From a virus, in IMG/VR virus record IMGVR_UViG_3300027779_001649, positions 1 to 64,000 of that record: a stretch of DNA of 64,000 nucleotides; one strand, 5' to 3'. This document shows, one piece after another, positions 1 through 64,000 of the stretch. The notes under the pieces were generated by a model. It ran no database searches and had not been told where the DNA came from. It saw only the letters and a list, made by a program, of their open reading frames with translations. The translations under genes were made by a program, and so were the position numbers. Positions within the stretch are counted from its first letter, which is position 1; each line of letters starts with the position of its first letter.

Positions 1-295
1 TTGTTTTATTTTTTGAGTCATATACACTAATAGGAAACCAATTGTAAGTACCATCATCAAATGAACTGTAGTTTTCTTGATGTTCACCTAGTTCACCAGC
101 CAACACACGGTTCTGAGTTCCAGATAGAGAATGTTCTGTATCTGCCGTGACATCACATTTGTGTGAAATATAATCCTTTATACCTTCTATTACCTTAGAG
201 TTCTTTGTTAGTTCTTCATTGATAAGTTTAATATCAAAAACGTAAGGCTGTGGCATCTCTACGATATATGGTAAAATTTTTCTACCTTTTCTCAT
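1..295 (-). CDS. Hypothetical protein, N-terminal part (cut by window edge)
   Basis: An open frame begins with ATG at 295 on the minus strand and runs off the window after 98 codons, so only the N-terminus is visible. A strong ribosome site (GGAGGG, 8 nt before the ATG) lies inside the end of the preceding SGNH gene, and the two genes overlap by 14 nt, so they are probably translated in series. The visible part starts MRKGRKILPYIVEM and has no signal peptide, membrane segment or motif that I recognise. It belongs to the accessory cluster of oxygenase and hydrolase genes. No function is proposed. Confidence 0.6.
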   Translation of the reverse strand, partial: MRKGRKILPYIVEMPQPYVFDIKLINEELTKNSKVIEGIKDYISHKCDVTADTEHSLSGTQNRVLAGELGEHQENYSSFDDGTYNWFPISVYDSKNKT

Positions 296-1037
296 TTATC
301 CAACCCTCCATCAGTCCTGCTATATATTTATGTCCATTTGCGTTTGGGTGGTAATCCATCTTAGATATGATATGTTCATCCTTAAAGAAAGTAGAAAGAT
401 CATATCCACCCAGAGATTCTATAATGGGATATCCAATAAAATTCTTTAGTTTATTATAATAGGGAGATTCTAAAATCCATTCTGGTTTTGCAACTGGAGG
501 TAATGCTTGCATCTGTAAATAGGGAACATCAAGACTCTCACATACACTTTGATAACAAAACATCATTCTCATAGATTTCTGGAACGAAGCATCCTTCATT
601 CCAATACCCATTTTTCGCATAAGAGTAGATAATTGATCGTAAGGTAAGTCCTTCATGGCCTGAATGGCCCTATCGTGCCATTTTGAAACAGGCTTATTGT
701 TTCTAAACTGCCTGCGAGGTCTTACCCGAATCCATCCAGAAGTTGATTCTATGTCTATTCTTACATATTCACTCCACATTGCTAGAACCAACCCAACCTC
801 TCCTGGCTCAGTCTCCATAAGAGAGTCCATTATAGAACTAAGTATATACTCATTTCCAGAGGCGGGAACTGAAAGATTTATAAGCTCCATACCAAGTTTG
901 TCTGCCAACAGTTCTGGCCATATAGGAAATGGTTCAATGTCTATGTCTGGGTCATAACATACATTTGCAGGATTCTTTAGTTGCATCCTAACGTAGTCAC
1001 TAGAAAAACTGTCACCCGAAATTATTAGTTTCTTCAT
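282..1037 (-). CDS. SGNH/GDSL-type hydrolase-like protein
   Basis: The 251-residue product opens with MKKLIISGDSFSSD, placing the GDS nucleophile block at residues 8-10, and ends with DYHPN near residues 228-232, matching the Asp-x-x-His block V of SGNH hydrolases (Asp228, with His at 230). These enzymes remove acyl or acetyl esters from sugars and lipids; the substrate here is unknown. I chose the ATG at 1037 because GGAGGA lies 13 nt upstream and because the longer reading would run deep into the TauD-like gene. It overlaps that gene by 26 nt. There is no signal peptide, so it probably acts in the cytoplasm, perhaps on phage glycans or lipids. The central blocks II and III are not clear, so activity is uncertain. 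Confidence 0.6.
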   Translation of the reverse strand: MKKLIISGDSFSSDYVRMQLKNPANVCYDPDIDIEPFPIWPELLADKLGMELINLSVPASGNEYILSSIMDSLMETEPGEVGLVLAMWSEYVRIDIESTSGWIRVRPRRQFRNNKPVSKWHDRAIQAMKDLPYDQLSTLMRKMGIGMKDASFQKSMRMMFCYQSVCESLDVPYLQMQALPPVAKPEWILESPYYNKLKNFIGYPIIESLGGYDLSTFFKDEHIISKMDYHPNANGHKYIAGLMEGWINEKR

Positions 1038-1686
1038 AATTAAACTGTATCCTCCATAAAATTCTTTCTCCCTCAAATGCATCTCTTCTGTGCATCATTC
1101 TTAAATTATCATATAAGAATATACCATTCTCCTCCCAATACATAGGGAATGCAAACTGTTCACAGTGTTCTATAAGTTCCTGTATATCTACATATTTGTT
1201 TGTTTCAACAAGAGAACCTGGCGAGAAGTACAACATTTTATCTTTTGTAATAGGATGTTCTATAATAAAGGGCCTCTGTGTTTTATTCTTTCTAAGATAA
1301 CGCAATTGCATTTCAGTGAAACACTTGTTCTGTAGATGGTATGGTGGAAAATATGTCCCTACGATATCTTCATATTTTTCCTTATCTGGTAGATTATCAT
1401 ATGCAACCTTCATATCAACAAACCATGTTGGGGCTAAATGTCCACCAAAAAAATTATACAATGCAGTTCCATGAAATGCACCAACACCATAACTCCAATC
1501 GTTATGCCAAGGAACACTAGCTCTTTCAAACAAACCATCAGAACTTACTAACTGAACAAACCCTTCATCATCAAGAACATGTTTTTCGGTACTGAAGAAT
1601 GTCCCATAATCCATAACAATATCCTTAAAACTATCTGCGGTCAAATCAGCTGAGTTCAACTTCTCAATACCATCATTAATTAACAC
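1012..1686 (-). CDS. TauD/TfdA-like 2-oxoglutarate Fe(II) dioxygenase
   Basis: This 224-residue protein has the facial-triad pattern of the TauD/TfdA family: HxD at His61 and Asp63 (PWHNDWSYG) and a distal His199 followed by Arg212 in the MMHRRDAFEGERILWR region, the Arg being the usual 2-oxoglutarate carboxylate anchor. Family members couple oxidative decarboxylation of 2-oxoglutarate to hydroxylation or desaturation of small molecules. It is shorter than TauD (about 280 residues), mainly at the N-terminus. It overlaps its neighbours on both sides (10 nt upstream, 26 nt downstream), which points to a single operon. The substrate cannot be told from sequence. Confidence 0.8.
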   Translation of the reverse strand: MLINDGIEKLNSADLTADSFKDIVMDYGTFFSTEKHVLDDEGFVQLVSSDGLFERASVPWHNDWSYGVGAFHGTALYNFFGGHLAPTWFVDMKVAYDNLPDKEKYEDIVGTYFPPYHLQNKCFTEMQLRYLRKNKTQRPFIIEHPITKDKMLYFSPGSLVETNKYVDIQELIEHCEQFAFPMYWEENGIFLYDNLRMMHRRDAFEGERILWRIQFNYEETNNFG

Positions 1687-2281
1687 AATAAAATCTCTCC
1701 TTATATGCTTTTACTGAAAGAGATGGTGTTTGTAGTTTACCATCCTTTTTAAATTTATAATACAAAATGGATTGCCAGTTCTGTTTAAATCTCTTAGGCA
1801 TAGCAACTAAATGCATTTTAGGACTAAAAATCCATCCCTTCCTATCAGGAAAGTAGTTTTTAAATCTGTTTAGTGCAGTAGAATTAAGATTAACTAAATT
1901 GTTGTCTTTCAATTCTCTGCTTATAAACGCAACATCAAAACCCCCTTCTTTGGCATAGAGCATTTGCTGTTGTATCATCTCATAAGTATACTCTCGTATT
2001 CTTCTTTGATGTCCCCAGTTCATTCTTCTGTATTTTGGATTTTTAAAATGTCTATTTAATATACGAACAGAATTTCCGAATATTTCACGATGTAAAATAG
2101 TACTAAAAGCAACTAGAGTTTCATCTTCCTTAACTACTGTTACAGCCAATGAATCTACAAAGTCCAAATTGTCACCATAATTTTGTGATAATCTGTCATC
2201 TATATTTGTAGTTAAATCTACTATTTCCTCTAAGATTAGTGGATATGATTTTACGGGATATGTATCAATAACCAAATTCAT
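1676..2281 (-). CDS. Hypothetical protein, possibly GNAT-like
   Basis: This 201-residue protein lies between a radical-SAM gene (16-nt overlap) and a TauD-like oxygenase (10-nt overlap). It has no signal peptide or membrane segment. The order of a hydrophobic strand around residues 45-65, a basic helix rich in Arg around 80-105 and a FDVAFISRE strand near residue 120 is loosely like an acetyltransferase fold, but the acetyl-CoA loop (R/Q-x-x-G-x-G/A) is not convincing. I therefore leave it unassigned. Its tight packing suggests it works on the same pathway as its oxygenase and radical-SAM neighbours. Confidence 0.6.
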   Translation of the reverse strand: MNLVIDTYPVKSYPLILEEIVDLTTNIDDRLSQNYGDNLDFVDSLAVTVVKEDETLVAFSTILHREIFGNSVRILNRHFKNPKYRRMNWGHQRRIREYTYEMIQQQMLYAKEGGFDVAFISRELKDNNLVNLNSTALNRFKNYFPDRKGWIFSPKMHLVAMPKRFKQNWQSILYYKFKKDGKLQTPSLSVKAYKERFYCVN

Positions 2282-3137
2282 TTTGTTTTAAGTGTTCAAA
2301 GAACGGGGCGACTTTCCAATTCTGTGTAACTCTTCCTCTATATTCATTATCAGAATCGGGGATGCCATCGTCATCTATTTCCCAATCTATCAATCTCACA
2401 AACATATCATCCAACTCATAGAAGTTAGCTAAAACAGCATGATTGGGGGATACGATATCATCTACCTTGGTTGCATCATGTACATAATACTTAAATGCTT
2501 CTTCTAGTTCTGGAAGGGTGTATGTGGCATCTTTCATATATCTACCTATATGACCAACACTCTTAAACCTTAGAATAGGTTTAATTCTTACTCTGTAGTT
2601 AGTTTCTTTCATAGTCTTACGTACTAAGTCTACTTGATCTCTTAGAGTGAACTCATTACTACCCTTTGCTATAATGGTTCCTGTATTGATAATCATTCTA
2701 GATTTCATAGAATTTACCAACGCCTTATGTTTCATATCGGCATATTCTCTACCGTTATCCAGAATTTCATATACTTCTGGATCAGCTGCCCCGTTCATAG
2801 AAATAAGAACCATCCGTAAACCAGACTTTTTAAGTTCCTGTACATACTTCTTAGAAGATAGTTTAAGACCATTTGTAGTTAAACTGACTTGATGGCCGCA
2901 CTTCTTCACATTCCGAATGATGTCAGGTAAATCTTTTCGGATTGTGGGTTCTGCACCAATCAATCTAACAATGATTCTATGGGGTAATTTTCGTAGGAAT
3001 TCGTACAGTTTTGTTACATCCATATCTGGGATATCCCGATTAGGTAAGTAACAATTTGCACATTCCATATTACATCTATGGGTCAAGTCAACCATAAGAA
3101 GATTAAAGGAGTTCTCCTCTGGGTTTAATTCTTTCAT
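2265..3137 (-). CDS. Radical SAM protein
   Basis: The 290-residue product carries the radical-SAM cluster motif CxxxCxxC at Cys22, Cys26 and Cys29 (RCNMECANCYLP), which binds a 4Fe-4S cluster and cleaves S-adenosylmethionine. A GAEPTIRKD stretch follows, equivalent to the GGEP SAM-binding element, and SLTTNGLKL and ISMNGAADPEVYE match later barrel strands. I picked ATG at 3137 over a TTG at 3179 because the latter lies inside the upstream gene and has no ribosome site. No C-terminal SPASM cysteines are visible. The reaction is unknown; the family includes peptide- and nucleotide-modifying enzymes. It sits upstream of a hypothetical protein and a TauD-like oxygenase. Confidence 0.85.
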   Translation of the reverse strand: MKELNPEENSFNLLMVDLTHRCNMECANCYLPNRDIPDMDVTKLYEFLRKLPHRIIVRLIGAEPTIRKDLPDIIRNVKKCGHQVSLTTNGLKLSSKKYVQELKKSGLRMVLISMNGAADPEVYEILDNGREYADMKHKALVNSMKSRMIINTGTIIAKGSNEFTLRDQVDLVRKTMKETNYRVRIKPILRFKSVGHIGRYMKDATYTLPELEEAFKYYVHDATKVDDIVSPNHAVLANFYELDDMFVRLIDWEIDDDGIPDSDNEYRGRVTQNWKVAPFFEHLKQNEFGY

Positions 3138-3145
3138 ACTATTAC

Positions 3146-3487
3146 TTATGCTCTTTCTATTTCCTGTGTTACAGACCAACCTTTATTTGTATAATAGGAT
3201 GCGGTATTGTCATCATATTTTGTTGCTCTCTTATTTAGATACTCTTCACAATCATACCAATCAGGCCATGTCCTAACAGTTTTAAAAGTTTCTGCATCAA
3301 CAAGGGTTTTTGTTTCACTATATAAATCTTTATTGAGGGGAAGGGTGGCACTAGGCTTTGAAAATGAGCTCCGTTTGGCAAAATCGGCAATTGCTGCATC
3401 AACCGAAGTAAAATTAGCACCAGACTTTCTCATTATTAGTGTTTGTATTACTGCTATACCATCACTGCCTTCAAATGTTATGGCCAT
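3146..3487 (-). CDS. Small conserved-type phage protein, unknown function
   Basis: A 113-residue soluble protein with a strong ribosome site (AAAGGAG, 8 nt before the ATG) and a T4-type late octamer 20 nt upstream. No known domain was recognised. The sequence starts MAITFEGSDGIAVIQ and ends in a basic/aromatic tail. The late promoter suggests expression with virion genes, so a minor structural or assembly role is possible but is inference only. It is followed closely by the radical-SAM gene. Confidence 0.6.
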   Translation of the reverse strand: MAITFEGSDGIAVIQTLIMRKSGANFTSVDAAIADFAKRSSFSKPSATLPLNKDLYSETKTLVDAETFKTVRTWPDWYDCEEYLNKRATKYDDNTASYYTNKGWSVTQEIERA

Positions 3488-4044
3488 TAGAGATTCTCCT
3501 TTAAACTATTTATACGATAATTAGAGAGAGCTTTCTTATAAGGGACATCAAATATACTAAATTTTAATAAAACTCTTTCCTCTGGAAAAGCTGGTACTGC
3601 ATGTCTTTTTTCTAAATTCAATAGAGCACAATTATAACTAACTGGGCCCAATTCTCCAAAGATCAAAGGGCCATAGTTATCACTCAATATTATATTGATA
3701 GCACACAAAGTACCTCTATCTGGGTGCATAGGCACTTCTGTATCTTTTTCTTGTTTATAATATCTAGGACGAATATCCTTACACTCTAATAACTCACAAA
3801 TTTGAGATTGTACTTTACTAACTTCTGGACACTCATTTATAACGTGGCCCTGTAACCATGTAGAGGGATTATAAAACCAACTTTTGCGATGAATTTTACT
3901 TTGGCGATCTACACCTTGTATGGGCAGGCCGGCATCATTAAAGGGCGTAAAATCTACATTGTTCATTTCATCTAACAGTTTTGTCTTATCGTAAGACAAG
4001 TCTATATCATAAAGAAAATCAGCCGGGGCTTTAATAGTAGTCAT
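3487..4044 (-). CDS. 2OG-Fe(II) oxygenase-like protein (Asp/Asn-hydroxylase-like)
   Basis: The 185-residue product has the order expected of a double-stranded beta-helix dioxygenase: HPD at His107/Asp109, strands AINIILSD, a distal His148 (EKRHAVP) and Arg157 (PEERVLLKFSIFD). It resembles the small aspartyl/asparaginyl-hydroxylase and prolyl-hydroxylase-like proteins that marine T4-type phages carry in multiple copies. It overlaps the next oxygenase by 4 nt and ends 1 nt into the small gene at 3487, so the three are one transcriptional unit. The substrate is unknown. Confidence 0.65.
   Translation of the reverse strand: MTTIKAPADFLYDIDLSYDKTKLLDEMNNVDFTPFNDAGLPIQGVDRQSKIHRKSWFYNPSTWLQGHVINECPEVSKVQSQICELLECKDIRPRYYKQEKDTEVPMHPDRGTLCAINIILSDNYGPLIFGELGPVSYNCALLNLEKRHAVPAFPEERVLLKFSIFDVPYKKALSNYRINSLKENL
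3507..3514 (-). promoter_or_regulatory. T4-type late promoter octamer
   Basis: The minus strand reads TATAAATA here, the exact T4 late -10 element recognised by gp55, and lies 20 nt upstream of the ATG at 3487. By T4 geometry the transcript would start about 6 nt after the octamer. The octamer falls inside the 5' part of the window's next coding region upstream, so it would give a nested late transcript. Confidence 0.55.
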
Positions 4045-4892
4045 ACCACCTTACACCTAAATGCAATTTTCTGAGACATTTCTGGCGCATCAGTTTTAGG
4101 AGATAATGTCATATGAGTTTTATCATGTGGAAAAACAATAACACGATTTGGTCTATTTCCTACAATATCACTGGGCCATCCTAAATTCCAACCATGTTTC
4201 CAATGAGTAGAACCTGTTTCTTGGTCATCATAATATACAAGTTCCCCTCCCCATTCTGGCAACCATTCTTGATTGGTTATGTATAAGACTGTATAATATT
4301 CTCCATTGTATGTACCATCTGTATCCCTATGGATTTGTCCACCTTTTTTTGATTGCCGTGTAGGAGGTCTTTCATGACATCTACCATTCAAGAAACAAGT
4401 CCACTGATTTTGGGTTTCTGGAACATCATATTTTTGATAGAAATTTTCTTTATCTACGTAAAATATTTGAGGGCCTTTTAGTCCACTTATGGTTTCTGGT
4501 ACACCATCAAGGGTTCCTTTACCATCAAAAAAATGTTTGTTTATTAATGTCCATAAATTCCAAATTAAAGGATTACGTTCCTGTACAGATTCATCACTCC
4601 ACCCAATTGGATGGCGATATAAACTGAACTTCATAACATCTTCCCAAGAAAAAGCTACTCCTGTAAGATGCATATTTTCAGACATTGCTCCTAATAGATG
4701 ACGAGCATTTATTTTTCCATGTATAGAAGGATTATATTCACTAATAGAAGGAACCATTTTTTGTTGTGGATAGTGTTTGGAATAATTCACCCCTATCCAA
4801 TGTTGATACCAAGAAACACTTTGCCCCCATTCATAAACTTCTTTATGTAGATCTGGGGATATTAATTCGTCAGCCACAATTATATCACTCAT
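4041..4892 (-). CDS. 2OG-Fe(II) oxygenase, prolyl-4-hydroxylase-like
   Basis: This 283-residue protein has HxD at His188/Asp190 (GGQIHRDTDGTYN), strands YYTVLYITNQ and WGGELVYYDD typical of prolyl-4-hydroxylase-like folds, and a distal His256 or His260 in VIVFPHDKTHMTLSP. Start choice: ATG at 4892 follows GAGGTG by a short spacer and lies just after a sigma70-like promoter at 4908-4936, whereas the longer reading would start inside that promoter. It is the first gene of a run going down to the window edge, so it probably leads that operon. The N-terminal 150 residues do not match anything I recognise. Confidence 0.75.
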   Translation of the reverse strand: MSDIIVADELISPDLHKEVYEWGQSVSWYQHWIGVNYSKHYPQQKMVPSISEYNPSIHGKINARHLLGAMSENMHLTGVAFSWEDVMKFSLYRHPIGWSDESVQERNPLIWNLWTLINKHFFDGKGTLDGVPETISGLKGPQIFYVDKENFYQKYDVPETQNQWTCFLNGRCHERPPTRQSKKGGQIHRDTDGTYNGEYYTVLYITNQEWLPEWGGELVYYDDQETGSTHWKHGWNLGWPSDIVGNRPNRVIVFPHDKTHMTLSPKTDAPEMSQKIAFRCKVV

Positions 4893-4907
4893 AGAACACC
4901 TCACATA

Positions 4908-4936
4908 ATAATATATAGTCATCCGAAAAAAGTCAA
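4908..4936 (-). promoter_or_regulatory. Sigma70-like promoter of the oxygenase operon
   Basis: On the minus strand: -35 TTGACT (4931-4936), exactly 17 bp spacer, -10 TATTAT (4908-4913). The predicted start lies close to the ATG at 4892. An inverted repeat CTTAC-N6-GTAAG lies just upstream at 4949-4964. It shares box sequence and spacing with three other promoters in the window. Confidence 0.75.
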
Positions 4937-4988
4937 TGATTTCAAGCCCTTACGTGATAGTAAGAACAAAACGTGAACAGTATGTTTT

Positions 4989-5014
4989 AAAAAAAAGGAC
5001 TCCAATCGGAGTCC
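4989..5014 (-). terminator. Rho-independent terminator after the AAA ATPase gene
   Basis: The minus strand reads GGACTCC-GATT-GGAGTCC followed at once by eight T residues. The 7-bp perfect stem with a 4-nt loop is a textbook intrinsic terminator. It lies 21 nt after the stop codon of the AAA gene and upstream of the next promoter, so it closes the VWA/AAA unit. Confidence 0.9.
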
Positions 5015-5035
5015 CCAAGTTTATGACTAAAGAGT

Positions 5036-6196
5036 CTAGAAAGCGTTTTCTTCTTCATCAGAAGTATCTTCTATCGGAGAATCTTCTTCAGTTGAAAGAT
5101 CTACACCGGCATCAATTTTGGTGTATAAATCCATGAAGGAAGCTTTTGTATCATCATCAAATCGTGCAACACACAATTCTATGGATTTCATTTTATCTCC
5201 AAAGATAGCAAATGCTTTTACGATGTGATCTAATCGGCGGGTAGAGATAACTTCATCAACTCCACCATCATAGAAAGTTTTACGAATAACATCAGCCCAA
5301 GTGACTAAGTTTGCTGCAAACTCATTATCTACAGCACCATACTTTTTCATGGCACCTTTAATAATTTTAGTTTCAGTTAGAACTGAAGCATAAGGCTGTT
5401 CAATCGTAATCGCAAATCGTTCTAGAAAAGCTTCATTGAGAATATTGGTTCCGATAAAACGTCCATCTTCAGAACCTTTACCTTTAGTATTGGCGGTTGC
5501 CATTACGTTAAAACCAGGCTTCGCAGAAATCCATTTGTTGATCTTTTTCAAGAAAACACCCTGACCTTCAAGAACAGGCTGTAATGCAAGCAACTTATTA
5601 GAACCTAAATCACACTCATCTAGAAGAAGAGTACATCCACGTTCCATGGCATCAATTACAGGGCCGGGAACAAACTTAGTTTCACCATTAACGAGTCGGA
5701 AACCACCAAGTAAATCATCCTCATCAGTTTCTATTGTGATGTTCACCCGTATGAGTTCTTTTTTCATTTTGGCGTGAACCTGTTCAATCATAAGAGTCTT
5801 ACCATTACCAGAAAGACCAGTAACAAAGATGGGATAGAACATCCCAGATTTTACAATCTTCTCTATGGTAGGGAAATTACCCCATGCAACAAATCCATCA
5901 AATGTAGCAGGAACTAAATTCTGTTTTTCCATATTAGTCGCAACTAAATTTACAGTAGAAACCTCAGAACTAGGTTCAGAAATAGTAGGAGCAACAGCGG
6001 CAACAGAACCACCTTCAGAGGGCAGTTTGTAAACACCATAACCTACTTTAAACTCTGGTTTCATAAACCAAGTAGGAAACGGAACCTTTGCTTTTTTGGC
6101 AGCTTCCCGTACATTTTCTTTAGAAATATCTGCACCATTACCAAACAACTCGGCAGCAGTATCTACAAATAATTTCTTTCGTGGAGACAAATACAT
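5036..6196 (-). CDS. cobS: CobS/MoxR-like AAA+ ATPase
   Basis: A 386-residue AAA+ protein with Walker A GLSGNGKT at residues 127-134, Walker B LLLDEC at about 190-195, a sensor-1 Asn236 (VMATANT) and an arginine in AFLERF near 260. The ATPase domain is of the AAA_5/MoxR type and is called CobS in marine T4-type phages by similarity to the cobaltochelatase subunit. The first 100 residues are a basic helical segment plus an Ala/Ser/Glu-rich linker. It is directly downstream of a VWA protein; AAA-plus-VWA pairs act together as metal-insertion or remodelling machines. A cobaltochelatase role is uncertain because the large CobN subunit is not in this window. It has its own promoter and a strong terminator. 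Confidence 0.85.
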   Translation of the reverse strand: MYLSPRKKLFVDTAAELFGNGADISKENVREAAKKAKVPFPTWFMKPEFKVGYGVYKLPSEGGSVAAVAPTISEPSSEVSTVNLVATNMEKQNLVPATFDGFVAWGNFPTIEKIVKSGMFYPIFVTGLSGNGKTLMIEQVHAKMKKELIRVNITIETDEDDLLGGFRLVNGETKFVPGPVIDAMERGCTLLLDECDLGSNKLLALQPVLEGQGVFLKKINKWISAKPGFNVMATANTKGKGSEDGRFIGTNILNEAFLERFAITIEQPYASVLTETKIIKGAMKKYGAVDNEFAANLVTWADVIRKTFYDGGVDEVISTRRLDHIVKAFAIFGDKMKSIELCVARFDDDTKASFMDLYTKIDAGVDLSTEEDSPIEDTSDEEENAF

Positions 6197-6250
6197 AATT
6201 TAACTTTCCTTTTTCAATTTTAAAACTTTTTGATTTCTCATCATATATAC

Positions 6251-6279
6251 AGAATAACATACTGGATAAGAATAGTCAA
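6251..6279 (-). promoter_or_regulatory. Sigma70-like promoter of the AAA ATPase gene
   Basis: Minus-strand -35 TTGACT (6274-6279), 17 bp spacer, -10 TATTCT (6251-6256). The sequence from the spacer through about 20 nt past the -10 is nearly identical to the promoter of the VWA gene at 8701-8729. An inverted repeat TAGCCG-N6-CGGCTA (6280-6297) abuts the -35 box. Confidence 0.8.
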
Positions 6280-6300
6280 TAGCCGATTGACCGGCTAATG

Positions 6301-6340
6301 ACGATTTATTGTTTTTAGGTATAAACTGTGACATTTTTAT
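6301..6340 (-). repeat. Upstream element shared by the AAA and VWA promoters, copy 1
   Basis: About 40 bp, from ACGATTTATTG through TGTGACATTT on the plus strand, match the block at 8761-8800 with few differences. Both copies sit between the stop of the preceding gene and the inverted repeat next to the -35 box. It may be a regulator site or a remnant of a duplicated promoter region. Confidence 0.6.
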
Positions 6341-6342
6341 CA

Positions 6343-8667
6343 CTAAGCTACCATTGCAATAAATTTATTAAGTAACTGGCGGCTGTCAATCTTACTCTTC
6401 ATAGATTTTCCAAATGCAGACTTGAGTTTTGCTTTTGTGGCACCAATTAGTTCATCACCGAGCATAGCATTCTCAACTGAGAGAGCGTTTCCACCTGGCA
6501 ATATATATGCAACATCAAAACCAACAGACTCTATTGCAAGATACTTATTCTTGTTAATGAATTTAACTTTATCCATTATCTCAAGGATAGAATCATTTGG
6601 AAGCAAATAACCAAGAGTTCTTTTATCAACCCTACCAGATTTACCAGAACCAGCGATAAAGAAGTTTACTAAATTTCCAAAAGAACCAGTGCGTGATTTT
6701 AATATTTTTAAAAGAACAGCAGTTTGTCCAACACGACCACCACTGCATTTATAACTTTTTCCAGTAATAGGGTCTTTGAACAAAGTTATACTTCGGTCTG
6801 TCCAATGTCCACCGCAAGGGGTAGTGGTTTCCTGATGTGTACCTTTTTCTGGACCATCAAGTATCAATTTATAATCATACATTTGATTTAAACTATGTGA
6901 GGCACCATCAGTTAAGAATATAGTATTAACCTTTTGAACACCAGAATCTTTTTTGAACTGTGGGACATATTCCATCATGGCGATAATCGCATCATTTAAT
7001 GGGGTTCCACCCAGCTGATACTGAGAAGGCGGAGAGAGGGGATATCCATCTCTATTCCAATCCCGATATCCAGTATAACGATTTGCGTACATCAACATAG
7101 TATGCATCATTTTCATTTCATCAGAAGTATTCATGTTTGAAGTAAACAATTCTAAAAGAGCAAACTTATTAAGTCTAAGATCACCCATCTTAAATCCATT
7201 AGCAAATTCTTCATCTCCACGGCAACCACGTTGACCATAACTTCTATAAGCATCACTAAATGCAAGAACAGTAAAGGGGATTTTAACCTTACGGCAGAAC
7301 CAAATTAGATTGAATAACTGAGCAAGTGTACCTTTAAGATTATCAGCCATTGAACCAGACCAATCAAGAACCATAACCATACCGTGATTAGTTGCACCAG
7401 GCATAGTAGTTACTTTTCTGAATATATCATCATTATATTTGTAAGTGTGTAATTTAGACATATCTAAAGAACCTGTTTTAGAAGTGGCGGCACGAGCATA
7501 CTGATCTGCGGCTTTCTTCATTTCAAATTCTTTAACCATGTAACCAACAGTCTTTTTTGAATCTTCCTTCAAAGACTCTACTTCTTCTAGACACTTATCC
7601 CAATACAGAGAGCTGTCAAGACCTTTCTGTTTAACAAAACCACCGTAGAACTCTTCAATAACTGTTTTATTAGAAACAACAATTTTACTCATATCTAATT
7701 TAGGAATATTTACATAAGTCCTTTGAGAAGCATGTTTGTCTCGCAACTCATCCATAGCTTTTCCGAAAGCAGAATCAGTGGTTGCTTTTGGAACTCCACC
7801 ACCAGATTTTTTACCTTCTTTTCCAAGACCACCTTCGGTAGAATTATTCTTACCTTCTCCAGAATCTTCCCCAGAATCTTCCTTATCGTCTACTTCATCT
7901 TCATCGGAAGAGTCACTAGAACCATCTTCGGCATCATCATCATCAGACTTATCACCAGAAGTCCCATTATCAGAATCTCCATTTTCTTCTCCTTCACTTT
8001 TTTCTCCAGAGGAAGAACCTTCTCCCTCTTCAGAAGTTTCACCAGAAGAAGAACCTTCACCGTCAGAACCACTTTCTGACATTTCTGGGTGATCATCTGT
8101 TTCACCAGAGTCACCATCTTCTGGCATATTTTCTTCCATCCACTTATATAATTCTTCAGCAAGATCAAGAACTTCATCAGGCGTTTCAGTATTTGCAGTC
8201 CGATCAACCCAGACTTTTTCTTCATCAGTAAATACTATTTCAGAATTACCTTTGAAATACATATTGATTCTATCAATTAAATTCATCTTAGAGATATCTT
8301 TACCGGCAGTACCAAAGAAATCTTTAGAAATCAACTCAGAATATCCACGATTCATAACATTGACTAAGCCGGGATACTTACGTTTACCTTTTTTCTCAAT
8401 ACGGGCATCTTCTATGATGTTAACAAAAGAATGATTTATCTTACGTACAGCTGCATTCTCTAACATATCCAAAGGAGTCCACAGTGCGTGACCAATCTCA
8501 TGACCAACCATTAGGTCATAAATGGCAGGAGTCATATCATCATCTTTCCAAATAGGAAGACCCAACTCTCGTTTCTTAGAATCAAAGTAAGCAGTCTCCA
8601 TTTGTTTATGGACTACATTAACATCTTCTTCTGAAAGCAACTTTGCAAGGGTTGATTTGTTATTCAT
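6343..8667 (-). CDS. cobT: CobT-like von Willebrand A domain protein with HEIGH motif
   Basis: The 774-residue product has three parts. Residues 1-180 contain HEIGH at 56-60 and a downstream NIIEDARIE, the layout of a zinc-metallopeptidase-like domain. Residues about 185-300 are a very acidic Ser/Gly/Asp/Glu low-complexity linker. The C-terminal half holds a VWA domain with the MIDAS motif DWSGSM near residues 430-436 and a later FLTDGAS. This is the CobT/VWA partner of the AAA protein encoded just downstream. The start at 8667 follows AGAGG and lies after the promoter at 8701-8729; a longer reading would begin upstream of that promoter and is unlikely. Its role in phage is unproven. Confidence 0.85.
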   Translation of the reverse strand: MNNKSTLAKLLSEEDVNVVHKQMETAYFDSKKRELGLPIWKDDDMTPAIYDLMVGHEIGHALWTPLDMLENAAVRKINHSFVNIIEDARIEKKGKRKYPGLVNVMNRGYSELISKDFFGTAGKDISKMNLIDRINMYFKGNSEIVFTDEEKVWVDRTANTETPDEVLDLAEELYKWMEENMPEDGDSGETDDHPEMSESGSDGEGSSSGETSEEGEGSSSGEKSEGEENGDSDNGTSGDKSDDDDAEDGSSDSSDEDEVDDKEDSGEDSGEGKNNSTEGGLGKEGKKSGGGVPKATTDSAFGKAMDELRDKHASQRTYVNIPKLDMSKIVVSNKTVIEEFYGGFVKQKGLDSSLYWDKCLEEVESLKEDSKKTVGYMVKEFEMKKAADQYARAATSKTGSLDMSKLHTYKYNDDIFRKVTTMPGATNHGMVMVLDWSGSMADNLKGTLAQLFNLIWFCRKVKIPFTVLAFSDAYRSYGQRGCRGDEEFANGFKMGDLRLNKFALLELFTSNMNTSDEMKMMHTMLMYANRYTGYRDWNRDGYPLSPPSQYQLGGTPLNDAIIAMMEYVPQFKKDSGVQKVNTIFLTDGASHSLNQMYDYKLILDGPEKGTHQETTTPCGGHWTDRSITLFKDPITGKSYKCSGGRVGQTAVLLKILKSRTGSFGNLVNFFIAGSGKSGRVDKRTLGYLLPNDSILEIMDKVKFINKNKYLAIESVGFDVAYILPGGNALSVENAMLGDELIGATKAKLKSAFGKSMKSKIDSRQLLNKFIAMVA

Positions 8668-8700
8668 TGGGATAACCTCTTTATTTCTCATCATATATAC

Positions 8701-8729
8701 AGAATACACTATAGGATAAGAATTGTCAA
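8701..8729 (-). promoter_or_regulatory. Sigma70-like promoter of the VWA gene
   Basis: Minus-strand -35 TTGACA (8724-8729, perfect consensus), 17 bp spacer, -10 TATTCT (8701-8706). A perfect 8-bp inverted repeat AATGCACT-N3-AGTGCATT (8736-8754) lies 7 bp upstream of the -35 box. Conserved GTATATATGATGAGAAA follows the -10, as in the AAA gene promoter. Confidence 0.85.
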
Positions 8730-8735
8730 GGGCCG

Positions 8736-8754
8736 AATGCACTTTGAGTGCATT
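8736..8754. repeat. Perfect inverted repeat upstream of the VWA promoter
   Basis: Two 8-bp arms separated by 3 bp lie directly upstream of the -35 box and 41 nt after the deformylase stop. It has no T-run on the minus strand, so it is more like an operator than an intrinsic terminator, though either is possible. Confidence 0.5.
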
Positions 8755-8760
8755 TTGGAT

Positions 8761-8800
8761 ACGATTTATTGAATTTTAGTTAAAAGTGTGACATTTATGC
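8761..8800 (-). repeat. Upstream element shared by the AAA and VWA promoters, copy 2
   Basis: Second copy of the block described at 6301-6340. It is about 10 bp further from its -35 box than copy 1, close to one helical turn. It overlaps the stop region of the deformylase gene. Confidence 0.6.
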
Positions 8801-9334
8801 AACATTACTATCACGCCGAGCTCGTACCAGATCCTTAGATTTGATTTCTTGTTTCTTTCTTCGTTTAATTGCCATCTGTAGTCTTAGTTTACTGACAAGA
8901 TCCATGAAGTTTTTACCCTCCATATGATCATATTCGTGTTGGGCGATTCGTGATTCTAATCCACGAAATGGACGTTCTGTAACCTTACCATCCTCATCTT
9001 CATATTTGAGAACGATTGATTCTGGTCTTTTGATCTTCAACCACAGGCCTGGATTAGATAAACAACCTTCATCTTCAAAAACGTGTTCTACACTATATTC
9101 TAATATCTCTGGATTAAAACAAACCAATTTTTCTCTTTTTTGAAAATCTGAAAACATTATAAAGGCTCTTTCCATGATTCCCATTTGATTCGCAGATAAT
9201 CCCAGACCATGAAAATTTTCCATAGTTTCGTTTAAATCTTCTGCTAATTGTTTCCTGTCACACTTCTCTGATACTCCAGATAGTGGGACTTGCATTATTG
9301 GATTATCGTTTCCTATTATTTTAAATATGGCCAT
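8795..9334 (-). CDS. def: Peptide deformylase
   Basis: All three catalytic motifs are present in the 179-residue protein: GLGLSANQMG at residues 43-52 (motif 1), EGCLS at 89-93 with the metal-binding Cys91, and HEYDH at 133-137 with two metal His and the catalytic Glu. The enzyme removes the formyl group from nascent N-terminal methionine. Deformylases are known auxiliary genes of marine T4-type phages, where they are thought to help process newly made proteins. AAGGAGG lies 9 nt before the ATG. It overlaps the upstream radical-SAM gene by 14 nt. It is close to full length for the family. Confidence 0.95.
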   Translation of the reverse strand: MAIFKIIGNDNPIMQVPLSGVSEKCDRKQLAEDLNETMENFHGLGLSANQMGIMERAFIMFSDFQKREKLVCFNPEILEYSVEHVFEDEGCLSNPGLWLKIKRPESIVLKYEDEDGKVTERPFRGLESRIAQHEYDHMEGKNFMDLVSKLRLQMAIKRRKKQEIKSKDLVRARRDSNVA

Positions 9335-10868
9335 ATAAAATGTCCTCCTTGTATTTATCTAACAATTTTAATTTACGTTTTTTTACTTCGTTTCTAAATT
9401 CCGTACCTTTAAAAATGCCAATATTAACTTCTTCTCTTGAAAATCCAAGATTTAACATAGGGAACATGTGTGGTAGATAATCATGCGTCAATAGCCCATC
9501 AGCATTGTCTTTGATTCTCTTGAAGGCATCAGCTGCATAGGCGGAGGCTTCCTTATAATCCCAATGTTCATTCTTCCATTGATGTATCTTACTACCCCGT
9601 TCATACCCATATTTCTCTGCATTCCGATCAAACTCACTTAAAAATACTTTACTGTCTCTATATTTCCCTCTCATCCACTTCTTTGATAGAGATGAGAGAG
9701 TTAATGGATTAAAAGAGACACTATCTAATGAAATCTCTTTATTTATTAATATCTGTACCCATTCCTCTGCTGTTTCTGCTGTTTCGTGTGGTAGTCCTAT
9801 AATAAATGATCCATGTAAGTCTGTATCTCTTCCCCATGATTCCTTTACCTTTTCTAATACTCTACTTATTTTCTCTCTACCTAGTCCCTTACCTATTATC
9901 TTCGCCGATGGGTCATGTAGACTTTCAATTCCGAAAAAGGCTGACTTTTGTCCCATGTCCCTAAGAATAGATATTTGTTCTGGAAATGCATTTAAAAGTT
10001 CTATTCTGGTATAAGCCCAGAAGTTAATACTTATTCCTGTACGTTCTATAGCTCTCTGTACTGCCCTCAATTTTTCTGTTGTTTCGTTGAAGGTATCATC
10101 CATTATTTGGTAATTAGTTACACCCCAAGTATCATAATTATGTTTTAATTCGTTGTATATACTGTCTTCACTTCTAATCCATTTAGGAGATGGTTTTCTA
10201 CCTAATAATGGAAAGGAACAAAATTTACATTTAAATCTACACCCCCTACTAATTTCTATAGGTAAAGATTCATAAGAATATATTATATCCGATTTATCAA
10301 ATGTGGGCTTATGATTATGAAAATCATAACCACTTGAATCCGATTCTAAAATTTTTGGATGACCATCCCATTCCCAATTTTTAAGAAAAGTTAACAAGAT
10401 ATCTTCTGATAATCCTTTAAACCAATGATCAATTATTGAATCATACAGTCTTACAGTTGCTGCCGTTTGTTGTCCCTGGCCGCCCACTATAATTTTCATT
10501 GGTTGTTTAGTTTTCCACTCATTCAATTTTCTTAGATATTTATCAAAAAGTGGACGGACATCTTTACTACTAAACTTAACCCCAAGTTGACTCCTTATTT
10601 TGCGGTTCCTGTTAGTAACACTTAATGGCTGAAGAAAGGTTGTACTAAACCCAATCAGTTTAACTCCTTCAATATTTTCATCTGTCCAACGAAAGAACTC
10701 TTCAGTATAATTTTCAAGAATCCATATAAAGTTATCAATAACTTTAACTTTTAACCCAGTATCTCTTAGTACACTAGCAATTTGATATCCACCTAAAGAT
10801 TTTATAGGTGCAGGATAATTCCCAGAGTGAGATTCTGTAAAATCTGTAAAAATTATAACATCATACAT
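9321..10868 (-). CDS. B12-binding-domain radical SAM protein
   Basis: This 515-residue protein resembles the cobalamin-binding radical-SAM class. The N-terminal 190 residues look like a Rossmann B12-binding domain (MYDVIIFTDF, LGGYQIASVLRDTG, KVIDNF, KLIGFSTTF, IIVGGQG). The radical-SAM motif SRGCRFKCKFC lies near residue 210, followed by IMDDTFN, FFGIESLHD and GSFIIGLPHE, all typical of the barrel. The usual B12 DxHxxG motif is not evident, so the domain may not bind cobalamin. The C-terminal 130 residues are unassigned. It overlaps neighbours by 1 nt upstream and 14 nt downstream, so it belongs to the deformylase-methyltransferase operon. The substrate is unknown. Confidence 0.8.
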   Translation of the reverse strand: MYDVIIFTDFTESHSGNYPAPIKSLGGYQIASVLRDTGLKVKVIDNFIWILENYTEEFFRWTDENIEGVKLIGFSTTFLQPLSVTNRNRKIRSQLGVKFSSKDVRPLFDKYLRKLNEWKTKQPMKIIVGGQGQQTAATVRLYDSIIDHWFKGLSEDILLTFLKNWEWDGHPKILESDSSGYDFHNHKPTFDKSDIIYSYESLPIEISRGCRFKCKFCSFPLLGRKPSPKWIRSEDSIYNELKHNYDTWGVTNYQIMDDTFNETTEKLRAVQRAIERTGISINFWAYTRIELLNAFPEQISILRDMGQKSAFFGIESLHDPSAKIIGKGLGREKISRVLEKVKESWGRDTDLHGSFIIGLPHETAETAEEWVQILINKEISLDSVSFNPLTLSSLSKKWMRGKYRDSKVFLSEFDRNAEKYGYERGSKIHQWKNEHWDYKEASAYAADAFKRIKDNADGLLTHDYLPHMFPMLNLGFSREEVNIGIFKGTEFRNEVKKRKLKLLDKYKEDILYGHI

Positions 10869-11395
10869 TATACTCTTCCATAAAACTCTGTTGCGATTAG
10901 GGGTGTATATTCATCATTAAACAAGTACCAGGCACAGTTATCTTTCCCTGTCATATCACCAAACCACTTAATTCGGCCTATAGAAACTATTTTTCTACAG
11001 TTCTGCATATAAGGTTTACTCTGAATAGTGTGCATCCAATCTGCATCAAACAATAGCCATGTAGGACGTTTAACACGAAAATAATCTATCATGGGGTGTA
11101 GGATTTTTCTGTTCCAAGGAGGATTCGTTATTATATATTCAGATTCAATCATCTCTGGTTCACCAATTTCATTATAGTTGTTTGGATGTATACCTTCATG
11201 TTGTGGTTCTATATCACTAGCCCACATGCAAGTTCCTCCATAATGTTCTAGGTGTCCACATAATGCACCATCACCAGCACATGGTTCTGTAAATGTGAAT
11301 TTTCTAGGTAGATGTTCAATTAAAGGTGCAACGGCCTCAAAAGGCGTTGGGTAGAAATCCCTTGGTTTTCTCTCAAAGTCACTACGTTTGCCCAT
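10868..11395 (-). CDS. SAM-dependent methyltransferase, probably DNA adenine type
   Basis: The 175-residue product has motif I as EPCAGDGAL near residues 37-45 and the catalytic NPPW tetrapeptide (YIITNPPWN) near 90, the pattern of N6-adenine or other amino methyltransferases. DNA N6-adenine methylation would protect phage DNA or mark it. It is small for a DNA methyltransferase and no target-recognition domain is seen; RNA or protein targets remain possible. It overlaps the pyruvate-kinase-like gene by 14 nt and the radical-SAM gene by 1 nt. Confidence 0.7.
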   Translation of the reverse strand: MGKRSDFERKPRDFYPTPFEAVAPLIEHLPRKFTFTEPCAGDGALCGHLEHYGGTCMWASDIEPQHEGIHPNNYNEIGEPEMIESEYIITNPPWNRKILHPMIDYFRVKRPTWLLFDADWMHTIQSKPYMQNCRKIVSIGRIKWFGDMTGKDNCAWYLFNDEYTPLIATEFYGRV

Positions 11396-12359
11396 TATAA
11401 ATCTCTACTTCTTTTATTAATGACTGTATCATTTCAACAGATTCGTATGGATACTGACCAATAGCAGTTTCGGCTGCTAAGACTAATCCATCGGCTCCCA
11501 TTAACAGTGTACTAACCACATCATTCACCTCTGCCCTTGTGGGTGAAGATTTAACGGTCATAGATTCTAATAAGTTAGTGGCGACACTAACAGGAATATT
11601 TTTCTCATTTGCTTCTTTAATAATATTCCTTTGGTACATAGGAATTTTTTGTATAGGAACCTGTCTTGATAAATCCCCCCTATCTATAAGGATTTCATCT
11701 GTTTCACCTAATATATCATTTAGGTTTTTCACTCCCATTTTACTTTCAATTTTACATATGATATTTGATTTACCACATAGTTCTCTCATCTCTTGAACAT
11801 CTTCTTTTTTGTTGGCAAAAGATAATGCGAAATTTTCCACACCATGAACACGACCAATCTTGATAGCCTCTTTATCTTTATTGGTTATAGATTCAAACGG
11901 TAATTCACGATTAACATCTGACGCCTTATTACTACCAATTACGCCAGAACTTATCACTAATGCTAAACAATGGTCATCTTCTACATCAATAATTTTAAAT
12001 TTAACACCATCATCATCTACGTTAATTTCATCACCTATTTGAAAATGTTTTACTATTCCTGGCGGATTAAATGATATATTATCATAATCACCAATGATAT
12101 CATCAAAATGTACTTTGAATACATGTTCGGGGTAAAGAATCTTAATAAATGACATCTTACCATTACGCAATTGTGCGCCTTCACTGTCAATACAAATAGG
12201 AACATCTGTCCATTTTTGAATCTTCTTAATAGTGGGTTCAATGTCTGGGATATCGGTATGTGATAAGTTAATTCTAAATAAATCAACCTTATCAGACATA
12301 CGTGTTACCATTTCTTCGTTTAGTGAAGATGGTCCTAATGTTACAAATAATTTTGTCAT
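11382..12359 (-). CDS. Pyruvate-kinase-like barrel protein lacking the C-terminal domain
   Basis: The 325-residue protein matches pyruvate kinase along its barrel: FRINLSH at 28-34, CKIESKMGV followed by LIDRGDLS (phosphoenolpyruvate and Mg site, usually ARGDLG), and the long signature NLLESM-PTRAEVNDV-GADGLVLAAETAIGQYP near the C-terminus. It also keeps a short B-domain-like insert around 70-150. It stops after the barrel, so the C-terminal regulatory domain of normal enzymes (about 470 residues) is missing. It may make pyruvate and ATP from phosphoenolpyruvate without effector control, or have a new role. The IESKMG lysine and RGDLS acidic residue are kept, which supports catalysis. It sits between gp46 and a methyltransferase with overlaps on both sides. 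Confidence 0.8.
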   Translation of the reverse strand: MTKLFVTLGPSSLNEEMVTRMSDKVDLFRINLSHTDIPDIEPTIKKIQKWTDVPICIDSEGAQLRNGKMSFIKILYPEHVFKVHFDDIIGDYDNISFNPPGIVKHFQIGDEINVDDDGVKFKIIDVEDDHCLALVISSGVIGSNKASDVNRELPFESITNKDKEAIKIGRVHGVENFALSFANKKEDVQEMRELCGKSNIICKIESKMGVKNLNDILGETDEILIDRGDLSRQVPIQKIPMYQRNIIKEANEKNIPVSVATNLLESMTVKSSPTRAEVNDVVSTLLMGADGLVLAAETAIGQYPYESVEMIQSLIKEVEIYNGQT

Positions 12360-14062
12360 GATTCTTTTATGTGACTAAAGTTTTTAATTTTCTCAAATCT
12401 AACTGTACTTCTAAATTTATCCACTAACATATCTTGTTTATGACTAATAACAAATACATTTTCTCCGTCAAGAGTATTTAATATTTTTAGAAACTCATCT
12501 GTTCCAGCACCATCTAGAGAACTGTCAAAGATTTCATCTAATATCAACAAGTTCGTATTCGTACTGTTCTTCATCTTTGCAATAGCTCTCCAAGTAAAAA
12601 GTAAGGCAAGGTCTATACGCATTTTCTCACCTTCACTAAAAGATGCATATATAAATTCATCACGATATCGTGACTTGATGGTCTCGTTAAAGTTCTCATC
12701 TAATGTAAAATTAACATAAAACTCCATTGCGTTTAGGTAAGTATTTATTAATTTATTCATGATCGGTAGATATTGTTTAATGATCTTAGTTTTGATACCA
12801 GTGTCCATTAACATATTACGAGAAGCTTCTGAATAGGTTTGATCTTCCTTTAACTTTATTCTCTGTTCCTTTAAACTTATTAAGTGTTTCTCCAGTTTGA
12901 CCAATTCCACCAAATCTGACTGTGCAACTTCCCCACCCTCTAGTTGTGTAATCTCTGCAAGTAGAGTTGTATTAAACTTTTCTAGTTGGAGTATAGAACT
13001 ATTCTCTGTTGCAATCCTAACCTCATTCTCTCTAATCTTTTCTGCAAAGTTTTGAATCTCAGAAATTCTTCGTTCAGATTTTTTTATCGCAATTTCTAGT
13101 TCCTCTAAGGCCTTAGTAAATTTATCCACCTCTTTCTGTTTGGTGGGTATCATTTTATCTGCGTTATCCAATTCTTGTTCACATGTGGGACAAAAATCAT
13201 TATCTTCAAAGAAACGTAACATCTTTGAATTGGAACTCTTCTTCTCTGTTAAAGTAGATTTAATATCTTTTAGTTTAGAATAATCATTATTTACTTTACT
13301 ATTATCAGTAATTTCATCCAATAGCATTGTATTACTAGACGTATGCATAGAAACTGTAGAGTTCTTCTTAAAGATTTCTTCCTCATTATTTGTCATAAGT
13401 ATGGACTTTTCTTTAAGAATATTATCCTTATTATTTTTAACATCCTCTATATACTTCTTCTTCAAATCAACCTTTTCTTCAGTTAATTCAGAATTATATT
13501 GAACATCTCTTTGATCTTCTTGTATGGATTTGAGTTTTTGTTTTAACAACATATTCATTAATGAGAATATCTGAATATCAAGAATATCCTCAACAACTTC
13601 TCTACGTTGTTTTGACTTTAATTGCATAAAGGGAATGAAGGTAGAACTACCCAGAATAACAACCTGAGTAAAACTACGATAGTTCAACTTTAGGATTTGT
13701 TGTTCAAGATATTTTTGGTAATCCCTTGCATTTGCATCTTGGTTATAGAGCTTTTTATTAATATAGATCTCAAATATATTCGGTTTAATACCACGAATAA
13801 CTTTGACATTCTTAGTACCAATCTTAAACTCTACTTCCACAAGAGAGCCTCCATTATTGATACTATTAATTAATTGACCTTTATTAACATTACGAAAGGG
13901 TTTACCAAACAAACCAAAGCACAATGCATCAAGAACAGTAGACTTCCCTGCTCCATTCTCACCTATAATAAGTGTTGTTGAATTTCTGGCTAATTGAATT
14001 TCGGTAAAGTTATTACCAGTTGAGAGAAAATTCTTCCACCTCACAGTCTCAAAATGTATCAC
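12356..14062 (-). CDS. 46: Recombination endonuclease subunit gp46 (SbcC/Rad50-like)
   Basis: The 568-residue product has the Rad50/SbcC layout: Walker A GENGAGKST near residue 34, a coiled coil interrupted by a zinc hook CPTCEQ near residue 292, a second coil, and the ABC signature FSEGEKMRIDLALL with Walker B LLILDEIFDSSLDG near the C-terminus. With gp47 it resects DNA ends for recombination-dependent replication and helps degrade host DNA. T4 gp46 is 560 residues, so it is full length. It is separated from gp47 by three inserted genes (nucleotidyltransferase, kinase, radical SAM). Confidence 0.95.
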   Translation of the reverse strand: MIHFETVRWKNFLSTGNNFTEIQLARNSTTLIIGENGAGKSTVLDALCFGLFGKPFRNVNKGQLINSINNGGSLVEVEFKIGTKNVKVIRGIKPNIFEIYINKKLYNQDANARDYQKYLEQQILKLNYRSFTQVVILGSSTFIPFMQLKSKQRREVVEDILDIQIFSLMNMLLKQKLKSIQEDQRDVQYNSELTEEKVDLKKKYIEDVKNNKDNILKEKSILMTNNEEEIFKKNSTVSMHTSSNTMLLDEITDNSKVNNDYSKLKDIKSTLTEKKSSNSKMLRFFEDNDFCPTCEQELDNADKMIPTKQKEVDKFTKALEELEIAIKKSERRISEIQNFAEKIRENEVRIATENSSILQLEKFNTTLLAEITQLEGGEVAQSDLVELVKLEKHLISLKEQRIKLKEDQTYSEASRNMLMDTGIKTKIIKQYLPIMNKLINTYLNAMEFYVNFTLDENFNETIKSRYRDEFIYASFSEGEKMRIDLALLFTWRAIAKMKNSTNTNLLILDEIFDSSLDGAGTDEFLKILNTLDGENVFVISHKQDMLVDKFRSTVRFEKIKNFSHIKES

Positions 14063-14394
14063 TGACTATAAACCTTCCTTAACCTTGTTGCAGAAATACG
14101 TTCTATCTCAGGATCAAGTCTTTCTTCTTCTATCTTATAACCTACATCTCTACCATAGGTAATGTTCACGATATTTGGAACATCCATAACTTCAAAATCT
14201 GTACCGTGTACAAAACCAGCAACCAATAGTTTTTCAATCATATCATTTCTGTCGTGATGACCCTCATTAGTATCACGAACCATTATTATAACTTGTCCAG
14301 TTTTTGCATGAGCTCGTTTGAAAAGCTCTGTGTGTCCATCGTGCCAAGGCTGATATCTTCCAAGCATTTGTACAGTAGGTTTTCGTCTATCCAT
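14059..14394 (-). CDS. Small nucleotidyltransferase (HxGH family)
   Basis: A 111-residue protein with GRYQPWHDGH at residues 12-21 (HxGH nucleotide-binding motif) and ERISATRLRK near the C-terminus, equivalent to the ISxTxxR motif. This is the cytidylyltransferase/NMN-adenylyltransferase/ATP-sulfurylase superfamily. GRxQPxHxGH is closest to NMN-adenylyltransferase-type enzymes, but at this size the substrate is open. Its first 109 nt overlap, in another frame, the 3' end of the kinase gene, and the overlap encodes the HxGH motif, so both frames are constrained. The pairing with a kinase suggests a two-step nucleotide pathway. Confidence 0.75.
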   Translation of the reverse strand: MDRRKPTVQMLGRYQPWHDGHTELFKRAHAKTGQVIIMVRDTNEGHHDRNDMIEKLLVAGFVHGTDFEVMDVPNIVNITYGRDVGYKIEEERLDPEIERISATRLRKVYSQ

Positions 14395-14744
14395 TTTGTT
14401 ATCCTTAAATCATATTTTTCTGGGGGTTGAAATAGTTTATTTGTATCATCAAATCTCCCCTCTTCTATAGTATCCATCCAAATAATTTTGTCTGGAAAAA
14501 AGAAACTTCTAAATCCTGGCAATGGGCATATAAATGCAGAAATGCTTATAGGATCAAGTTCTGATAATTTACGCATACGTGCAGTTTGATGCTCTCTCCT
14601 TGGAACAGAAAAATCCCAATCATTATATATGGTTCTTACTACATCAGCATCCCAAAAAGGTATACTAAACTGTTTTCCTATTCTTTCACCCAACCAAGTC
14701 TTACCAGAACCAGGCAATCCCATGATTAAAATTTTATGACTCAT
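14286..14744 (-). CDS. Adenylylsulfate-kinase-like P-loop kinase
   Basis: A 152-residue kinase with P-loop GLPGSGKT near residues 8-15, FWDADVVRT (the Asp-x-Asp/Arg substrate site of APS kinases), then FSVPRREHQTARM and SAFICPLPGFRSFF, which follow the APS-kinase pattern of R-x-x-N/H and ISP-x-x-x-x-R. The start at 14744 follows AAGGAAG and lies clear of the upstream radical-SAM stop. APS kinase makes PAPS, the sulfate donor of sulfotransferases; two sulfotransferase-like genes occur at 47.7-49.1 kb. Other P-loop kinases (such as nicotinamide-riboside kinase) cannot be excluded. The C-terminus is shorter than in bacterial CysC. Confidence 0.7.
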   Translation of the reverse strand: MSHKILIMGLPGSGKTWLGERIGKQFSIPFWDADVVRTIYNDWDFSVPRREHQTARMRKLSELDPISISAFICPLPGFRSFFFPDKIIWMDTIEEGRFDDTNKLFQPPEKYDLRITKWIDENLLYKCLEDISLGTMDTQSFSNELMQKLDKL

Positions 14745-14791
14745 TGTGCGAACTTCCTTCTCTTGTTTTTCATCACTCCAAGTGGATAACA

Positions 14792-15805
14792 TTATGCAAA
14801 CTTCTCTTGTAGTTCTGATGCGTCCCAAGTAGATAGACGTATTCTTCCTACTTGCGAACAGAATTTATTACAATCAGACAGGCAACTATCACGGCCCCAT
14901 GATGATTGTAATTTCTCGTAAAATTCGTCTTTCATTATATCGTCAAAAGTTTTAGTAACCAAAGAATTATTACTTCTTTCTATATTATACTTATGATACC
15001 AATTCTGTTCTTTACCATTTTTTGGTTTATTTGGGATATAACAACAAGGCCAGACCCTCTTTAGGAAATCAATATAGAATATATTTCTTTCCTGATATCT
15101 ACAAGATATCTCATAAGTATCTGGTTTCTTTATATGTTTTTTTGTTTCTGAGGGTTCTAGGATTCCATCTTTCCCTCTATATGACCACTGTTCTCCCATA
15201 TTATATTTTCTATTACTCTCCACCTCAATAAATTGCCAAAACCCCATGTGCATTGCAAGTTCTCTAGCTTCTGCTACTTGGTGTTCATTGTGTTTGAATT
15301 TAATCATTCTCCACATTGCTTTACCACCAGAATCAATGAAGGCCTTTGCGTTGTCTATAATCTTATTATAATCTGCACCCACCCTATAATTCTGTAATGA
15401 CTTATTACCTACGCCATCTAATGAGAAGAATATCATACTTCTCCTATCTCCCGAAAAGATCTTACCCAATTCACTCCAGTACTTTGGAGTTTTCATGGAA
15501 CCATTTGTATCTACATGTATTGAGGTGTCAGTGTCTTTTCTCAACCACTTACATATTTCAGAAAACTCTTTTGATGCAAGAGGTTCTGATACATTACCAC
15601 TAAACCGAATAAGTCTTACAGGATGTTTTATATTCCTATAGGCAACCTTAAAGGTCATTAGAGAAGTATCTATTGTATTGAGAGCTGGTATCTTATGTTG
15701 TAGTTTACCATTCTTAATCTCATTCCTAACGCACTGGGGGCACATAAGATTACAGATATTATTGAGTTCCCAATTAACATCTAAAGGTTTTGTAGTATCA
15801 AACAT
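14792..15805 (-). CDS. Radical SAM protein with SPASM-like C-terminal cysteines
   Basis: The 337-residue protein has CxxxCxxC at Cys18/Cys22/Cys25 (NICNLMCPQC), an IRFSGNVSEPL strand in place of GGEP, HVDTNGS and FSLDGVG. The C-terminal third has a second cysteine set: ISCRYQ, VWPCCYIP and CLSDCNKFC, like SPASM or twitch domains that bind an extra Fe-S cluster. It is the fused form of an architecture that occurs as two split gene pairs elsewhere in the window (38885-40113 and 49641-50715). It touches the gp47 stop with a TAATG overlap, so the two are translationally coupled. Substrate unknown. Confidence 0.85.
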   Translation of the reverse strand: MFDTTKPLDVNWELNNICNLMCPQCVRNEIKNGKLQHKIPALNTIDTSLMTFKVAYRNIKHPVRLIRFSGNVSEPLASKEFSEICKWLRKDTDTSIHVDTNGSMKTPKYWSELGKIFSGDRRSMIFFSLDGVGNKSLQNYRVGADYNKIIDNAKAFIDSGGKAMWRMIKFKHNEHQVAEARELAMHMGFWQFIEVESNRKYNMGEQWSYRGKDGILEPSETKKHIKKPDTYEISCRYQERNIFYIDFLKRVWPCCYIPNKPKNGKEQNWYHKYNIERSNNSLVTKTFDDIMKDEFYEKLQSSWGRDSCLSDCNKFCSQVGRIRLSTWDASELQEKFA

Positions 15806-16860
15806 TATAATTCTAAGTCTTGAGCCTCATTATATAAAGACTTCATTGTATTTTTTAGTCTATCCTTACTAAGTTTTATATCTAATTCATCAATATATTT
15901 CTCAAGAAGACTTAGAGTATCCTCTGTATTTTCTACAATATCATCTGATACATTGTCTGGATCAAATTCTGAGAAATCCTCTATTATTTTTACTTCATGA
16001 GTATCTGCACTCAAAAGCCGGTCTACAAATTGATCAAACCCATACAAGTCTTTTTTATTGACAACAATAAGTTTTACATAATGATTTTCATATTGAGATA
16101 CATCTTCCTTGATATAATCCTTTTCAGTGTCATCATAATATATCTTCTTAAATATAGAGAAAGGATTGATTATTCTTTCTATTTCCCTAGTTGCGGTATC
16201 AAATATGTGAAACCCTTTAGGGTCATCACAATCATTCCAATAAATCTCATATGGTGTGCCTAGATAAAATATCTGACCATCATCATTTTTGTGGTGGAAG
16301 TGTCCACTGTATACAGTTTCAAATCTCTTGAAGTGTTCCTTTTCCCAACCCTCCATAGAAACTATGTTTCCGGCGTTCATTGCGAAACCAGTAATCTCTA
16401 GGTGTCCCATGAGAGTAGTAGCTTCAGCTGTTTTAAGAGCATCCATTGATAAACCATAATTGTTAGCATTTATCCAAGGCATGAATAAAATAGGAAAATC
16501 ATCAAACTTGACAACTTCGGGTTTAATGTAGACTTTGAATCTGTTACCTACAAGTTCTTCCATAGAATTAACTTCACTCGTATTCTTATAATACGTATCA
16601 TGATTTCCTATTATAATATGAAAGTCTAATTTAAGTTCCTCAATCCTATCCAGAAATTTCTGTCTAAAATCAGTAGCAGTCTTATATGAAACATACTTAC
16701 GCCTATCCATTACATCACCCAAATGTATAACTGTGGTGATCTTCTCTTCTATTATTTTTGGAAAGAATACTTCATCATAGAATTTAAAAAAGTAATCACT
16801 AAAAAATTGATTATCATTTCTTGCACCAAAATGCGTATCTGTTACTAAGGCAATCTTCAA
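15805..16860 (-). CDS. 47: Recombination endonuclease subunit gp47 (SbcD/Mre11-like)
   Basis: The 351-residue product has the metallophosphoesterase motifs of Mre11/SbcD in order: DTHFGARND near residues 7-15, HLGDVMDRR near 47-55, GNHDTYYKN near 86-94, and YSGHFHHKND near 185. These bind two metal ions for exonuclease and endonuclease action with gp46. T4 gp47 is 339 residues. It starts 4 nt inside the gp55 stop region and is followed by the radical-SAM gene with a TAATG overlap. Confidence 0.95.
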   Translation of the reverse strand: MKIALVTDTHFGARNDNQFFSDYFFKFYDEVFFPKIIEEKITTVIHLGDVMDRRKYVSYKTATDFRQKFLDRIEELKLDFHIIIGNHDTYYKNTSEVNSMEELVGNRFKVYIKPEVVKFDDFPILFMPWINANNYGLSMDALKTAEATTLMGHLEITGFAMNAGNIVSMEGWEKEHFKRFETVYSGHFHHKNDDGQIFYLGTPYEIYWNDCDDPKGFHIFDTATREIERIINPFSIFKKIYYDDTEKDYIKEDVSQYENHYVKLIVVNKKDLYGFDQFVDRLLSADTHEVKIIEDFSEFDPDNVSDDIVENTEDTLSLLEKYIDELDIKLSKDRLKNTMKSLYNEAQDLEL

Positions 16861-17411
16861 TCTACACCCCGATCTGCTACCTTATCAATATCAGCTTCCA
16901 TGAAAGTTTCTAGGCCTTTCTTTGGTTTAACATTTTCTTTCTTCTTCGGTTTGTAAACATCCTCATCAGGTAACATAATTAATGGATCAAATCCACCAAC
17001 CTGATATGTACGATGATCACCTTCCATCACAGTATAAGAAGAAAATTCATTCTTCTCTATCATTTTGTTTTTAACATGAGTTTGTTTCTTTTCCTTTGCT
17101 ATCCTTCTTAGGAATGCATAATAGATTATTTGAGTAAAGTATGCAAAAGGGTTACTAGATTTCTCAGGATTGAAATTGTTAACATATTGTAAACAGTTTT
17201 CAATACCATCAGATATCATTTCTTCACGGTATGTGTAATTAATGAAATTTGGGCGATAAGATAGATGATTTGCTATTTTAAGAAAACACTCACCAATATA
17301 ATTTGTGGTGGGCTGTTGTTCACCCTTTTCGTCATTTATTGCACGCCACTCTTCTAAAGCTTTAAGAAATGCTTTGTTGTCTACGTAGTGTACACTTTTC
17401 TTCCTTGCCAT
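16857..17411 (-). CDS. 55: Late-transcription sigma factor gp55
   Basis: The 184-residue product matches T4 gp55, the small sigma factor that directs RNA polymerase to TATAAATA late promoters. The core YREEMISDGIENCLQY followed by NPFAYFTQIIYYAFLRRIAKEKK corresponds to sigma region 2. The C-terminal tail is basic and carries a KPKKKENVKPKK stretch. A strong sigma70-like promoter at 17436-17464 and AAGGAG near the ATG precede it, consistent with expression before the late genes. Several late octamers in the window are its likely targets. Confidence 0.92.
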   Translation of the reverse strand: MARKKSVHYVDNKAFLKALEEWRAINDEKGEQQPTTNYIGECFLKIANHLSYRPNFINYTYREEMISDGIENCLQYVNNFNPEKSSNPFAYFTQIIYYAFLRRIAKEKKQTHVKNKMIEKNEFSSYTVMEGDHRTYQVGGFDPLIMLPDEDVYKPKKKENVKPKKGLETFMEADIDKVADRGVD

Positions 17412-17435
17412 GTATATCTCCTTATACTATTATCT

Positions 17436-17464
17436 AATATAGTACATATAGAACAAAAAGTCAA
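17436..17464 (-). promoter_or_regulatory. Sigma70-like promoter of gp55-gp47
   Basis: Minus-strand -35 TTGACT (17459-17464), 17 bp spacer, -10 TATATT (17436-17441), 25 nt before the gp55 ATG. An imperfect inverted repeat (ACTAC-CCC arms, 17469-17491) lies directly upstream. Confidence 0.8.
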
Positions 17465-17578
17465 GGGACTATACCCATCCGTGGGGTAGTTTTATTATTA
17501 ATAAGTAAAGGTACTTGACAATCCCCCCAAAACTCTATACACTCAACTATGTTGAGGGGTTAATGAGTTAGCTTTAAG

Positions 17579-17998
17579 TTAGTGAATAGTATCAGATATC
17601 TCTAGTTCATCTAATATATCATCGTATATTTCTTCATCAGTGGGTTCATCATGATGTTCTATACGGTGGCGAACCTCTTCATACTTTACCTCTTGGTCAT
17701 ATACGGGCTGACTGTCTACTTTTTTTAACACATATTTATAATATTTACTTAAACCAATTGATGCCGTTGCAATCGTAATGACTTGAGCTGTATCTATTTC
17801 AAATTCATTTTGTTCACTAAAAGGTTGCATCCATCTAGATAAGTTTAAGGACTCTGCTATTCCCCTAGGGGTCATGTGCGTCACCAAATCCATTTTTAAA
17901 GGAGAAGAAACTTTAATAGAAAAGTCATCTTCTTGAATAATTCCAATAACACTTTCCCCGTTACTGAGTTTAACTATTCTTATACTTGGATTTGTCAT
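17579..17998 (-). CDS. Hypothetical protein, possibly Sm-like N-terminal fold
   Basis: A 139-residue protein with an N-terminal beta-rich stretch (IRIVKLSNGESVIGII, then FSIKVSSPLKM) that looks like an Sm-type barrel, and an acidic C-terminal tail ending DEEIYDDILDELE. Proteins of this general form are common beside gp55/uvsW in marine T4-type phages, but I know of no assigned function. It overlaps UvsW by 4 nt. The 167-bp gap between it and gp55 holds the gp55 promoter and a small hairpin (CTCAAC-N3-GTTGAG). Confidence 0.6.
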   Translation of the reverse strand: MTNPSIRIVKLSNGESVIGIIQEDDFSIKVSSPLKMDLVTHMTPRGIAESLNLSRWMQPFSEQNEFEIDTAQVITIATASIGLSKYYKYVLKKVDSQPVYDQEVKYEEVRHRIEHHDEPTDEEIYDDILDELEISDTIH

Positions 17999-19476
17999 AA
18001 TTTTACCTTTGTTATTTCGTAATTAAATTCTTCCTGATTGTATATATTTATTCGTTCTGTAAAGTGGGTAAGTGTAAAATTCTGCATATTATTATAAGTC
18101 ATATCATCTGCTATATCATATATTAAAATGGAATCTTTAGTTGATGATGTACGTAAACCTCTGCCGATTGATTGGAGTACTCTGATTTTTGATTTACTTG
18201 GACTAGCGAGCACGATGTTGTTGATATTACGAATATTAATACCAGTGCTAAAAACCCCAAAGCTTGCAACAATGACCGAATTGCTTCCCATGTCAACGAG
18301 TTCTCTGATTCTTTCTCTTTCAGATGTAGCTGTTCCTCCATACACAAAGTAGTTATTTCGTTCTCTTCCGTCATTATTTATCCTTTCAAATAGTGGTTTA
18401 CCATGCTTCTCTACTAACTGAAACAAACATAGAGTATTGCCCCTAAGATGCCGTAGTAAATTACATACGAAATCAAGTCGTTTTTTATTACTGACAATGT
18501 AATCCAACTCTCTCGCATAATCCATTCTCCCTCTTATATTAGAATGTTTTAATATTATACATTTAATCTTTAATTGTGCTAAGGTGTTTTTATCAATTAA
18601 CTCCTTAGTACTTACTACTTTTTCAACTGCACCGAATAGACCTTCTAGTACCAATTTATGTGTATGTGTACCGTCTAGTGTCCCCGTGAGACCAAAGCGA
18701 TATTTAGTTTGATGCATCTTAGTCATAATACCAGTAAGTGATTTAGCTTTAAACATATGAGCTTCATCACCGATTACGCACCCAAACTGATCAAAATACT
18801 TTCTAGGCATCTTGTATATTGATTGCCATGTAGATATTACAACGTCCTTTGTAACCTTGCGATCATGACCCTGATAAACCTTTTGACAATATGTACCAGA
18901 ACTCCAACCATAATCTTCAAAGTCTGTGTACATCTGTTCTACTAATGATGTAGTGGGAACAAGAATTAATGTTGTTTCCCCCATCATTTGATAATAACGA
19001 ACTAATGAATATATTACTAACGACTTCCCAGAAGCAGTAGGACTAACAAGAAGAGCCCGATTTCTGGAAATAGCATGGTGTACGGCATTAATTTGGTAAT
19101 CCCTCGCCTTAATGCTTTTTCCTTTGGTTTTTGGTTTGAGTGATTTGATGAATCCTCTAACCACCTCACGAACAACATTCCGCTCATTTTCTACTCCTTC
19201 ATCCAAGGTATATTTGTAATCGTTTCTTTCACAAAATTTCTTGATATATGGTAATAGTCCTACATATATCTCACCAGTAGCTGGTGAAAACAATCGTATC
19301 TTACCATCCCATATACGATTTCTATAGGTTGGCATAAATTTGAAGCCAGGAACTTCAAAGGTAAAGAACTCTGATAGATCCTGTGAGACAGAGGGATCGG
19401 ATTCTATCTTTAAGTAAACTTCATTTTTCTTTGATATATGCATTTTGTAATGTATGTGGTTCACCGTAATGACCAT
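17995..19476 (-). CDS. uvsW: UvsW-type DNA/RNA helicase
   Basis: The 493-residue superfamily-2 helicase has an N-terminal UvsW domain (EFFTFEVPGFKFMP, RNRIWDGKIRLF), Walker A VSPTASGKS at about 144-152, DEAH at 237-240, FGLTGT (motif III) and the C-terminal motif VIVASFGVFSTGINI with QSIGRGLR (motif VI). UvsW unwinds branched DNA and R-loops and drives the switch from origin to recombination-dependent replication. T4 UvsW is 503 residues. The ATG at 19476 keeps the N-terminal beta strand seen in T4, although it overlaps the previous gene by 56 nt; ATG at 19443 is an alternative. Confidence 0.93.
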   Translation of the reverse strand: MVITVNHIHYKMHISKKNEVYLKIESDPSVSQDLSEFFTFEVPGFKFMPTYRNRIWDGKIRLFSPATGEIYVGLLPYIKKFCERNDYKYTLDEGVENERNVVREVVRGFIKSLKPKTKGKSIKARDYQINAVHHAISRNRALLVSPTASGKSLVIYSLVRYYQMMGETTLILVPTTSLVEQMYTDFEDYGWSSGTYCQKVYQGHDRKVTKDVVISTWQSIYKMPRKYFDQFGCVIGDEAHMFKAKSLTGIMTKMHQTKYRFGLTGTLDGTHTHKLVLEGLFGAVEKVVSTKELIDKNTLAQLKIKCIILKHSNIRGRMDYARELDYIVSNKKRLDFVCNLLRHLRGNTLCLFQLVEKHGKPLFERINNDGRERNNYFVYGGTATSERERIRELVDMGSNSVIVASFGVFSTGINIRNINNIVLASPSKSKIRVLQSIGRGLRTSSTKDSILIYDIADDMTYNNMQNFTLTHFTERINIYNQEEFNYEITKVKL

Positions 19477-20047
19477 TCACCTGTATATTCCATGATACAC
19501 TCATTCTTTCTTTATCATTAGTTCTAACCCAATGTTGTAACCAAGAAGGAAATATAAACCCAACTTCAGTTACAGAATCAAATTGAATCATACTAGAATT
19601 ATATATATTGTTTGTCTTACGTCTAGGAACTAATATAGAGGATTGCACTCTAGGGTCAAAGAATTGAATAGGTGCAGTATCACCTTCTGCTTTTAAATAG
19701 TATACACCAGATAGAAAATTACTACTATGAGTATGTGGAGGATGATTAGCACCAGCCCGCATTATATTACCCCACATATTAGTGATACAAATCCCCTCAT
19801 AGTCATAACCAAGGTCATCCAATATACCTTTAGTGATTTTAAGTATACCATCTCTAAAAGGCTGAAAAAAGGACAGTACATGCAAATCATCAGATGTCTG
19901 ATAGAGGTCTTTATCCTCTTTATTTGTTTCTATATACATTTTCATTTGCAGTAGGTCATGATCATTTAACCCGTCAACTGAGAACTCATGAACTAGTGTT
20001 GGAAACATTTCATGTCTTTTTACATTATCCAAGATATTATACTCCAT
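19421..20047 (-). CDS. 2OG-Fe(II) oxygenase-like protein (TIGR02466 type)
   Basis: The 208-residue product has HPPHTHSSNFLSGVYYL (metal-binding His105 and His107 region), a jelly-roll strand PIQFFDPR, and FIFPSWLQHWVR with distal His172, followed by RMSVSWNIQV, where the Arg binds 2-oxoglutarate. This order is that of the putative oxygenases common in cyanophages. The second ligand is not a classic Asp, so iron binding may differ. It overlaps the next oxygenase (20020-20565) by 28 nt and UvsW by 56 nt. Confidence 0.75.
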   Translation of the reverse strand: MEYNILDNVKRHEMFPTLVHEFSVDGLNDHDLLQMKMYIETNKEDKDLYQTSDDLHVLSFFQPFRDGILKITKGILDDLGYDYEGICITNMWGNIMRAGANHPPHTHSSNFLSGVYYLKAEGDTAPIQFFDPRVQSSILVPRRKTNNIYNSSMIQFDSVTEVGFIFPSWLQHWVRTNDKERMSVSWNIQVNGHYGEPHTLQNAYIKEK

Positions 20048-20565
20048 CTGATGCCCTTGGTAACTTTACTTGCTTCATGAGGAAACATAAAGTTAGAAGG
20101 GAACATAATTGCCGAACCCTTCTTGGGGGTAAATAATTTGTCTGCTACGTAGAATTCACCACCCTCATAATCATCATTCAAATATAGAAGGGCAGATACT
20201 TGAGGATATCCATATTGTTGGCCATGACTGTGATGAATGTTGTCTACGTGTTTAGACATAAATCCGCCTTCGGAGTATTTATTAAGACGGAAATCTGTCA
20301 TTCTTTGTGCAGAAAAGAGAGGAAAAGTTGAGGAGTATTGTTTGATACAATATTCAAAGGCTGCTTTTAAATGTTCATAGTGGAAGTGATGTTTAGACCG
20401 AATCCAAACTTCATCCATTTGGACACGTTTTTCAGAGGTATCAGTTCGTCCTTTATGACTTGAATATGAAGATGGTTCAAAAGTCCAAGGATGATTTATC
20501 ACATCATCACACAATACATGAGGTACTACATCTTCATAATACCCAATGTATTCACCAACATCCAT
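20020..20565 (-). CDS. 2OG-Fe(II) oxygenase, prolyl-hydroxylase-like
   Basis: The 181-residue protein has HVD at His106/Asp108 (SKHVDNIHHS), strands VSALLYLND and GGEFYVAD, and FPHEASKVTKGIRWSIISW with distal His163 and Arg173. This is a complete facial triad plus 2-oxoglutarate Arg, close to PiuC/P4H-type enzymes. It immediately follows the DUF59 gene (adjacent, no gap) in the uvsY-uvsW operon. Substrate unknown; protein, DNA base or glycan hydroxylation are possible. Confidence 0.85.
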   Translation of the reverse strand: MDVGEYIGYYEDVVPHVLCDDVINHPWTFEPSSYSSHKGRTDTSEKRVQMDEVWIRSKHHFHYEHLKAAFEYCIKQYSSTFPLFSAQRMTDFRLNKYSEGGFMSKHVDNIHHSHGQQYGYPQVSALLYLNDDYEGGEFYVADKLFTPKKGSAIMFPSNFMFPHEASKVTKGIRWSIISWIM

Positions 20566-20871
20566 TTAAAACCAACCCATAATCATTTTACCTTCTTCTG
20601 ATACCATGTCCATAGAAAAAGGTGGATCAAATATTAGATTTCGTTCAACAGAAGTTACACCCTCTACACTTTCAATTGCATCAGTAATACTTTTACAGAT
20701 TTCTTCTGCAAATGGACACATCATACTTGTAAGTGAATGTTCACATAATACTGACCCATCTTCTTTAACTTCTAGTGTGTAGATTAATCCTAGATCGTAA
20801 ATGTTGACACTAGGCATCTCTGGGTCAAACACACATTTTAGTTCAGCTATAACTTGTTCTTCTAATGACAT
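20566..20871 (-). CDS. MIP18/PaaD-type (DUF59) Fe-S assembly protein
   Basis: A 101-residue protein with NIYDLGLIYTLEV and LTSMMCPFAEEI, the DUF59 signature including the conserved Cys (about residue 52). DUF59 proteins (SufT, PaaD, MIP18) help mature Fe-S proteins. The phage encodes at least five radical-SAM proteins that need 4Fe-4S clusters, and a HesB-type carrier at 38172-38477, so a role in loading these enzymes is plausible inference. Start overlaps the UvsY stop by 1 nt. Confidence 0.8.
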   Translation of the reverse strand: MSLEEQVIAELKCVFDPEMPSVNIYDLGLIYTLEVKEDGSVLCEHSLTSMMCPFAEEICKSITDAIESVEGVTSVERNLIFDPPFSMDMVSEEGKMIMGWF

Positions 20872-21302
20872 TAAACCATTCCTGCTTCAAACTTCTTCCA
20901 CTCAGTTGCGTTACGAATATCCCATCCACGATTATCAATAGATTTAATAACACCCTCACAATATTTTATTAACATTTCATAATAACTAATCTTGGTTTGT
21001 AATTCTAGAATTTCATCATCAGATTGTATATACATCATTAGGTCATTTTTTAGGACTCTAATATCAAATGGTTTTGCAGCATACACCTTTGCATCTGCTT
21101 TACCACCATAGTATTCCCATTTCTCACGATACATCCTTTGATGTTCTGCTTTTCGCATCATGAGAAGTTGTTCATATTTTGTTCTATGGTCTAGCCATTT
21201 TGATTTTATTTTTTGATTTTTGAAAGATTCTTGATCAAGTCTCTCATGATTCGTGATAGTAAGGTCTGTTCTTGCTTCGTTTTGTAGTTCTTCTAATTTC
21301 AT
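20871..21302 (-). CDS. uvsY: UvsY recombination mediator
   Basis: The 143-residue product, from ATG at 21302 (MKLEELQNEARTD), aligns with T4 UvsY: an early SKWLDHRTKYEQLL, YYGGKAD in the middle and a C-terminal SIDNRGWDIRNATEWKKFEAG. UvsY loads UvsX recombinase on single-stranded DNA coated by gp32. An upstream TTG reading (21326) is possible but has no ribosome site. It is coupled to the DUF59 gene downstream. Confidence 0.88.
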   Translation of the reverse strand: MKLEELQNEARTDLTITNHERLDQESFKNQKIKSKWLDHRTKYEQLLMMRKAEHQRMYREKWEYYGGKADAKVYAAKPFDIRVLKNDLMMYIQSDDEILELQTKISYYEMLIKYCEGVIKSIDNRGWDIRNATEWKKFEAGMV

Positions 21303-21357
21303 TATATACTCTTCAAAAGTGTGCAAAGGGAGGAGGTTTGCTCTCGTATCTTATATA

Positions 21358-21372
21358 TTGTCTCTAAGACAA
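21358..21372. repeat. Inverted repeat in the uvsY leader
   Basis: TTGTCT-CTA-AGACAA is a perfect 6-bp inverted repeat between the tail gene and uvsY. It could be an operator or a short RNA hairpin. No clear terminator T-run follows on the minus strand. Confidence 0.4.
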
Positions 21373-21419
21373 AAAATTGATAGACTTGTTAAAGCTTAAC
21401 CTACCTGTCTGCACTAATG

Positions 21420-21427
21420 TATTTATA
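21420..21427 (-). promoter_or_regulatory. Possible late promoter octamer upstream of uvsY
   Basis: The minus strand reads TATAAATA, overlapping the last codons of the tail gene and 118 nt before the uvsY ATG. The distance is larger than for other late octamers, and chance matches are expected in AT-rich DNA, so this is weak. Confidence 0.3.
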
Positions 21428-22004
21428 AATTCCTAAATTCATAAATTTGATATTGGAATGTTGCACTCGTACTAATATATGTAACATCAGTAGCATCTTG
21501 GGTATATCCTAGTCCACCCAATGAAACAGGATATGCATCATGAAAATCTAGTTCTAGGATAGGGTTATTTTTATTGGATAATATTGTTACATACATATCT
21601 GAGAATAACGCATTGGCAGGTGTTGGTGCTTTTACATCACCAATATCAGAACTAACACCCCTTGTGTTTGTTGGAGTATTTGACGTATTAGATCTAAAGT
21701 CACTAAACTGTTGTCTAGATTTAGGAAATCCTATTGCAGTCATCCATTCATGTAATGAACGATAATTCTCCAGATACTCATCTACTATGAATTCTATAGT
21801 AAGAGTATCATAAGTTATAGTATCACCCATAACTGGAATAGATTTGAATGGGGTAGGAAATATGGCATCTCCTAGATTAATTCCAGGCAAGTTTACAGCT
21901 GTAGTAAAAAACTCTACCTTCGGTAATTGGTGTACACCAAATTTGAATTGTGTTGGACTTGCATAGTCTAACTTAGTTGGTTGTCTGTCATGTGCGCCTG
22001 CCAT
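21423..22004 (-). CDS. T4-type tail protein, gp19-like (gp3 or tube-related)
   Basis: A 193-residue virion-type protein that follows gp23. It has features of the gp19-like tail family: QFKFGVHQLPKVEFF near the N-terminus, AVNLPGINLGDAIFPTPF, then ITYDTLTIEFIVDEYLENYR and SLHEWMTAIGFP. The bona fide tube protein gp19 lies next to the sheath at 29811-30344, so this is a second family member. Marine T4-type phages often place a tail-completion gene (gp3) here, so a gp3-like or tube-end role is likely but not proven. It has its own late octamer 20 nt before the ATG, directly after the gp23 terminator. Confidence 0.7.
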   Translation of the reverse strand: MAGAHDRQPTKLDYASPTQFKFGVHQLPKVEFFTTAVNLPGINLGDAIFPTPFKSIPVMGDTITYDTLTIEFIVDEYLENYRSLHEWMTAIGFPKSRQQFSDFRSNTSNTPTNTRGVSSDIGDVKAPTPANALFSDMYVTILSNKNNPILELDFHDAYPVSLGGLGYTQDATDVTYISTSATFQYQIYEFRNL

Positions 22005-22023
22005 GTATATCTCCTAGCATTAC

Positions 22024-22031
22024 TATTTATA
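22024..22031 (-). promoter_or_regulatory. T4-type late promoter octamer
   Basis: TATAAATA on the minus strand, 20 nt upstream of the tail gene ATG at 22004 and immediately downstream of the gp23 terminator. Confidence 0.75.
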
Positions 22032-22033
22032 AC

Positions 22034-22062
22034 AAAAAAAAGGGAGAGCAAAAAGCTCTCCC
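22034..22062 (-). terminator. Rho-independent terminator after gp23
   Basis: Minus strand: GGGAGAGC-N5-GCTCTCCC followed by eight T residues. The 8-bp GC-rich stem is a strong intrinsic terminator 24 nt past the capsid gene stop. Confidence 0.95.
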
Positions 22063-22085
22063 TAAGTTCTCGTAATTCCCTTATT

Positions 22086-23426
22086 TTACATAAGGTTAGC
22101 GACCTTAACTCGGCGATACCAAGAGTTGGTATTTGCATCCAGTGAAGCATCGGTATTAACCGTGTCACCAGCTGCAACTGCACCAGCAGCTGCGAACGGA
22201 TTAGCAGCAAGACCATAACGGGTCTTAAATCCGATTTTTGGTTGAAAGGAACTTTCACCAACCGCACGTACCATTTGAAGAGGCACATATGGGCAATAAA
22301 AGAAACCTGCGTCATAAGGTGAAGTACCTTTATAACCACAAACATAATACTGACTAGCAGAAATGTTAGCGGCATATGGGTCAACATAAACCTTAAAGCG
22401 ACCGTTCATAACACCAGCAAATGTCGTTGAAGTATCATCAACATTCAAGTTGTTGTTAAGAGCAGGAGTGTAATCAAGTACACCAGCCATTTGTAGTGCA
22501 GACGCAACGTCGGCGGAACAAATGATCATGTTACCTTTACCCCTACGAGTCCGTTGACCAATAGCATTGGCATCACGTTCAATTGCGAACATAAGACCTT
22601 TGAATTTTTCAACTGACCAACGACCATTAGAGTCGGTGTCTAAATCAAAAATACCGGCAGTTGTCGTATTGATCTGAGCACCAGCTTCTGCGGTGATGTA
22701 CAGGGAACGAACAACTTCACGATTGATTTCTGCAAGAATTTCAGAACTAAGAATATTAGCAAGTTCTGTTTCTGCGTCAAGACCATGAATTGCTTTCAAG
22801 TCTTGAGCAAGTTCCATTGTGTACTCTGCTTTTAGAGCACGGGAAACCGCAGTAACCGTGGATTTCTCAATTGAGAATGCCATTTCTGAGAAGGCGTTAG
22901 CCGCAGAGTCACCCAATGCTTCTGCTTGTGCAGTAGTCATACCAGTTGCAGAAACATAAGTTCCAGCAGATGGACTGTCATTTAGGACAGCAGGGTTAGT
23001 CTCGGTTGCACCAACATCACCACCACCGATAGTACCGGCTTTATTTTGGTTAGAGATATCGGGCATTGACTCATCAACAAGTGCTTCTGCACCGTCTTGA
23101 GAGATGAATGAGGAACGCATAGCAAAGATAAGACCAGTTGGTCCTGTCATTGGTTGCACACCGCAAACGTCATATGCAATGAGATTAGGCATTGCACGGC
23201 GAACTAATGAAATTAGGATTGGATCCCAAGTGTCCATTTGTCCACCAGACATAGCGTTGACAGGAGCAGTTTCACTAAGATACTGATGATCCTCCCGCAT
23301 GGCTTTTTCTTGGTTTTCCAAGATAATAGTAGTAACAGCTCGCTTGTATGAATCCTCAATCTTTGGTAGATCGGGGTGTTCAAGGACTGGCTGCCACTTT
23401 TCCTGTAGATGTTCTGTCTGAAACAT
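22086..23426 (-). CDS. 23: Major capsid protein gp23
   Basis: The 446-residue product is the T4-type major head protein. SLVRRAMPNLIAYDVCGVQPMTG is the classic gp23 signature (position about 68-90). A prohead-protease site of the (I/L)-x-E type, LSE at residues 50-52, precedes the start of the mature shell domain, so about 52 residues are likely removed by gp21. T4 gp23 is 521 residues. It has a late octamer 30 nt before the ATG and a strong terminator after the stop, which would give a high-level monocistronic late transcript. Confidence 0.97.
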   Translation of the reverse strand: MFQTEHLQEKWQPVLEHPDLPKIEDSYKRAVTTIILENQEKAMREDHQYLSETAPVNAMSGGQMDTWDPILISLVRRAMPNLIAYDVCGVQPMTGPTGLIFAMRSSFISQDGAEALVDESMPDISNQNKAGTIGGGDVGATETNPAVLNDSPSAGTYVSATGMTTAQAEALGDSAANAFSEMAFSIEKSTVTAVSRALKAEYTMELAQDLKAIHGLDAETELANILSSEILAEINREVVRSLYITAEAGAQINTTTAGIFDLDTDSNGRWSVEKFKGLMFAIERDANAIGQRTRRGKGNMIICSADVASALQMAGVLDYTPALNNNLNVDDTSTTFAGVMNGRFKVYVDPYAANISASQYYVCGYKGTSPYDAGFFYCPYVPLQMVRAVGESSFQPKIGFKTRYGLAANPFAAAGAVAAGDTVNTDASLDANTNSWYRRVKVANLM

Positions 23427-23455
23427 TGTTGTTTCTCCTTTACTTTTATTACATC

Positions 23456-23463
23456 TATTTATA
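23456..23463 (-). promoter_or_regulatory. T4-type late promoter octamer of gp23
   Basis: TATAAATA on the minus strand, 30 nt before the gp23 ATG and within the short gp22-gp23 gap; GGAG follows before the start. Confidence 0.8.
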
Positions 23464-23468
23464 AAATG

Positions 23469-24830
23469 TTAACTAGCACGAGCCTTTGACTGACTAATAG
23501 CATTCAAATAACTTGACATACTTTTAGAGGTGTCTACGTCCTGTGCGGAGCCGTCAGCATCATTATCTAGGTCATCACTTGCGGATGGTTGAGTTTTTGG
23601 GAAGTAACTTTCTTTAAGAGTGTTTAATTTCTCTTTGAAAGATTCTTCGTTAGAAAATTCTACATCTTGAGTTAGTGACTTAAATTTTTCAACTTCAGTA
23701 TCGGCTAAATCTTCGGAAACCTCGGAAATAACCTGTTCACGAACCAATGAATTATTGGATTCTTTGACTTCCATACTTTTGGAAATCTCAGTATTCAATT
23801 TTTCTTCTAGTTCGGAAATTTTCTCAGATTGAGCTTCCAGAACATCGTACTTTTCGTCTGGAACATCAATGTAGTGATCTTCAAATAATTGTTTTAGACC
23901 AGAAATGAAATCTTCTGCGATTTCACCTTTAAGACCACGTTCTATTGCTAGTTCGTTTTCTTTAGTCCACTCTTCAACAACATAGTTGAGATACGTGTCT
24001 ACTTTCTCAGTAAGTTCGTCTTTGAAAGTATCCATTTCTGTTAGTTTTTCAGAAGCAACTTCTTCTATAATTCGTTCTACTTCAGAACGAACTTTAGATT
24101 TAACTGCAGCTTCAAAGATCGTTGCGGCTTTTTCTTTGAATTCTTCGGAGAGAGAATCATCGGAACTCATCAAAGCATCAACGTCTTCTTTAACGTCAAT
24201 CTCTTTAATTCGTTTTTCAACTTCTTCTTTCTTCGCAGCTTCAATAGCCTCTTGATCCCGAATTTCTTCTTCGTCATCATCTTCATCTTCTTCTGAAACA
24301 TCAACAGCACTGTGAGAAGAATACATTTTCTTAATCTCAGTAGCAGTCATTTTTTCAAATACAGCGAGATGTTCCGCTTTAGTTCTTGGGGACTCAGAAA
24401 GGTCTTCACCGTCATGATCAACCTCATCACCAGCTGCGATATGATCGGCAGTGGTATTAGAGGCTTTCTTACGAGGATGAACATTTTTACCCTGAGCAGG
24501 AGCACCTTTAATATTGGTATCTCCTGTAGAGCGTTTTGAATTCATCTTCTCATCTTTTTCGGCATCTTTCTGTTGTGCGTCTCCAGAAACTTCCTTTGCT
24601 TTAGCAGCAACGGATTTAGCGGGAGCGGAAGACTGTTCACCATCTACCACAGCGGCACCAGTGTCTTGTCTCTCACCCTCTATTTTAGAACCTTTTTCAG
24701 AAGGTAAACTTCCCTTTTTGGGAGCATCTGCACCAGCTTCAGCTAGTTCGTCATTTGCTTCCTCAAGTTCAGCAATTACTTCTGCCTCAAGTTCCTCTAT
24801 AGTCTTGTCTAATTCATTTGCGTCAGACAT
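23469..24830 (-). CDS. 22: Prohead core scaffold protein gp22
   Basis: A 453-residue, highly acidic, helical protein between gp21 and gp23, as in T4. The N-terminal 200 residues are Ala/Glu/Lys-rich low complexity; a coiled-coil core (LSEEFKEKAATIFEAAV, YLNYVVEEWTKENELAIERG) fits gp22 of marine T4-type phages. It forms the inner scaffold of the prohead and is later cut up by gp21. T4 gp22 is 269 residues, so this one has a long N-terminal extension. GGAG lies before the ATG and a late octamer 40 nt upstream. Confidence 0.9.
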   Translation of the reverse strand: MSDANELDKTIEELEAEVIAELEEANDELAEAGADAPKKGSLPSEKGSKIEGERQDTGAAVVDGEQSSAPAKSVAAKAKEVSGDAQQKDAEKDEKMNSKRSTGDTNIKGAPAQGKNVHPRKKASNTTADHIAAGDEVDHDGEDLSESPRTKAEHLAVFEKMTATEIKKMYSSHSAVDVSEEDEDDDEEEIRDQEAIEAAKKEEVEKRIKEIDVKEDVDALMSSDDSLSEEFKEKAATIFEAAVKSKVRSEVERIIEEVASEKLTEMDTFKDELTEKVDTYLNYVVEEWTKENELAIERGLKGEIAEDFISGLKQLFEDHYIDVPDEKYDVLEAQSEKISELEEKLNTEISKSMEVKESNNSLVREQVISEVSEDLADTEVEKFKSLTQDVEFSNEESFKEKLNTLKESYFPKTQPSASDDLDNDADGSAQDVDTSKSMSSYLNAISQSKARAS

Positions 24831-24869
24831 AGGGGGATCTCCTTTTTTATTCTAACTTCCTTATTTGTT

Positions 24870-24877
24870 TATTTATA
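24870..24877 (-). promoter_or_regulatory. T4-type late promoter octamer of gp22
   Basis: TATAAATA on the minus strand, 40 nt before the gp22 ATG, in the gp21-gp22 gap. Confidence 0.65.
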
Positions 24878-24879
24878 AA

Positions 24880-25536
24880 TTACAACATTTTGAGGAATTT
24901 GGCGAACTCCAAAGCTTCGTTATTCGCCTCTTTATGACGCTTTTTAACGTCAATTCGTTTTTTCATATCCGCAAGTTGAGCTTCTACGATATTTCCATGA
25001 TCCCAGACCCACTCTTTTCCCTCCATAATACCTTCTACAAAGGCATTAGGAGCAGATGGATCTGCAACTATGTCAGCTGCTGTTGCGAGATAGAAATCAT
25101 CTCTTACATAATTCGCACCGTTTTTTGATTCTAAACTACCCATTCCTCTTGAAGAAACACCTAGTTTTGCACCCTCGTCCATTAAACTTTTAACTATCTT
25201 ACCCATAGGTGTGTCCATTATCTTAGCTTCACCAACAAAATTCTTACCATTAGGGGTTAAACTTGTAATCATGTGGGAAACTCTCTCCAGATTGACCGTT
25301 GGGCCGTCTGGATGTCCAAGTTCACCAAATGCACGTTTCTCTTTAATAAAATTCTTATTATACTTATCAACCTCAGTTTCAAGTATTTCCATAGGATATA
25401 CACGACCATTACGGTTCTTAATGTCCGCTTGCATGAAAATACCTTTAATCTTATAACTTTTCTTTCCGTTTTCCTTTTCTTCTACTAAATATTCGCAGCT
25501 TTCTACGGATTCGGATATTAATTTTAGTGTTTGCAT
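24880..25536 (-). CDS. 21: Prohead core protease gp21
   Basis: The 218-residue serine protease has GELGHP (catalytic His75) and GVSSRGMGS (catalytic Ser128 or Ser129), the herpes-type assemblin layout of T4 gp21. NRNGRVYP and VNLERVSH are further family motifs. It matures gp23 and degrades the scaffold at (I/L)-x-E sites. T4 gp21 is 212 residues. It follows the nitroreductase gene with a 4-nt gap. Confidence 0.95.
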   Translation of the reverse strand: MQTLKLISESVESCEYLVEEKENGKKSYKIKGIFMQADIKNRNGRVYPMEILETEVDKYNKNFIKEKRAFGELGHPDGPTVNLERVSHMITSLTPNGKNFVGEAKIMDTPMGKIVKSLMDEGAKLGVSSRGMGSLESKNGANYVRDDFYLATAADIVADPSAPNAFVEGIMEGKEWVWDHGNIVEAQLADMKKRIDVKKRHKEANNEALEFAKFLKML

Positions 25537-25540
25537 GACT

Positions 25541-26203
25541 TTAATCCCATATTTCGTACTTAATTGGTTGTTTCCTCTTAGAGTTAAAGATGAAATCCCT
25601 TAAATGGTGTTTTTTACGATTAACACCCTCTTGGTTGTACCCTATACCCATTAACAATAACGGTTTTTCCTCTAAGTTTGCAATTTGTTTAATTGCTTGT
25701 GCATCAAAACATTGACAACACCCTGTTCGGTATCCCAATAAAGAGGCAGTTAAGTTTAAATAACCAGTTGCAATACCTACTGCGACCTGTCTATCTCTCT
25801 CTAACTCTTTTAATTTCTTTTCATCCCACTTACCTGTCTTAATATAACTTAGTGTAGCGGCATTTCTGTGCAAATCATCTGTTAAATCATTAGTAAAATC
25901 ATAATTTTCAAAAATTACCAAGAGGTTTGCGAGTGTTTGAGGATTTGTTTCGTATCCTACAGGGTCACCTTTCTTTCTCTTAGTACTAAATCCTTCTGTG
26001 TGAGTATGAATTTCTTCAATAACATCACGGTCTTGTATAAAATGTACCTTATAAAACGCAATATTTTGTTTACTAGGACAGTTTGTTACCGAATGTAGTA
26101 GAGTTTTTACATCATCCTTCGGTATTTCTTTAGTCAAATCCCAATTTCGTTGGGTATGTTGACTTTTAATTACTGCCTTTTCTATTTCAGTGTGCGTATA
26201 CAT
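25541..26203 (-). CDS. Nitroreductase-family flavoprotein
   Basis: A 220-residue protein with HTQRNWD near the N-terminus, TNCPSKQN, VAVGIATGYLNLTASLLGYRTGCC (helix at the dimer core, about 135-160), and LLLMGIGYNQEGVNRKKHH near the C-terminus. This follows the FMN-dependent nitroreductase family. Such genes are found in marine T4-type phages beside head genes, with unknown function; redox or flavin chemistry is probable. It begins 10 nt after the DctP-like gene. Confidence 0.8.
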   Translation of the reverse strand: MYTHTEIEKAVIKSQHTQRNWDLTKEIPKDDVKTLLHSVTNCPSKQNIAFYKVHFIQDRDVIEEIHTHTEGFSTKRKKGDPVGYETNPQTLANLLVIFENYDFTNDLTDDLHRNAATLSYIKTGKWDEKKLKELERDRQVAVGIATGYLNLTASLLGYRTGCCQCFDAQAIKQIANLEEKPLLLMGIGYNQEGVNRKKHHLRDFIFNSKRKQPIKYEIWD

Positions 26204-26213
26204 TATATTTAGT

Positions 26214-27281
26214 CTATCCTATACTTCTAATATCTTCTACTACATGGCGCATATCACCATCTATTGTTGCTTCATACTGTATTGGAGCAGACTGTTTTAA
26301 TCTCTTTGTATCTTCTTCTGAGATATCTACAATAGTACATCCATTAGCTACCGCATCGTCTTCATATTTCTTACAATCTTCCAGTGACCATTTTCGTTCT
26401 ATCTTTGCAACCTTCTTAGCTGCAATAGTAAATGCTTCTTGTTGTTCAGAAGTCAAACTGTCAAATAGTGGTTGTCCTATCAAGATGGTAGTAAGAAACA
26501 TACTATGATTAGATTTAAGTATATTCTTACCAGAGAATCTAAGATACGTTGTTTCTACTGCACCTCCATTAGAAGCTGATTCTTTAATTTCCTGAATTTT
26601 TTGATTCATTCGTGGTTTTGCTACAGCTCCAACATCACTAAATAATCTATCGGTATTAGGAGTTGTAACTAAATCTAATCCTTTAAGGTCATCCAAAGAT
26701 GTTATTGGATGGTCAGACCCGATAATACGGTATCCACCACTATAGGTAAATCCTAATCCCCTAACTCCACTGGTATCCCGACCATCTTTCTTATGGGTTG
26801 TAGAAGCCCATTCTCCCAGATGTAAGGTATCCAATAATTTCTGTCCTATAGAACCATCTAATGATTTTGTTACATGGTCATGGTCTTTAAATAAGAAGGG
26901 CAAATCTAAAAGAGAAAATCGTCTGTCAAGATGTCTACCAATAACAGTAACTTGAGTTTGACTCATATGAAATTTTTGTTCTCTAAGTCCTTGCCAAAAT
27001 GCCGACCATTTCTTTCTGACATCCTTCCATTCAGAAGGAATAAACAACTTCTTTCTACCTTGGGGCATTTCCCAAGTTTCAAGAGATGTCTCTGCTGGTT
27101 TTAATCCTAATTCGGGAATATCACCATATTTCTGGATATACTGTCCCATCATTAAAACCTCAACCTCAAACTGCCCAGGAAGTAACTTATCTAATTCCTT
27201 GGCAAATGCTTTTGCAGTTCGTACAAAGAGGTATGCCGGTTGGTGGGCAATTAACCATCTTAAAACAACAGGATTACTCAT
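26214..27281 (-). CDS. DctP-type TRAP receptor homologue without signal peptide
   Basis: The 355-residue protein resembles DctP/TakP solute receptors of TRAP transporters: FSLLDLPFLFKDHDH near residues 117-131, LGFTYSGGYRII, ITSLDDLKGLDLVTTPNTDR (the receptor hinge with a ligand-facing element), and FLTTILIGQPLFDSLTSEQQEAF near 270-290. It starts MSNPVVLRWLIAHQPAYLF with no n-region/h-region/AxA signal, so it should remain in the cytoplasm or be part of the virion. It lies among head genes between gp20 and gp21, far from the transporter subunits. It is unlike the two other receptors of this window in gene context. Confidence 0.75.
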   Translation of the reverse strand: MSNPVVLRWLIAHQPAYLFVRTAKAFAKELDKLLPGQFEVEVLMMGQYIQKYGDIPELGLKPAETSLETWEMPQGRKKLFIPSEWKDVRKKWSAFWQGLREQKFHMSQTQVTVIGRHLDRRFSLLDLPFLFKDHDHVTKSLDGSIGQKLLDTLHLGEWASTTHKKDGRDTSGVRGLGFTYSGGYRIIGSDHPITSLDDLKGLDLVTTPNTDRLFSDVGAVAKPRMNQKIQEIKESASNGGAVETTYLRFSGKNILKSNHSMFLTTILIGQPLFDSLTSEQQEAFTIAAKKVAKIERKWSLEDCKKYEDDAVANGCTIVDISEEDTKRLKQSAPIQYEATIDGDMRHVVEDIRSIG

Positions 27282-27290
27282 TCTAACATC

Positions 27291-27671
27291 CTAAGTTATA
27301 TTATCCCATCCAGATACTTTTTTCATACGTAACCAGACTGTTCCTACAGATGCAGAACCATTTGTCAGTTGTACATCTCCTGTGACACCACTTCCTCCAT
27401 TATTGGGAATAGACGGCATACCATCTCCGAAACCTACTTTACCACTTCCATTTAAGGACAGTGCAGCAACATTTGTTGTTGCGTCCCATTCTATATCTGT
27501 TGTTGATGAAACTGACCATGCAATACCAGTAATAGTAGTACGTGGATCGGTTGCGGCACCAGCTGCATCCGAAGCATCAAAAACACTAGCAGAACTGTTA
27601 GTTCCACTAGTAGTAATTTTTAAAAAGTATTCAAAATCGCTATCCACGATCTCTTGTAATACTACGGCCAT
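27291..27671 (-). CDS. Small Gly/Ser/Thr-rich protein, probable virion decoration
   Basis: A 126-residue protein of beta-type composition (many Gly, Ser, Thr, Val; TTTSG-type repeats; SIPNNGGSGVTGD), without signal peptide or known motif. Its composition and place between portal and protease genes suggest a minor head or decoration protein; this is inference from context. It is adjacent to the DctP-like gene (9-nt gap). Confidence 0.55.
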   Translation of the reverse strand: MAVVLQEIVDSDFEYFLKITTSGTNSSASVFDASDAAGAATDPRTTITGIAWSVSSTTDIEWDATTNVAALSLNGSGKVGFGDGMPSIPNNGGSGVTGDVQLTNGSASVGTVWLRMKKVSGWDNIT

Positions 27672-27681
27672 TGTTTAACTC

Positions 27682-27930
27682 CTATATTGATAACATCTCT
27701 TTCTCAAAATAACCCAGAAGTTTCTTCTCAGGAACCTTGTGTTTTTTAGATACTTCTTTTATTGTTTTTTCAAAACTATTTAGGAAATCTGTAGGTTTAG
27801 ATTCCATCTTTTTAAAGATATCATCAACGGCGTTCCGCATCTTAGGAGATAATCGCTTATACTCCTTAGATTTACGATGTTCGTCCTTCTCTACAACTGA
27901 ATTTTCATATAATTCTAAAAAATCAATCAT
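27682..27930 (-). CDS. Small charged protein, possible prohead core (gp68-like position)
   Basis: An 82-residue, highly charged helical protein (EYKRLSPKMRNAVDDIF, KTIKEVSKKHKVPEKKL). In T4 two small core proteins, gp67 and gp68, lie between the portal and protease genes. Position and charge fit that role, but I see no diagnostic motif. It overlaps the next small gene by 4 nt. Confidence 0.55.
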   Translation of the reverse strand: MIDFLELYENSVVEKDEHRKSKEYKRLSPKMRNAVDDIFKKMESKPTDFLNSFEKTIKEVSKKHKVPEKKLLGYFEKEMLSI

Positions 27931-28115
27931 TCCTGTTCTTTCTCTGTATCAGGAGCATCCCTCATATCCTGTGCTTGTTGAACAAAGGTTTTTGCGACAT
28001 CTCCTCTTTTAAGTTCTAAAGTAGCACCTACTTTTGTTACTATAGCTGTTGTAAATGCATCTTTAGCACCTATATTATCTCCATCAGAAACTTTATCTAC
28101 AAATTCTCTACTCAT
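27927..28115 (-). CDS. Small protein, possible prohead core (gp67-like position)
   Basis: A 62-residue protein from ATG at 28115 (MSREFVDKVSDGDNIG), preceded by AAGGAAG 7 nt before it. A longer reading to 28361 overlaps the portal gene in another frame and is rejected. The sequence DAFTTAIVTKVGATLELKR suggests one or two helices. It overlaps the portal stop by 8 nt. Function unknown; the position is that of T4 core protein 67. Confidence 0.6.
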   Translation of the reverse strand: MSREFVDKVSDGDNIGAKDAFTTAIVTKVGATLELKRGDVAKTFVQQAQDMRDAPDTEKEQE

Positions 28116-29772
28116 TGTCATCTTCCTTTTCATCATTATTCTTTTTCTTTGCGAATGGATTTCCTCCACCATTTGCTGGAGCAGCTGGTTCGGGTTCTTC
28201 ATAATCCGGCATATCAGGTGGTTTGATAACTTTTCCATCACCATCCTGTGGATAACGAGTAACACCATCACCACCGTCTGGCATGTCAATTCCACCATCT
28301 TCAACATCCATATCAGCTTCTTTCTTGATTTGGTCTTGCATCTTAGAAACATCACCATCATTCATACGTAATACTTTCTCCCAAACAAATTGTTTACTGA
28401 AGAATGTACCCATATATGATTGTATAACGTCCATAGTTTCCAATCTTTCCTTTAGAAGTTCTGCTTCTTTTAACTCTGTAAAGTGACCATCCATTAAGAA
28501 ATCATACTGTAGATGTTCTTTAATACTAGTCCAATCCTCGTTTGCAATGATACCCTTCAACAATAACTGGGTCATAAGAATATCAGTGAATAGAGGTACG
28601 AATTTCTTACGTATTCTCTGCACAAACTTAGTGAATTTTAGTTCATCTCTGGTAATTTCAGTAGATCGTCCAAGGTTAAATCCCGATTCAGATTCTAATC
28701 TGGATATAGGTACATTCAAGGAACGGTATAGTTTCCTTTGAAAATACATAATATCATCTATTTCACCTAAATTCTGTCCACCAGGCAGAGTAGTTATCTC
28801 AGTTCCTCTACCACCTTCTCTTCGTGGTAACCAGAAATCTTCAAGCATTGACATATGATTTCTGTCATCTCGTATTTCACCAGTTGTTGCATCATACACC
28901 AACTTATTACGATATCGGTTCATAACATCTTTTAGATACTGTTCTGCTTTAGCTTTTGGTAGATTACCAACGTCAATGTAGAAGATACGTCTTTCTGGAG
29001 CTCGGGAGATACGATAGATAACTAACGCATCTTCAATCATACGTAACTGATTGACAGATTTTATAGCTTTATGTAAATATGAACGAACTGCGCCATTATT
29101 CCCATCAATCACACCAGATGGAACATAGGTAATAGAATCCTTTGCAATTTTAATACCCTCTGAGGTAGGTGAACCAGATTGTATTGAAAGTCCCTTTTCA
29201 TTGTAGATATAGTATTCAGTAATCTTTCGTACCATATCAACACCAGTTTTAGCATCAACTTTCTTATCTAACTCTCTAACTTTTCTAATTTTCATAGAAT
29301 CTATCCAACGTAATTCGGTAATACCCTTACGTGGATCATTAATGTCTATAACTTTGTGATAGTAGACCCTACCATCTACATACCATCTACGGAACACATC
29401 ATGGCCTCTAGTATCAAAATCTAAAAGTCTTAATACCTCACCAAATTCGTGTCTAATTTTTCTCTTAATTTTCTCAGGATACGGTAATCCATCTAAAACT
29501 ATGGATACAGCTTGATCGTTTTCATTTGCAACGATAGATTCATTTACTATATCTTCAATTGCAGCATCACACTCAGGTTGTCCTGCAATATCCCTGTACC
29601 GTTTAATAAGGTCAATATCAGACCGCTCACGCCCATCAGTGTCTAGGACTTGACCCCAGAAACCACCTCCGGCAACATCAATAGTGCCATCTTGAGGATC
29701 AGGAGCAGTAAACGTCTGCTCCTTCTCCTGTTCTTTTACCTTAGATAAACGGAACCCAAAAAGTTCTGCCAT
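28108..29772 (-). CDS. 20: Portal vertex protein gp20
   Basis: The 554-residue product is the T4-type portal. Signatures include RYRDIAGQPECDAAIEDIVNE near residue 63, FGEVLRLLDFD, WYVDGRVYYHKVID, SYLHKAIKSVNQLRMIEDALV and YRISRAPERR, all typical of gp20. It initiates head assembly and forms the packaging channel. T4 gp20 is 524 residues. The C-terminal 80 residues are a Gly/Pro/Asp-rich tail (MPDYEEPEPAAPANGGG) not seen in T4. Confidence 0.96.
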   Translation of the reverse strand: MAELFGFRLSKVKEQEKEQTFTAPDPQDGTIDVAGGGFWGQVLDTDGRERSDIDLIKRYRDIAGQPECDAAIEDIVNESIVANENDQAVSIVLDGLPYPEKIKRKIRHEFGEVLRLLDFDTRGHDVFRRWYVDGRVYYHKVIDINDPRKGITELRWIDSMKIRKVRELDKKVDAKTGVDMVRKITEYYIYNEKGLSIQSGSPTSEGIKIAKDSITYVPSGVIDGNNGAVRSYLHKAIKSVNQLRMIEDALVIYRISRAPERRIFYIDVGNLPKAKAEQYLKDVMNRYRNKLVYDATTGEIRDDRNHMSMLEDFWLPRREGGRGTEITTLPGGQNLGEIDDIMYFQRKLYRSLNVPISRLESESGFNLGRSTEITRDELKFTKFVQRIRKKFVPLFTDILMTQLLLKGIIANEDWTSIKEHLQYDFLMDGHFTELKEAELLKERLETMDVIQSYMGTFFSKQFVWEKVLRMNDGDVSKMQDQIKKEADMDVEDGGIDMPDGGDGVTRYPQDGDGKVIKPPDMPDYEEPEPAAPANGGGNPFAKKKNNDEKEDDNE

Positions 29773-29810
29773 TATATATTACTCCTACTGTCTATATCTA
29801 TTTAGTAGGT

Positions 29811-30344
29811 CTAGAAGTTCACACCAGAAGCTTCAAAGTGTTGATATCTCCAACTTACATCAAATGTTTCTATCGTATCCGCTGTAGCGTTACTCAATTC
29901 AATAACAGTAATTGCCGTTGGCCAGGCACTCTTGAAAATATAACTTTTCAAAACAGTGTCATCCCTGTCCAATTGTTCTACTGTTAGATCTGATTGATAA
30001 TCAGCAGGAGATATTACACCAGTATTGTTAGCAAGATCATTAATACCGTTAGACCACCGTTCCATAGCGTTACGGATCATAAAGTCCGTATCGTTGTAGA
30101 AAGTAGTAGTCCAAGTTTCATCAAATGTCCTGTCTCCAGCAATATAGATATTCCGTCCACGAAACGGAATAGGAATCTCTGCTAAAGATTGTGCAGGAAG
30201 ATTAGATGTCGTACATAGAAAAGAAGTTCTACGGACATCTAGTCCTATTGCAATACCAGGCGGTGGTGTAACTGTTACTCTAAACTGATTAGCACGAGCA
30301 CCACCACCAATTAGATTTGCTTTAAAGTCATCTATATTAGCCAT
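29811..30344 (-). CDS. 19: Tail tube protein gp19
   Basis: A 177-residue protein directly after the sheath gene, as in T4. It starts MANIDDFKANLIGGGARANQF, has SNLPAQSLAEIPIPFRGR near residue 47 and ends in KSAWPTAITVIELSNA, the pattern of gp19. It polymerises into the inner tail tube. T4 gp19 is 163 residues. Three nucleotides separate it from gp18. Confidence 0.92.
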   Translation of the reverse strand: MANIDDFKANLIGGGARANQFRVTVTPPPGIAIGLDVRRTSFLCTTSNLPAQSLAEIPIPFRGRNIYIAGDRTFDETWTTTFYNDTDFMIRNAMERWSNGINDLANNTGVISPADYQSDLTVEQLDRDDTVLKSYIFKSAWPTAITVIELSNATADTIETFDVSWRYQHFEASGVNF

Positions 30345-30346
30345 GG

Positions 30347-32362
30347 TTATCCTCCTACTTCACTAAATGCAACACCAGTTCGTGTGGCGATGAAATTTAG
30401 TGTGATAAAGTTAATTGCACGAGCTGGTTTGATGTAAATATCACCAATAAACTCGTTGCGGTCAATAACTTCACCTGTGTTGTTTGTTGCATCAGCGACT
30501 ACCTTAAAATCATAGATACCTCTGCGACCTTGAACGTCCCTCAAGAAAGGTTCTACCATGTTTCTAAACTGAGCTCTGGTGAATTCATCGTTGAATTCAA
30601 AGAGTTGATATTTAGAAGCAGTTGAGATTGCTTTCTCTAGTACCAAGAACAATCTACGCACGTTAATGCGATCAAATGCACTAGGTTTGGCTAGAGCAGT
30701 TTTATCTCCAAAGAGAACCACACCTTGGCCTGGGAAGTTAGTTACTGGATTAATCCTTGAACGATAAAGTTGGTCTCTTTCACTGTTCTTAGGATTATAT
30801 GCAAGTTTAATTGCACCTCTTATATTTCCACGATTAAATCCAGCTGGGGAATACCAAGGATCGGCAACCTTATCTGCATTTGCACAAAGACCGGCGATAT
30901 CACCGTTCAAAGGAACATAACGATAAACATCTGCATATTTGTCGTACATGTATTTGTATCCACTGTCATATACGATATATGAAGAGGATGGCAAAGTATC
31001 AAAACCGTTGATAACATTTGCGGTCTGTGAGATGGAACTAGAAACATTAACTACTGCGGCACGATATGGTGAAATAAATCCTACACAATCTTTGCGGTCT
31101 TCGCAAAGGTCAGTAACCATTGTTCCATGTGTGTCCATACCAGCTTGAGTATCAGCTACACCACCAGAGGGTCCAGATAATACCAAGTTAATATCTAAGG
31201 TTTCAGTATCTTTAAATAAATCATAACCAGCACGAAGTTCACCATTAGTAACAGAATAATCATCCGTACCACCAGTAAGAGTACCAGCGTCTACTAGTGT
31301 TACAGCAGTATAGTCAGCAGTAACATCAGTTCCCCAATTGGAACCAGCAGAAATATGATCTGTCCAGTAAATCCACTGAGATTGTCTAAAAATTATATCT
31401 GGGTAGTAATTAGAACCACCCTGAGCAGTTTTAGAAATTGGGTTTTTTGACGTATTATCATATGTTTCAATTACTGAACTAGTTCTCTGTCCAGCAACAT
31501 CATTCTGATAACCAGTGATATCACCTGTAGCGTCATAAACTGCAACATGCAGTTCATCGTTACTTCCACGACCATTATTAGTTGCCCACTGGGAAGTCCC
31601 AGGCGCACCGGCGAAGAGATCATAAAATCTCCAACGTCTGCGTATAAACGAATTATCGGGAATTGCAACTTTCAAACCTTGACCATTTGGATCGTCTTTA
31701 AGACGAATGGTTAAGGCATCGGTAGCAATCGCAGTAACTTCATATTCATTACCTTCATCACCAGAGATATGTGCAAAAGCAGTGATATCAGAAGATGAAT
31801 CGGCACTTGAGAATGAAATTAAATCACCAACATTAAACGCATAACCAACAGAATCAGCATCGTCCACAGTGACCGTAGTGTCACCAAGGGTTGCAGCTGC
31901 ATCATCAACGAGGTTACTTGTTCCCATGTGCTGTTCATATGAAGTAGCACTAGGACATAAGGAAACTCCAATAGAGTTACCCCAAGTACCAGCACTACGT
32001 GCAGCCCATTCACCATGAGAACCTTGTCCCCCAGAAAATGAACCATTATAGTGGTCATCATCACGAATGAGAATACCACTATTTGCACCAGCATTTAATA
32101 TTGCACACTCGGTACGAACAACTTTCAATTGATCGGAGTATGTTAAAAAGTTTGCAGCAGTAAACCACCACTCAAAGTTTGAACCTTGAGGTTTACCAAA
32201 TATCTGCACTAAGTCCTGTTCACTACCGATTGTCGTAACTGACGAAACTGGACCTCTTTCAAATGGTCCTGCTATTGCACCAACGGTGGTGGCAACAGCC
32301 GGGACTATGTTTGTGAGGTCAATTTCACGGACATGAACGCCAGGAGAAGATAGAAATGACAT
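30347..32362 (-). CDS. 18: Contractile tail sheath protein gp18
   Basis: The 671-residue product starts MSFLSSPGVHVREIDLT, typical of T4-type sheaths, with AGPFERGPV near residue 32 and C-terminal sheath motifs (NPVTNFPGQGVVLFGDKTA, INVRRLFLVLEKAIS near 570, ARAINFITLNFIATRTG). T4 gp18 is 659 residues. The middle third is a variable insert rich in Asp, Ser and Thr. A late octamer lies 45 nt upstream, pointing away from the plus-strand genes. Confidence 0.96.
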   Translation of the reverse strand: MSFLSSPGVHVREIDLTNIVPAVATTVGAIAGPFERGPVSSVTTIGSEQDLVQIFGKPQGSNFEWWFTAANFLTYSDQLKVVRTECAILNAGANSGILIRDDDHYNGSFSGGQGSHGEWAARSAGTWGNSIGVSLCPSATSYEQHMGTSNLVDDAAATLGDTTVTVDDADSVGYAFNVGDLISFSSADSSSDITAFAHISGDEGNEYEVTAIATDALTIRLKDDPNGQGLKVAIPDNSFIRRRWRFYDLFAGAPGTSQWATNNGRGSNDELHVAVYDATGDITGYQNDVAGQRTSSVIETYDNTSKNPISKTAQGGSNYYPDIIFRQSQWIYWTDHISAGSNWGTDVTADYTAVTLVDAGTLTGGTDDYSVTNGELRAGYDLFKDTETLDINLVLSGPSGGVADTQAGMDTHGTMVTDLCEDRKDCVGFISPYRAAVVNVSSSISQTANVINGFDTLPSSSYIVYDSGYKYMYDKYADVYRYVPLNGDIAGLCANADKVADPWYSPAGFNRGNIRGAIKLAYNPKNSERDQLYRSRINPVTNFPGQGVVLFGDKTALAKPSAFDRINVRRLFLVLEKAISTASKYQLFEFNDEFTRAQFRNMVEPFLRDVQGRRGIYDFKVVADATNNTGEVIDRNEFIGDIYIKPARAINFITLNFIATRTGVAFSEVGG

Positions 32363-32406
32363 GTTATTACTCCTTTAAATTGCGAGTCTTTTGTATTGTT
32401 CATTGA

Positions 32407-32414
32407 TATTTATA
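32407..32414 (-). promoter_or_regulatory. T4-type late promoter octamer of gp18
   Basis: TATAAATA on the minus strand, 45 nt before the gp18 ATG; GGAG follows near the start. Confidence 0.7.
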
Positions 32415-32456
32415 AAAATAAAGTTCTTAAAACCCACTTTTATAAGTGTTAAAACA

Positions 32457-32464
32457 TATAAATA
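32457..32464 (+). promoter_or_regulatory. T4-type late promoter octamer of the plus-strand TRAP unit
   Basis: TATAAATA on the plus strand, 5 nt before the ATG at 32470. With T4 spacing (octamer at -13 to -6) the transcript would begin at or next to that ATG, giving a leaderless message. It is divergent from the gp18 octamer 50 bp away. Confidence 0.5.
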
Positions 32465-32469
32465 AACGT

Positions 32470-32772
32470 ATGGTAAATGCTCATTATGAAAAATATAAAG
32501 ACACTATTAAGAAGTGTGCGAGAAGAAACTACCGCAAAAGGATAGTATTACTTAATGAGTTCTTAGCCGATAAACACTGTAAACATTGTGGAGAAATGGA
32601 GACTGTGTGTCTCAAATTTTACCCACATGACTCAGAAATCCGAAAAATTACAAAGAGAGTTGGAATTAGTGATGAAAGTCGTACTGAAATCACTAAATTA
32701 ATGAGCGATTCCATCATTCTTTGTTCAAATTGTTGGATTAAATTAGATAATGATCTAATTGAATTTATATAG
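32470..32772 (+). CDS. HNH-like zinc-ribbon protein
   Basis: A 100-residue basic protein with two zinc-binding pairs, KHCKHCGE near residues 40-47 and LCSNCW near 88-93, framing a LKFYPHD stretch. This is the arrangement of phage HNH nucleases, but the central His pair is reduced (PHD rather than HHxxP), so it may be a degenerate nuclease or a DNA-binding ribbon. An alternative GTG start exists at 32446. It is the first gene of the plus-strand island inserted between gp17 and gp18. Confidence 0.6.
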   Translation: MVNAHYEKYKDTIKKCARRNYRKRIVLLNEFLADKHCKHCGEMETVCLKFYPHDSEIRKITKRVGISDESRTEITKLMSDSIILCSNCWIKLDNDLIEFI

Positions 32773-32789
32773 AAAGAGAGAGGAAAGAC

Positions 32790-33725
32790 ATGAATATATT
32801 AAAAGGGCTTATCTTCGTCCTAGCACTAATGATTCCCAATACATTGTATGCCTTAGAACTTGGTACTACAAAAGGTACTGCAAATTACCAAACGGGTATC
32901 GCATTGTCAAAAGTAATCACACAACATGGAGTAAAAATACACCCTGTACCACATAGAGGAACTAATATCTACACAGAACGAGTAAATGTTGGTAAATTAG
33001 ATTTTGCTATTGCGGGTGCATATCATCTATATTGGGCAAGGACAGGGACAGGCCCAGTTAAATATCCCCATAAAAATCTTCGTTTTGTAGCTAATCTACA
33101 AAACTTTAGAACCACATATGCAGTTAGAAATAATTCTAACATTAAGACTTATGAAGATTTAGAGGGTAAAAGAGTACCTTCGGGATTTGCAGGAGCACCA
33201 TCCTTTCATTGGATGATGGAAGCAAATCTAGCAAACGGTGGGTTAACTTGGGACGATGTAACTCCTGTGCCTGTTACTTCATTACCAAAATGTTGGGCTG
33301 GTCTTCAAATTGGTACTATTGATGTTTGCACCTTTGCAATAGGTTCTGGTTCTGCGAAGAAATTTAATATCCTAACTCCAGGCGGTCTGAGAGGTTTAAG
33401 TTCAAATATCGGTCAAAAAGAACAGGATATGTTCAGAAATTGGAAGGGAGTAAGTATTGTTACTCAAAATCCTTCTGATAACTTATCTCTAATAAGGGGT
33501 AAAACTAGAGTCACGCAGTTTTCATATCAGCTTTTCACAAATAAAGATGTGCCTGTTGATGTTGTAAAGGATGTTGTTCTTGCACTATACGAGGGAGGAG
33601 AAGACTTTCAAAAGTCCTCTGGTTTCACTAAGTCCTTTAAAAAGGAAAACATGAACAAGAATGTTACAATTCCTATGCACTCAGGTGCAAAGAAGGCTTA
33701 TAATGAACTTGGACTTTCTGAATAA
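32790..33725 (+). CDS. TAXI-family TRAP solute-binding protein
   Basis: A 311-residue secreted receptor. Residues 1-21 form a signal peptide (MNILKGLIFVLALMIPNTLYA, cleaved after YA). The mature protein starts LELGTTKGTANYQTGIALSKV and continues GTNIYTERVNVGKLDFAI, the TAXI signature. Later parts (FHWMMEANLANGGLTWDDV, VDVVKDVVLALYE) fit the family. TAXI receptors capture small organic solutes such as glutamate or other carboxylates in the periplasm and hand them to a fused permease, here encoded just downstream with a 23-nt overlap. Ligand unknown. AGGA lies about 7 nt before the ATG. Confidence 0.85.
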   Translation: MNILKGLIFVLALMIPNTLYALELGTTKGTANYQTGIALSKVITQHGVKIHPVPHRGTNIYTERVNVGKLDFAIAGAYHLYWARTGTGPVKYPHKNLRFVANLQNFRTTYAVRNNSNIKTYEDLEGKRVPSGFAGAPSFHWMMEANLANGGLTWDDVTPVPVTSLPKCWAGLQIGTIDVCTFAIGSGSAKKFNILTPGGLRGLSSNIGQKEQDMFRNWKGVSIVTQNPSDNLSLIRGKTRVTQFSYQLFTNKDVPVDVVKDVVLALYEGGEDFQKSSGFTKSFKKENMNKNVTIPMHSGAKKAYNELGLSE

Positions 33726-35040
33726 GCTACTAACTGTACTACTTCTTATTGGGGTATCTAACATAGATTTCTATGTTGGGTATCCCTTTATGGATGAACA
33801 GTTATACTTTTTATTACTTCTTGTTAGTTTAAGCTGTATATTTAATAATATACTACTAATTCTAGGAGGAATTATATTATTCTTTGCATATCCCTACTTA
33901 TCTGAATATGCTCTTTCAGAAGTAACGACCTTACGATTACTCGCAATACCTTTACTATCACTTATTTTCTGGAGTTTGTATAGAACCAGTGGTAGGGGGT
34001 TTGCAATTATTTTTGGTCTATTCTTATTATACCCATTTTTAGTATATAATCCAATAAAGGCACTTGACATTTTATCATTCATCGTAATTGATAATACTGC
34101 TATGTTAGGTATCGCAATGTATATAATATGTGGTATAGTGTTTATGTTTGTTATATTTGGACAATTAATGGTGCATATTGGTCTGATTGATAAGTTAATG
34201 TATTATATTACCAGACACATAAAATCCCCTGCTAGGGTTGCAATTATGTCCTCTGCCGTGTTTGGTAGTGTATCTGGTGCAGCAGTATCTAATGTTATGA
34301 GTACAGGACAACTTACAATCCCTCTCATGATAAAATGCGGTTATTCTAAAGTTAAAGCAGCTGCATATGAAGCAGTCGCATCTACTGGAGGACAACTCAT
34401 GCCTCCAATTATGGGTGCAGCTGCATTTCTTATGGCAGAAACTCTATCTATATCATATTGGGAGGTTGTTAGGGTTGCGATAATACCTTCACTCTTATTC
34501 TATTCTATATTACTTTTAACAGTACCCAAGGAAGAAAAAAAACACAGCCCGAGGATTATAAAAAAACGACTTCGGTATCCCCCCCTTGGTCAATTGGTGC
34601 TTGACACGGGTAATATAATGTCTGGACTAATAATTTTAGGCGCAGCTATAGGTTTAATCATAGGAATAATGGATCAAACTGGACTATCTTTCCATATTTC
34701 AACTTATATTATAGAATTATCGGGGGGAAACTCCTTTTTATTACTTTTACTCACTGCAGCTCTCTGTATAGTCCTTGGAATGGGTATGCCAACGGTATCA
34801 ACCTATCTTATTGTTAGTGTTGTCGCAGCCCCTGCATTAGTAGAATCAGGATTTACTGAAATATACGCACATCTTTTTGTATTATATTATGGGTGTTTAT
34901 CTTTAATAACTCCACCAGTTGCAATATGTTCTTTTGCAGCTGCAAAGTTAAGTGGTGCAAATCCTATGGCAGTCTCATTAGAATCTGTATATATTGGGTG
35001 GCCGTTATTTCTAGTTCCATTCCTCTTTATAATGATGTAA
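33703..35040 (+). CDS. TRAP permease, fused DctQM type (TAXI partner)
   Basis: A 445-residue membrane protein with about 11 predicted hydrophobic segments. The large-subunit signature is clear: VFGSVSGAAVSNVMSTGQLT, STGGQLMPPIMGAAAF, GMGMPTVSTYL and LSLITPPVAICSFAAAKLSG. This is the 4TM/12TM fusion type used by TAXI systems, which import solutes with sodium. It is shorter than usual (about 600 or more residues), mainly at both ends. I chose ATG at 33703, which follows AAGAAGG, over an upstream start inside the receptor gene. Its last 30 nt overlap, tail to tail, the PP-loop gene on the other strand. Confidence 0.85.
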   Translation: MNLDFLNKLLTVLLLIGVSNIDFYVGYPFMDEQLYFLLLLVSLSCIFNNILLILGGIILFFAYPYLSEYALSEVTTLRLLAIPLLSLIFWSLYRTSGRGFAIIFGLFLLYPFLVYNPIKALDILSFIVIDNTAMLGIAMYIICGIVFMFVIFGQLMVHIGLIDKLMYYITRHIKSPARVAIMSSAVFGSVSGAAVSNVMSTGQLTIPLMIKCGYSKVKAAAYEAVASTGGQLMPPIMGAAAFLMAETLSISYWEVVRVAIIPSLLFYSILLLTVPKEEKKHSPRIIKKRLRYPPLGQLVLDTGNIMSGLIILGAAIGLIIGIMDQTGLSFHISTYIIELSGGNSFLLLLLTAALCIVLGMGMPTVSTYLIVSVVAAPALVESGFTEIYAHLFVLYYGCLSLITPPVAICSFAAAKLSGANPMAVSLESVYIGWPLFLVPFLFIMM

Positions 35041-36204
35041 GAAACCTCTCCAATCGTATTGTTCTATATTGTCTTTGGTTAGTATAGAACCATCATCCAG
35101 TATACCCCAAATTCTGTATGAAGATTTATCTACAACTCTATTTACAAGGTGTTGTCCTCTCAGAAGACTTATCACTTTACCATGACCATATGCATATTCT
35201 TTATCCTTAGTGAATTTGTATATATGGTCACGTAAAGGCATTTTGTAAGTTAAATAATGTTCGTGTTTCATATCATTAACGCAAATGTAAGTATCTGGGT
35301 TGTTTTCATCCATATTCCCAAATATAGTTCCACATGCTTCACGCCATCCTTTTCTATGTTGATTGACCGCCCACTTCTCCATAGGGGGTTGGACATAAAT
35401 CGGCAAATGATTACTCATATCCATTTTATCTCCCTCCCATTCGTAAATATATCTCAGACTTCCTACACACCACTTCTGTTTTCTTTTCGCTTCCCAAGTT
35501 TCATAGATTTGTTGGGGCGAAGTTACATATATGTTTGCAGATTTTCCATTACCGTTAGAACCAAACACTTCATCTGCTGTACCACAGGGACATAGTATAT
35601 GTTTATCTGGTGATGCTTCTTTAAATACATCGTGTGTTGTGTTGATTGTATGGTCTAAATGTTTTACTACTTTATCGTAATAGTCCTGATATTCCGTACT
35701 ATGTCCAATAATAACATGAAGTTGTTCGGGACATACCTCATTTAACGCAATAAGAGCTGCCGTAGAATCTATACCACCAGACCAAAAGAAATCTATAGTC
35801 TTTCCTGTTGATGCAAGAATTTCAGCAGATGCTATCAAAACATCTGTTATATCTAAATTTTCTACTTCGGGGTAATGTTTGTATTCTAACCACGGCATGT
35901 TCAGAGATTTAACAGAACTATTAAATGTATATTGTTGTTCAGTATCTCTGTTTAGAAGTACACCACCATCAAATCCCATTTCATGTAAGGTAACTCGCTC
36001 TTTTCTCCAATCCTGCCATAAATGTTTTATTTCGGGATGTCCTTTGAAAAAAAGGTTATGGGATTTATTGAAGTTATAATAGGCATTAGGGCCTGTCCAA
36101 CTTTCTTTGATGTTGTCTTTAGATACTCCAAAATGAGAATAACTTTTTTCTCTCATATATTTAATAAATGGCCGTCCATAGAAAACCAACCGATACTTAT
36201 CCAT
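35011..36204 (-). CDS. PP-loop ATP pyrophosphatase-like protein
   Basis: The 397-residue product has the PP-loop motif FFWSGGIDSTAAL with SGGIDS at residues 143-148, followed by ALNEVCPEQLHVIIG, and a distal ILCPCGTADEVFGS. This superfamily (asparagine synthetase, QueC, TilS, PAPS reductase, GMP synthetase) activates a carboxyl or carbonyl by adenylylation. No CxxC tail of QueC is seen. Two paralogues occur at 50697-51848 and, in decayed form, at 46985-47692. It starts with a TAATG overlap after a small LTRPNTD protein gene. Substrate unknown. Confidence 0.7.
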   Translation of the reverse strand: MDKYRLVFYGRPFIKYMREKSYSHFGVSKDNIKESWTGPNAYYNFNKSHNLFFKGHPEIKHLWQDWRKERVTLHEMGFDGGVLLNRDTEQQYTFNSSVKSLNMPWLEYKHYPEVENLDITDVLIASAEILASTGKTIDFFWSGGIDSTAALIALNEVCPEQLHVIIGHSTEYQDYYDKVVKHLDHTINTTHDVFKEASPDKHILCPCGTADEVFGSNGNGKSANIYVTSPQQIYETWEAKRKQKWCVGSLRYIYEWEGDKMDMSNHLPIYVQPPMEKWAVNQHRKGWREACGTIFGNMDENNPDTYICVNDMKHEHYLTYKMPLRDHIYKFTKDKEYAYGHGKVISLLRGQHLVNRVVDKSSYRIWGILDDGSILTKDNIEQYDWRGFLHHYKEEWN

Positions 36205-36515
36205 TACGATTCTGTTTCAGATCTCTCTAAGTCAATGTTATTTGATACGTTGTGCGTGTCTCTTGCATTTAACATAGACTGTACAGTTTCATCCTCAACC
36301 CAATCATTCTTTGCATCTTGGTTAAGAAATGAGTAGGTAACAGTTTTAACCAAACCATCATCTGATATGGATTCTCCAAGACCACCTATTTTATAGACTC
36401 TTTTACCAGTGTCTATAAAATTAGTTTTAAGATATGCTGTAACATCATCTGTCAGAGAATGCCAAGCTGTATCGGTGTTTGGTCTAGTGAGTTTTATTGT
36501 TCCATTTATTGCCAT
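36204..36515 (-). CDS. Small LTRPNTD-family phage protein, copy 1
   Basis: A 103-residue protein with IKLTRPNTDTAWHSL near the N-terminus and SDDGLVKTVTYSF in the middle. The same frame of motifs (LTRPNTDVEWYPM, SDDGLVMTAIALF) appears in the protein at 46693-46995, and both genes adjoin a PP-loop gene. Similar small proteins occur in marine T4-type phages with no known role; a virion or assembly role is possible. It ends with a TAATG overlap into the PP-loop gene. Confidence 0.65.
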   Translation of the reverse strand: MAINGTIKLTRPNTDTAWHSLTDDVTAYLKTNFIDTGKRVYKIGGLGESISDDGLVKTVTYSFLNQDAKNDWVEDETVQSMLNARDTHNVSNNIDLERSETES

Positions 36516-36525
36516 TTTAATTCTC

Positions 36526-38169
36526 CTACCAATCGTTTTTGTAGCTTCTAACTACTGGTGACCACTTAGTTCCATATTCGTCTACCATTAATCCTATATT
36601 TTCATCTTCTAAACCAGTAACAACGAAACCAAATGGTGCCATGTCCTGTTCCATTGCATATTGGTTTTCTGCAATCATTTTCATTCGGACATCTAAATTA
36701 GTTAATTCCTTAAAGTACGTTTGGTCTGTAGCCCATGCAAATAGAAAACCACATGAAACTAAATCATCAGTACAACCATCGTCAGCTTCCCACGATTGTC
36801 CTTTCACTATAAAGGTAGATAATTCATTAACAAAGTCGTAATCCTCTATAATTAATTTATCATCCTCTACCATTTGTTTTAGATTGGAACAACCAATCTT
36901 CTTTGTTGCCTTTGTAGTTCGTACACCTAATTGAGCTTTACCCCCACTGAAACCTCCACCAAGTACCTGTCCTGACCTTCCACGCATACTTGTCATGCAT
37001 AGGTTGTCATATTCCAAGTCAAACTGCATAGTGTTTGCAACACCTTCTCCTATATCATTTATCTCTATCAATACATATGCTTGATTATATGCCCGTGCGA
37101 GATCGTATATCTTCTGTGGATACACAAGGGGTTTAATCTCATTGTCTCTGTACTTTGCGACTACTGTGTATGGCATTTGTGAGATATCAAATATAATAAA
37201 TGCAGAGTAATCGTTAGATGTTCCTCTAGAAACATCACAAGTAATAAAATAAGTGTGGTCTTCTTCTGGGTTCTTATATACCTCTAATCCAGCATTTGAC
37301 ATTATCGGATCTATAAAGGACAGTGTTCTAAGTTTCCTTGCAGATATAAGAGTATCAATAGAACCTAAGAATTCACAACCAAACTCAGTATTAAACTGTT
37401 GTTCACTTGTATTCTTAATTGTTTCGGCTTTCCAGGCGTCATCTCTTCCAGGCACTTCACTCCAATGAACTTCTATGGGAATATATGAGTTTCTCTCATG
37501 TTCAGCATCAGTCCACATCTTGTAAAACATATTCATACCGTGTGGAGTAGAAACGATCATTACTTTACTTGTTTTACCAGAGGAAATAGTAGGATACACT
37601 GAACTAAAGAATTGTTCTGCTACATTAGCTGGTACATAAGCAAACTCGTCAAGGAAAATAATGTTATATGAACCACCACGAACCGCACTAGCACTAGTTG
37701 AACTCGCAAGTATTTTAGAACCATTTTCTAACTCCAGACTACCCTTGTTCCAAGACATAACGCCTTGTTGTAACCATTTGGGTAAATGTTCATATGCTAA
37801 CTGCAACCTTCCCAACAAATCTCTAGCAGTCGCAGCCTTATTCGCAAGAATGGCAACATTTACAGTCTCATTAAACAAAACATAATGCAGTAAGTAGGCG
37901 ATGATAGTAGTAGATTTTCCAGACTGTCTAGGAAGTTTACAAATGGTGAAACGATTGTTGTGAAATGTTCCTATCATCTCCTTCTGAAAATCATACAGTT
38001 TAAAAGGAACAAGACCCTCATCAATATTAACAATCTTAATATATTCTTGTATAAAATATATTGGATCTTTCATACATTTAGTATATTCCTCTAGCTCTTC
38101 CTTTGTCCAATTCTGTTGGACATTTGCTTTTTTGAGGTTAGGATTGCCGAGGTAGACTGAATCAGACAT
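36526..38169 (-). CDS. 17: Terminase large subunit gp17
   Basis: The 547-residue product has the T4 gp17 ATPase motifs: LPRQSGKST at 79-87 (Walker A), NIIFLDEF at 169-176 (Walker B), and STPHGMN (coupling motif). The C-terminal nuclease domain shows CDVSRGTSNDYSAF, YVLIEINDIGEG and DDGCTDDLVSC with acidic metal ligands. It cuts concatemers and drives packaging through the gp20 portal. T4 gp17 is 610 residues. Three bases separate it from the HesB gene. Confidence 0.97.
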   Translation of the reverse strand: MSDSVYLGNPNLKKANVQQNWTKEELEEYTKCMKDPIYFIQEYIKIVNIDEGLVPFKLYDFQKEMIGTFHNNRFTICKLPRQSGKSTTIIAYLLHYVLFNETVNVAILANKAATARDLLGRLQLAYEHLPKWLQQGVMSWNKGSLELENGSKILASSTSASAVRGGSYNIIFLDEFAYVPANVAEQFFSSVYPTISSGKTSKVMIVSTPHGMNMFYKMWTDAEHERNSYIPIEVHWSEVPGRDDAWKAETIKNTSEQQFNTEFGCEFLGSIDTLISARKLRTLSFIDPIMSNAGLEVYKNPEEDHTYFITCDVSRGTSNDYSAFIIFDISQMPYTVVAKYRDNEIKPLVYPQKIYDLARAYNQAYVLIEINDIGEGVANTMQFDLEYDNLCMTSMRGRSGQVLGGGFSGGKAQLGVRTTKATKKIGCSNLKQMVEDDKLIIEDYDFVNELSTFIVKGQSWEADDGCTDDLVSCGFLFAWATDQTYFKELTNLDVRMKMIAENQYAMEQDMAPFGFVVTGLEDENIGLMVDEYGTKWSPVVRSYKNDW

Positions 38170-38171
38170 TA

Positions 38172-38477
38172 TTATACTCCAAAACTTTCACCACATCCAC
38201 AACTACTCGTAGATGTTGGATTTTTCACTGTTAGAAAACTACCACCGAGCTCGGTTATATAATCAATCTCACTACCCAAAACGTACATCTCAGCAAGTGG
38301 GTCAACCACAAGAACATCCTCTATAGGCTCAGACCATTCAACATCAGGCAGATTGCTCTTCAGATTCCAGACATACTGGAAACCAGAACATCCTCCACCG
38401 ACAACAGCCAGTGTTACAAAGTCTCCCTTAGATACAGACTTTAAGTAGTCTCTTGCAGATTGTGTTAATGTTACCAT
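38172..38477 (-). CDS. HesB/IscA-type iron-sulfur carrier
   Basis: A 101-residue A-type carrier with the three invariant cysteines: Cys30 in VVGGGCSGFQY and Cys93/Cys95 in SSCGCGESF. It binds an Fe-S cluster and passes it to apo-proteins. HesB-like genes next to the terminase are known in cyanophages. The phage encodes several radical-SAM enzymes and a DUF59 protein, so cluster delivery to phage enzymes is a sensible inference. A near-match to the late octamer (CATAAATA) lies just upstream. Confidence 0.92.
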   Translation of the reverse strand: MVTLTQSARDYLKSVSKGDFVTLAVVGGGCSGFQYVWNLKSNLPDVEWSEPIEDVLVVDPLAEMYVLGSEIDYITELGGSFLTVKNPTSTSSCGCGESFGV

Positions 38478-38485
38478 ATCGTTAT

Positions 38486-38884
38486 TTATGTCTTTTCTTT
38501 CATTAATTTTTGTAACTCTGCTGTAGAACCAACAAATAAGGCGTTAGTTACATTCTTAGGTGCAGTATTAGGAACGTCCTGTAATCTTTTCATCTTCTCT
38601 TGTAAGTCACCTAGTTTTTCGGTAACTTCTGCGACCTGTTTGATAAGATTTCCAGCAACCTCATATCCTCTTGGATGTTCGCCTTCCTTTGCGAGTTCAA
38701 GTATTCCGTCAATCGCAACTGAACCCTTTTCAACAAGTTCATGAAATTTTTGCCTTTGATATTCATAGTCTGTTTCAATATCCTGTTCCTTATCTGCGAC
38801 AATTAGTTTTGTTACAGGAGTCTCTGTAACCTCTAATTCTTTTCCAATAACACCCAAGGCACTATCTATAGTTTTAGTATCCAT
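38486..38884 (-). CDS. 16: Terminase small subunit gp16
   Basis: A 132-residue helical protein directly before the HesB and gp17 genes. DYEYQRQKFHELVEKGS, DGILELAKEGEHPRGYEVAG and the C-terminal TNALFVGSTAELQKLMKE are typical of gp16 in T4-type phages. It forms a ring that recruits DNA and stimulates gp17. T4 gp16 is 164 residues. Confidence 0.9.
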   Translation of the reverse strand: MDTKTIDSALGVIGKELEVTETPVTKLIVADKEQDIETDYEYQRQKFHELVEKGSVAIDGILELAKEGEHPRGYEVAGNLIKQVAEVTEKLGDLQEKMKRLQDVPNTAPKNVTNALFVGSTAELQKLMKEKT

Positions 38885-39265
38885 TTAGTTCACCTCTACT
38901 ATCTCTTGGACTGATGTGGAATGAGAGTTATATGCTTCGCCAAATTCTTCTCTTAATTTGGTACTTATTGTAGTCGCACAATATTTTTTACATACCCTAG
39001 GAGCATTTTGTGGATCTTTTATTAAACCTTCATAAAATTCTGTCCATTCTTTAGAATTAATTATATCGTCAATAGTCTCTACATTACTTAGTTTTAAATG
39101 TTCTTTAAAGAATATTTCTTCAATACCTATATGGTATGTTGGTGTTTGTCCATCAACAGTTTGATAGGGGTCTGTCCAACAACAAGGAATTAAATATCCC
39201 CTTGCAGAATAACCATAACCTTTACCAGATAAACATCTGGGCTCTAATTTTCTTTTTACTGGCAT
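38885..39265 (-). CDS. Cysteine-rich SPASM-like companion of the upstream radical SAM gene
   Basis: A 126-residue protein from ATG at 39265, with GGAGGAG 8 nt before it. It has LEPRCLSGKGYGYSARGYLIPCCWTDPY near the N-terminus and VCKKYCATT near the C-terminus. These match the C-terminal cysteine set of the fused radical-SAM protein at 14792-15805 (VWPCCYIP, CNKFC), so the SPASM-like half is encoded separately. A clear paralogue is at 50215-50715. It overlaps the radical-SAM stop by 10 nt in another frame. It probably binds an auxiliary Fe-S cluster and acts with that enzyme. Confidence 0.7.
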   Translation of the reverse strand: MPVKRKLEPRCLSGKGYGYSARGYLIPCCWTDPYQTVDGQTPTYHIGIEEIFFKEHLKLSNVETIDDIINSKEWTEFYEGLIKDPQNAPRVCKKYCATTISTKLREEFGEAYNSHSTSVQEIVEVN

Positions 39266-40113
39266 AATGAACTCCTCCTCAACCACTGTTCTTCATTCCA
39301 AGGAAGTTTATCATCCACATCCTTTACTCTATTATTAACTTCAGTAGTAGTAAATGGTTTGCTACTAATAAAATTTTTTGTATTTTTTGGTTTAAATTCA
39401 TCATCATCTCCTCTCCATCTAGAAGAGTATAATTTTAAAAACCTAATACCAGCATCTGTTGCACGTTTCTGAACCTCATCTATGTGATCTTCATTATAAC
39501 TAAAAACTATGCATTGTTGTTCAACCTGTAACCCCATATATTTAGCTATCATCGCCATTTTCCAAAGTTTTTCACCGTCCTGATTAACTCTATACTTATG
39601 ACTTTCTTCTGGTAATCCATCTATACCAAATCTCCACACTGCTAGGGGATGTATTTCAAATGCCTTTTTATACCACTTCTCTGACCTATGTGAAGCTGCG
39701 GTTGCAATACATGTATAGACTTTTTCTTCATAACATCTACGTAAAATATCGTGGAACTTAGGATGGGCGGTTGGATCTGAAATTTGACCACAAAAAAGAA
39801 TATTAGTAAAATGCATAAGAATCTTATCAAAATCTTCAAGGGACATATCGTGACCAGGCGGTTTCATGCCAGAGGCGGCATAATCCTGTCTCCTACATCT
39901 TGGACAGGCTAGAGGACATCTTGGAGATAAATCTATATTAATTTTAGTACGATACTTCGCTTTATATATTAATTCATCATTAGATAATTTATCGTTTGAT
40001 CCCTTTGTCCAATGATCTCGTTGAGTGAGTATTGGTTTTTTTAAAGACCTTTTAGCTATCTGAGTTCTAAGATCTAGTTCTTTTAACTCACCTTTAGTGT
40101 ATTCTACAGGCAT
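39256..40113 (-). CDS. Radical SAM core protein, split type
   Basis: The 285-residue product has CxxxCxxC at Cys66/Cys70/Cys73 (PRCPLACPRCRRQD), then FCGQISDPTAHPKF in place of the GGEP strand, CIATAASHRSEKWYKKAF, WRFGIDGLPEESHKYRVNQ and FLKLYSSRW. It lacks the C-terminal cysteine domain, which is encoded by the next gene. A 60-residue basic N-terminal extension and a 45-residue tail after the core are extra. It is inserted between gp15 and gp16, breaking the usual T4 order. A paralogue is at 49641-50237. Substrate unknown. Confidence 0.85.
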   Translation of the reverse strand: MPVEYTKGELKELDLRTQIAKRSLKKPILTQRDHWTKGSNDKLSNDELIYKAKYRTKINIDLSPRCPLACPRCRRQDYAASGMKPPGHDMSLEDFDKILMHFTNILFCGQISDPTAHPKFHDILRRCYEEKVYTCIATAASHRSEKWYKKAFEIHPLAVWRFGIDGLPEESHKYRVNQDGEKLWKMAMIAKYMGLQVEQQCIVFSYNEDHIDEVQKRATDAGIRFLKLYSSRWRGDDDEFKPKNTKNFISSKPFTTTEVNNRVKDVDDKLPWNEEQWLRRSSLCQ

Positions 40114-40116
40114 AGT

Positions 40117-40917
40117 TTATTCATCGTCACCTGTTACTGGATTAAATGTTTTAGCATCTTCAAAGAAAGAGGTTGCTTCATTAAATCCAAAATTATCATC
40201 AGCTTCAGCTGTCATGGGAGACGGTGTAACCACCAACCTTTGTTCTCTCTTAGGTGATGCATCTGGCATATCTGTATATTGATCTGCTTGCACTGTTTTA
40301 ATAACTTTACTAGAGCTAACTGGACCGTAGAGATAAAATTTACAAGTGAAAGCTAGTGTATATACTATTGCTCGTCTCGCAGTAAAGTCACCTTCATAAC
40401 TATCTTCATATGAAACACTATTAAGAATTAAAGGAATGTCCCTTTTAATTCCCATATCTGCCATATCATTTATCGTCACCGTATAGTCTGGTTGAAAGTA
40501 TGGTAGAATTTGTTCTACGATCTGTAATGCGTCCTCAGATTGTTTAGCCATTATGTAAAGCTCAAATGAGAGATTATAAGGAACAGGCATATATTGTGTA
40601 TCTAGTTGAGTTGAATTTGCACCTTTAACTTTTTTGAATTTCTGTACACGATTAAGTTTACGAGCTGCATCGTATTCTAGATTCTTAATTTCAAATCCTA
40701 TACGTGGAAGTGTAACTGCAACCTGTTTTGTAAGGTCTGCATCTTCACGTAATCGGACTAGAAATTTTTCTTTCGGGCCGTATGCAAGAGGAACTTTCAT
40801 AGTTTGTACTACGGTTCCACTGCTATCTTTACGAACCAAGTGTATGTTGTTGAATATTGATCCAAACGCAACAACCACCTTTCTCATGGTTTCGTGGTAA
40901 AATTGTTGTCCTAACAT
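40117..40917 (-). CDS. 15: Tail completion and sheath stabiliser gp15
   Basis: A 266-residue protein beginning MLGQQFYHETMRKVVVAFGSIFNNI, the N-terminal signature of gp15, with FLVRLREDADLTKQVAVTLPR and GFEIKNLEYDAARK. It caps the tail and joins it to the neck. T4 gp15 is 272 residues. It starts 1 nt inside the gp14 stop. Confidence 0.92.
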   Translation of the reverse strand: MLGQQFYHETMRKVVVAFGSIFNNIHLVRKDSSGTVVQTMKVPLAYGPKEKFLVRLREDADLTKQVAVTLPRIGFEIKNLEYDAARKLNRVQKFKKVKGANSTQLDTQYMPVPYNLSFELYIMAKQSEDALQIVEQILPYFQPDYTVTINDMADMGIKRDIPLILNSVSYEDSYEGDFTARRAIVYTLAFTCKFYLYGPVSSSKVIKTVQADQYTDMPDASPKREQRLVVTPSPMTAEADDNFGFNEATSFFEDAKTFNPVTGDDE

Positions 40918-41927
40918 TATAATCCTCCAGCATCACCGAAAGGATTTCTTTCGGAGAAGTCTAATACGTCATCATCAAGGGAATCAAACAGTTCATTTTG
41001 TGTAGTCTTGTCTTGCGACATATCACCCACTACGTAATCTTCATTGAGTAAGTAAGAATCGTCACCACTGTCTGCTGGGTTCTCTAATATAATACTTTCA
41101 CCAACACCACTTGTATCATTCTCACCTATGAGATTATCTCCACTAGTCTCTTCTAATAGGAGTCCTTGATCTCCATTAGTACTTATACCGATTTCTAATC
41201 GTATATTCTCATTGACAAAGGCAGTTTGTTCTAAGGTCATCTGATAACCAAGAGCATCCATTGTATGTTCTGTTTCTATTGCATCTATAGCTGCAATGTC
41301 TGTGTCAATAACCTCAGAGCTGTAGTCAAATAATCTACATTGTAGTTTATATACTGGGTTATTATCCAGTTGATAAAAAGGTTCGTCATGGTCTACAAAA
41401 TTTATTTGGAATATTTTATCCAGAACTGGATGGTATATTAAATCACCTTCCAATGGTCTATCTGCATCTGTAGAGGTAGCTTCTGAAATTAAATAACCCC
41501 CATCATAAGAACTACTAATATCTACAACGGTACTATCTAAAGAGGCTGCTTCTAATTGAATAGAACCACTTAGAGTGGATGTACCACTTTCTATTGTCAT
41601 TTGTTTTGTTAAATCTTGAAACCTTGTTTTACTTACAGTAAATGTAACCTGACTTAGATTTTGTAAACCAAACTGAGTCATCAGTTCTCGTTCACCAGCA
41701 AAACCTCCATCGCCGTTATCAATATACATCTCTATTTTATTTTGGGTAGTAAATTTTGCGAGGTTGTCTTCACCAAAAAGAGTGTCTTCATTAGTTAAAG
41801 TGCGATCAAGATAGTAGACATCATGACCGAAAATTTGAATGGCTTCAGTAAGTAAATTTGAATACAGATTCTTCTCTGCGGTAATAGCATGAGAATTACT
41901 AGTATGAAAGAATGAATTGACTGACAT
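40917..41927 (-). CDS. 14: Neck protein gp14
   Basis: A 336-residue neck protein with NSHAITAEKNLYSNLLTEAI and IFGHDVYYLDRTLTNEDTLFGE at the N-terminus, characteristic of gp14. It lies between gp13 and gp15 as in T4, where gp13 and gp14 form the neck that seals the filled head. T4 gp14 is 256 residues; here the C-terminal third is a longer acidic, Gly/Asp/Glu-rich extension. Confidence 0.9.
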   Translation of the reverse strand: MSVNSFFHTSNSHAITAEKNLYSNLLTEAIQIFGHDVYYLDRTLTNEDTLFGEDNLAKFTTQNKIEMYIDNGDGGFAGERELMTQFGLQNLSQVTFTVSKTRFQDLTKQMTIESGTSTLSGSIQLEAASLDSTVVDISSSYDGGYLISEATSTDADRPLEGDLIYHPVLDKIFQINFVDHDEPFYQLDNNPVYKLQCRLFDYSSEVIDTDIAAIDAIETEHTMDALGYQMTLEQTAFVNENIRLEIGISTNGDQGLLLEETSGDNLIGENDTSGVGESIILENPADSGDDSYLLNEDYVVGDMSQDKTTQNELFDSLDDDVLDFSERNPFGDAGGL

Positions 41928-41930
41928 AGT

Positions 41931-42749
41931 TTATCCTACATGAAACATTATTGGGGGTTCATTACTTAATATCGTTGTTTCTATTTCTCTAATTTCTTCC
42001 TGAGCTTGTGTAAAGATAGCTGCACCATCCATACTAACACCCCCCAGCATCGTAACTCCATTGAACTTAGAAAGATTTGCACCCCATTGACGTTTAATTA
42101 AAGCTGTTGCATATCTTTTTAGATGGATGTCATCATAAATGTCTGTGTAAACTGAGGGATCTAATTTACGGAAACACTCTATAACAACATAGTCCTCTCC
42201 ACCCACAAAGTCTGTAGACCAATCGGCGTCAATATATAAACGATTTTGATGTTCCTTAAAACGAATAGGAGCTTCACCAACAAGAATATGTTCTAGTAAA
42301 TCTAAATTATTCATCATCATCTGGTAATGGATAACAGAAGTGGAAGTCAGATCAAACAAATCGTTTAGATGTAACTGATAACGAGCATCAAACATATTTG
42401 CACCAGTTCCAGTTCCAGTTAAAGGAAATACCTGTACTACAGAGATAACTGAACTAGGTAATGGTATATAATTATTACCCTCAGACCAATCTGCGGTAAT
42501 AGTATCATCTACTGTATCTGTTCCTGTAGTGGTTGTATTTGTTTTAGCTCTAGTAACTTCTGCTTCAGTAACCAAATGTTTGAGATACATTCTTTCAACA
42601 CCATCATAATGATACTGTGCAAAATACTGTAGTGCTTCGTCAATACGGTCATCTGTTTGGTCATCTGACACATTAATGTCAATCACTCCATAACCCAATG
42701 CTCGTAGACAATAAGTCTTAAATGTTGCTTTTGTTGTTGGTACTGCCAT
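41931..42749 (-). CDS. 13: Neck protein gp13
   Basis: A 272-residue protein starting MAVPTTKATFKTYCLRALGYG, with DDRIDEALQYFAQYHYDGVERMYLKHLVT near residue 32 and DIHLKRYATALIKRQWGANLSKF, all typical of gp13. It is the first gene of the neck-terminase run. A late octamer lies 20 nt before the ATG. T4 gp13 is 309 residues. Confidence 0.92.
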   Translation of the reverse strand: MAVPTTKATFKTYCLRALGYGVIDINVSDDQTDDRIDEALQYFAQYHYDGVERMYLKHLVTEAEVTRAKTNTTTTGTDTVDDTITADWSEGNNYIPLPSSVISVVQVFPLTGTGTGANMFDARYQLHLNDLFDLTSTSVIHYQMMMNNLDLLEHILVGEAPIRFKEHQNRLYIDADWSTDFVGGEDYVVIECFRKLDPSVYTDIYDDIHLKRYATALIKRQWGANLSKFNGVTMLGGVSMDGAAIFTQAQEEIREIETTILSNEPPIMFHVG

Positions 42750-42768
42750 AATTCCCTACCTTTTACTA

Positions 42769-42776
42769 TATTTATA
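42769..42776 (-). promoter_or_regulatory. T4-type late promoter octamer of gp13
   Basis: TATAAATA on the minus strand, 20 nt before the gp13 ATG, overlapping the GNAT stop. Confidence 0.75.
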
Positions 42777-43275
42777 AAAGAAGAGGTCTGGTTACTACGC
42801 AATTATCATCATCAAAGTAACTCTGTTTGACGAAATTTACCCCAGTATATGCGTATAAAGCACTCAATTTTGGATATGACCATATAATTTCACATCCTCT
42901 TTTTCTTCCATAATCCATAGTCTCATTTAATAACCAAGTTGATAGACCTAATCCTCTATGTTTAGGATGTACCCATAACCCCCTAGACCTATAAATTTTA
43001 AGTCCACATTGAGATCCTGAGTTAACACCCACTATTTCTTCATATGATTCTCCATAATGACTAACGTATTTTATTGCTATAAAGACAGAAGTTTTGAGAT
43101 ACCTTTTAATATCTAACTGTCTTATAACTTTATTTCCCTCCAAAGCCCATGTACTATGGGGATAAATGGTTTTCTTATTTTTCCATAAGTCCGACTTCCA
43201 TACCTTATATATCTCCTCAAACGACACGGGTTCTAGATAGTACAGCTTATTTTCCCCAGTAATAATCTGCGGCAT
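42772..43275 (-). CDS. GNAT-family acetyltransferase
   Basis: A 167-residue protein with RGLWVHPKHRGLGLSTWLL near residues 112-130, the acetyl-CoA loop R-x-x-G-x-G/S of GNATs, and a C-terminal SALYAYTGVNFV strand-helix that closes the fold. GNATs transfer acetyl groups to amines of proteins or small molecules. It overlaps the TRAP receptor gene by 29 nt and is the last gene of the operon before gp13. Target unknown; no strong ribosome site precedes it, so coupling to the receptor gene is likely. Confidence 0.8.
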   Translation of the reverse strand: MPQIITGENKLYYLEPVSFEEIYKVWKSDLWKNKKTIYPHSTWALEGNKVIRQLDIKRYLKTSVFIAIKYVSHYGESYEEIVGVNSGSQCGLKIYRSRGLWVHPKHRGLGLSTWLLNETMDYGRKRGCEIIWSYPKLSALYAYTGVNFVKQSYFDDDNCVVTRPLLL

Positions 43276-44323
43276 AATTATAAGGAGTAAATGCTTTGTT
43301 CTTATAAGGAACTACTTTACTTGCCCATTTCTTTTGACTCGCAAGAACTTTCCGAAACCATTTGTTCTTTTTGGATTCTTCTTTAAACATAATATCTATG
43401 GTTTTCAATTCTGCAACAAGAATATCAGGTGGTGTCTTCATGATACGCACCCCATGCTTTTCAACCATTCTTGATAACGCTCTTGCGTTTTCGGATTGTA
43501 TCCAAGTGAGCCACCACAGATAGGACTCATATGCAGCAGAACGCACTGAGGCACGTTGAGAGTCAGATAGACTCCTCCAGATACCACCATTAATAAGAAG
43601 GTCACCAGTATTACTATGTTCATGTAAACTATTTAGATAGTAATATTTCCAGATAGTTGGAAACCCTAGTCTTTCATCTTCTAATCCACCGACAAATTCT
43701 GCACAGTTGATTACACCTTTCTGTCCAGCAGCAAGAATCTCTCCACCAGGCATACCAATAGTCTGCATACCCATACGAGCATATAGTTCTACATTAATGC
43801 CTGTCTGTCTGCACTTAAAGTTTTTAAGGTCTGCAAGGTTTTCAATTGGACGATGGAACCACCCCAAAGGTTGATTCTGAGTAGGCATAACAGGGAAAGG
43901 GACTACATCCAGTTTCAACACTTCTTGATAAAATGTACGATACATCTCTAGTCCACCACCGTGAAACATCCATCCAAGAAAATCAATACCATCCATTCCA
44001 TATGGGCCTCCTAAAGGAGAGTTAAATAGTCCTAGAGTTTTATCCTTACCCACCCAATAATAACTCTGTGTCCATGCACCTCCCACAGCACCAGATGCTG
44101 TTGCATCAAGAACTTGAAAGGCTGGGACTAAAGCACCAGCAGGTTTAATCTCCATCAGAACTTTACCATCAGTTAGAACTTTAACTTTATCTGCAATGAA
44201 CTTTGCTTGTTCATTGAAAGTACTAACAGCAGGATAAGAACTTGCGATTAAGATTTTTGTGCCCGCAGATGCAGGGGAAAAGGTTAATAGGATGGCAGCC
44301 GCAGCCATATAAATATATTTCAT
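43247..44323 (-). CDS. dctP: TRAP transporter periplasmic receptor DctP (TakP-like)
   Basis: A 358-residue secreted receptor with a clear signal peptide (residues 1-20, AILLTFSPASA cleaved before GTK). The mature part has TGKVLMEIKPAG-like DGKVLMEIKPAGALVPAF, LGWFHRPIENLADLKNFKCRQTG (ligand Arg in the hinge), PGGEILAAGQKGVINCAEFVGG and YYLNSLHEHSNTGDLLING. This follows TakP-type receptors that bind 2-oxo-acids, the Arg making the salt bridge to the carboxylate. It follows DctQ and DctM in the same operon, the standard TRAP set. AAGGAG lies before the ATG. Ligand class is inferred. Confidence 0.88.
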   Translation of the reverse strand: MKYIYMAAAAILLTFSPASAGTKILIASSYPAVSTFNEQAKFIADKVKVLTDGKVLMEIKPAGALVPAFQVLDATASGAVGGAWTQSYYWVGKDKTLGLFNSPLGGPYGMDGIDFLGWMFHGGGLEMYRTFYQEVLKLDVVPFPVMPTQNQPLGWFHRPIENLADLKNFKCRQTGINVELYARMGMQTIGMPGGEILAAGQKGVINCAEFVGGLEDERLGFPTIWKYYYLNSLHEHSNTGDLLINGGIWRSLSDSQRASVRSAAYESYLWWLTWIQSENARALSRMVEKHGVRIMKTPPDILVAELKTIDIMFKEESKKNKWFRKVLASQKKWASKVVPYKNKAFTPYNYAADYYWGK

Positions 44324-44349
44324 GATTACTCCTTATTCAAATCACTTCT

Positions 44350-45594
44350 CTAGTTATTTAGGTACGTTGGTAACCACGTTGCTATACTAGGAATCATAAA
44401 AATAATTATCACAGCAAGTACCTGTATCCACATAAACGGCATCATACCTTTAAATATCATACCCAAATCCCATTCTGGAACGACCTGTTTTATATAATAT
44501 GATGTTAACGCAACGGGTGGTGTTAAGTAGGCAGTCTGTATAACTATCCCTAAACAAACTGCAAACCATAACATATCCACACCAGAACTAATAAGAACTG
44601 GTAAGAATATGGGAACAAATACCAACACTACCACAGGCCATTCAAACGGCCATCCCAATAGATGACATAGTACTAGTATACAACCGACTAATGCCCAAGG
44701 GGGTATTGGTAAAGAATTTAAGGTGTCCACTATCACGTTATCGCCGCCTAGTGCAGTAAAGACCGCACCAAATATTGTGGAGGAGATTGCGAGTAGCATA
44801 ACCACAGCAGAAGTGTCTGTAGTTTTTAATAGAGTTTCTTTCAGTTCTAACTTACCGTTTAACAATGCAAGAACTAATGCACCGAAAGCACCAAACGCAC
44901 CAGCTTCTGTAGACGTTGCAAGTCCAAATAACATAGAACCTAACACAGTAGATATAAGAACTGCTAGAGGGATAACATCTATTAAAACTCTACGATAGTC
45001 TGGTGTCTCTTGTTGTTTGGGTACAGAATGAAATAGACAGTATATCGCATACATTGATGCAATCATTAATCCTGGCACTAATGCTCCAGCATAAAGATCA
45101 ATAATACTAAGGTTCATAGTAGGAGCCATAACTATAAGAGGAACGGATGGTGGTATCATAATAAGAGAACCACCACCAGCAATAACTCCTGCCGTCAATT
45201 TCGGATTGTAACCTAGTTTCATCATATGAGGAGCTGCCATAATACCAAGTAATGTTACAGACGCACCAACTACTCCTGTCGCAAGACTTATCAATACTGC
45301 AATAACAATAACAACTAAGTTAAGATTACCAACTATAGTTTTCATACTATAGAATAGTTTCTCAACTAATCCTGCCTTTTCGCAAATATAACCCATGAAT
45401 ATAAACATAGGTATAGCCATGAATACTTCGTTTGATAATGCGCCGACTAAGTTATAGTACGCAAGATCAAATACATTCTCCCCCATAGAGAGAAATCCAA
45501 AACCTAATGCTAGAAATATAAGAGTGAAAGCTACAGGTAAACCCAAAAATATACCTATAATCATAGTCACTAACATCACAATCGCAAGCAACAC
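44350..45594 (-). CDS. dctM: TRAP transporter large permease DctM
   Basis: A 414-residue membrane protein with about 11-12 hydrophobic helices. Signatures of DctM: GVVGASVTLLGIMAAPHM, VIAGGGSLIMIPPSVPLIV, STEAGAFGAFGALVLALL and LTPPVALTSYYIKQVVPE. It forms the sodium-coupled transport channel. GTG start, with AGGAAG 7 nt upstream. It overlaps DctQ by 19 nt, as is common in bacterial TRAP operons. Length is normal (about 425). Confidence 0.9.
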   Translation of the reverse strand: MLLAIVMLVTMIIGIFLGLPVAFTLIFLALGFGFLSMGENVFDLAYYNLVGALSNEVFMAIPMFIFMGYICEKAGLVEKLFYSMKTIVGNLNLVVIVIAVLISLATGVVGASVTLLGIMAAPHMMKLGYNPKLTAGVIAGGGSLIMIPPSVPLIVMAPTMNLSIIDLYAGALVPGLMIASMYAIYCLFHSVPKQQETPDYRRVLIDVIPLAVLISTVLGSMLFGLATSTEAGAFGAFGALVLALLNGKLELKETLLKTTDTSAVVMLLAISSTIFGAVFTALGGDNVIVDTLNSLPIPPWALVGCILVLCHLLGWPFEWPVVVLVFVPIFLPVLISSGVDMLWFAVCLGIVIQTAYLTPPVALTSYYIKQVVPEWDLGMIFKGMMPFMWIQVLAVIIIFMIPSIATWLPTYLNN

Positions 45595-46019
45595 TTCCTC
45601 ACTTCCTGTACACCATATATCAATAACAAAATTAATCCTAAAGTAATAGAAAATTTATATGGCCATATTATTAATTGCGTCATTGTATTGGAACTCTTTT
45701 CCCATATAGAAATGCTTCTAAAACTATCCATTGCAGAATAGTACGTGAGAATACCAATAGAGGGAAAGAATAGACAGTAACCTAGAAGATCTATGATTGA
45801 TTTTGTTCTATCTGAAAAGTTCTTCCAGTAGATATCTGTTCGTATGTGAGTTCCTTTGGAAAGACTATAACTAGCACCTAATATAATTAATGCGCCATAT
45901 AATTGTGGTACGATATCAACAGCAAAGTCAAATCTTAAATCAAAAAAAAATCTACCTAGAACATTGGTAACAGTTAGTAAAACGATTCCCAAAACAAACC
46001 ATGAATATATTTTAATCAT
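45576..46019 (-). CDS. dctQ: TRAP transporter small permease DctQ
   Basis: A 147-residue protein with four hydrophobic segments, the DctQ topology: SWFVLGIVLLTVTNVLGRFF, the LYGALIILGASYSLSKGTHIRTD signature near residues 40-62, IDLLGYCLFFPSIGILTYYS and a C-terminal helix. It supports DctM and links it to DctP. The ATG follows the oxygenase stop directly (TAG-ATG), so translation is coupled. It is slightly short for the family (about 160). Confidence 0.85.
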   Translation of the reverse strand: MIKIYSWFVLGIVLLTVTNVLGRFFFDLRFDFAVDIVPQLYGALIILGASYSLSKGTHIRTDIYWKNFSDRTKSIIDLLGYCLFFPSIGILTYYSAMDSFRSISIWEKSSNTMTQLIIWPYKFSITLGLILLLIYGVQEVRKCCLRL

Positions 46020-46700
46020 CTACTTCTTAATTTGCATATGAGCATTAAAACTCATACTCCTTCTTTCACCTTTAACATGAAATGGATAGACAAAGTGTTT
46101 TAAATAGGACGGAAAAACTAATAACTTTCCAACCTCTGGTTTAAATTTTACACCATCACTTCGCATATCACAAGCCTCTCCATACATAAATTCAATCAAA
46201 CCATTCGCAGGGTAATGGTCTTCACCATCCTCTTGATATTCTCCTTCCATCTCATCAGGTAATTTTAAATAGATGACGGCTGAAAAGTCACCACTATGTT
46301 TATGCCAAGGATTATACTCCCCAGCATATTGACTGACTATCCAGCTCTGTGTTAAATGGATGTTATCTAATTGGGGAACAGTACTATGTCCTGACATCTT
46401 GTACCAATTATATGCTCTATTCTTGTCTCTTATATAATTTAGGTAGTCCAGACATCCCCTCTTCATAGTATCAGAGAGATACTTCTTATCATCATCAGAG
46501 GAAATTGGTATCTGAATTTCCTTATGAACCTTGCCTACCAGATTATCAGACCAATCCCATTGAGCACTTTGTTGCTCACTACTTAGTATCTTGTCTCCAA
46601 CCTTATTTACAATTTTAACGAACGTCTCTGGTACAGAGGTTTCTAAAATCGTAGGACTGAATACTTCATGCCAAATCTTATCCCCTCTTATCTTAGTCAT
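46020..46700 (-). CDS. 2OG-Fe(II) oxygenase-like protein (TIGR02466 type), TRAP operon
   Basis: A 226-residue protein with NPWHKHSGDFSAVIYLK (His133, His135, Asp138 as metal ligands), a jelly-roll strand NGLIEFMYG, and LLVFPSYLKHFVYPFHVKG with distal His and the Arg pair in GERRSMSF. It lies in the operon just before DctQ. One possibility is that it acts on a solute imported by the TRAP system, but this is inference. It overlaps the LTRPNTD gene by 8 nt. Confidence 0.75.
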   Translation of the reverse strand: MTKIRGDKIWHEVFSPTILETSVPETFVKIVNKVGDKILSSEQQSAQWDWSDNLVGKVHKEIQIPISSDDDKKYLSDTMKRGCLDYLNYIRDKNRAYNWYKMSGHSTVPQLDNIHLTQSWIVSQYAGEYNPWHKHSGDFSAVIYLKLPDEMEGEYQEDGEDHYPANGLIEFMYGEACDMRSDGVKFKPEVGKLLVFPSYLKHFVYPFHVKGERRSMSFNAHMQIKK

Positions 46701-46995
46701 CTATTTCTTCATTTGCGGCAGATGCGGTTATCTCATTTTCAATACAGTAAATATCTCTTGCATTAAAAAACTCTTGGGCATCTGCTTCTTCGTTAAAATT
46801 AAATCTACTTTCATAAGTATCAAATAATGCTATTGCCGTCATTACCAAACCATCGTCTGAAATTATCTTAGAGACAATTCGCCGTTTTCCTGACTTATCA
46901 TATTTCCAACTAAGTGTATGAAATTTTTCTGACATTGGATACCATTCAACATCTGTGTTCGGACGGGTTAAAGTATACGTTTGTTTAACACTCAT
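46693..46995 (-). CDS. Small LTRPNTD-family phage protein, copy 2
   Basis: A 100-residue paralogue of the protein at 36204-36515: LTRPNTDVEWYPM near the start, then IVSKIISDDGLVMTAIALF and an acidic C-terminus. It is again next to a PP-loop-type gene (46985-47692), here a decayed one, with an 11-nt overlap. Function unknown. Confidence 0.65.
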   Translation of the reverse strand: MSVKQTYTLTRPNTDVEWYPMSEKFHTLSWKYDKSGKRRIVSKIISDDGLVMTAIALFDTYESRFNFNEEADAQEFFNARDIYCIENEITASAANEEIDD

Positions 46996-47692
46996 TTAAA
47001 TTGTTCTCCTTTACTGGGCTTCGTCTATTATAAAATACTTTTCCTTCAGAACTTATTCCATAGACACACCCCTGTTCATATTTATATGTTCTAATCATAT
47101 GATTACTCATCTGGGGGCCTCTCTCTATGTATTTGTTGTTTGCCCAACCCTCAAATGATGGATGCAGATAAAATGGTTGAAAATTTTCTATAGGAAAAGA
47201 ATCCCCTTGAAAATTACTAAGAACATTCCAAGATTGTGTTAAAAGGAAATATCTAACTCTCTCTTTCCACCGTCTATCCACAAAGGTAAACAGAGTACTG
47301 TATTCATGGGGAGTAACAACTACCCGTGTCAGTATACGAGGATTATTTATATTAAATTTAAATAATTGATCTGAAGGACATACTTCTTTAAGATATTTTG
47401 AGACAACATCATCCTCATACACCTCTATCTCCTTGTCCATATCTCTTAACTTACAGGCCCTTTCGTAACATAATTGTGTAAATCCTTTATCATCTAGATC
47501 ATTATTATATTCATATGGTGGAGATTTGTAGTATGTACCATCCATTTCAAATGGGGTATCAATAAACTCACCCTCTTTGTCATTCACATAACTGTAGGAC
47601 GGTTGACCATACTTAATAATCAAGTCATGTTCTTTTATACTCTTCGCAGATTTGACATTGCGTAGCTCTGGTGTAACATAAACAAATTTCAT
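46985..47692 (-). CDS. Decayed PP-loop paralogue (catalytic motif lost)
   Basis: The 235-residue product matches the PP-loop proteins at 50697-51848 and 35011-36204 on both sides of the active site, but not in it. RDMDKEIEVYEDDVVSKYLKEVCPSDQL aligns with the paralogue's RDMGKHIEVFYSGGVDSTAMLYALKEVCP; the SGGVDS motif and about five residues are gone. About 90 residues after that motif are also missing, while the C-terminal half (FLLTQSWNVLS, NFQPFYLHPSFEGWANNK) is kept. It is an open frame, so it may still bind a partner without catalysis. It diverges from the plus-strand island; only 18 bp separate the two starts. Confidence 0.65.
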   Translation of the reverse strand: MKFVYVTPELRNVKSAKSIKEHDLIIKYGQPSYSYVNDKEGEFIDTPFEMDGTYYKSPPYEYNNDLDDKGFTQLCYERACKLRDMDKEIEVYEDDVVSKYLKEVCPSDQLFKFNINNPRILTRVVVTPHEYSTLFTFVDRRWKERVRYFLLTQSWNVLSNFQGDSFPIENFQPFYLHPSFEGWANNKYIERGPQMSNHMIRTYKYEQGCVYGISSEGKVFYNRRSPVKENNLNEC

Positions 47693-47710
47693 ATCAATAT
47701 ATATAAGGGT

Positions 47711-48367
47711 ATGGAACCACCTTATAGATTAGGTCTTGTTGCCACCAGTAGAAGTGGAAGTACATATTTTCGTAGATATCTTTGCGATAAATATGGTCTA
47801 CACGATTCGGCCTCATGGTTAAAACACAATCCCTATGAAAAGATAAATGAAGCCCCCTTTGCAAAGAAACATCATATTCTAAAAATTCTAACACACTATG
47901 TTCCTGATGATGAAATAGATGAAGTTATATCAGAATCAGAAACAGTATGGTTATATAGAAAGAATACGTTTAAGCAGTTTCTCTCTCATGTCTACCGACT
48001 AATAACCAAGATAAATTTGGTATATAAGAAGGAAGAAATAGAGTTTTTAAAAAATAGTATTCCAAACAATAGTATTGTAGCCACAACAGAACAATACGAT
48101 ACTTTCATGAGAAGACTTGAAAAATTTTGGGATTTATTTTATAGTAGAAATAAAGGAACACTAGTAGAATATGAAAAATTTGTTTCTGATCCAAAAGAAG
48201 TTGGTTGGGAAATTATGGAAGACTATAATTTAGAATGGATAACGTGGGAATCTATGGAGCCGGAATCACATGGATGGCCTGATATTAAAATACCATTGAA
48301 AATGTCCATAGATTATGAAAATAAATTTAAAAATATAGAGGAAATTAGGAAATGGTTTAATGGGTAG
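47711..48367 (+). CDS. Sulfotransferase-like P-loop protein, copy 1
   Basis: The 218-residue product opens with VATSRSGSTYF at residues 10-20, the PRSGST-type 5'-phosphosulfate loop of sulfotransferases, and later has VEYEKFVSDPKE, resembling the 3'-phosphate-binding Y-E-x-x-x-x-D region. Sulfotransferases move sulfate from PAPS to sugars or other acceptors. A second, divergent copy follows with an 8-nt overlap. An APS-kinase-like gene lies at 14286-14744. The phosphosulfate loop is shared by other P-loop proteins, so the assignment is tentative. Confidence 0.65.
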   Translation: MEPPYRLGLVATSRSGSTYFRRYLCDKYGLHDSASWLKHNPYEKINEAPFAKKHHILKILTHYVPDDEIDEVISESETVWLYRKNTFKQFLSHVYRLITKINLVYKKEEIEFLKNSIPNNSIVATTEQYDTFMRRLEKFWDLFYSRNKGTLVEYEKFVSDPKEVGWEIMEDYNLEWITWESMEPESHGWPDIKIPLKMSIDYENKFKNIEEIRKWFNG

Positions 48368-49097
48368 ATATTGTTTAATTTGCACTCCACGGTCTGGTTC
48401 ATTTTATGTTCAAAATTATATATCCAAAATTTTTGACTTAGAATTTGGTAGTGAATGGTTTGGTAGAGTTAAGCATGTTGGATATAAAGGTATGGAGACT
48501 TCTTCAGTAGATATAGACCACAGTGTTAATGAAGACTTATTAACTAATGAAGAAATAAGTAAGAGATTAGTATATTTAAAAAACTACGAAACCTCATTTA
48601 TTATTAAATGTATGCCGTTCCAATTATCAAATACAATAGAGAGAAAAGACTTACCCGATAAAGAAAAAATGGAAGTTGCAACAAAAATTATGAAGAATTT
48701 TGATTTGATTTATATGGAAACTAAAGATAAAGTATCCCAGTTTTGTTTTGATGTTATATCTAAGAATCAAGATATTGGTAAAAGAAATTTCACCCACTAC
48801 AATCCTGATATAAGACAAATACCCCTAGAAAACTCAATGACTGCAACTAGAGAAAACTACGAGAGTTTTTGTGAACGTCAAGACTTCGTTACTAGGTTTC
48901 AAGAAAAAAATTGGAAAGGTGAGCCCATAATAGTATGGGAAGATTTTATAAATAGTCCTAATATTGAAATGACAAAAATTAAAGATTGGTATAAAATTGA
49001 TGAAAAAAATATTACAGTGAATAGACCCATCATCTCACATGCAGCTTATAAATTGGTCTTTAGTAATTATGGAGAAATTGAAAAATGGTTTGGATAG
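48360..49097 (+). CDS. Sulfotransferase-like P-loop protein, copy 2
   Basis: The 245-residue product starts MGRYCLICTPRSGSFYVQNY with the phosphosulfate-type loop TPRSGS at 9-14, and has IIVWEDFINSP in the place of the Y-E-x-x-x-x-D motif. Like its neighbour it ends in a GEIEKWFG-type tail. The two are about 30 residues different in length and appear to be an old duplication. It overlaps the APH-like gene by 13 nt. Confidence 0.65.
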   Translation: MGRYCLICTPRSGSFYVQNYISKIFDLEFGSEWFGRVKHVGYKGMETSSVDIDHSVNEDLLTNEEISKRLVYLKNYETSFIIKCMPFQLSNTIERKDLPDKEKMEVATKIMKNFDLIYMETKDKVSQFCFDVISKNQDIGKRNFTHYNPDIRQIPLENSMTATRENYESFCERQDFVTRFQEKNWKGEPIIVWEDFINSPNIEMTKIKDWYKIDEKNITVNRPIISHAAYKLVFSNYGEIEKWFG

Positions 49098-49657
49098 ACG
49101 GAAAAAATATGCCTAAATGGCACAGGAATGATGATTTTCTACATGACCTTGCTATATCATTGGTAGAAGTTCATACCAGAGAACCTCAGAACGAACCAGA
49201 AACAAATATGTTTAAGATAGCAGATGGTCTTGATACCTCTGATCCATTTGTTAAGGAAGCAGTAAGGCACTTCAATGTAATAAGAGAAGACTTAGCATGT
49301 AAGAGTGCAGTTCTACATGGTGATTTGTGGAACGAGAATATAATCATAAAAGAAAATGGTAGATTATCAGGACTGATTGATTGGGAACACACTCAAATAG
49401 GCGACCCTCATTGGGACTTCCGTATGATTAGAAGATTTATAGGCTGGGACGATTTACATTGGCTTATCACTTTGTATAATGCTAAGGCTCAATATAAAAT
49501 TAATTCTGCTACTATTTACATCTTAGATAAACTAGCACTTTGCCATCAGTATCAATATAGACTAAGAAAAAATGATAGCCCTCTTTGGAACGACACCGCA
49601 TTATTTAAAGAGTATATGGAAAGATGGCCAGTGTGCGTTAATGAAATATCCGACTAG
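49085..49657 (+). CDS. APH/choline-kinase-like phosphotransferase, C-lobe only
   Basis: The 190-residue product has the APH catalytic and metal motifs: VLHGDLWNENIII near residues 76-88 (catalytic Asp80 and Asn85) and GLIDWEHTQIGDPHWDF near 96-112 (Mg-binding Asp99). Normal family members are about 300 residues; the N-terminal ATP-binding lobe is absent. It may be a remnant, or work as a binding or regulatory protein. GGAG lies 9 nt before the ATG. It overlaps neighbours on both sides within the plus-strand island. Confidence 0.7.
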   Translation: MVWIDGKNMPKWHRNDDFLHDLAISLVEVHTREPQNEPETNMFKIADGLDTSDPFVKEAVRHFNVIREDLACKSAVLHGDLWNENIIIKENGRLSGLIDWEHTQIGDPHWDFRMIRRFIGWDDLHWLITLYNAKAQYKINSATIYILDKLALCHQYQYRLRKNDSPLWNDTALFKEYMERWPVCVNEISD

Positions 49658-50237
49658 AACATATAACTTTTATAATAAGCCTATTAATCTAGATATAGTT
49701 CCCAGATGCACCCTCCTTTGTTCCAAGTGTATGAGACAATCAGATTTTTATAAGTTTGTAGATAAAAGTAAATTAGAAGAGATAAGTATAAAAGACTACG
49801 AAAAGATTCTCAACTGTTTTTCATATGTTGAATGGTGTGGTCAAACTGGTGACCCCATATTTCATACTAAATTCTTTACTCTTCTTGAGATGAGCAGGGG
49901 TACTAAATTAGACATCCATACTGCCGCCTCACATAAACCTAAAGAATGGTATAAGAAAGCATTTAAAACTAATAAAGATGCAAAGTGGATATTTGGGGTA
50001 GATGGGTTACCAAAGGACAGCCATATCTATAGAATAAATCAAGATGGTGAATTCCTATTTGAAGTTATGAAAATGGGATCAGATATGGGTTTAGAGATTC
50101 AGTGGCAGATGATAAAGTTTAAGTATAATCAAAATAACATAGATGAAGTAATGCAGCTCTGTAGAGATAATTCTATCAGTTTTAAATTAATAAGATCCTC
50201 AAGGTTCGTATCAGATGACCCACTCAGACCAATTTAA
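49641..50237 (+). CDS. Radical SAM core protein, split type, second copy
   Basis: The 198-residue product has CxxxCxxC at Cys23/Cys27/Cys30 (PRCTLLCSKCMRQ), EWCGQTGDPIFHTKF, DIHTAASHKPKEWYKKAF and WIFGVDGLPKDSHIYRINQDGE. These match the radical-SAM protein at 39256-40113 step by step. The C-terminal cysteine domain is again in the next gene. I took ATG at 49641, after the previous gene's reading, because the longer start lies in the APH-like gene. It is about 87 residues shorter than copy 1. Confidence 0.8.
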   Translation: MKYPTRTYNFYNKPINLDIVPRCTLLCSKCMRQSDFYKFVDKSKLEEISIKDYEKILNCFSYVEWCGQTGDPIFHTKFFTLLEMSRGTKLDIHTAASHKPKEWYKKAFKTNKDAKWIFGVDGLPKDSHIYRINQDGEFLFEVMKMGSDMGLEIQWQMIKFKYNQNNIDEVMQLCRDNSISFKLIRSSRFVSDDPLRPI

Positions 50238-50715
50238 ACCAAGATGTATATCAGGACAATGTTTAGGGCATTCTAATAAGGGGTACTTAGTTCCTTGTTG
50301 TTTTGTAGATGCATTTTATGATAATATTGAGAAAAAGAAACTCATACATCATGATAACGATAAACTTAATGCATTGTGGGATACATCCTTAAAAATTTCC
50401 AATAATAACCATATACATGATATAACAATGAGTGATATATGGATGGATTTTTATACCATGTTACAGGATAAAGATCAAGAGAAACCTTTAATGTGTATTA
50501 AGTGTTGTGACCCTGTATATACTAAGGAGTTAAAAGAAGGTGAAATAGCTCCAACACGATTTAGCCAGAAGACTAATCCAGTACATGCTGTCAGCAGAAG
50601 AAGTACAGAAGTAACTCATGTGATAAAGATTAATAGTATGTCAGTAAATGATGAACTTTTGGTGATGACCTCATCTGGCCGACCTAAGCCAAAAGATTAT
50701 AAACAAAGAGAATGA
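50215..50715 (+). CDS. Cysteine-rich SPASM-like companion, second copy
   Basis: The 166-residue product has FKPRCISGQCLGHSNKGYLVPCC near residues 7-29 and MCIKCCDPVYTKEL near 94-107, paralogous to the companion at 38885-39265 (EPRCLSGKG-GYLIPCC and CKKYC). It starts 23 nt inside the radical-SAM gene, in the +1 frame. It has a longer Ser/Arg/Thr-rich C-terminus than copy 1. The last 19 nt overlap the PP-loop gene of the other strand. Likely an auxiliary Fe-S module for the radical-SAM partner. Confidence 0.65.
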   Translation: MTHSDQFKPRCISGQCLGHSNKGYLVPCCFVDAFYDNIEKKKLIHHDNDKLNALWDTSLKISNNNHIHDITMSDIWMDFYTMLQDKDQEKPLMCIKCCDPVYTKELKEGEIAPTRFSQKTNPVHAVSRRSTEVTHVIKINSMSVNDELLVMTSSGRPKPKDYKQRE

Positions 50716-51848
50716 CGGTCAAGATAATCCATGATGTTATCCTTATGAACTATCGTTCCATCATTAACAATCGCCTTCACCCTAAAATCATTAGGTAATG
50801 GTGAGTAGAACTCTTTCTGAGCTCTTCCTTCCATCAATCTAGTTTTTCCTATACCATATGCAAATTCCCTATCATATAATGCAATGAAGTCTCTCAACAT
50901 CATCTTTGCTTTCTGGAATCTTTCTGGGTCACTCCTAGGACTGTGATTATACCAAAACATATTTCTATTATAATGTTGATTAATTGACCACTTGTGTATA
51001 TCTGGATCTCTAAAGAACGGCTGATAATTTTCTAGGTCAATCTCATCTGCTTTTATATTTTGTAAGAAACGGAATGACTGTGTGATGAATGTATACCGTG
51101 TTATTGTCCACCACATTTCATAATTCCATTCCTCATTTTCTGGGTCATCTAGATTTGGTTTCTTTCTTGGGTCTATTGCATACCCCAATGGTTTGTTGGG
51201 ATCACGAACTGCGTCATCTACTTGTGGGGGGTAACCGACACTACCAAACAATCTATCAGCTTCGCACCCACTAGTATAAACATTAATATCTGGATTCGCC
51301 ATACCATAAATGTTTCCTGTCATATCTAAACGATGCGGGCCTTTAATAACATAATCTTCCCATAACTTGGGATAATGTTTAATAACTGCGTCACCTCCAG
51401 CAATGATATGCAGCTGTTCTCTAGGACAAACTTCTTTCAGTGCGTATAACATAGCAGTACTATCTACACCACCAGAATAGAATACCTCAATATGTTTACC
51501 CATATCTCTTAATTCTTCTGCACGTTTAATCATAAGGTCATTAAAGTCTGCGTTCTCTACCTCTGGATAATATTTGTAATCCAAAACAGGATAATACTTT
51601 TCCATATTATCCATATTAAACACATATTCATCTACACCCAAAGAATCACTTATGTATGAACTCTTAGGACGATGGCAATATTGAGTCATAAATTCTTCAC
51701 GTTGTCTCGCTTCCTTATACTCTTCAAAGAACTCTTTCTCAAATTCAGGCCATCCGTACTGTCCCTTTCTAGGCGCACCTTTAACAACCTTATCCATAGC
51801 CCTTCTGAAGTCATCAGAAATATATACATACTTAATTGTGCTTTTCAT
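50697..51848 (-). CDS. PP-loop ATP pyrophosphatase-like protein, second copy
   Basis: The 383-residue product has EVFYSGGVDSTAMLYALKEV with SGGVDS at residues 125-130, the PP-loop for ATP. YKYYPEVENADFNDL and ITQSFRFLQNI are shared with the paralogue at 35011-36204. GGAG lies 5 nt before the ATG at 51848. It follows the glycosyltransferase-like gene with a 17-nt overlap. The end of the gene overlaps the convergent plus-strand gene by 19 nt. Substrate unknown. Confidence 0.7.
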   Translation of the reverse strand: MKSTIKYVYISDDFRRAMDKVVKGAPRKGQYGWPEFEKEFFEEYKEARQREEFMTQYCHRPKSSYISDSLGVDEYVFNMDNMEKYYPVLDYKYYPEVENADFNDLMIKRAEELRDMGKHIEVFYSGGVDSTAMLYALKEVCPREQLHIIAGGDAVIKHYPKLWEDYVIKGPHRLDMTGNIYGMANPDINVYTSGCEADRLFGSVGYPPQVDDAVRDPNKPLGYAIDPRKKPNLDDPENEEWNYEMWWTITRYTFITQSFRFLQNIKADEIDLENYQPFFRDPDIHKWSINQHYNRNMFWYNHSPRSDPERFQKAKMMLRDFIALYDREFAYGIGKTRLMEGRAQKEFYSPLPNDFRVKAIVNDGTIVHKDNIMDYLDRHSLCL

Positions 51849-52533
51849 AGTCACTCCAATTATGTGGTTTGTTTGCAGAATGCGTAAAGTGAACTAGTTT
51901 TATGTCTGGATGAAATTCTTCTCCTAGATATATGTACTCGTTACCTGTTACTTCCCTGTACTTCCTAGTAATCTGAACTTGCCAAGTAGACATCTTCTTA
52001 CCGTAGTTAATACCAGAATCAACTACCCACCTAGTAAACCATTCATTGGGTAGGGTAATTAATTCTAATCTCTCTTTAACCGAATCCTCTACAAAATACT
52101 GTTCACCATTTACGGGGCCTTTGGTCACACCATTTTCAATGTAGTGTCTCTGCCATCCGTTTATGTCTTTCATAAACTTATCGTAGATATATTTGCAGTC
52201 CTTCGGATAGTACTTAAAGAATCCACCGTTGATAGAGTATCCTTCTTTCTTTGTGTCTCTCCACCACCCAGGCATTGCAAGGAACTGTCCACGCATAATA
52301 GGGTAGTCAAATATCCTTTCATAGTCTCCCATAAGAAGAACGTCTATATCCATGACACAAATAGGTGTATCCTGATCTAGCTGCATACCCCACATCTTAT
52401 TCCATTGCAACAGCACCTCTGGATGATATGGTTCATGTATCCAATGCAGATCATAATTTGATAATTTACTTTCAAGATAATCTTCATATTCTTGTCCATA
52501 CTTATCACCAATTCTTATTAATATAACTTTCAT
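51832..52533 (-). CDS. Glycosyltransferase-like protein
   Basis: A 233-residue protein with CVMDIDVLLMGDYERIF near residue 58, a DxD motif of GT-A fold enzymes that bind the sugar nucleotide with a metal, then MPGWWRDTKKEGYSINGGFFKY, which matches GT8-like ends of the nucleotide pocket. A paralogue at 55238-55996 has YLDLDCLIQKDL and GWWNDID. It probably adds sugars to phage or host glycans. It overlaps neighbours by 4 and 17 nt. Confidence 0.7.
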   Translation of the reverse strand: MKVILIRIGDKYGQEYEDYLESKLSNYDLHWIHEPYHPEVLLQWNKMWGMQLDQDTPICVMDIDVLLMGDYERIFDYPIMRGQFLAMPGWWRDTKKEGYSINGGFFKYYPKDCKYIYDKFMKDINGWQRHYIENGVTKGPVNGEQYFVEDSVKERLELITLPNEWFTRWVVDSGINYGKKMSTWQVQITRKYREVTGNEYIYLGEEFHPDIKLVHFTHSANKPHNWSDYEKHN

Positions 52534-53888
52534 TTTTTAGTTTTCATGCAACGGGATTTCAGAGGATTAGTTCCAATCCAATAATAGAAATTTGCTTCAT
52601 CTAACGCCTCAAAAAATTTATAATATGACTTCCATATAATATCTAAGGGGTACTTTAATAAGACTTTATGATAACTGAAAATATTACTTGTGTTAACAAA
52701 TACATTTTTTCCCTTGACTTTTTCAGCAAGTATGTTATAATCCATATTCAATAAGTCCCACTCATTATATGTAATAACAAACTTCTCTGTCATTTCTTTC
52801 TGTGCCTGTCTAACTTCTTCCCAAGTCCCGTACTCTACAAACCGTTCTTGTTGTCTAATTTCATGATTCCACACGAAATAAACATTGGAATAAACACGAC
52901 CTAACATTTCAATCTCATCTTTATCCATATTGAATTCTACAATTCTCCTTTTGACTCGTAGTATATCTTTATGTAGATCATAAAATGCAACTTCACCATC
53001 AAAATCTAATTTCTGTGCATACACTTCGGTGCTATAACCAGCACAAGGCGACAGTATGAGATCAAATTTAAAATCCAACCAGTTAGTTATAAGTTTACTA
53101 TTAATTTTTAGATGTTCATTGTTCTCTACATAAAAATTAGATCTATTAGTGGTGTTTTGTTGAAGTGTACGAAAATAAGAATCTCTATTTGGAGGCCCAT
53201 CATATAAGAACTTACCTCGTTCTATTGAATTCCAGATATCATTCTGTAATAGCCGTCTATTACTACCATATGAATAAGCCTTACTGCTTCTCTCTTCCTT
53301 ATTAAAATTCACTATCTTTATTAAGCCCTTTGGTTTAATCCAAGGCGGAGTATAGTCATCGTGATAGTTATCTGAAGACCGAATATATTTGGGCCATCTT
53401 TCAAATAGGTTTGGTGACCCTACCGATCTCCATATATCTAAATTTACTTCTAAGTGCTGTCGGTGTAAATACGCCTCTTTGTTTGGGTGGGATATTATGT
53501 GACCTCTACAATAAAGTTGAGTTTTAGTGAATTCTTCAAAGGAAGTAAGAGGAGTCGTTGCCTTCCCATCAATAACTTCTGTTACACGAAATATCATACC
53601 AACAGAACATATCATTGCATGGGTGTACCGGCGATTTTTCTTTAATGTCTTATCTAGTTCACTTTCCAAACATAATACAACATTGTGATTACTACCACCT
53701 CCAGTTGGTCCACCAGATATTTGCATATAAGTCATCTGTGTTTGTCTATAAACACCATGATCCCATTCTAATTTATCTGGATAAGTCACAACATATAAAT
53801 GTGGTTTGCCCTGTAATCTACGTGTCAAGTCTCCCTTCTGCACTTCTTTATGTAGAAGTTTTTTAAAATCATCTAAAGAATTAACCAC
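52530..53888 (-). CDS. Large hypothetical protein, possible methyltransferase-like C-terminal domain
   Basis: A 452-residue soluble protein of the accessory operon. The first 270 residues match nothing I know. From about residue 280 (FDLILSPCAGYSTEVYAQKL, then VAFYDLHKDIL) it looks like the motif I and II region of a Rossmann methyltransferase, similar in style to the protein at 54570-55244. The evidence is weak. It overlaps the hydroxylase-like gene by 8 nt and the glycosyltransferase gene by 4 nt. Confidence 0.6.
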   Translation of the reverse strand: MVNSLDDFKKLLHKEVQKGDLTRRLQGKPHLYVVTYPDKLEWDHGVYRQTQMTYMQISGGPTGGGSNHNVVLCLESELDKTLKKNRRYTHAMICSVGMIFRVTEVIDGKATTPLTSFEEFTKTQLYCRGHIISHPNKEAYLHRQHLEVNLDIWRSVGSPNLFERWPKYIRSSDNYHDDYTPPWIKPKGLIKIVNFNKEERSSKAYSYGSNRRLLQNDIWNSIERGKFLYDGPPNRDSYFRTLQQNTTNRSNFYVENNEHLKINSKLITNWLDFKFDLILSPCAGYSTEVYAQKLDFDGEVAFYDLHKDILRVKRRIVEFNMDKDEIEMLGRVYSNVYFVWNHEIRQQERFVEYGTWEEVRQAQKEMTEKFVITYNEWDLLNMDYNILAEKVKGKNVFVNTSNIFSYHKVLLKYPLDIIWKSYYKFFEALDEANFYYWIGTNPLKSRCMKTKK

Positions 53889-54573
53889 GGGTAATTTCTT
53901 TCAGAGCATCTGGACCAAATTGTTTAACAATAGACTTTTTCATTAACAATTCTCTTTCCTTATTACCACCGCCATGAATTATAAAGTGAAATCTATTTTC
54001 ATTTGAACTGTTTAAGGCTTCATGATTAACACCATTATCAAACCAAAACCCTGTACAATTTTCAAAAGGAAGTTCTTCTTTTGTAGAAGCACGTCTTAGG
54101 TAACAATTGTCTGGTTGATAAAACGCAAGGTTAATAGCAGAAGAAATGTTACGTTTTCTACCTTCGGCTGTTCTTTTTTGATTGGAATCATTATGAGATT
54201 CTATACTACCGCCTGGTTTAAGTAACATAAACCTACAACGTCTGTATTGTTTGTGTGGGAAATCTTCTAACCATCTCTTAGTCTCAGGTGCTATTTCTTG
54301 TAATTCTGTCCAACCCCAATCAACAGCATCTTCTTCTAGATTATATGCAGAAGGGTTTTTGGTATGATGCCATCCCACAGAAATGTCCTTACCTTTCTCA
54401 ACAAAACCATGTAGTGCAGAAGAACACCAACCATCACCTGTTCCATAACGATGGTCTACAAAGAACCCTTCGTCATAAACCTGTTGAGCTTCTTTGATAC
54501 ATGCCTCTGGTATTTCCAAATCAATTTTAAGATACCATATGTCATTTGCTCTGCACCATTCTACTGCATTCAT
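53881..54573 (-). CDS. Aspartyl/asparaginyl-hydroxylase-like oxygenase
   Basis: The 230-residue protein has GGSIESHNDSNQ with His127/Asp129, a jelly-roll strand SSAINLAFYQPDNC, and FDNGVNHEALNSSNENRFHFII with distal His184 and Arg194, the layout of the Asp/Asn beta-hydroxylase family. It would hydroxylate a protein or small-molecule substrate using 2-oxoglutarate. It overlaps the large hypothetical gene by 8 nt and the methyltransferase-like gene by 4 nt. Confidence 0.75.
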   Translation of the reverse strand: MNAVEWCRANDIWYLKIDLEIPEACIKEAQQVYDEGFFVDHRYGTGDGWCSSALHGFVEKGKDISVGWHHTKNPSAYNLEEDAVDWGWTELQEIAPETKRWLEDFPHKQYRRCRFMLLKPGGSIESHNDSNQKRTAEGRKRNISSAINLAFYQPDNCYLRRASTKEELPFENCTGFWFDNGVNHEALNSSNENRFHFIIHGGGNKERELLMKKSIVKQFGPDALKEITRG

Positions 54574-55244
54574 TTTCCTATTACCATGAATCTTTCAAAA
54601 CCGTTAAGTAATTTTTTACTACCAGAGTACCAAACATCCATCATTCGTGCCTGTTCTATTAACTCATCTACACTCTCTACAGTATTGATATGGTCTGGAC
54701 AGTTTTCTTTTTGACTTGTTGATTGTAGAACAAAAAGTGAATTTTCTAATTGTGGATTTATTTCTCTAAACTTCCACATAGGAAACATGTGTTCACAAGA
54801 AGTATTCACCACCACATCATAGACTTGTGCATGTTTATCTTGCACATCTTCTAAATCTCTACAATATCTTAAAGACTTAAACATAACATCTCTTCGGAGA
54901 GAACGATACCTTTTTGGTTCATCCTTATACCTTCTGTTTAATTTGAAGCTGATAAAATGTGCATCGTGGTCTATTTCAAAATTTGTAACAAATTTAGCAC
55001 CTACGTTATCAACCAGTATTGCAGTTATATAGTGGGCATACCATCCTCCCAGAAGGGCAACATGTTCTGGAACAATATTCAAATTGATTAATTCATTTCC
55101 TAACCACAACTTACCTTCTACCTGTGAGGCGTTCATGGATTCTACAAGTCTTTCAAATGCCCAAGGTCTCTCTCTTTGAGTTTCCATATAGGCTCGTGTC
55201 CAATTGTTTGCAGTCAGAGGGTTGTAAGGAATATGGTCTACCAT
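54570..55244 (-). CDS. Methyltransferase-like protein
   Basis: A 224-residue protein with VALLGGWYAHYITAILVDN (possible motif I) and FEIDHDAHFIS, then VYDVVVNTSCEHMFP (possible motif IV), which suggests a class-I SAM-dependent methyltransferase fold. The G-x-G of motif I is not textbook, so the call is tentative. It is part of the glycan/modification operon and overlaps neighbours by 4 and 7 nt. Confidence 0.5.
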   Translation of the reverse strand: MVDHIPYNPLTANNWTRAYMETQRERPWAFERLVESMNASQVEGKLWLGNELINLNIVPEHVALLGGWYAHYITAILVDNVGAKFVTNFEIDHDAHFISFKLNRRYKDEPKRYRSLRRDVMFKSLRYCRDLEDVQDKHAQVYDVVVNTSCEHMFPMWKFREINPQLENSLFVLQSTSQKENCPDHINTVESVDELIEQARMMDVWYSGSKKLLNGFERFMVIGK

Positions 55245-55996
55245 AATTTCTTTAACTCCTCAATTTCAAACATATCTTCATAAGTCTCTTTGGTACTATT
55301 ATTAAAAAGACAGATTTTTTGGTCTTCCCTTATCTTTCTTTCTTCCATATCCTCTGGAAATATGTTTCCTTTATACCAAGAATAAACGTCACCCTTTGGA
55401 TATACATTCACATAAGAAACTTTCTCATCCCATACATTATACCAATGATGATTAAGATAATTATCTATAGTAGAATATGTAAAGAATATAACCTCTGGAT
55501 TTTTTTCTATATGTGCATAGATACTTCCCATTTGAGATTTATTCCATCTCAGTACTGATGAATTTAATGGAGTTGATTTTATCTGTCCATAATTTTTCCG
55601 ACAGGTATCTATATCATTCCACCAACCTCTAACGATATAGGGCTTATTCATCCGTAATTCAAAGAAATATTTTAAGTCTTTTTGTATAAGACAGTCCAAA
55701 TCTAGATACAAAAACATATCTCCATTCATTGTTGGAAATAGGTTCTCGTTGAACATATACATTTTTCTATAAGCCCAAAACCTGTTAGTATCGGGATCAT
55801 AATGTTTATCCCAAGTTGTGGGTAATTTTAAGTCAAAACTATTTTGGGGATTATCTGTTAGACAATAAAAATTGAAAGGTATAGAACAATGCTTTTCACA
55901 TTGGTTCTTTAGGTTAAGAACATAGTCATTACTATATTTGTCACCCCACTTCACACATAATATTGTGTTCACAGACATTTGTGATTCAAGATGCAT
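55238..55996 (-). CDS. Glycosyltransferase-like protein, second copy
   Basis: A 252-residue protein with TILCVKWGDKYSNDYV near the N-terminus, MFLYLDLDCLIQKDL (DxD) near residue 95, VRGWWNDIDTCRKNYG and STPLNSSVLRWN. It aligns in layout with the protein at 51832-52533. A GT-A fold sugar transferase is likely. The start is uncertain between ATG at 55996 and 55978. It is the first gene of the accessory operon after the structural gene at 56000. Confidence 0.7.
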   Translation of the reverse strand: MHLESQMSVNTILCVKWGDKYSNDYVLNLKNQCEKHCSIPFNFYCLTDNPQNSFDLKLPTTWDKHYDPDTNRFWAYRKMYMFNENLFPTMNGDMFLYLDLDCLIQKDLKYFFELRMNKPYIVRGWWNDIDTCRKNYGQIKSTPLNSSVLRWNKSQMGSIYAHIEKNPEVIFFTYSTIDNYLNHHWYNVWDEKVSYVNVYPKGDVYSWYKGNIFPEDMEERKIREDQKICLFNNSTKETYEDMFEIEELKKLW

Positions 55997-55999
55997 TTA

Positions 56000-56509
56000 T
56001 TACTTCATAAAAGAATGATATATTGATATAGCCTCTAATGGTGATGTAGATTTTCGTAGGTCTGCTTTTTTCTTTTTAGCTTTACTATTTTTTACTTCAT
56101 CACGATCAAAGAATTTCAATTTGAGTTTAAAAAGTTCTTCTTTATTTTGACTGTCTTCGTCATCAAAATTAAAGATTAAGTCTTCTATATTTAAGAGGAT
56201 AATTTCCTCTTTGTCTTTTTGGTCTGGTTCATTTCCCTCTTGGTCATATCCATATAGATTATTATCACGAGCATAATTTTCAAAAGAATTTCTGAATATT
56301 TGTTTCTCATTATCTATTTTGGCTGCTGTAGATTGGTCAAGACTCTCATAAGACCACTCTTCCAACAAAGAGTTGAACTGATCATCAGTTTCATCAACAA
56401 GCAGAAAATGTTCTCTTGCAATTTTACCATCGCTCCATAAAACACAAACAGTATCATGTTCGGGGTTTGAATAGTAAGCGTTAATTATTTTTTCAGAAAA
56501 GACCGCCAT
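56000..56509 (-). CDS. Conserved phage protein, unknown function
   Basis: A 169-residue acidic protein (DEEDSQNKEELFK, basic KAKKKKADLRK near the end) with a T4-type late octamer 20 nt before the ATG. It resembles small proteins that lie next to tail genes in marine T4-type phages. No domain recognised. The late promoter suggests a virion or assembly role. Confidence 0.6.
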   Translation of the reverse strand: MAVFSEKIINAYYSNPEHDTVCVLWSDGKIAREHFLLVDETDDQFNSLLEEWSYESLDQSTAAKIDNEKQIFRNSFENYARDNNLYGYDQEGNEPDQKDKEEIILLNIEDLIFNFDDEDSQNKEELFKLKLKFFDRDEVKNSKAKKKKADLRKSTSPLEAISIYHSFMK

Positions 56510-56520
56510 TCTTTATCTCC

Positions 56521-57471
56521 TTATCCTTTATTTATACGCAAGGCATATGTGGTAATGGTGGAATTTGATCCGTTTGGAAATTCTTGGGCACGATAATCAT
56601 CCCCAACTTGTCTAGTCTGGTAGTTACCAGCACCACCAGTAAGTCTGGTGTTAACCATAGCTGTTCCTCTAGTATTACCACTACCTGAGGCTTCTATAGT
56701 GTAACTAATCTGATATCCATCTGACGATTCTGAGGCAGTTTCTCGTATCCATTCAGTTAGAAGTGCATCTAATGTACCTTCGGTAAAAGTTTGTAAATGA
56801 CGGGCACTATCCGTTATATAAACAGGATATCTGGCAGGCGCCGTATCGGTTCCTGATCGTTTGTGTAAGTAATAACTTGTAATTGTTGTTGGTTGGTCTA
56901 AAGTTTCTGGAATTCCTCCGGCGGTATATGCACTTACATCAGCTCTTGTATCTATGAAAACAGGGTCAGTTGAAACTACTGCATAATTAGTTGCAGGGGT
57001 TACAGAAGTAGTAATACTATATGTTCCAGCCGTAGTAGCACTCTCTGTTCCAGAAATAAGTAGGTCTACAGCAGGATGTAAGAAGGTATCTTTAATGTCT
57101 GCGATAGTCATTGCTTGTAAGTCATTATCCCCATTAATATATAGTGGCCAAGTTGTTCCTGTATCTGATGTAGGTGATACTGATGCTTTGGCTTGATCTA
57201 CACGGTCATAACTAACCGTAACCTCAGCAGGTTCTGCCGTAGTAGCTTCACTAGGAAATGCAGTTGCAGACTGAGATGTTGCACCCGCCTTCAATCTAGT
57301 ATCACTCATAGCAGTTAAGTCTCCAGCTACACTAGTAGATACAGTTAGAGTAACAGAAGGACTTGTTCCATAGAGATAACATATCTGATTAGTCCACTCA
57401 AGAACTTCAGCAGTTGTCATTTCTTGTATGTCATTAGAGCTAGTAATATATACTGGTTTTCTAACTGCCAT
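56521..57471 (-). CDS. Virion structural protein with three internal repeats
   Basis: A 316-residue Ser/Thr/Ala-rich protein with three units of about 105 residues, each opening with a YITSSNDIQEMT-like segment (residues 6, 109 and 216) and later holding a (D/N)TR(L/A) element (57, 174 and 274). The composition is that of virion surface or tail-fibre proteins. The start at 57471 follows GGAG by 6 nt. It overlaps the fibre gene by 11 nt. Exact role unknown. Confidence 0.7.
   Translation of the reverse strand: MAVRKPVYITSSNDIQEMTTAEVLEWTNQICYLYGTSPSVTLTVSTSVAGDLTAMSDTRLKAGATSQSATAFPSEATTAEPAEVTVSYDRVDQAKASVSPTSDTGTTWPLYINGDNDLQAMTIADIKDTFLHPAVDLLISGTESATTAGTYSITTSVTPATNYAVVSTDPVFIDTRADVSAYTAGGIPETLDQPTTITSYYLHKRSGTDTAPARYPVYITDSARHLQTFTEGTLDALLTEWIRETASESSDGYQISYTIEASGSGNTRGTAMVNTRLTGGAGNYQTRQVGDDYRAQEFPNGSNSTITTYALRINKG
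56529..56536 (-). promoter_or_regulatory. T4-type late promoter octamer
   Basis: TATAAATA on the minus strand, 20 nt before the ATG at 56509. Confidence 0.7.
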
Positions 57472-60151
57472 TACTATCTCCAGCACAATATAAGGTTCTT
57501 AGGGTTGCACCAGTACTACTTATTAATCTCATTCTATTTGGAAAAATACTCTTCATTTCTTCTCCCATTTCTCCCATCATCCTTTTCATAACATGACGGT
57601 CAGTTTGAGTTGTAAGTGCTACTGCTTCTTCAAATATAATATTACTGTCTGCATTGGTAGAACTACCATCAGTACCATTTAAGGTAATATCGTCACCAGC
57701 ATTTGCACTACCGTTAGTACTATCTATAAGGAGATTATCACCACCTTGTTTATTCGGGAATGATAACTCACCAGTAGAACTTAGTTCCATAGCAGTGGAA
57801 GCAGCTTCTGAAATACCAGTTGAGAATTGTAGTTTAGTTGCATTGTTAGAAGCACTAAAGTCACCTTCAGATACAGCAGAAAGAGCAGCTGCAACCGTAA
57901 TTGCATCAGTACCAGCACCCTCATCTGGAGCAGAGAAAGTTAACTTACCAAGAATATTATCTACAGCAATGTCATCATCACCACTTGCAAATGCTAGTGT
58001 TGGATACTTGTCATCTCCACTAGCTGCATGTTTAAGAGTAAGTCCAGTATTAAGAACGTGACTAAGAGTAATCTCCTGTGCATCTCCAAATTGGATAGAT
58101 GCACTATCGGAATCTAATACAATGTCATCACCGACCCAGATATCTCCAGCAACACCCAATCCACCGGCAACAGTTACTGCCGCAGTTGTTGTTGCACTAG
58201 CAGCTGTAGTTGCAGAGAAACCCACAACACCAGCAGAACTGACAGAGATTGCATCCGTATCTGTAGTTGAACCAATAGTTCCATCATCGGCAATTACCAA
58301 TCCACCACCAGTTATAGTTCCTGTCGTTGTTATTGCATTACCTGTACTAATAGTACCAAATCCAGAGGCGATAGAACCACCAACTAAAGCACCAACAGAA
58401 GTTATGTTTGTTTGTGCGGCGGTTACTATTGTTCCAGTTACGTTTCCTGTTAAATTACCAGAGAAAACAGTTGAAGTCAATGTCCCACTACTAGGATTAT
58501 AGATAAGTCCTGTATCAGTTCTTATATTTTCATTACCAGTAGCAGCATCGGTAAAGTTCATAAAGTGTGATGCATCTGTAGTATTTGTTGCAACTAAGGT
58601 TACTGTTGTTGCATTACTTCCTACTGTACCAGAAAACGATAAATTACCAGCAGCATCAGAGACCAACGCATCACCAGTAGAAGAAGCATCGGATACAGGT
58701 AATTTGTAAATCTGATTTCCAGCAAGTGAGGTACTGGCGGCAAAACCAACATAGTTAACACCGTTATACCATCTTAATTCTTTCTCATCACCATTTAAAT
58801 ATAGATACTCAGAAAGTTCCATACCTTGACTGAAGGTAGTTACACCAGAAGATGCAATTGCAATCGCATCTGTATCAGTTGCAGAACCTATGTTACCACC
58901 GTCAGAAACTATAATACTTCCTGTAGATGTTAGGGTTCCCCCAGTAATAATCCCAGTTGTCGTGATAGTAGACGAACCAGTATCTATAGTTCCAAAGTTA
59001 GATGTGATTGAACCCCCGTCCAAAGCACCAACTGAAGTAACATTAGTTTGTGCAGCTGTCTGTATGGTTCCTGTAAGATTACCTTCTACATTAGCAACAA
59101 GAGTTCCAGTAGTTATAGTTAAGTTACCAGTATCAACACCTGTGTTAGTAGTTGTTCCCATCACAAATGTGTCAGCACTTTCATCCCAACCCATAAATGC
59201 ATTGTCACCAGTAGAACCACGTTCCATGACAAAACCCATGTCATTTGCGTTAGTAGTTGCACCAGTATTTAATTCTATGAGAGTATCTTCAATAACTGTA
59301 TTAGCTGCTGAGTTTGTTACCGTTGCACCATTAACAGTTAAGTTTCCTGTAATAACTAGATCTTGAGATATACCAACTACACCAGTAGCAGATATTGAAA
59401 TCGCATCCGTATCAGATGCAGAACCTATATTACCATCGTCGGCAATAACCAATCCTGTTAGAGTGCCAACAGAAGTAATTTGAGTTTGAGCGGCATCTAC
59501 ACTAAGTGTATTCGTTGAAAGAGTAAGTCCAGTTCCATCCACAAGGGCAGTCTTTGACATTGCGATAGCGGCACTTGTGTTAACATCATCGTTAACAATA
59601 ACACCACTACCAATCGCAGCTGTTCCTGTAACATTACCACTACCATCAAAGGATGCAGAAGTCCATGTCACATCTCCTGTGGATGCAATAGTTCTACCAG
59701 TTGCGAGTGCAGTAGCAGTAGTTGCATTACCAGACAATGCACCAGAGAATATAGTTGCGGCGACTGTTCCAGTACTTGGATTATAGTGTAAGTCTCCATC
59801 AGATTCTATGGAAACAGTACCAGTATAAGACGCATCGGCTGCAAAGAGAATTGCGTTATTCTCATTAGTTGATTCGTTGTCTGCTACTGAAATTGTAGAA
59901 GCTAATACAGATGTACCAGTAGTTAGTAAAGTGCCATCTTCGTTAGGAATCAAAACCGTTCTATCGGCAGTAGGGTTAACTACATTTAACGCAGTCTCAT
60001 ATGCATCAGCAGAAGAACCTTCAAAGTTAATTCCCACGCCAAATATATTATTATTCTTTACATCTACTACATCAGAAACTAAATTATTAAATTCCCTTCG
60101 GAATTCATCTAGAGTGTTTGCTGATGTAATCTGCGAGGCTGTAATGGCCAT
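57461..60151 (-). CDS. Tail-fibre-like structural protein
   Basis: An 896-residue Gly/Ser/Thr-rich protein of repeated beta-strand units. The N-terminal 60 residues (ITSANTLDEFRREFNNLV) are helical and would attach to the baseplate. Units with SDTDAISIS, GSITSNFGTIDTG and STGNAITTTGTI recur at about residues 224-252, 367-433 and 583-640. No chaperone or peptidase domain is seen at the C-terminus. It is likely a long fibre or surface fibre. Repeats are near identical in places, so recombination between them is likely. Confidence 0.8.
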   Translation of the reverse strand: MAITASQITSANTLDEFRREFNNLVSDVVDVKNNNIFGVGINFEGSSADAYETALNVVNPTADRTVLIPNEDGTLLTTGTSVLASTISVADNESTNENNAILFAADASYTGTVSIESDGDLHYNPSTGTVAATIFSGALSGNATTATALATGRTIASTGDVTWTSASFDGSGNVTGTAAIGSGVIVNDDVNTSAAIAMSKTALVDGTGLTLSTNTLSVDAAQTQITSVGTLTGLVIADDGNIGSASDTDAISISATGVVGISQDLVITGNLTVNGATVTNSAANTVIEDTLIELNTGATTNANDMGFVMERGSTGDNAFMGWDESADTFVMGTTTNTGVDTGNLTITTGTLVANVEGNLTGTIQTAAQTNVTSVGALDGGSITSNFGTIDTGSSTITTTGIITGGTLTSTGSIIVSDGGNIGSATDTDAIAIASSGVTTFSQGMELSEYLYLNGDEKELRWYNGVNYVGFAASTSLAGNQIYKLPVSDASSTGDALVSDAAGNLSFSGTVGSNATTVTLVATNTTDASHFMNFTDAATGNENIRTDTGLIYNPSSGTLTSTVFSGNLTGNVTGTIVTAAQTNITSVGALVGGSIASGFGTISTGNAITTTGTITGGGLVIADDGTIGSTTDTDAISVSSAGVVGFSATTAASATTTAAVTVAGGLGVAGDIWVGDDIVLDSDSASIQFGDAQEITLSHVLNTGLTLKHAASGDDKYPTLAFASGDDDIAVDNILGKLTFSAPDEGAGTDAITVAAALSAVSEGDFSASNNATKLQFSTGISEAASTAMELSSTGELSFPNKQGGDNLLIDSTNGSANAGDDITLNGTDGSSTNADSNIIFEEAVALTTQTDRHVMKRMMGEMGEEMKSIFPNRMRLISSTGATLRTLYCAGDSNGS

Positions 60152-60165
60152 TCTATTCTACTCCA

Positions 60166-60390
60166 CTAATTCACTAATTTCTGCAATAGACCTTTTATCT
60201 CATGCATCTCAGACTTAATGTTATTTATCTCTCTTGTTGCATTACGAATATCATCTCTCTGAGATTGAGCTTCTTGAGCCCTTTTTTTTGCCATATCATA
60301 AGCAGAGGTATTTCGGTTAATAATAGCATTAGAGCTAGTATCCCTAATTAAATCTGGTCTTTCTTCTACGTTTAAAAATCTTTCTGTCAT
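60166..60390 (-). CDS. Small helical phage protein, unknown function
   Basis: A 74-residue, strongly helical, charged protein (AYDMAKKRAQEAQSQRDD, then a leucine-rich C-terminal coil NNIKSEMHEIKGLLQKL). It sits between the giant virion gene and the fibre gene, where such small coiled-coil proteins are common in marine T4-type phages. It may be a fibre linker or assembly factor; no evidence beyond context. Confidence 0.55.
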   Translation of the reverse strand: MTERFLNVEERPDLIRDTSSNAIINRNTSAYDMAKKRAQEAQSQRDDIRNATREINNIKSEMHEIKGLLQKLVN

Positions 60391-60391
60391 T

Positions 60392-63300
60392 TTATGTAGC
60401 TAGTGCTATGCACCTTAAATCCTTTATTCTTATTGGTTGAGAAGAATTAGTTCCCTTCATCACAATCTTAATTGAGAAGGATATAAATTCATCTAGTGAG
60501 GAATCTGTTCCATCATCTTTAACTCCAGCAGTAAATTTATATTGTTGTAAATCATCATATGTTAATGATGGGTTCGTAACAGTATCAGTAGCACCTGTAG
60601 AATTAAAATTAGTCCAACCTAAATCATCAAAGTCAGATGCATCATCAGTTCTTAATATCTTATACATGACTTGGATAGTAGCAGAGGTATGTCTGTAACC
60701 AGCAAAGAATACTCTCAATGCGGTAGCAGGATTTTCCAAAGTAACTTTCTTAGTCATATAAATTGCACTGTTATTATCACCTTCTGGGTCTGTAGATGCA
60801 ACGAAATCTGATGTTGGATAAACATCTGTTGAATCATCAATAGCATTAATTCTGTTGGCAACTGCAACAAAAGACATTCTCTGTGCATCTATTATCGGAG
60901 ACACATATGAATTGTTACTAGTAAGAGTAAGAGGCATTATAAGTGATTTAGAACCAGACAATTCGTTTGTTTCATTTATAAGAGAACAAACCATTTGTGT
61001 AGCATCTAACTCAAAATTTTCTTGCAGAGTCATCACTGAAGCGTTACTTAAAGTAGTTTTGGTAAAGGAAACTTCTGTTCCACTTGCACTTGTGCCAGTA
61101 GTTGGTTGAAGTTTAGCAGAAATAGCGGTTCCATCTACTGCAAGAGTTGAAATATTTGGTTGACAAGTATTATATATTGCGTTCTGTGATGCAGTAACCA
61201 TACTACCACCATTCTCAGCTGTGGTCACTCCACCACTAATACTTGGAGCAACAAGTAATGTTACAGTATACGAATCTATCGTTATATTAGAAAGGGCAGT
61301 ATGAGTTTTATTAATATTTGTAAAAGGAACTTTATGTATCATGTATAATTCTACTTCTGTCCCATCAGCGTGAGATGCAGCTGTTGTATTATCCATACCC
61401 CTAGTTACACCAGATACACCAGCAGTAGTTATTGTATTGTACTTTAAAATCTCATCGTCAATTTTAATATACCAATCACTACTAGCGTCATATGCAAATT
61501 TACCAGTGGTATCATCAAAATCTGAATTAGATGCCAACAAGAATGATGTTGATTCTGGGGATATAGCACCATTCAAAGTTGTAACTGCATTTGATTTTAC
61601 ACCACTAATTGTGACATTATTTGCGGTAGAATACATATGGTGATCTGGTTGTTTAACCCTTAGTGTTGTAGAACCATTTTCAAAGGTTAATGGATTATCT
61701 TGTAATGCTTTCACTTCAACGTCACTATTAATAAGGTCTACCACACCAGGCGTTCCAATATCAAATTTAGCTCTCCTCATAACATACTTAACATCCTCCA
61801 TTAATGATGGAGCCCAAGTTCTGTTGTTATGACTCTTGAACATTACACCACTATGAGGTTGTTTAGATACTTGTCTACTACCCCCAATTTCTGTTTCTCC
61901 CATTCGTGAAATCCATACCTTATGATTAGGAGAATGTGATTTCATAACAAAACAATATTCAGTATTATTCATTAAATATACTGGAGATGGAAATGTATAT
62001 GTCGTTGCAACTGTGGCTGTTTGGGATAAATTAATCTCAGATGGTTGCTTCGCAACCCTTCCAAAAGGAATTACCTTTGTACCTGGCGTACCGTTAACAA
62101 CATTTCTAATTTCTAATGATGTTTGAAGTAGGTCATCCTTTTCTGCAAAAAAGATATCTATACTTGTTATAAAAACACCTGGCGTTTGTTGTGTTCCTTC
62201 AGATGTAGTGTCAACTGCTACAGGCAATTCTTCTATGAAGAAAGTCTGGGCAAGAGGATCTGTACCTCCGTCTCCGTCCCAACCATCATCACCGTCAGTA
62301 GCAGCTGCTACATTAGGGGATACAGATAGAATCTGTGAAGTGGAAGAAGATCTAGATGTATTTTCTGATACTGATCTACGAACAACCTCGGCATTTCGTA
62401 CTGCAAGGATAGTTTCCTGTTCTGTTTCTAGTATACCTTTTGCATAATAGATAGTCTCACCAGCTGTTGCAGGATCTATACTAGTAGTATTTGTATCACT
62501 AGAAGTCAATCTAAATTGTAGCTCTCCAGATTGCCATACTGGGTTTCCAGCTGCCAGTGGGTTAGGGATTTGAAATGTTCCTTTAATCAGACCACTTGCA
62601 CTAATAACCATCGCTACACCTTGAACGATACTCTCATCATTTGTAGAGTACCCAACACCAGGCGTGCAATATTTTGAAACGGCTTTATTATCAAAGAAAG
62701 CATAAACTCTTGTATTTGGATAAAAACCATGACCTTCAAAGGCGATATTTCTTGATCTAATATATGGTATTACTGCACGAGCAATGACCTTAGAACCTTG
62801 AGATTCCATATCAATCTTTTGAACTACATCAGTTCTCATACCAGTTCTACGTAAATCGGTTCTCGTTGTTTGTATAGCACGGGTAACTGTATTAGCACCT
62901 TCTACACCACTACTCTGTCTTGAGGATGTAACACCAGACCATTGAGTCTGCCATGCATTCCATATCGTCCCTATAGCATTCCTATTATTATTAAATACTG
63001 TATCAAAGTTACCATCAACATTAACAACCAAAGCTGGAGCAATTTCAGTTTCAAACCATTCATCTGAGGTAGGAGTTATTGATAAATCTCCAACCCAGTT
63101 TGATAACAATACTGGAGTTAACCGTTCTATTCGTGTTGCATATGGTTGTTCATCTAAGAGAACCTCAGTATAAGGTAGACTAATAATGTCACCAGTTTTT
63201 GAATAACCAGAACCCGCTCGTTCCACATCCGTAGATACTGATTCTGTTAACGTAATACCTTTCATCTTATGCTGTGGTCTTAGTTCTTTAGCTTCCATAT

Positions 63301-64000
63301 CAATAGAGTTTTTATAATCGGGATGACCTACATCACCAACCCTATGACCAGTAAAATTATCTACCACAAACCCAGATTTAAATCTACTAAGACCATTTGA
63401 ATCTTGTATTTCAAAACTCTCTGCATCCCTTTCTAAAAGAGACAACGCAGTATAATATTCTACATTCTCTATACGATCTTCAAGTCTACCAATATCTCTC
63501 ATGGTATATCTTTGATTTTTCATCTTCACAGTTCTAACAACTTGAGGACGCATAGTATAGGCTGGTAAGAATATTTCTAAAAGTTTCATCATACCATCTG
63601 GTTCTTTTGGTTTTTTTGGAAGTTCTGCTGATTCACCTTCAGTGATAACCACTAAACCAGCATTAGTCATATGCACTAACGTCCATCTAGGTAGATAGTA
63701 TTCAAAATCACTTTGGACTAAAGCACCAGGCGGTGGAAAGTTAACCGTGGAAGAACCCGTACCATCAAACTGTCTATGATAGAAATCAAATGTATTACTT
63801 GTAACTTCATCGGTAACACCCACTGTGGAACTTGTACCAGAAGCATCTTCAACCCTAGGACGGAAATCAAAAACATCCTGTAGAGGATATTGACCAGTAG
63901 GTTGTGGATCATCTGGATCAACTTTAGATGCAGAGTATATTGGAATATCTTCATAATCCATTTGATTTGCGACATCAATATAAGAATCAGCCGTGAAAAC
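60392..64000 (-). CDS. Giant virion/baseplate-type structural protein (cut by window edge)
   Basis: At least 1202 codons are open; the frame continues past the window edge, so the ATG at 63961 is probably internal. Visible parts: DIPIYSASKVDPDDP, then FRPRVED, a long beta-rich region with many Ser/Thr/Asp, and a C-terminal ISFSIKIVMKGTNSSQPIRIKDLRCIAL. Proteins of this type, over 1000 residues and next to tail-fibre genes, are baseplate or wedge-associated proteins in marine T4-type phages (DUF4815-like). Function is inferred from context and size. Confidence 0.75.
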   Translation of the reverse strand, partial: VFTADSYIDVANQMDYEDIPIYSASKVDPDDPQPTGQYPLQDVFDFRPRVEDASGTSSTVGVTDEVTSNTFDFYHRQFDGTGSSTVNFPPPGALVQSDFEYYLPRWTLVHMTNAGLVVITEGESAELPKKPKEPDGMMKLLEIFLPAYTMRPQVVRTVKMKNQRYTMRDIGRLEDRIENVEYYTALSLLERDAESFEIQDSNGLSRFKSGFVVDNFTGHRVGDVGHPDYKNSIDMEAKELRPQHKMKGITLTESVSTDVERAGSGYSKTGDIISLPYTEVLLDEQPYATRIERLTPVLLSNWVGDLSITPTSDEWFETEIAPALVVNVDGNFDTVFNNNRNAIGTIWNAWQTQWSGVTSSRQSSGVEGANTVTRAIQTTRTDLRRTGMRTDVVQKIDMESQGSKVIARAVIPYIRSRNIAFEGHGFYPNTRVYAFFDNKAVSKYCTPGVGYSTNDESIVQGVAMVISASGLIKGTFQIPNPLAAGNPVWQSGELQFRLTSSDTNTTSIDPATAGETIYYAKGILETEQETILAVRNAEVVRRSVSENTSRSSSTSQILSVSPNVAAATDGDDGWDGDGGTDPLAQTFFIEELPVAVDTTSEGTQQTPGVFITSIDIFFAEKDDLLQTSLEIRNVVNGTPGTKVIPFGRVAKQPSEINLSQTATVATTYTFPSPVYLMNNTEYCFVMKSHSPNHKVWISRMGETEIGGSRQVSKQPHSGVMFKSHNNRTWAPSLMEDVKYVMRRAKFDIGTPGVVDLINSDVEVKALQDNPLTFENGSTTLRVKQPDHHMYSTANNVTISGVKSNAVTTLNGAISPESTSFLLASNSDFDDTTGKFAYDASSDWYIKIDDEILKYNTITTAGVSGVTRGMDNTTAASHADGTEVELYMIHKVPFTNINKTHTALSNITIDSYTVTLLVAPSISGGVTTAENGGSMVTASQNAIYNTCQPNISTLAVDGTAISAKLQPTTGTSASGTEVSFTKTTLSNASVMTLQENFELDATQMVCSLINETNELSGSKSLIMPLTLTSNNSYVSPIIDAQRMSFVAVANRINAIDDSTDVYPTSDFVASTDPEGDNNSAIYMTKKVTLENPATALRVFFAGYRHTSATIQVMYKILRTDDASDFDDLGWTNFNSTGATDTVTNPSLTYDDLQQYKFTAGVKDDGTDSSLDEFISFSIKIVMKGTNSSQPIRIKDLRCIALAT

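Follow-up and report, generated by a model that had tools for sequence, protein, structure and literature searches.

Background

Two places in a stretch of 64,000 nucleotides of viral DNA, referred to below as the window, bear a gene for a radical-SAM core next to a gene for a cysteine-rich companion protein. The window is part of an 88.8-kb virus record with tail, neck and packaging genes of T4-like phage type. The locus raises the question whether each pair forms one enzyme built from two polypeptides, or whether an ordinary fused gene has been split by error, by decay or by a shift of reading frame. An earlier note on this DNA, made from the sequence alone, had favoured a duplicated two-subunit system.

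The SPASM/twitch radical-SAM enzymes that we found described are all single-chain, which makes the roles of the auxiliary clusters and of the SAM cluster hard to separate. Examples of single radical-SAM reactions spread over two polypeptides are those of CofG/CofH and of LipS1/LipS2, in which both polypeptides have a radical-SAM barrel; in the pairs studied here, unlike in these systems, the barrel is on one polypeptide and the auxiliary-cluster domain on the other. Closer in composition is BtrN, the twitch dehydrogenase of butirosin biosynthesis, which likewise has a radical-SAM core and an auxiliary-cluster domain and holds one auxiliary [4Fe-4S] cluster by four cysteines in a C-terminal twitch domain (PMC9012708). 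BtrN, however, is one chain, whereas core and auxiliary domain are separate genes here; according to the accessible part of the same article, its pathway also uses an aminotransferase. Radical-SAM genes are known from pelagimyophages and marine T4-like phages, the phage group to which our locus belongs, and one T4-like genome has 12 of them together with an A-type carrier and paaD (accessible parts of PMC7029224 and PMC5332604, the latter for the single genome). A core/SPASM split or a two-subunit enzyme is not mentioned in the accessible parts of these two articles, and targeted searches of the open-access literature, with subscription journals and preprints outside their scope, found no description of a split radical-SAM/SPASM enzyme.

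Methods

A profile of six cores was searched against IMG/VR, which gave at least 336 relatives, and against 84,980 prokaryote species. The best 80 of the 336 were carried forward. Core and companion HMMs were run iteratively on every ORF of the fetched loci as well as of the window. Retrieval of these loci relied mostly on the core sequence by itself, so fused forms would not have been missed by design, the coverage being that of the 80 most similar relatives. For the AlphaFold model of pair 2 the overlap was read through via a four-letter word (CCAC=P), as a modelling device only.

Results

The first pair lies on the minus strand. Core 1 (39256..40113, 285 aa), the radical-SAM domain subunit, carries the CxxxCxxC motif as PRCPLACPRC, matches PF04055 in the Pfam profile search (E 9e-7, 29.6 bits vs a cut-off of 29.5) and is conserved in loci L001-L008. 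Its TAA stop falls inside the start of companion 1 (38885..39265), within the 10-nt stop/start overlap ATGCCAGTAA (39256..39265), which is read directly from the sequence and is also present in loci L004, L005 and L008. Companion 1, the putative SPASM/twitch-type Fe-S subunit, is cysteine-rich and matches PF13186 weakly (18.4 bits, below the curated cut-off of 21.5). Its ORF had been opened at GTG 39286 in the earlier note; the start is most likely ATG 39265, upstream of which the sequence has a Shine-Dalgarno-like GAGGAGGAG (39272..39280, minus strand) within the core reading frame. The pair is placed between two virion genes of the same strand, the tail sheath stabilizer gp15 directly before core 1 (40117..40917; phrog_227, E 3e-94) and the terminase small subunit gp16 (38486..38884; phrog_445, E 9e-43), whose start directly follows the companion stop and whose gene was found in 9 loci of the pair 1 clade. 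Two genes downstream of the pair, also on the minus strand, is a HesB/IscA-type Fe-S carrier (38172..38477; PF01521, E 1e-7), a plausible cluster donor.

The second pair is on the plus strand. Core 2 (49641..50237), in an ORF open from ATG 49572, has the motif as PRCTLLCSKC and matches phrog_21308 (E 4e-13); it scores 240 bits with the core HMM and gave no PF04055 match of its own in the Pfam profile search. Companion 2 (50215..50715), again a putative SPASM/twitch-type Fe-S subunit, starts at ATG 50215, has the five conserved cysteines and scores 73-87 bits with the companion HMM. Since core 2 ends at 50237, the two genes overlap directly in the sequence by 23 nt (50215..50237, plus strand) with a +1 offset, which differs from the offset of pair 1, and the overlap is identical in locus L021, a 99% identical contig. 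Sulfotransferase-, kinase- and glycosyltransferase-like genes are the neighbours of this pair.

The earlier note was thus right that a core and a cysteine-rich companion occur twice as separate ORFs, at the coordinates and in the frames that it gave. Its view that the pairs are homologous gene by gene is borne out by 38% identity between the cores and ~30% between the companions, and the common break point is real too: both companions begin P-R-C-(L/I)-S-G, the P being kept in 54 and the C in all of the 58 companions of the family.

The SAM-cluster motif CxxxCxxC is present in 58/58 non-redundant cores, and the companions have the pattern C..PCC..D..I..CxxxC, with five cysteines and a fixed Asp and Ile, invariant in all 58. 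PF13186 (SPASM) matches 50 of the 58 companions at E<=0.1 (best E 2.5e-7). Five cysteines are too few for the two clusters of a full SPASM domain, which suggests from the sequence that the companion is twitch-like and holds a single auxiliary cluster, like BtrN or MoaA, and not two. Among solved structures the model of core 2 is closest to SuiB (Z 13.4, rmsd 2.1 over 152 residues), followed by BlsE (Z 12.9), SkfB (Z 12.7) and PqqE (Z 12.1). SuiB, SkfB and PqqE thus have the barrels most like the core model and the companions match the Pfam SPASM family, but these three enzymes are fused, and a SPASM domain proper has more cysteines than our companions and binds two auxiliary clusters with them. 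The best solved-structure match of the companion profile was BtrN (4m7s), weak at E 0.18; with a larger profile of 58 companions chance matches to viral polymerases rank ahead of it, so that we take BtrN as a lead only. The lone companion model (pLDDT 77), a small metal-bound domain modelled without metal, matched no solved structure; this does not point to a new fold. In the AlphaFold read-through model of pair 2 the core is confident but the placement of the companion on it is not trustworthy (pTM 0.60), and we draw no claim from that placement.

The split recurs in other phages. An IMG/VR core search found the pair 1 locus, at 100% identity across the core, in three other assemblies, and also found relatives at 78%, 56% and 42% identity to core 1; the break is identical in all of them. 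In the cultured Pelagibacter phage Mosig EXVC030M the pair is annotated as two genes, Mosig_00084 and Mosig_00085. Altogether the companion family was found beside radical-SAM genes in 76 distinct pairs of other contigs, the kind of recurrence for which the earlier note had proposed to look. Only three contigs matched among the 84,980 prokaryote species; these (L106-L108) are MAG contigs with the same or similar cassettes, one of which (L108) adjoins a gene that is tail-fibre-like by eye, and they probably derive from phages whose DNA was binned into MAGs.

The fetched loci and the window gave 135 core ORFs and 124 companion ORFs, none of which has both domains; relatives are never fused, contrary to the possibility raised in the earlier note that other phages always have the fused form. 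Ten records examined in full contain 19 split cores and the same number of companions; one further core-like match (78 bits in a 412-aa frame) is of a distant type. A companion adjoins the core in 88 of the 94 testable distinct cores, the six exceptions being distant relatives, and companions without an adjacent core are found at L057:4037-4493, L051:2544-3000 and L046:5539-5995. The order of the genes is reversible: the companion precedes the core at L046:1139-2151, L055:5931-6576 and L068:6039-6588, where the codons touch as TAATG or ATGA, as well as in records G001, G002 and G003. Because the split is common to all the close relatives that we examined, nearly all of which are viral, it is no sequencing error and very probably marks a genuine two-subunit enzyme family.

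A separate arrangement was seen in locus L067, where a divergent core (4767-5462) is followed, after an ATGA overlap, by a cysteine-rich ORF (5459-5839) without a companion HMM match; this may be a second independent split, the tree position of which is unsafe.

The junctions and the selection on both genes bear on how the two halves are expressed. Of the 76 distinct pairs, 35 have a frame offset of +1 and 41 have one of -1; an offset of 0 does not occur. A stop/start overlap is present in 65 of these pairs, 63 times of 23 nt or less, and the companion start is ATG in 74 of the 76. Motifs of the Shine-Dalgarno type occur at 35.5% of companion starts vs 7.8% of control ATGs. The dN/dS ratios of 0.20-0.39 for cores and 0.20-0.55 for companions indicate purifying selection on both genes, which together with the 76 distinct pairs excludes chance ORFs.

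It is highly improbable that programmed ribosomal frameshifting or transcriptional slippage fuses both frames into one protein, as the earlier note had considered when it proposed to look for a frameshift linking the halves. The short overlaps are the geometry that a shift would need, but a programmed shift would hold its direction and its site, whereas the offset is +1 or -1 depending on the relative and an in-frame slippery heptamer is found in only 2 of the 41 pairs of -1 offset. The pairs thus lack the conserved shift direction and the slippery site of a programmed frameshift; moreover, the companions have their own ATG, often with a Shine-Dalgarno motif, and pairs of reversed order cannot be joined in this way. 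That sequencing error, misassembly or gene decay split an ordinary fused gene has a practically negligible probability, and nothing was found in its favour. A single-base error joining the two frames, also raised in the earlier note, is at odds with a break that is identical in many independent assemblies and in cultured Mosig, and the purifying selection in both frames and the retention of all catalytic cysteines speak against decay. Frameshifting, error and decay are all rejected.

All split cores form one clade (92/97 in the tree), apart from the protein encoded at 14792..15805 of the window and from proteins of Campylobacter phage CP220. Phages CP220 and CPt10 encode tandem radical-SAM genes related to our cores (PMC2853527), but those of CP220 are single chains of about 290-340 aa that fall outside the split clade. 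Pair 1 groups with other gp15-gp16 pairs in a supported clade that includes L004, L006, L015 and L017; pair 2 is on a long branch whose placement is unresolved in the tree and which does not join pair 1. The earlier note is only partly right in speaking of a duplication. Both pairs belong to one large viral family, but as old members that are not sisters, and not as products of a recent duplication. The tree does not unite them and gives no support to a local duplication as the source of both; the pairs are better explained by two acquisitions independent of each other or by a paralogy of long standing.

The protein at 14792..15805 (minus strand; PF04055 31 bits, core HMM 143 bits) is distantly related and combines a core with a cysteine-rich C-terminal half on a single polypeptide. 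The earlier note had described it as having both halves fused. It does have both, but its second half resembles the companions only weakly (hhalign probability 81, E 1.2e-5) and gives no match with the companion HMM. In the tree the protein stands apart from the split clade, of which it is a distant cousin and not a member.

Discussion

The two-subunit system proposed in the earlier note agrees with a split conserved across phages, 1:1 gene numbers, a reversible gene order, the lack of any fused form in the family and purifying selection in both frames, and we consider it very probable that the pairs are two-subunit radical-SAM enzymes. In every distinct pair the auxiliary domain is in a separate ORF and not C-terminal in the same chain; the pairs would work like a SPASM/twitch enzyme but are not one in the strict single-chain sense. 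The explanation as a whole, a two-subunit SPASM/twitch radical-SAM enzyme with its auxiliary cluster in trans and a surface sugar as its likely substrate, seems to us a probable one.

In the mechanism that we propose, the two polypeptides of each pair would make up a single enzyme. The core is, by sequence and model, a (partial) radical-SAM TIM barrel, whose CxxxCxxC motif would bind the SAM-cleaving [4Fe-4S] cluster. The companion is, by profile match and cysteine pattern, a stand-alone SPASM/twitch-type domain in which the conserved C, PCC and CxxxC may hold an auxiliary Fe-S cluster. The stop/start overlap, seen along with 1:1 gene numbers, could couple translation so that the subunits are made together at about 1:1. 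Core and companion would then bind as a heterodimer, with the companion cluster presumably in the position that the C-terminal domain occupies in BtrN, MoaA or SuiB, and this cluster may take an electron from, or hold, the substrate radical. Such roles of an auxiliary cluster, as electron acceptor or substrate holder, were proposed for BtrN and observed for SuiB (PMC9012708). Phage-encoded Fe-S carriers might help to load the clusters: besides the carrier downstream of pair 1, a PaaD-like FeS_assembly gene is directly upstream of 7 cores and HesB directly upstream of 3.

The companion might instead be a free protein that transfers electrons or delivers clusters, either for the core or for several radical-SAM enzymes, and no fixed subunit of an active site. 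Some companions are indeed apart from any core (L046, L051, L057) and these phages encode many radical-SAM proteins, but we judge this quite improbable in view of the 19:19 ratio of split genes in whole records, of the adjacency in 88/94 testable distinct cores and of the SPASM homology, as this domain is part of the enzyme elsewhere. The divergence of core and companion is also correlated (r = 0.79, Mantel, 58 non-redundant pairs; 0/5000 permutations reached this value), which, being expected from shared ancestry as well, supports the pairing only together with adjacency and 1:1 numbers. A bolder extension of the two-subunit reading, and a doubtful one, is a virus-specific radical-SAM class in which the auxiliary cluster in trans is an exchangeable subunit; phages with several pairs could then mix cores and companions, giving a combinatorial radical chemistry that would make or modify a surface molecule not made by cells.

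As to the substrate, our tentative guess is a sugar, or a small molecule resembling one, that serves in the modification of surface glycans. It comes from the sulfotransferase-, kinase- and glycosyltransferase-like genes beside pair 2 and from a large sister clade, in which a DegT sugar-type aminotransferase is present in 10/10 records and which also travels with a carbamoyltransferase, an SGNH-like protein (named by eye) and another radical-SAM protein. DegT is absent from the 88.8-kb record of the window, so that this argument is borrowed from the sister clade. A peptide or a phage or host protein as the substrate of the same two subunits, in a RiPP-like or virion-protein modification, appears somewhat unlikely. 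The position of pair 1 between the virion genes gp15 and gp16 in its clade speaks for it, as do the nearest solved core fold, which belongs to the peptide cyclase SuiB (SkfB and PqqE follow closely), and the many studied SPASM enzymes that act on peptides (PMC9012708). Yet none of the genes that came up in this analysis was recognised as coding for a precursor peptide, and no peptide substrate was seen; the sugar-nucleoside enzyme BlsE scores about the same as SuiB, so that the barrel fold does not tell the substrate, and DegT, carbamoyltransferase and SGNH in the large clade are typical of sugar or small-molecule pathways. Radical-SAM cassettes occur in the host recognition cluster of pelagimyophages (accessible part of PMC7029224), which along with the neighbours in the sister clade favours sugar or small-molecule chemistry at a surface.

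These data give good support to a radical-SAM chemistry of the SPASM/twitch kind that has its auxiliary domain in trans and is almost restricted to viruses. In a natural two-subunit version each cluster can be prepared, omitted, mutated and exchanged independently, and the debated role of auxiliary clusters as electron acceptors (PMC9012708) becomes directly testable. At least 336 marine viral relatives and the near absence from 84,980 prokaryote species suggest that abundant ocean phages carry a chemistry of their own, apparently in or near host-recognition genes.

Several further genes were noticed. A protein with the start MNTVNIVCTGKPGDGLLRYSYEHCCYLN (L031:2111-2983), which has no Pfam match and has relatives in 50 loci, is encoded directly upstream of 40 of 104 cores and is among the proteins that travel with the large sister clade. 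The window has five radical-SAM proteins in its 64 kb (2265-3179, 9321-10868, 14792-15805, 39256-40113 and 49641-50237), of which the one at 9321 resembles B12-type PhpK P-methyltransferases (TIGR04479; the 80 bits fall short of the curated cut-off of 600). The ORFs 14059-14394 and 14286-14828 (minus strand), by eye nucleotide kinase- and nucleotidyltransferase-like, overlap by 109 nt, which may reflect a further split gene or a start that was wrongly placed. Finally, a complete TRAP transporter (DctP, DctM and DctQ; PF03480, PF06808 and PF04290) lies at 43250-46019 on the minus strand, flanked by a neck gene near 41931 and a 2OG-Fe(II) oxygenase.

Follow-up and report, generated by a model that had tools for sequence, protein, structure and literature searches.

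A DctPQM-type TRAP transporter operon among the neck genes of T4-type phages, accompanied by a second, TAXI-type TRAP system

The DNA analyzed here (the window) is a 64,000-nucleotide stretch forming part of an 88,823-base IMG/VR record. It carries a complete dctQMP operon, encoding the small permease, large permease and periplasmic receptor of a TRAP transporter, among genes of T4-type phage structural proteins. The operon is, with good confidence, a real and long-kept phage module, and the importer it encodes is predicted to work. A second TRAP system, of the TAXI type, is located in the same window; the finding is best extended to cover both importers of this phage.

All three genes of the operon lie on the minus strand. 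The gene dctQ (45576-46019) encodes 147 amino acids and was identified through PF04290 (E=4.9e-19), hydropathy and an alignment of 11 phage copies; dctM (44350-45594) starts with GTG and encodes 414 amino acids that cover positions 1-412 of the 413 in profile PF06808 (E=7.6e-60); and dctP (43247-44323) encodes a TakP-like receptor of 358 amino acids (PF03480, E=2.2e-27). In the profile search, DctQ, DctM and DctP each exceeded the Pfam gathering score, and DctM matched the SiaQM/SiaT large permeases in the PDB. A Sec-type signal peptide (MKYIYMAAAAILLTFSPASA) was read from the N-terminal sequence of DctP. Hydropathy gave four hydrophobic helices for DctQ and 13 hydrophobic segments for DctM; a DctP-family receptor with a signal peptide, a full DctM domain and a small four-helix DctQ together make a TRAP transporter of the DctPQM type. 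The genes dctQ and dctM share 19 nt, dctM and dctP are separated by 26 nt, and an AAGGAG ribosome site is located shortly 5' of the dctP ATG. The preliminary description had reported three intact genes in the tight order DctQ-DctM-DctP with good ribosome sites, and these results bear it out, for the ribosome site at dctP. It had also placed the operon directly upstream of the neck gene gp13. The operon is upstream of gp13; however, the two do not adjoin, as a GNAT acetyltransferase gene (42772-43275, minus strand; PF00583, 5.2e-8) lies in between. This gene follows dctP directly on its 3' side with a 29 nt overlap, and synteny shows it preceding gp13 in relatives as well. On the other side, dctQ is adjoined upstream by a 2OG-Fe(II) oxygenase gene (46020-46700, minus strand; PF13759, 1.7e-17; phrog_81), which is probably co-transcribed with it.

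The genes gp13, gp14, gp15, gp16, gp17 and gp18 around the operon are T4-type. The window encodes on its minus strand a gp13-like neck protein (41931-42749; phrog_211, 4.4e-39), the gp14 neck protein (40917-41927; PF11649, 2.5e-28), the gp15 tail sheath stabilizer (40117-40917; PF16724, 5.5e-84), the gp17 large terminase (36526-38169) and the gp18 tail sheath (30347-32362; PF17482, 2.5e-17). By gp17 and gp15, the closest cultured phages are Methylophilales phage Melnitz and Pelagibacter phage HTVC008M (69% and 67.5% for gp17, respectively); their hosts belong to the SAR11 and OM43 groups. No TRAP genes were found in either phage, whereas the phage in the window carries both systems. TRAP transporters are absent from the main text of two papers on this phage group (PMC7029224 and PMC9004378), and a search of open-access text found no published description of either importer in phages. 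INPHARED, which holds nearly all cultured phages, contained no close relative of DctM or DctP. Three DctM matches in unannotated faecal phage records (24-27% identity) and two DctP matches in Listeria phages (25% identity) were too distant to count as relatives. No tRNAs that could hint at the host were found in the window.

The T4 late-promoter motif TATAAATA was not enriched across the window (14 occurrences against 10.1 expected; 13 of 100 shuffled sequences had as many). Copies on the minus strand are located shortly 5' of gp13 (42769-42776, 27 nt before its start), gp18 (32407-32414) and the presumed gp23 (23456-23463); given the lack of enrichment, these are only suggestive. There is no copy immediately 5' of dctQ, and the timing of the importer genes may therefore differ.

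Several other genes in the window were noted. An IscA-like iron-sulphur gene (38172-38477) and a radical SAM gene with its partner (38885-40113), all on the minus strand, lie among gp15, gp16 and gp17, and a similar-looking pair is present at 49572-50715 on the plus strand. Two sulfotransferase-like genes and a phosphotransferase-family (APH) kinase occupy 47711-49657 on the plus strand, opposite to the virion genes; homologues of both sulfotransferase-like genes adjoin gp13 in related phages. Two similar proteins (35011-36204 and 50697-51854, minus strand) share an SGG(I/V)DSTA motif that looks PP-loop-like by eye; neither has a Pfam match, and related phages contain more copies.

Scans of IMG/VR found DctM on 24 contigs and DctP on 24, about 26 distinct contigs in total. 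The search for DctP, DctQ and DctM beside gp13-gp17 that the preliminary description had proposed recovered this linkage on nine other contigs. Three of these (L001, L002 and L003) are identical (100%) or nearly so to the window across the TRAP-gp13-gp17 region, within the reach of each contig. In the remaining six (L005, L006, L007, L008, L022 and L136) the operon is near gp13-gp17 at lower identity. In L006 it is located directly before gp17 and not gp13; the module has therefore moved within the structural cluster. More distant carriers include 154-kb and 244-kb records on which T4-type genes for the terminase, capsid and portal are present. A further carrier, a 228-kb record (G003), had no terminase, capsid or portal match and is therefore only putatively viral. 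Among the 29 nearest gp17 loci with at least 8 kb in view, only two contained dctPM, and the module is therefore accessory. Intact in phages, under selection and missing from some relatives, these host-type genes are candidate auxiliary metabolic genes.

Phylogenies were calculated for DctM (11 phage and 80 bacterial sequences) and DctP (12 phage and 82 bacterial sequences). In each, the phage sequences form one clade with an SH-aLRT support of 100. The closest cellular homologues are DctPQM operons, mostly of Betaproteobacteria and Alphaproteobacteria (L054, L055, L071, L079, L085, Bradyrhizobium L056 and others), and a long branch with full support lies between them and the phage sequences; the best bacterial identity is 49% for DctM and about 52% for DctP. 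The bacterial relatives were drawn from species genomes, and a closer uncultured host could therefore exist. The gene order is Q-M-P in all phage operons, whereas DctP precedes DctM in 70 of the 73 bacterial relatives. One bacterial TRAP operon (L084) has the phage-like Q-M-P order and, from a reading of its sequence, lies beside a ring-hydroxylating dioxygenase gene; it is a possible lead to a donor or a ligand. All three phage genes are under strong purifying selection, with dN/dS values of 0.055-0.113 for DctQ, 0.071-0.092 for DctM and 0.059-0.122 for DctP, similar to those of gp14, gp15 and gp17.

The best PDB sequence match to DctP was the ketoacid-binding TRAP receptor of Synechococcus CC9311 (7ug8, E 7.6e-41), solved with 2-oxovalerate and calcium; TakP, a 2-oxo-acid TRAP receptor of Rhodobacter sphaeroides (2hzk/2hzl), followed at 1.4e-38. 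Each is about 29% identical to the phage protein, and the gene for 7ug8 is cyanobacterial. An AlphaFold model of DctP from an alignment of 62 sequences had a pLDDT of 92, mostly above 90 in the mature part; a first model from 12 close sequences reached a pLDDT of 50 and was discarded. The best PDB fold match to the retained model was the closed form of TakP (2hzl; E 1.1e-30, TM 0.85/0.90), followed by 7ug8. TakP holds its acid and cation through Tyr100, Gln156, Arg177, Glu214, Glu240 and the backbone of Trp215 (PMC1839085). The five side-chain ligands Y100, Q156, R177, E214 and E240 align with Y89, Q151, R172, E209 and E235 of phage DctP, which are invariant in the 12 phage sequences; judged from the alignment, the Arg, Tyr, Gln and two Glu predicted to contact the carboxylate, the 2-oxo oxygen and the cation are all present. 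W215, which binds the cation through its backbone oxygen only, is replaced by F210 in the 12 phage copies. Phage DctP further differs from TakP in its own second-shell residues, in being phage-encoded and in the order Q-M-P of its operon. In three bacterial relatives (L055, L085 and L086) the TRAP genes are adjoined by an aminotransferase gene, an enzyme class that acts on 2-oxo acids. The structure matches, pocket residues and aminotransferase neighbors all point to an acid of the 2-oxo or 2-hydroxy type as the probable ligand of DctP. With the TakP fold and all five side-chain ligands kept, the earlier suggestion of a TakP-like receptor for 2-oxo acids is well supported.

The second importer was first found when the permease was hit in the DctM scan of the same IMG/VR record. 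The preliminary description, although right about DctPQM, had missed this system (32790-35040, plus strand). It consists of a TAXI-family TRAP receptor (32790-33725; TIGR02122, 2.6e-29, over the cut-off; also PF16868 and TAXI receptors in the PDB) and a shortened TAXI-TRAP fused permease (33661-35040; TIGR02123, 9.1e-97, 325.2 bits against a cut-off of 320.65), the start of which is probably the ATG at 33706. With both models over their cut-offs, the pair is assigned to the TAXI-TRAP type. The permease is, however, not full-length as in cells: about 55 internal residues, comprising a helical stretch present in the cellular proteins, and the C-terminal domain are missing. Cellular TAXI permeases have about 600-780 amino acids and 13-17 hydrophobic segments, compared to about 441-459 amino acids in phages and 11 segments in the phage permease. 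The same shortened shape was present in the two other phage copies examined. Directly upstream, a 108-aa protein with two CxxC pairs (32446-32772, plus strand) has no Pfam or NCBIfam family; by synteny it is found beside the TAXI genes, 69-83% conserved, in nearly all phage copies where the view allows.

On about 26 viral contigs, the TAXI-TRAP genes are located between gp18 and gp17; among the 55 nearest gp17 loci that extend far enough for them to be visible, 12 have them. Wherever a comparison offered enough change for a measurement, the permease showed purifying selection. Between phages, the receptor diverges faster than the permease (about 46% versus 58% identity), which would fit changing ligands. 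In the comparison of the window with 3300001683_000202 (L031/L136), both importers are nearly unchanged (dS of 0.08 for DctP and 0.12 for the TAXI permease), whereas the intervening gp13-gp17 genes have diverged strongly (dS 0.40-1.17), a pattern that suggests recombination within this intervening block.

A bacterial TRAP operon on a phage contig might be explained as an assembly chimera, misjoined to phage sequence, or as a passenger picked up recently and neutrally. The lack of a close relative in INPHARED and of the genes in the closest cultured phages could be taken in favor of this explanation. However, three other contigs have the same junctions at 100% and six more have diverged versions of them, and the recurrent linkage to gp13-gp17 on independent contigs excludes the chimera with a bacterial TRAP operon that had been named in advance as a refutation. 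A recent, neutral acquisition is also at odds with the strong purifying selection on all three genes, with the deep clade that contains only phages and with the gene order specific to them. We give this explanation next to no weight; the results argue for a complete DctPQM operon carried by a T4-type phage, as the preliminary description had claimed, on the basis of the Pfam matches, the T4-type neighbors and the independent contigs.

The cargo is less constrained. The receptor may have shifted, for example, to a lactate-like 2-hydroxy acid or to a longer or polar 2-oxo acid, in which case it would be a mistake to label the system an importer of pyruvate or 2-oxoglutarate. The same fold group binds lactate with calcium (2zzv) and 2-oxovalerate (7ug8). 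Moreover, 24 phage-invariant positions of DctP differ from the 23 bacterial relatives compared, and W84, Q86, Q149, H236 and N238 among them are sequence neighbors of pocket residues; the part of the site that faces the ligand side chain may therefore differ from that of bacterial relatives. The putative dioxygenase gene adjoining the Q-M-P relative L084 can be counted on the same side. Against a shift, every side chain expected to hold the cation and the 2-oxo acid in the core of the site is kept, and the aminotransferase neighbors in relatives point to 2-oxo acids. We regard a shifted cargo as rather unlikely, albeit worth keeping in mind. Much less probable is a role outside nutrition, such as superinfection exclusion, interference with a function of the host surface or periplasm, or an altered sodium balance of the membrane. 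Related pelagimyophages do encode other envelope proteins that are not clearly linked to nutrition (a curli pore, PMC7029224), but the three subunits occur as a set and under constraint, which extends to the ligand residues and to long stretches of conserved DctM sequence, and a non-transport role would need fewer parts.

For the import of organic acids, the reading that we prefer, the following sequence of events is proposed. If, as we infer, the genes are expressed to the benefit of the phage, DctP would be exported to the periplasm and there enclose a metal cation and a small monocarboxylate of the 2-oxo (or 2-hydroxy) type. The loaded receptor would then dock on DctQM, the inner-membrane complex that would import the acid using the sodium gradient. 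Organic acids could thus keep entering the central metabolism of the host during infection without a direct ATP cost. Since the same phage has a second, TAXI-type importer, organic-acid uptake seems to be a repeated theme in this group.

Known phage metabolic genes mostly affect intracellular enzymes or provide single binding proteins, such as the PstS of cyanophages. The protein families described here are ordinary and their place is surprising; their presence in the phage is well supported, and their function is predicted from sequence. Relatives from other samples also keep the importer genes intact, which suggests an assisting role of these viruses of marine bacteria in the carbon uptake of infected cells. 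A broader and more tentative reading, which we think possible, is a marine T4-type lineage that controls the carbon diet of its host with two independent sodium-driven organic-acid importers, DctPQM and a minimal TAXI-TRAP that works without the internal helices and the C-terminal domain of cellular permeases. If this is true, the short TAXI permease would show the minimum size of a working TRAP membrane unit. Equipped with a complete importer of three parts and another beside it, infected cells could change what they take up from seawater. SAR11 and OM43, the hosts of the closest cultured phages, are abundant marine bacteria with small genomes, and uptake could limit the burst size there.
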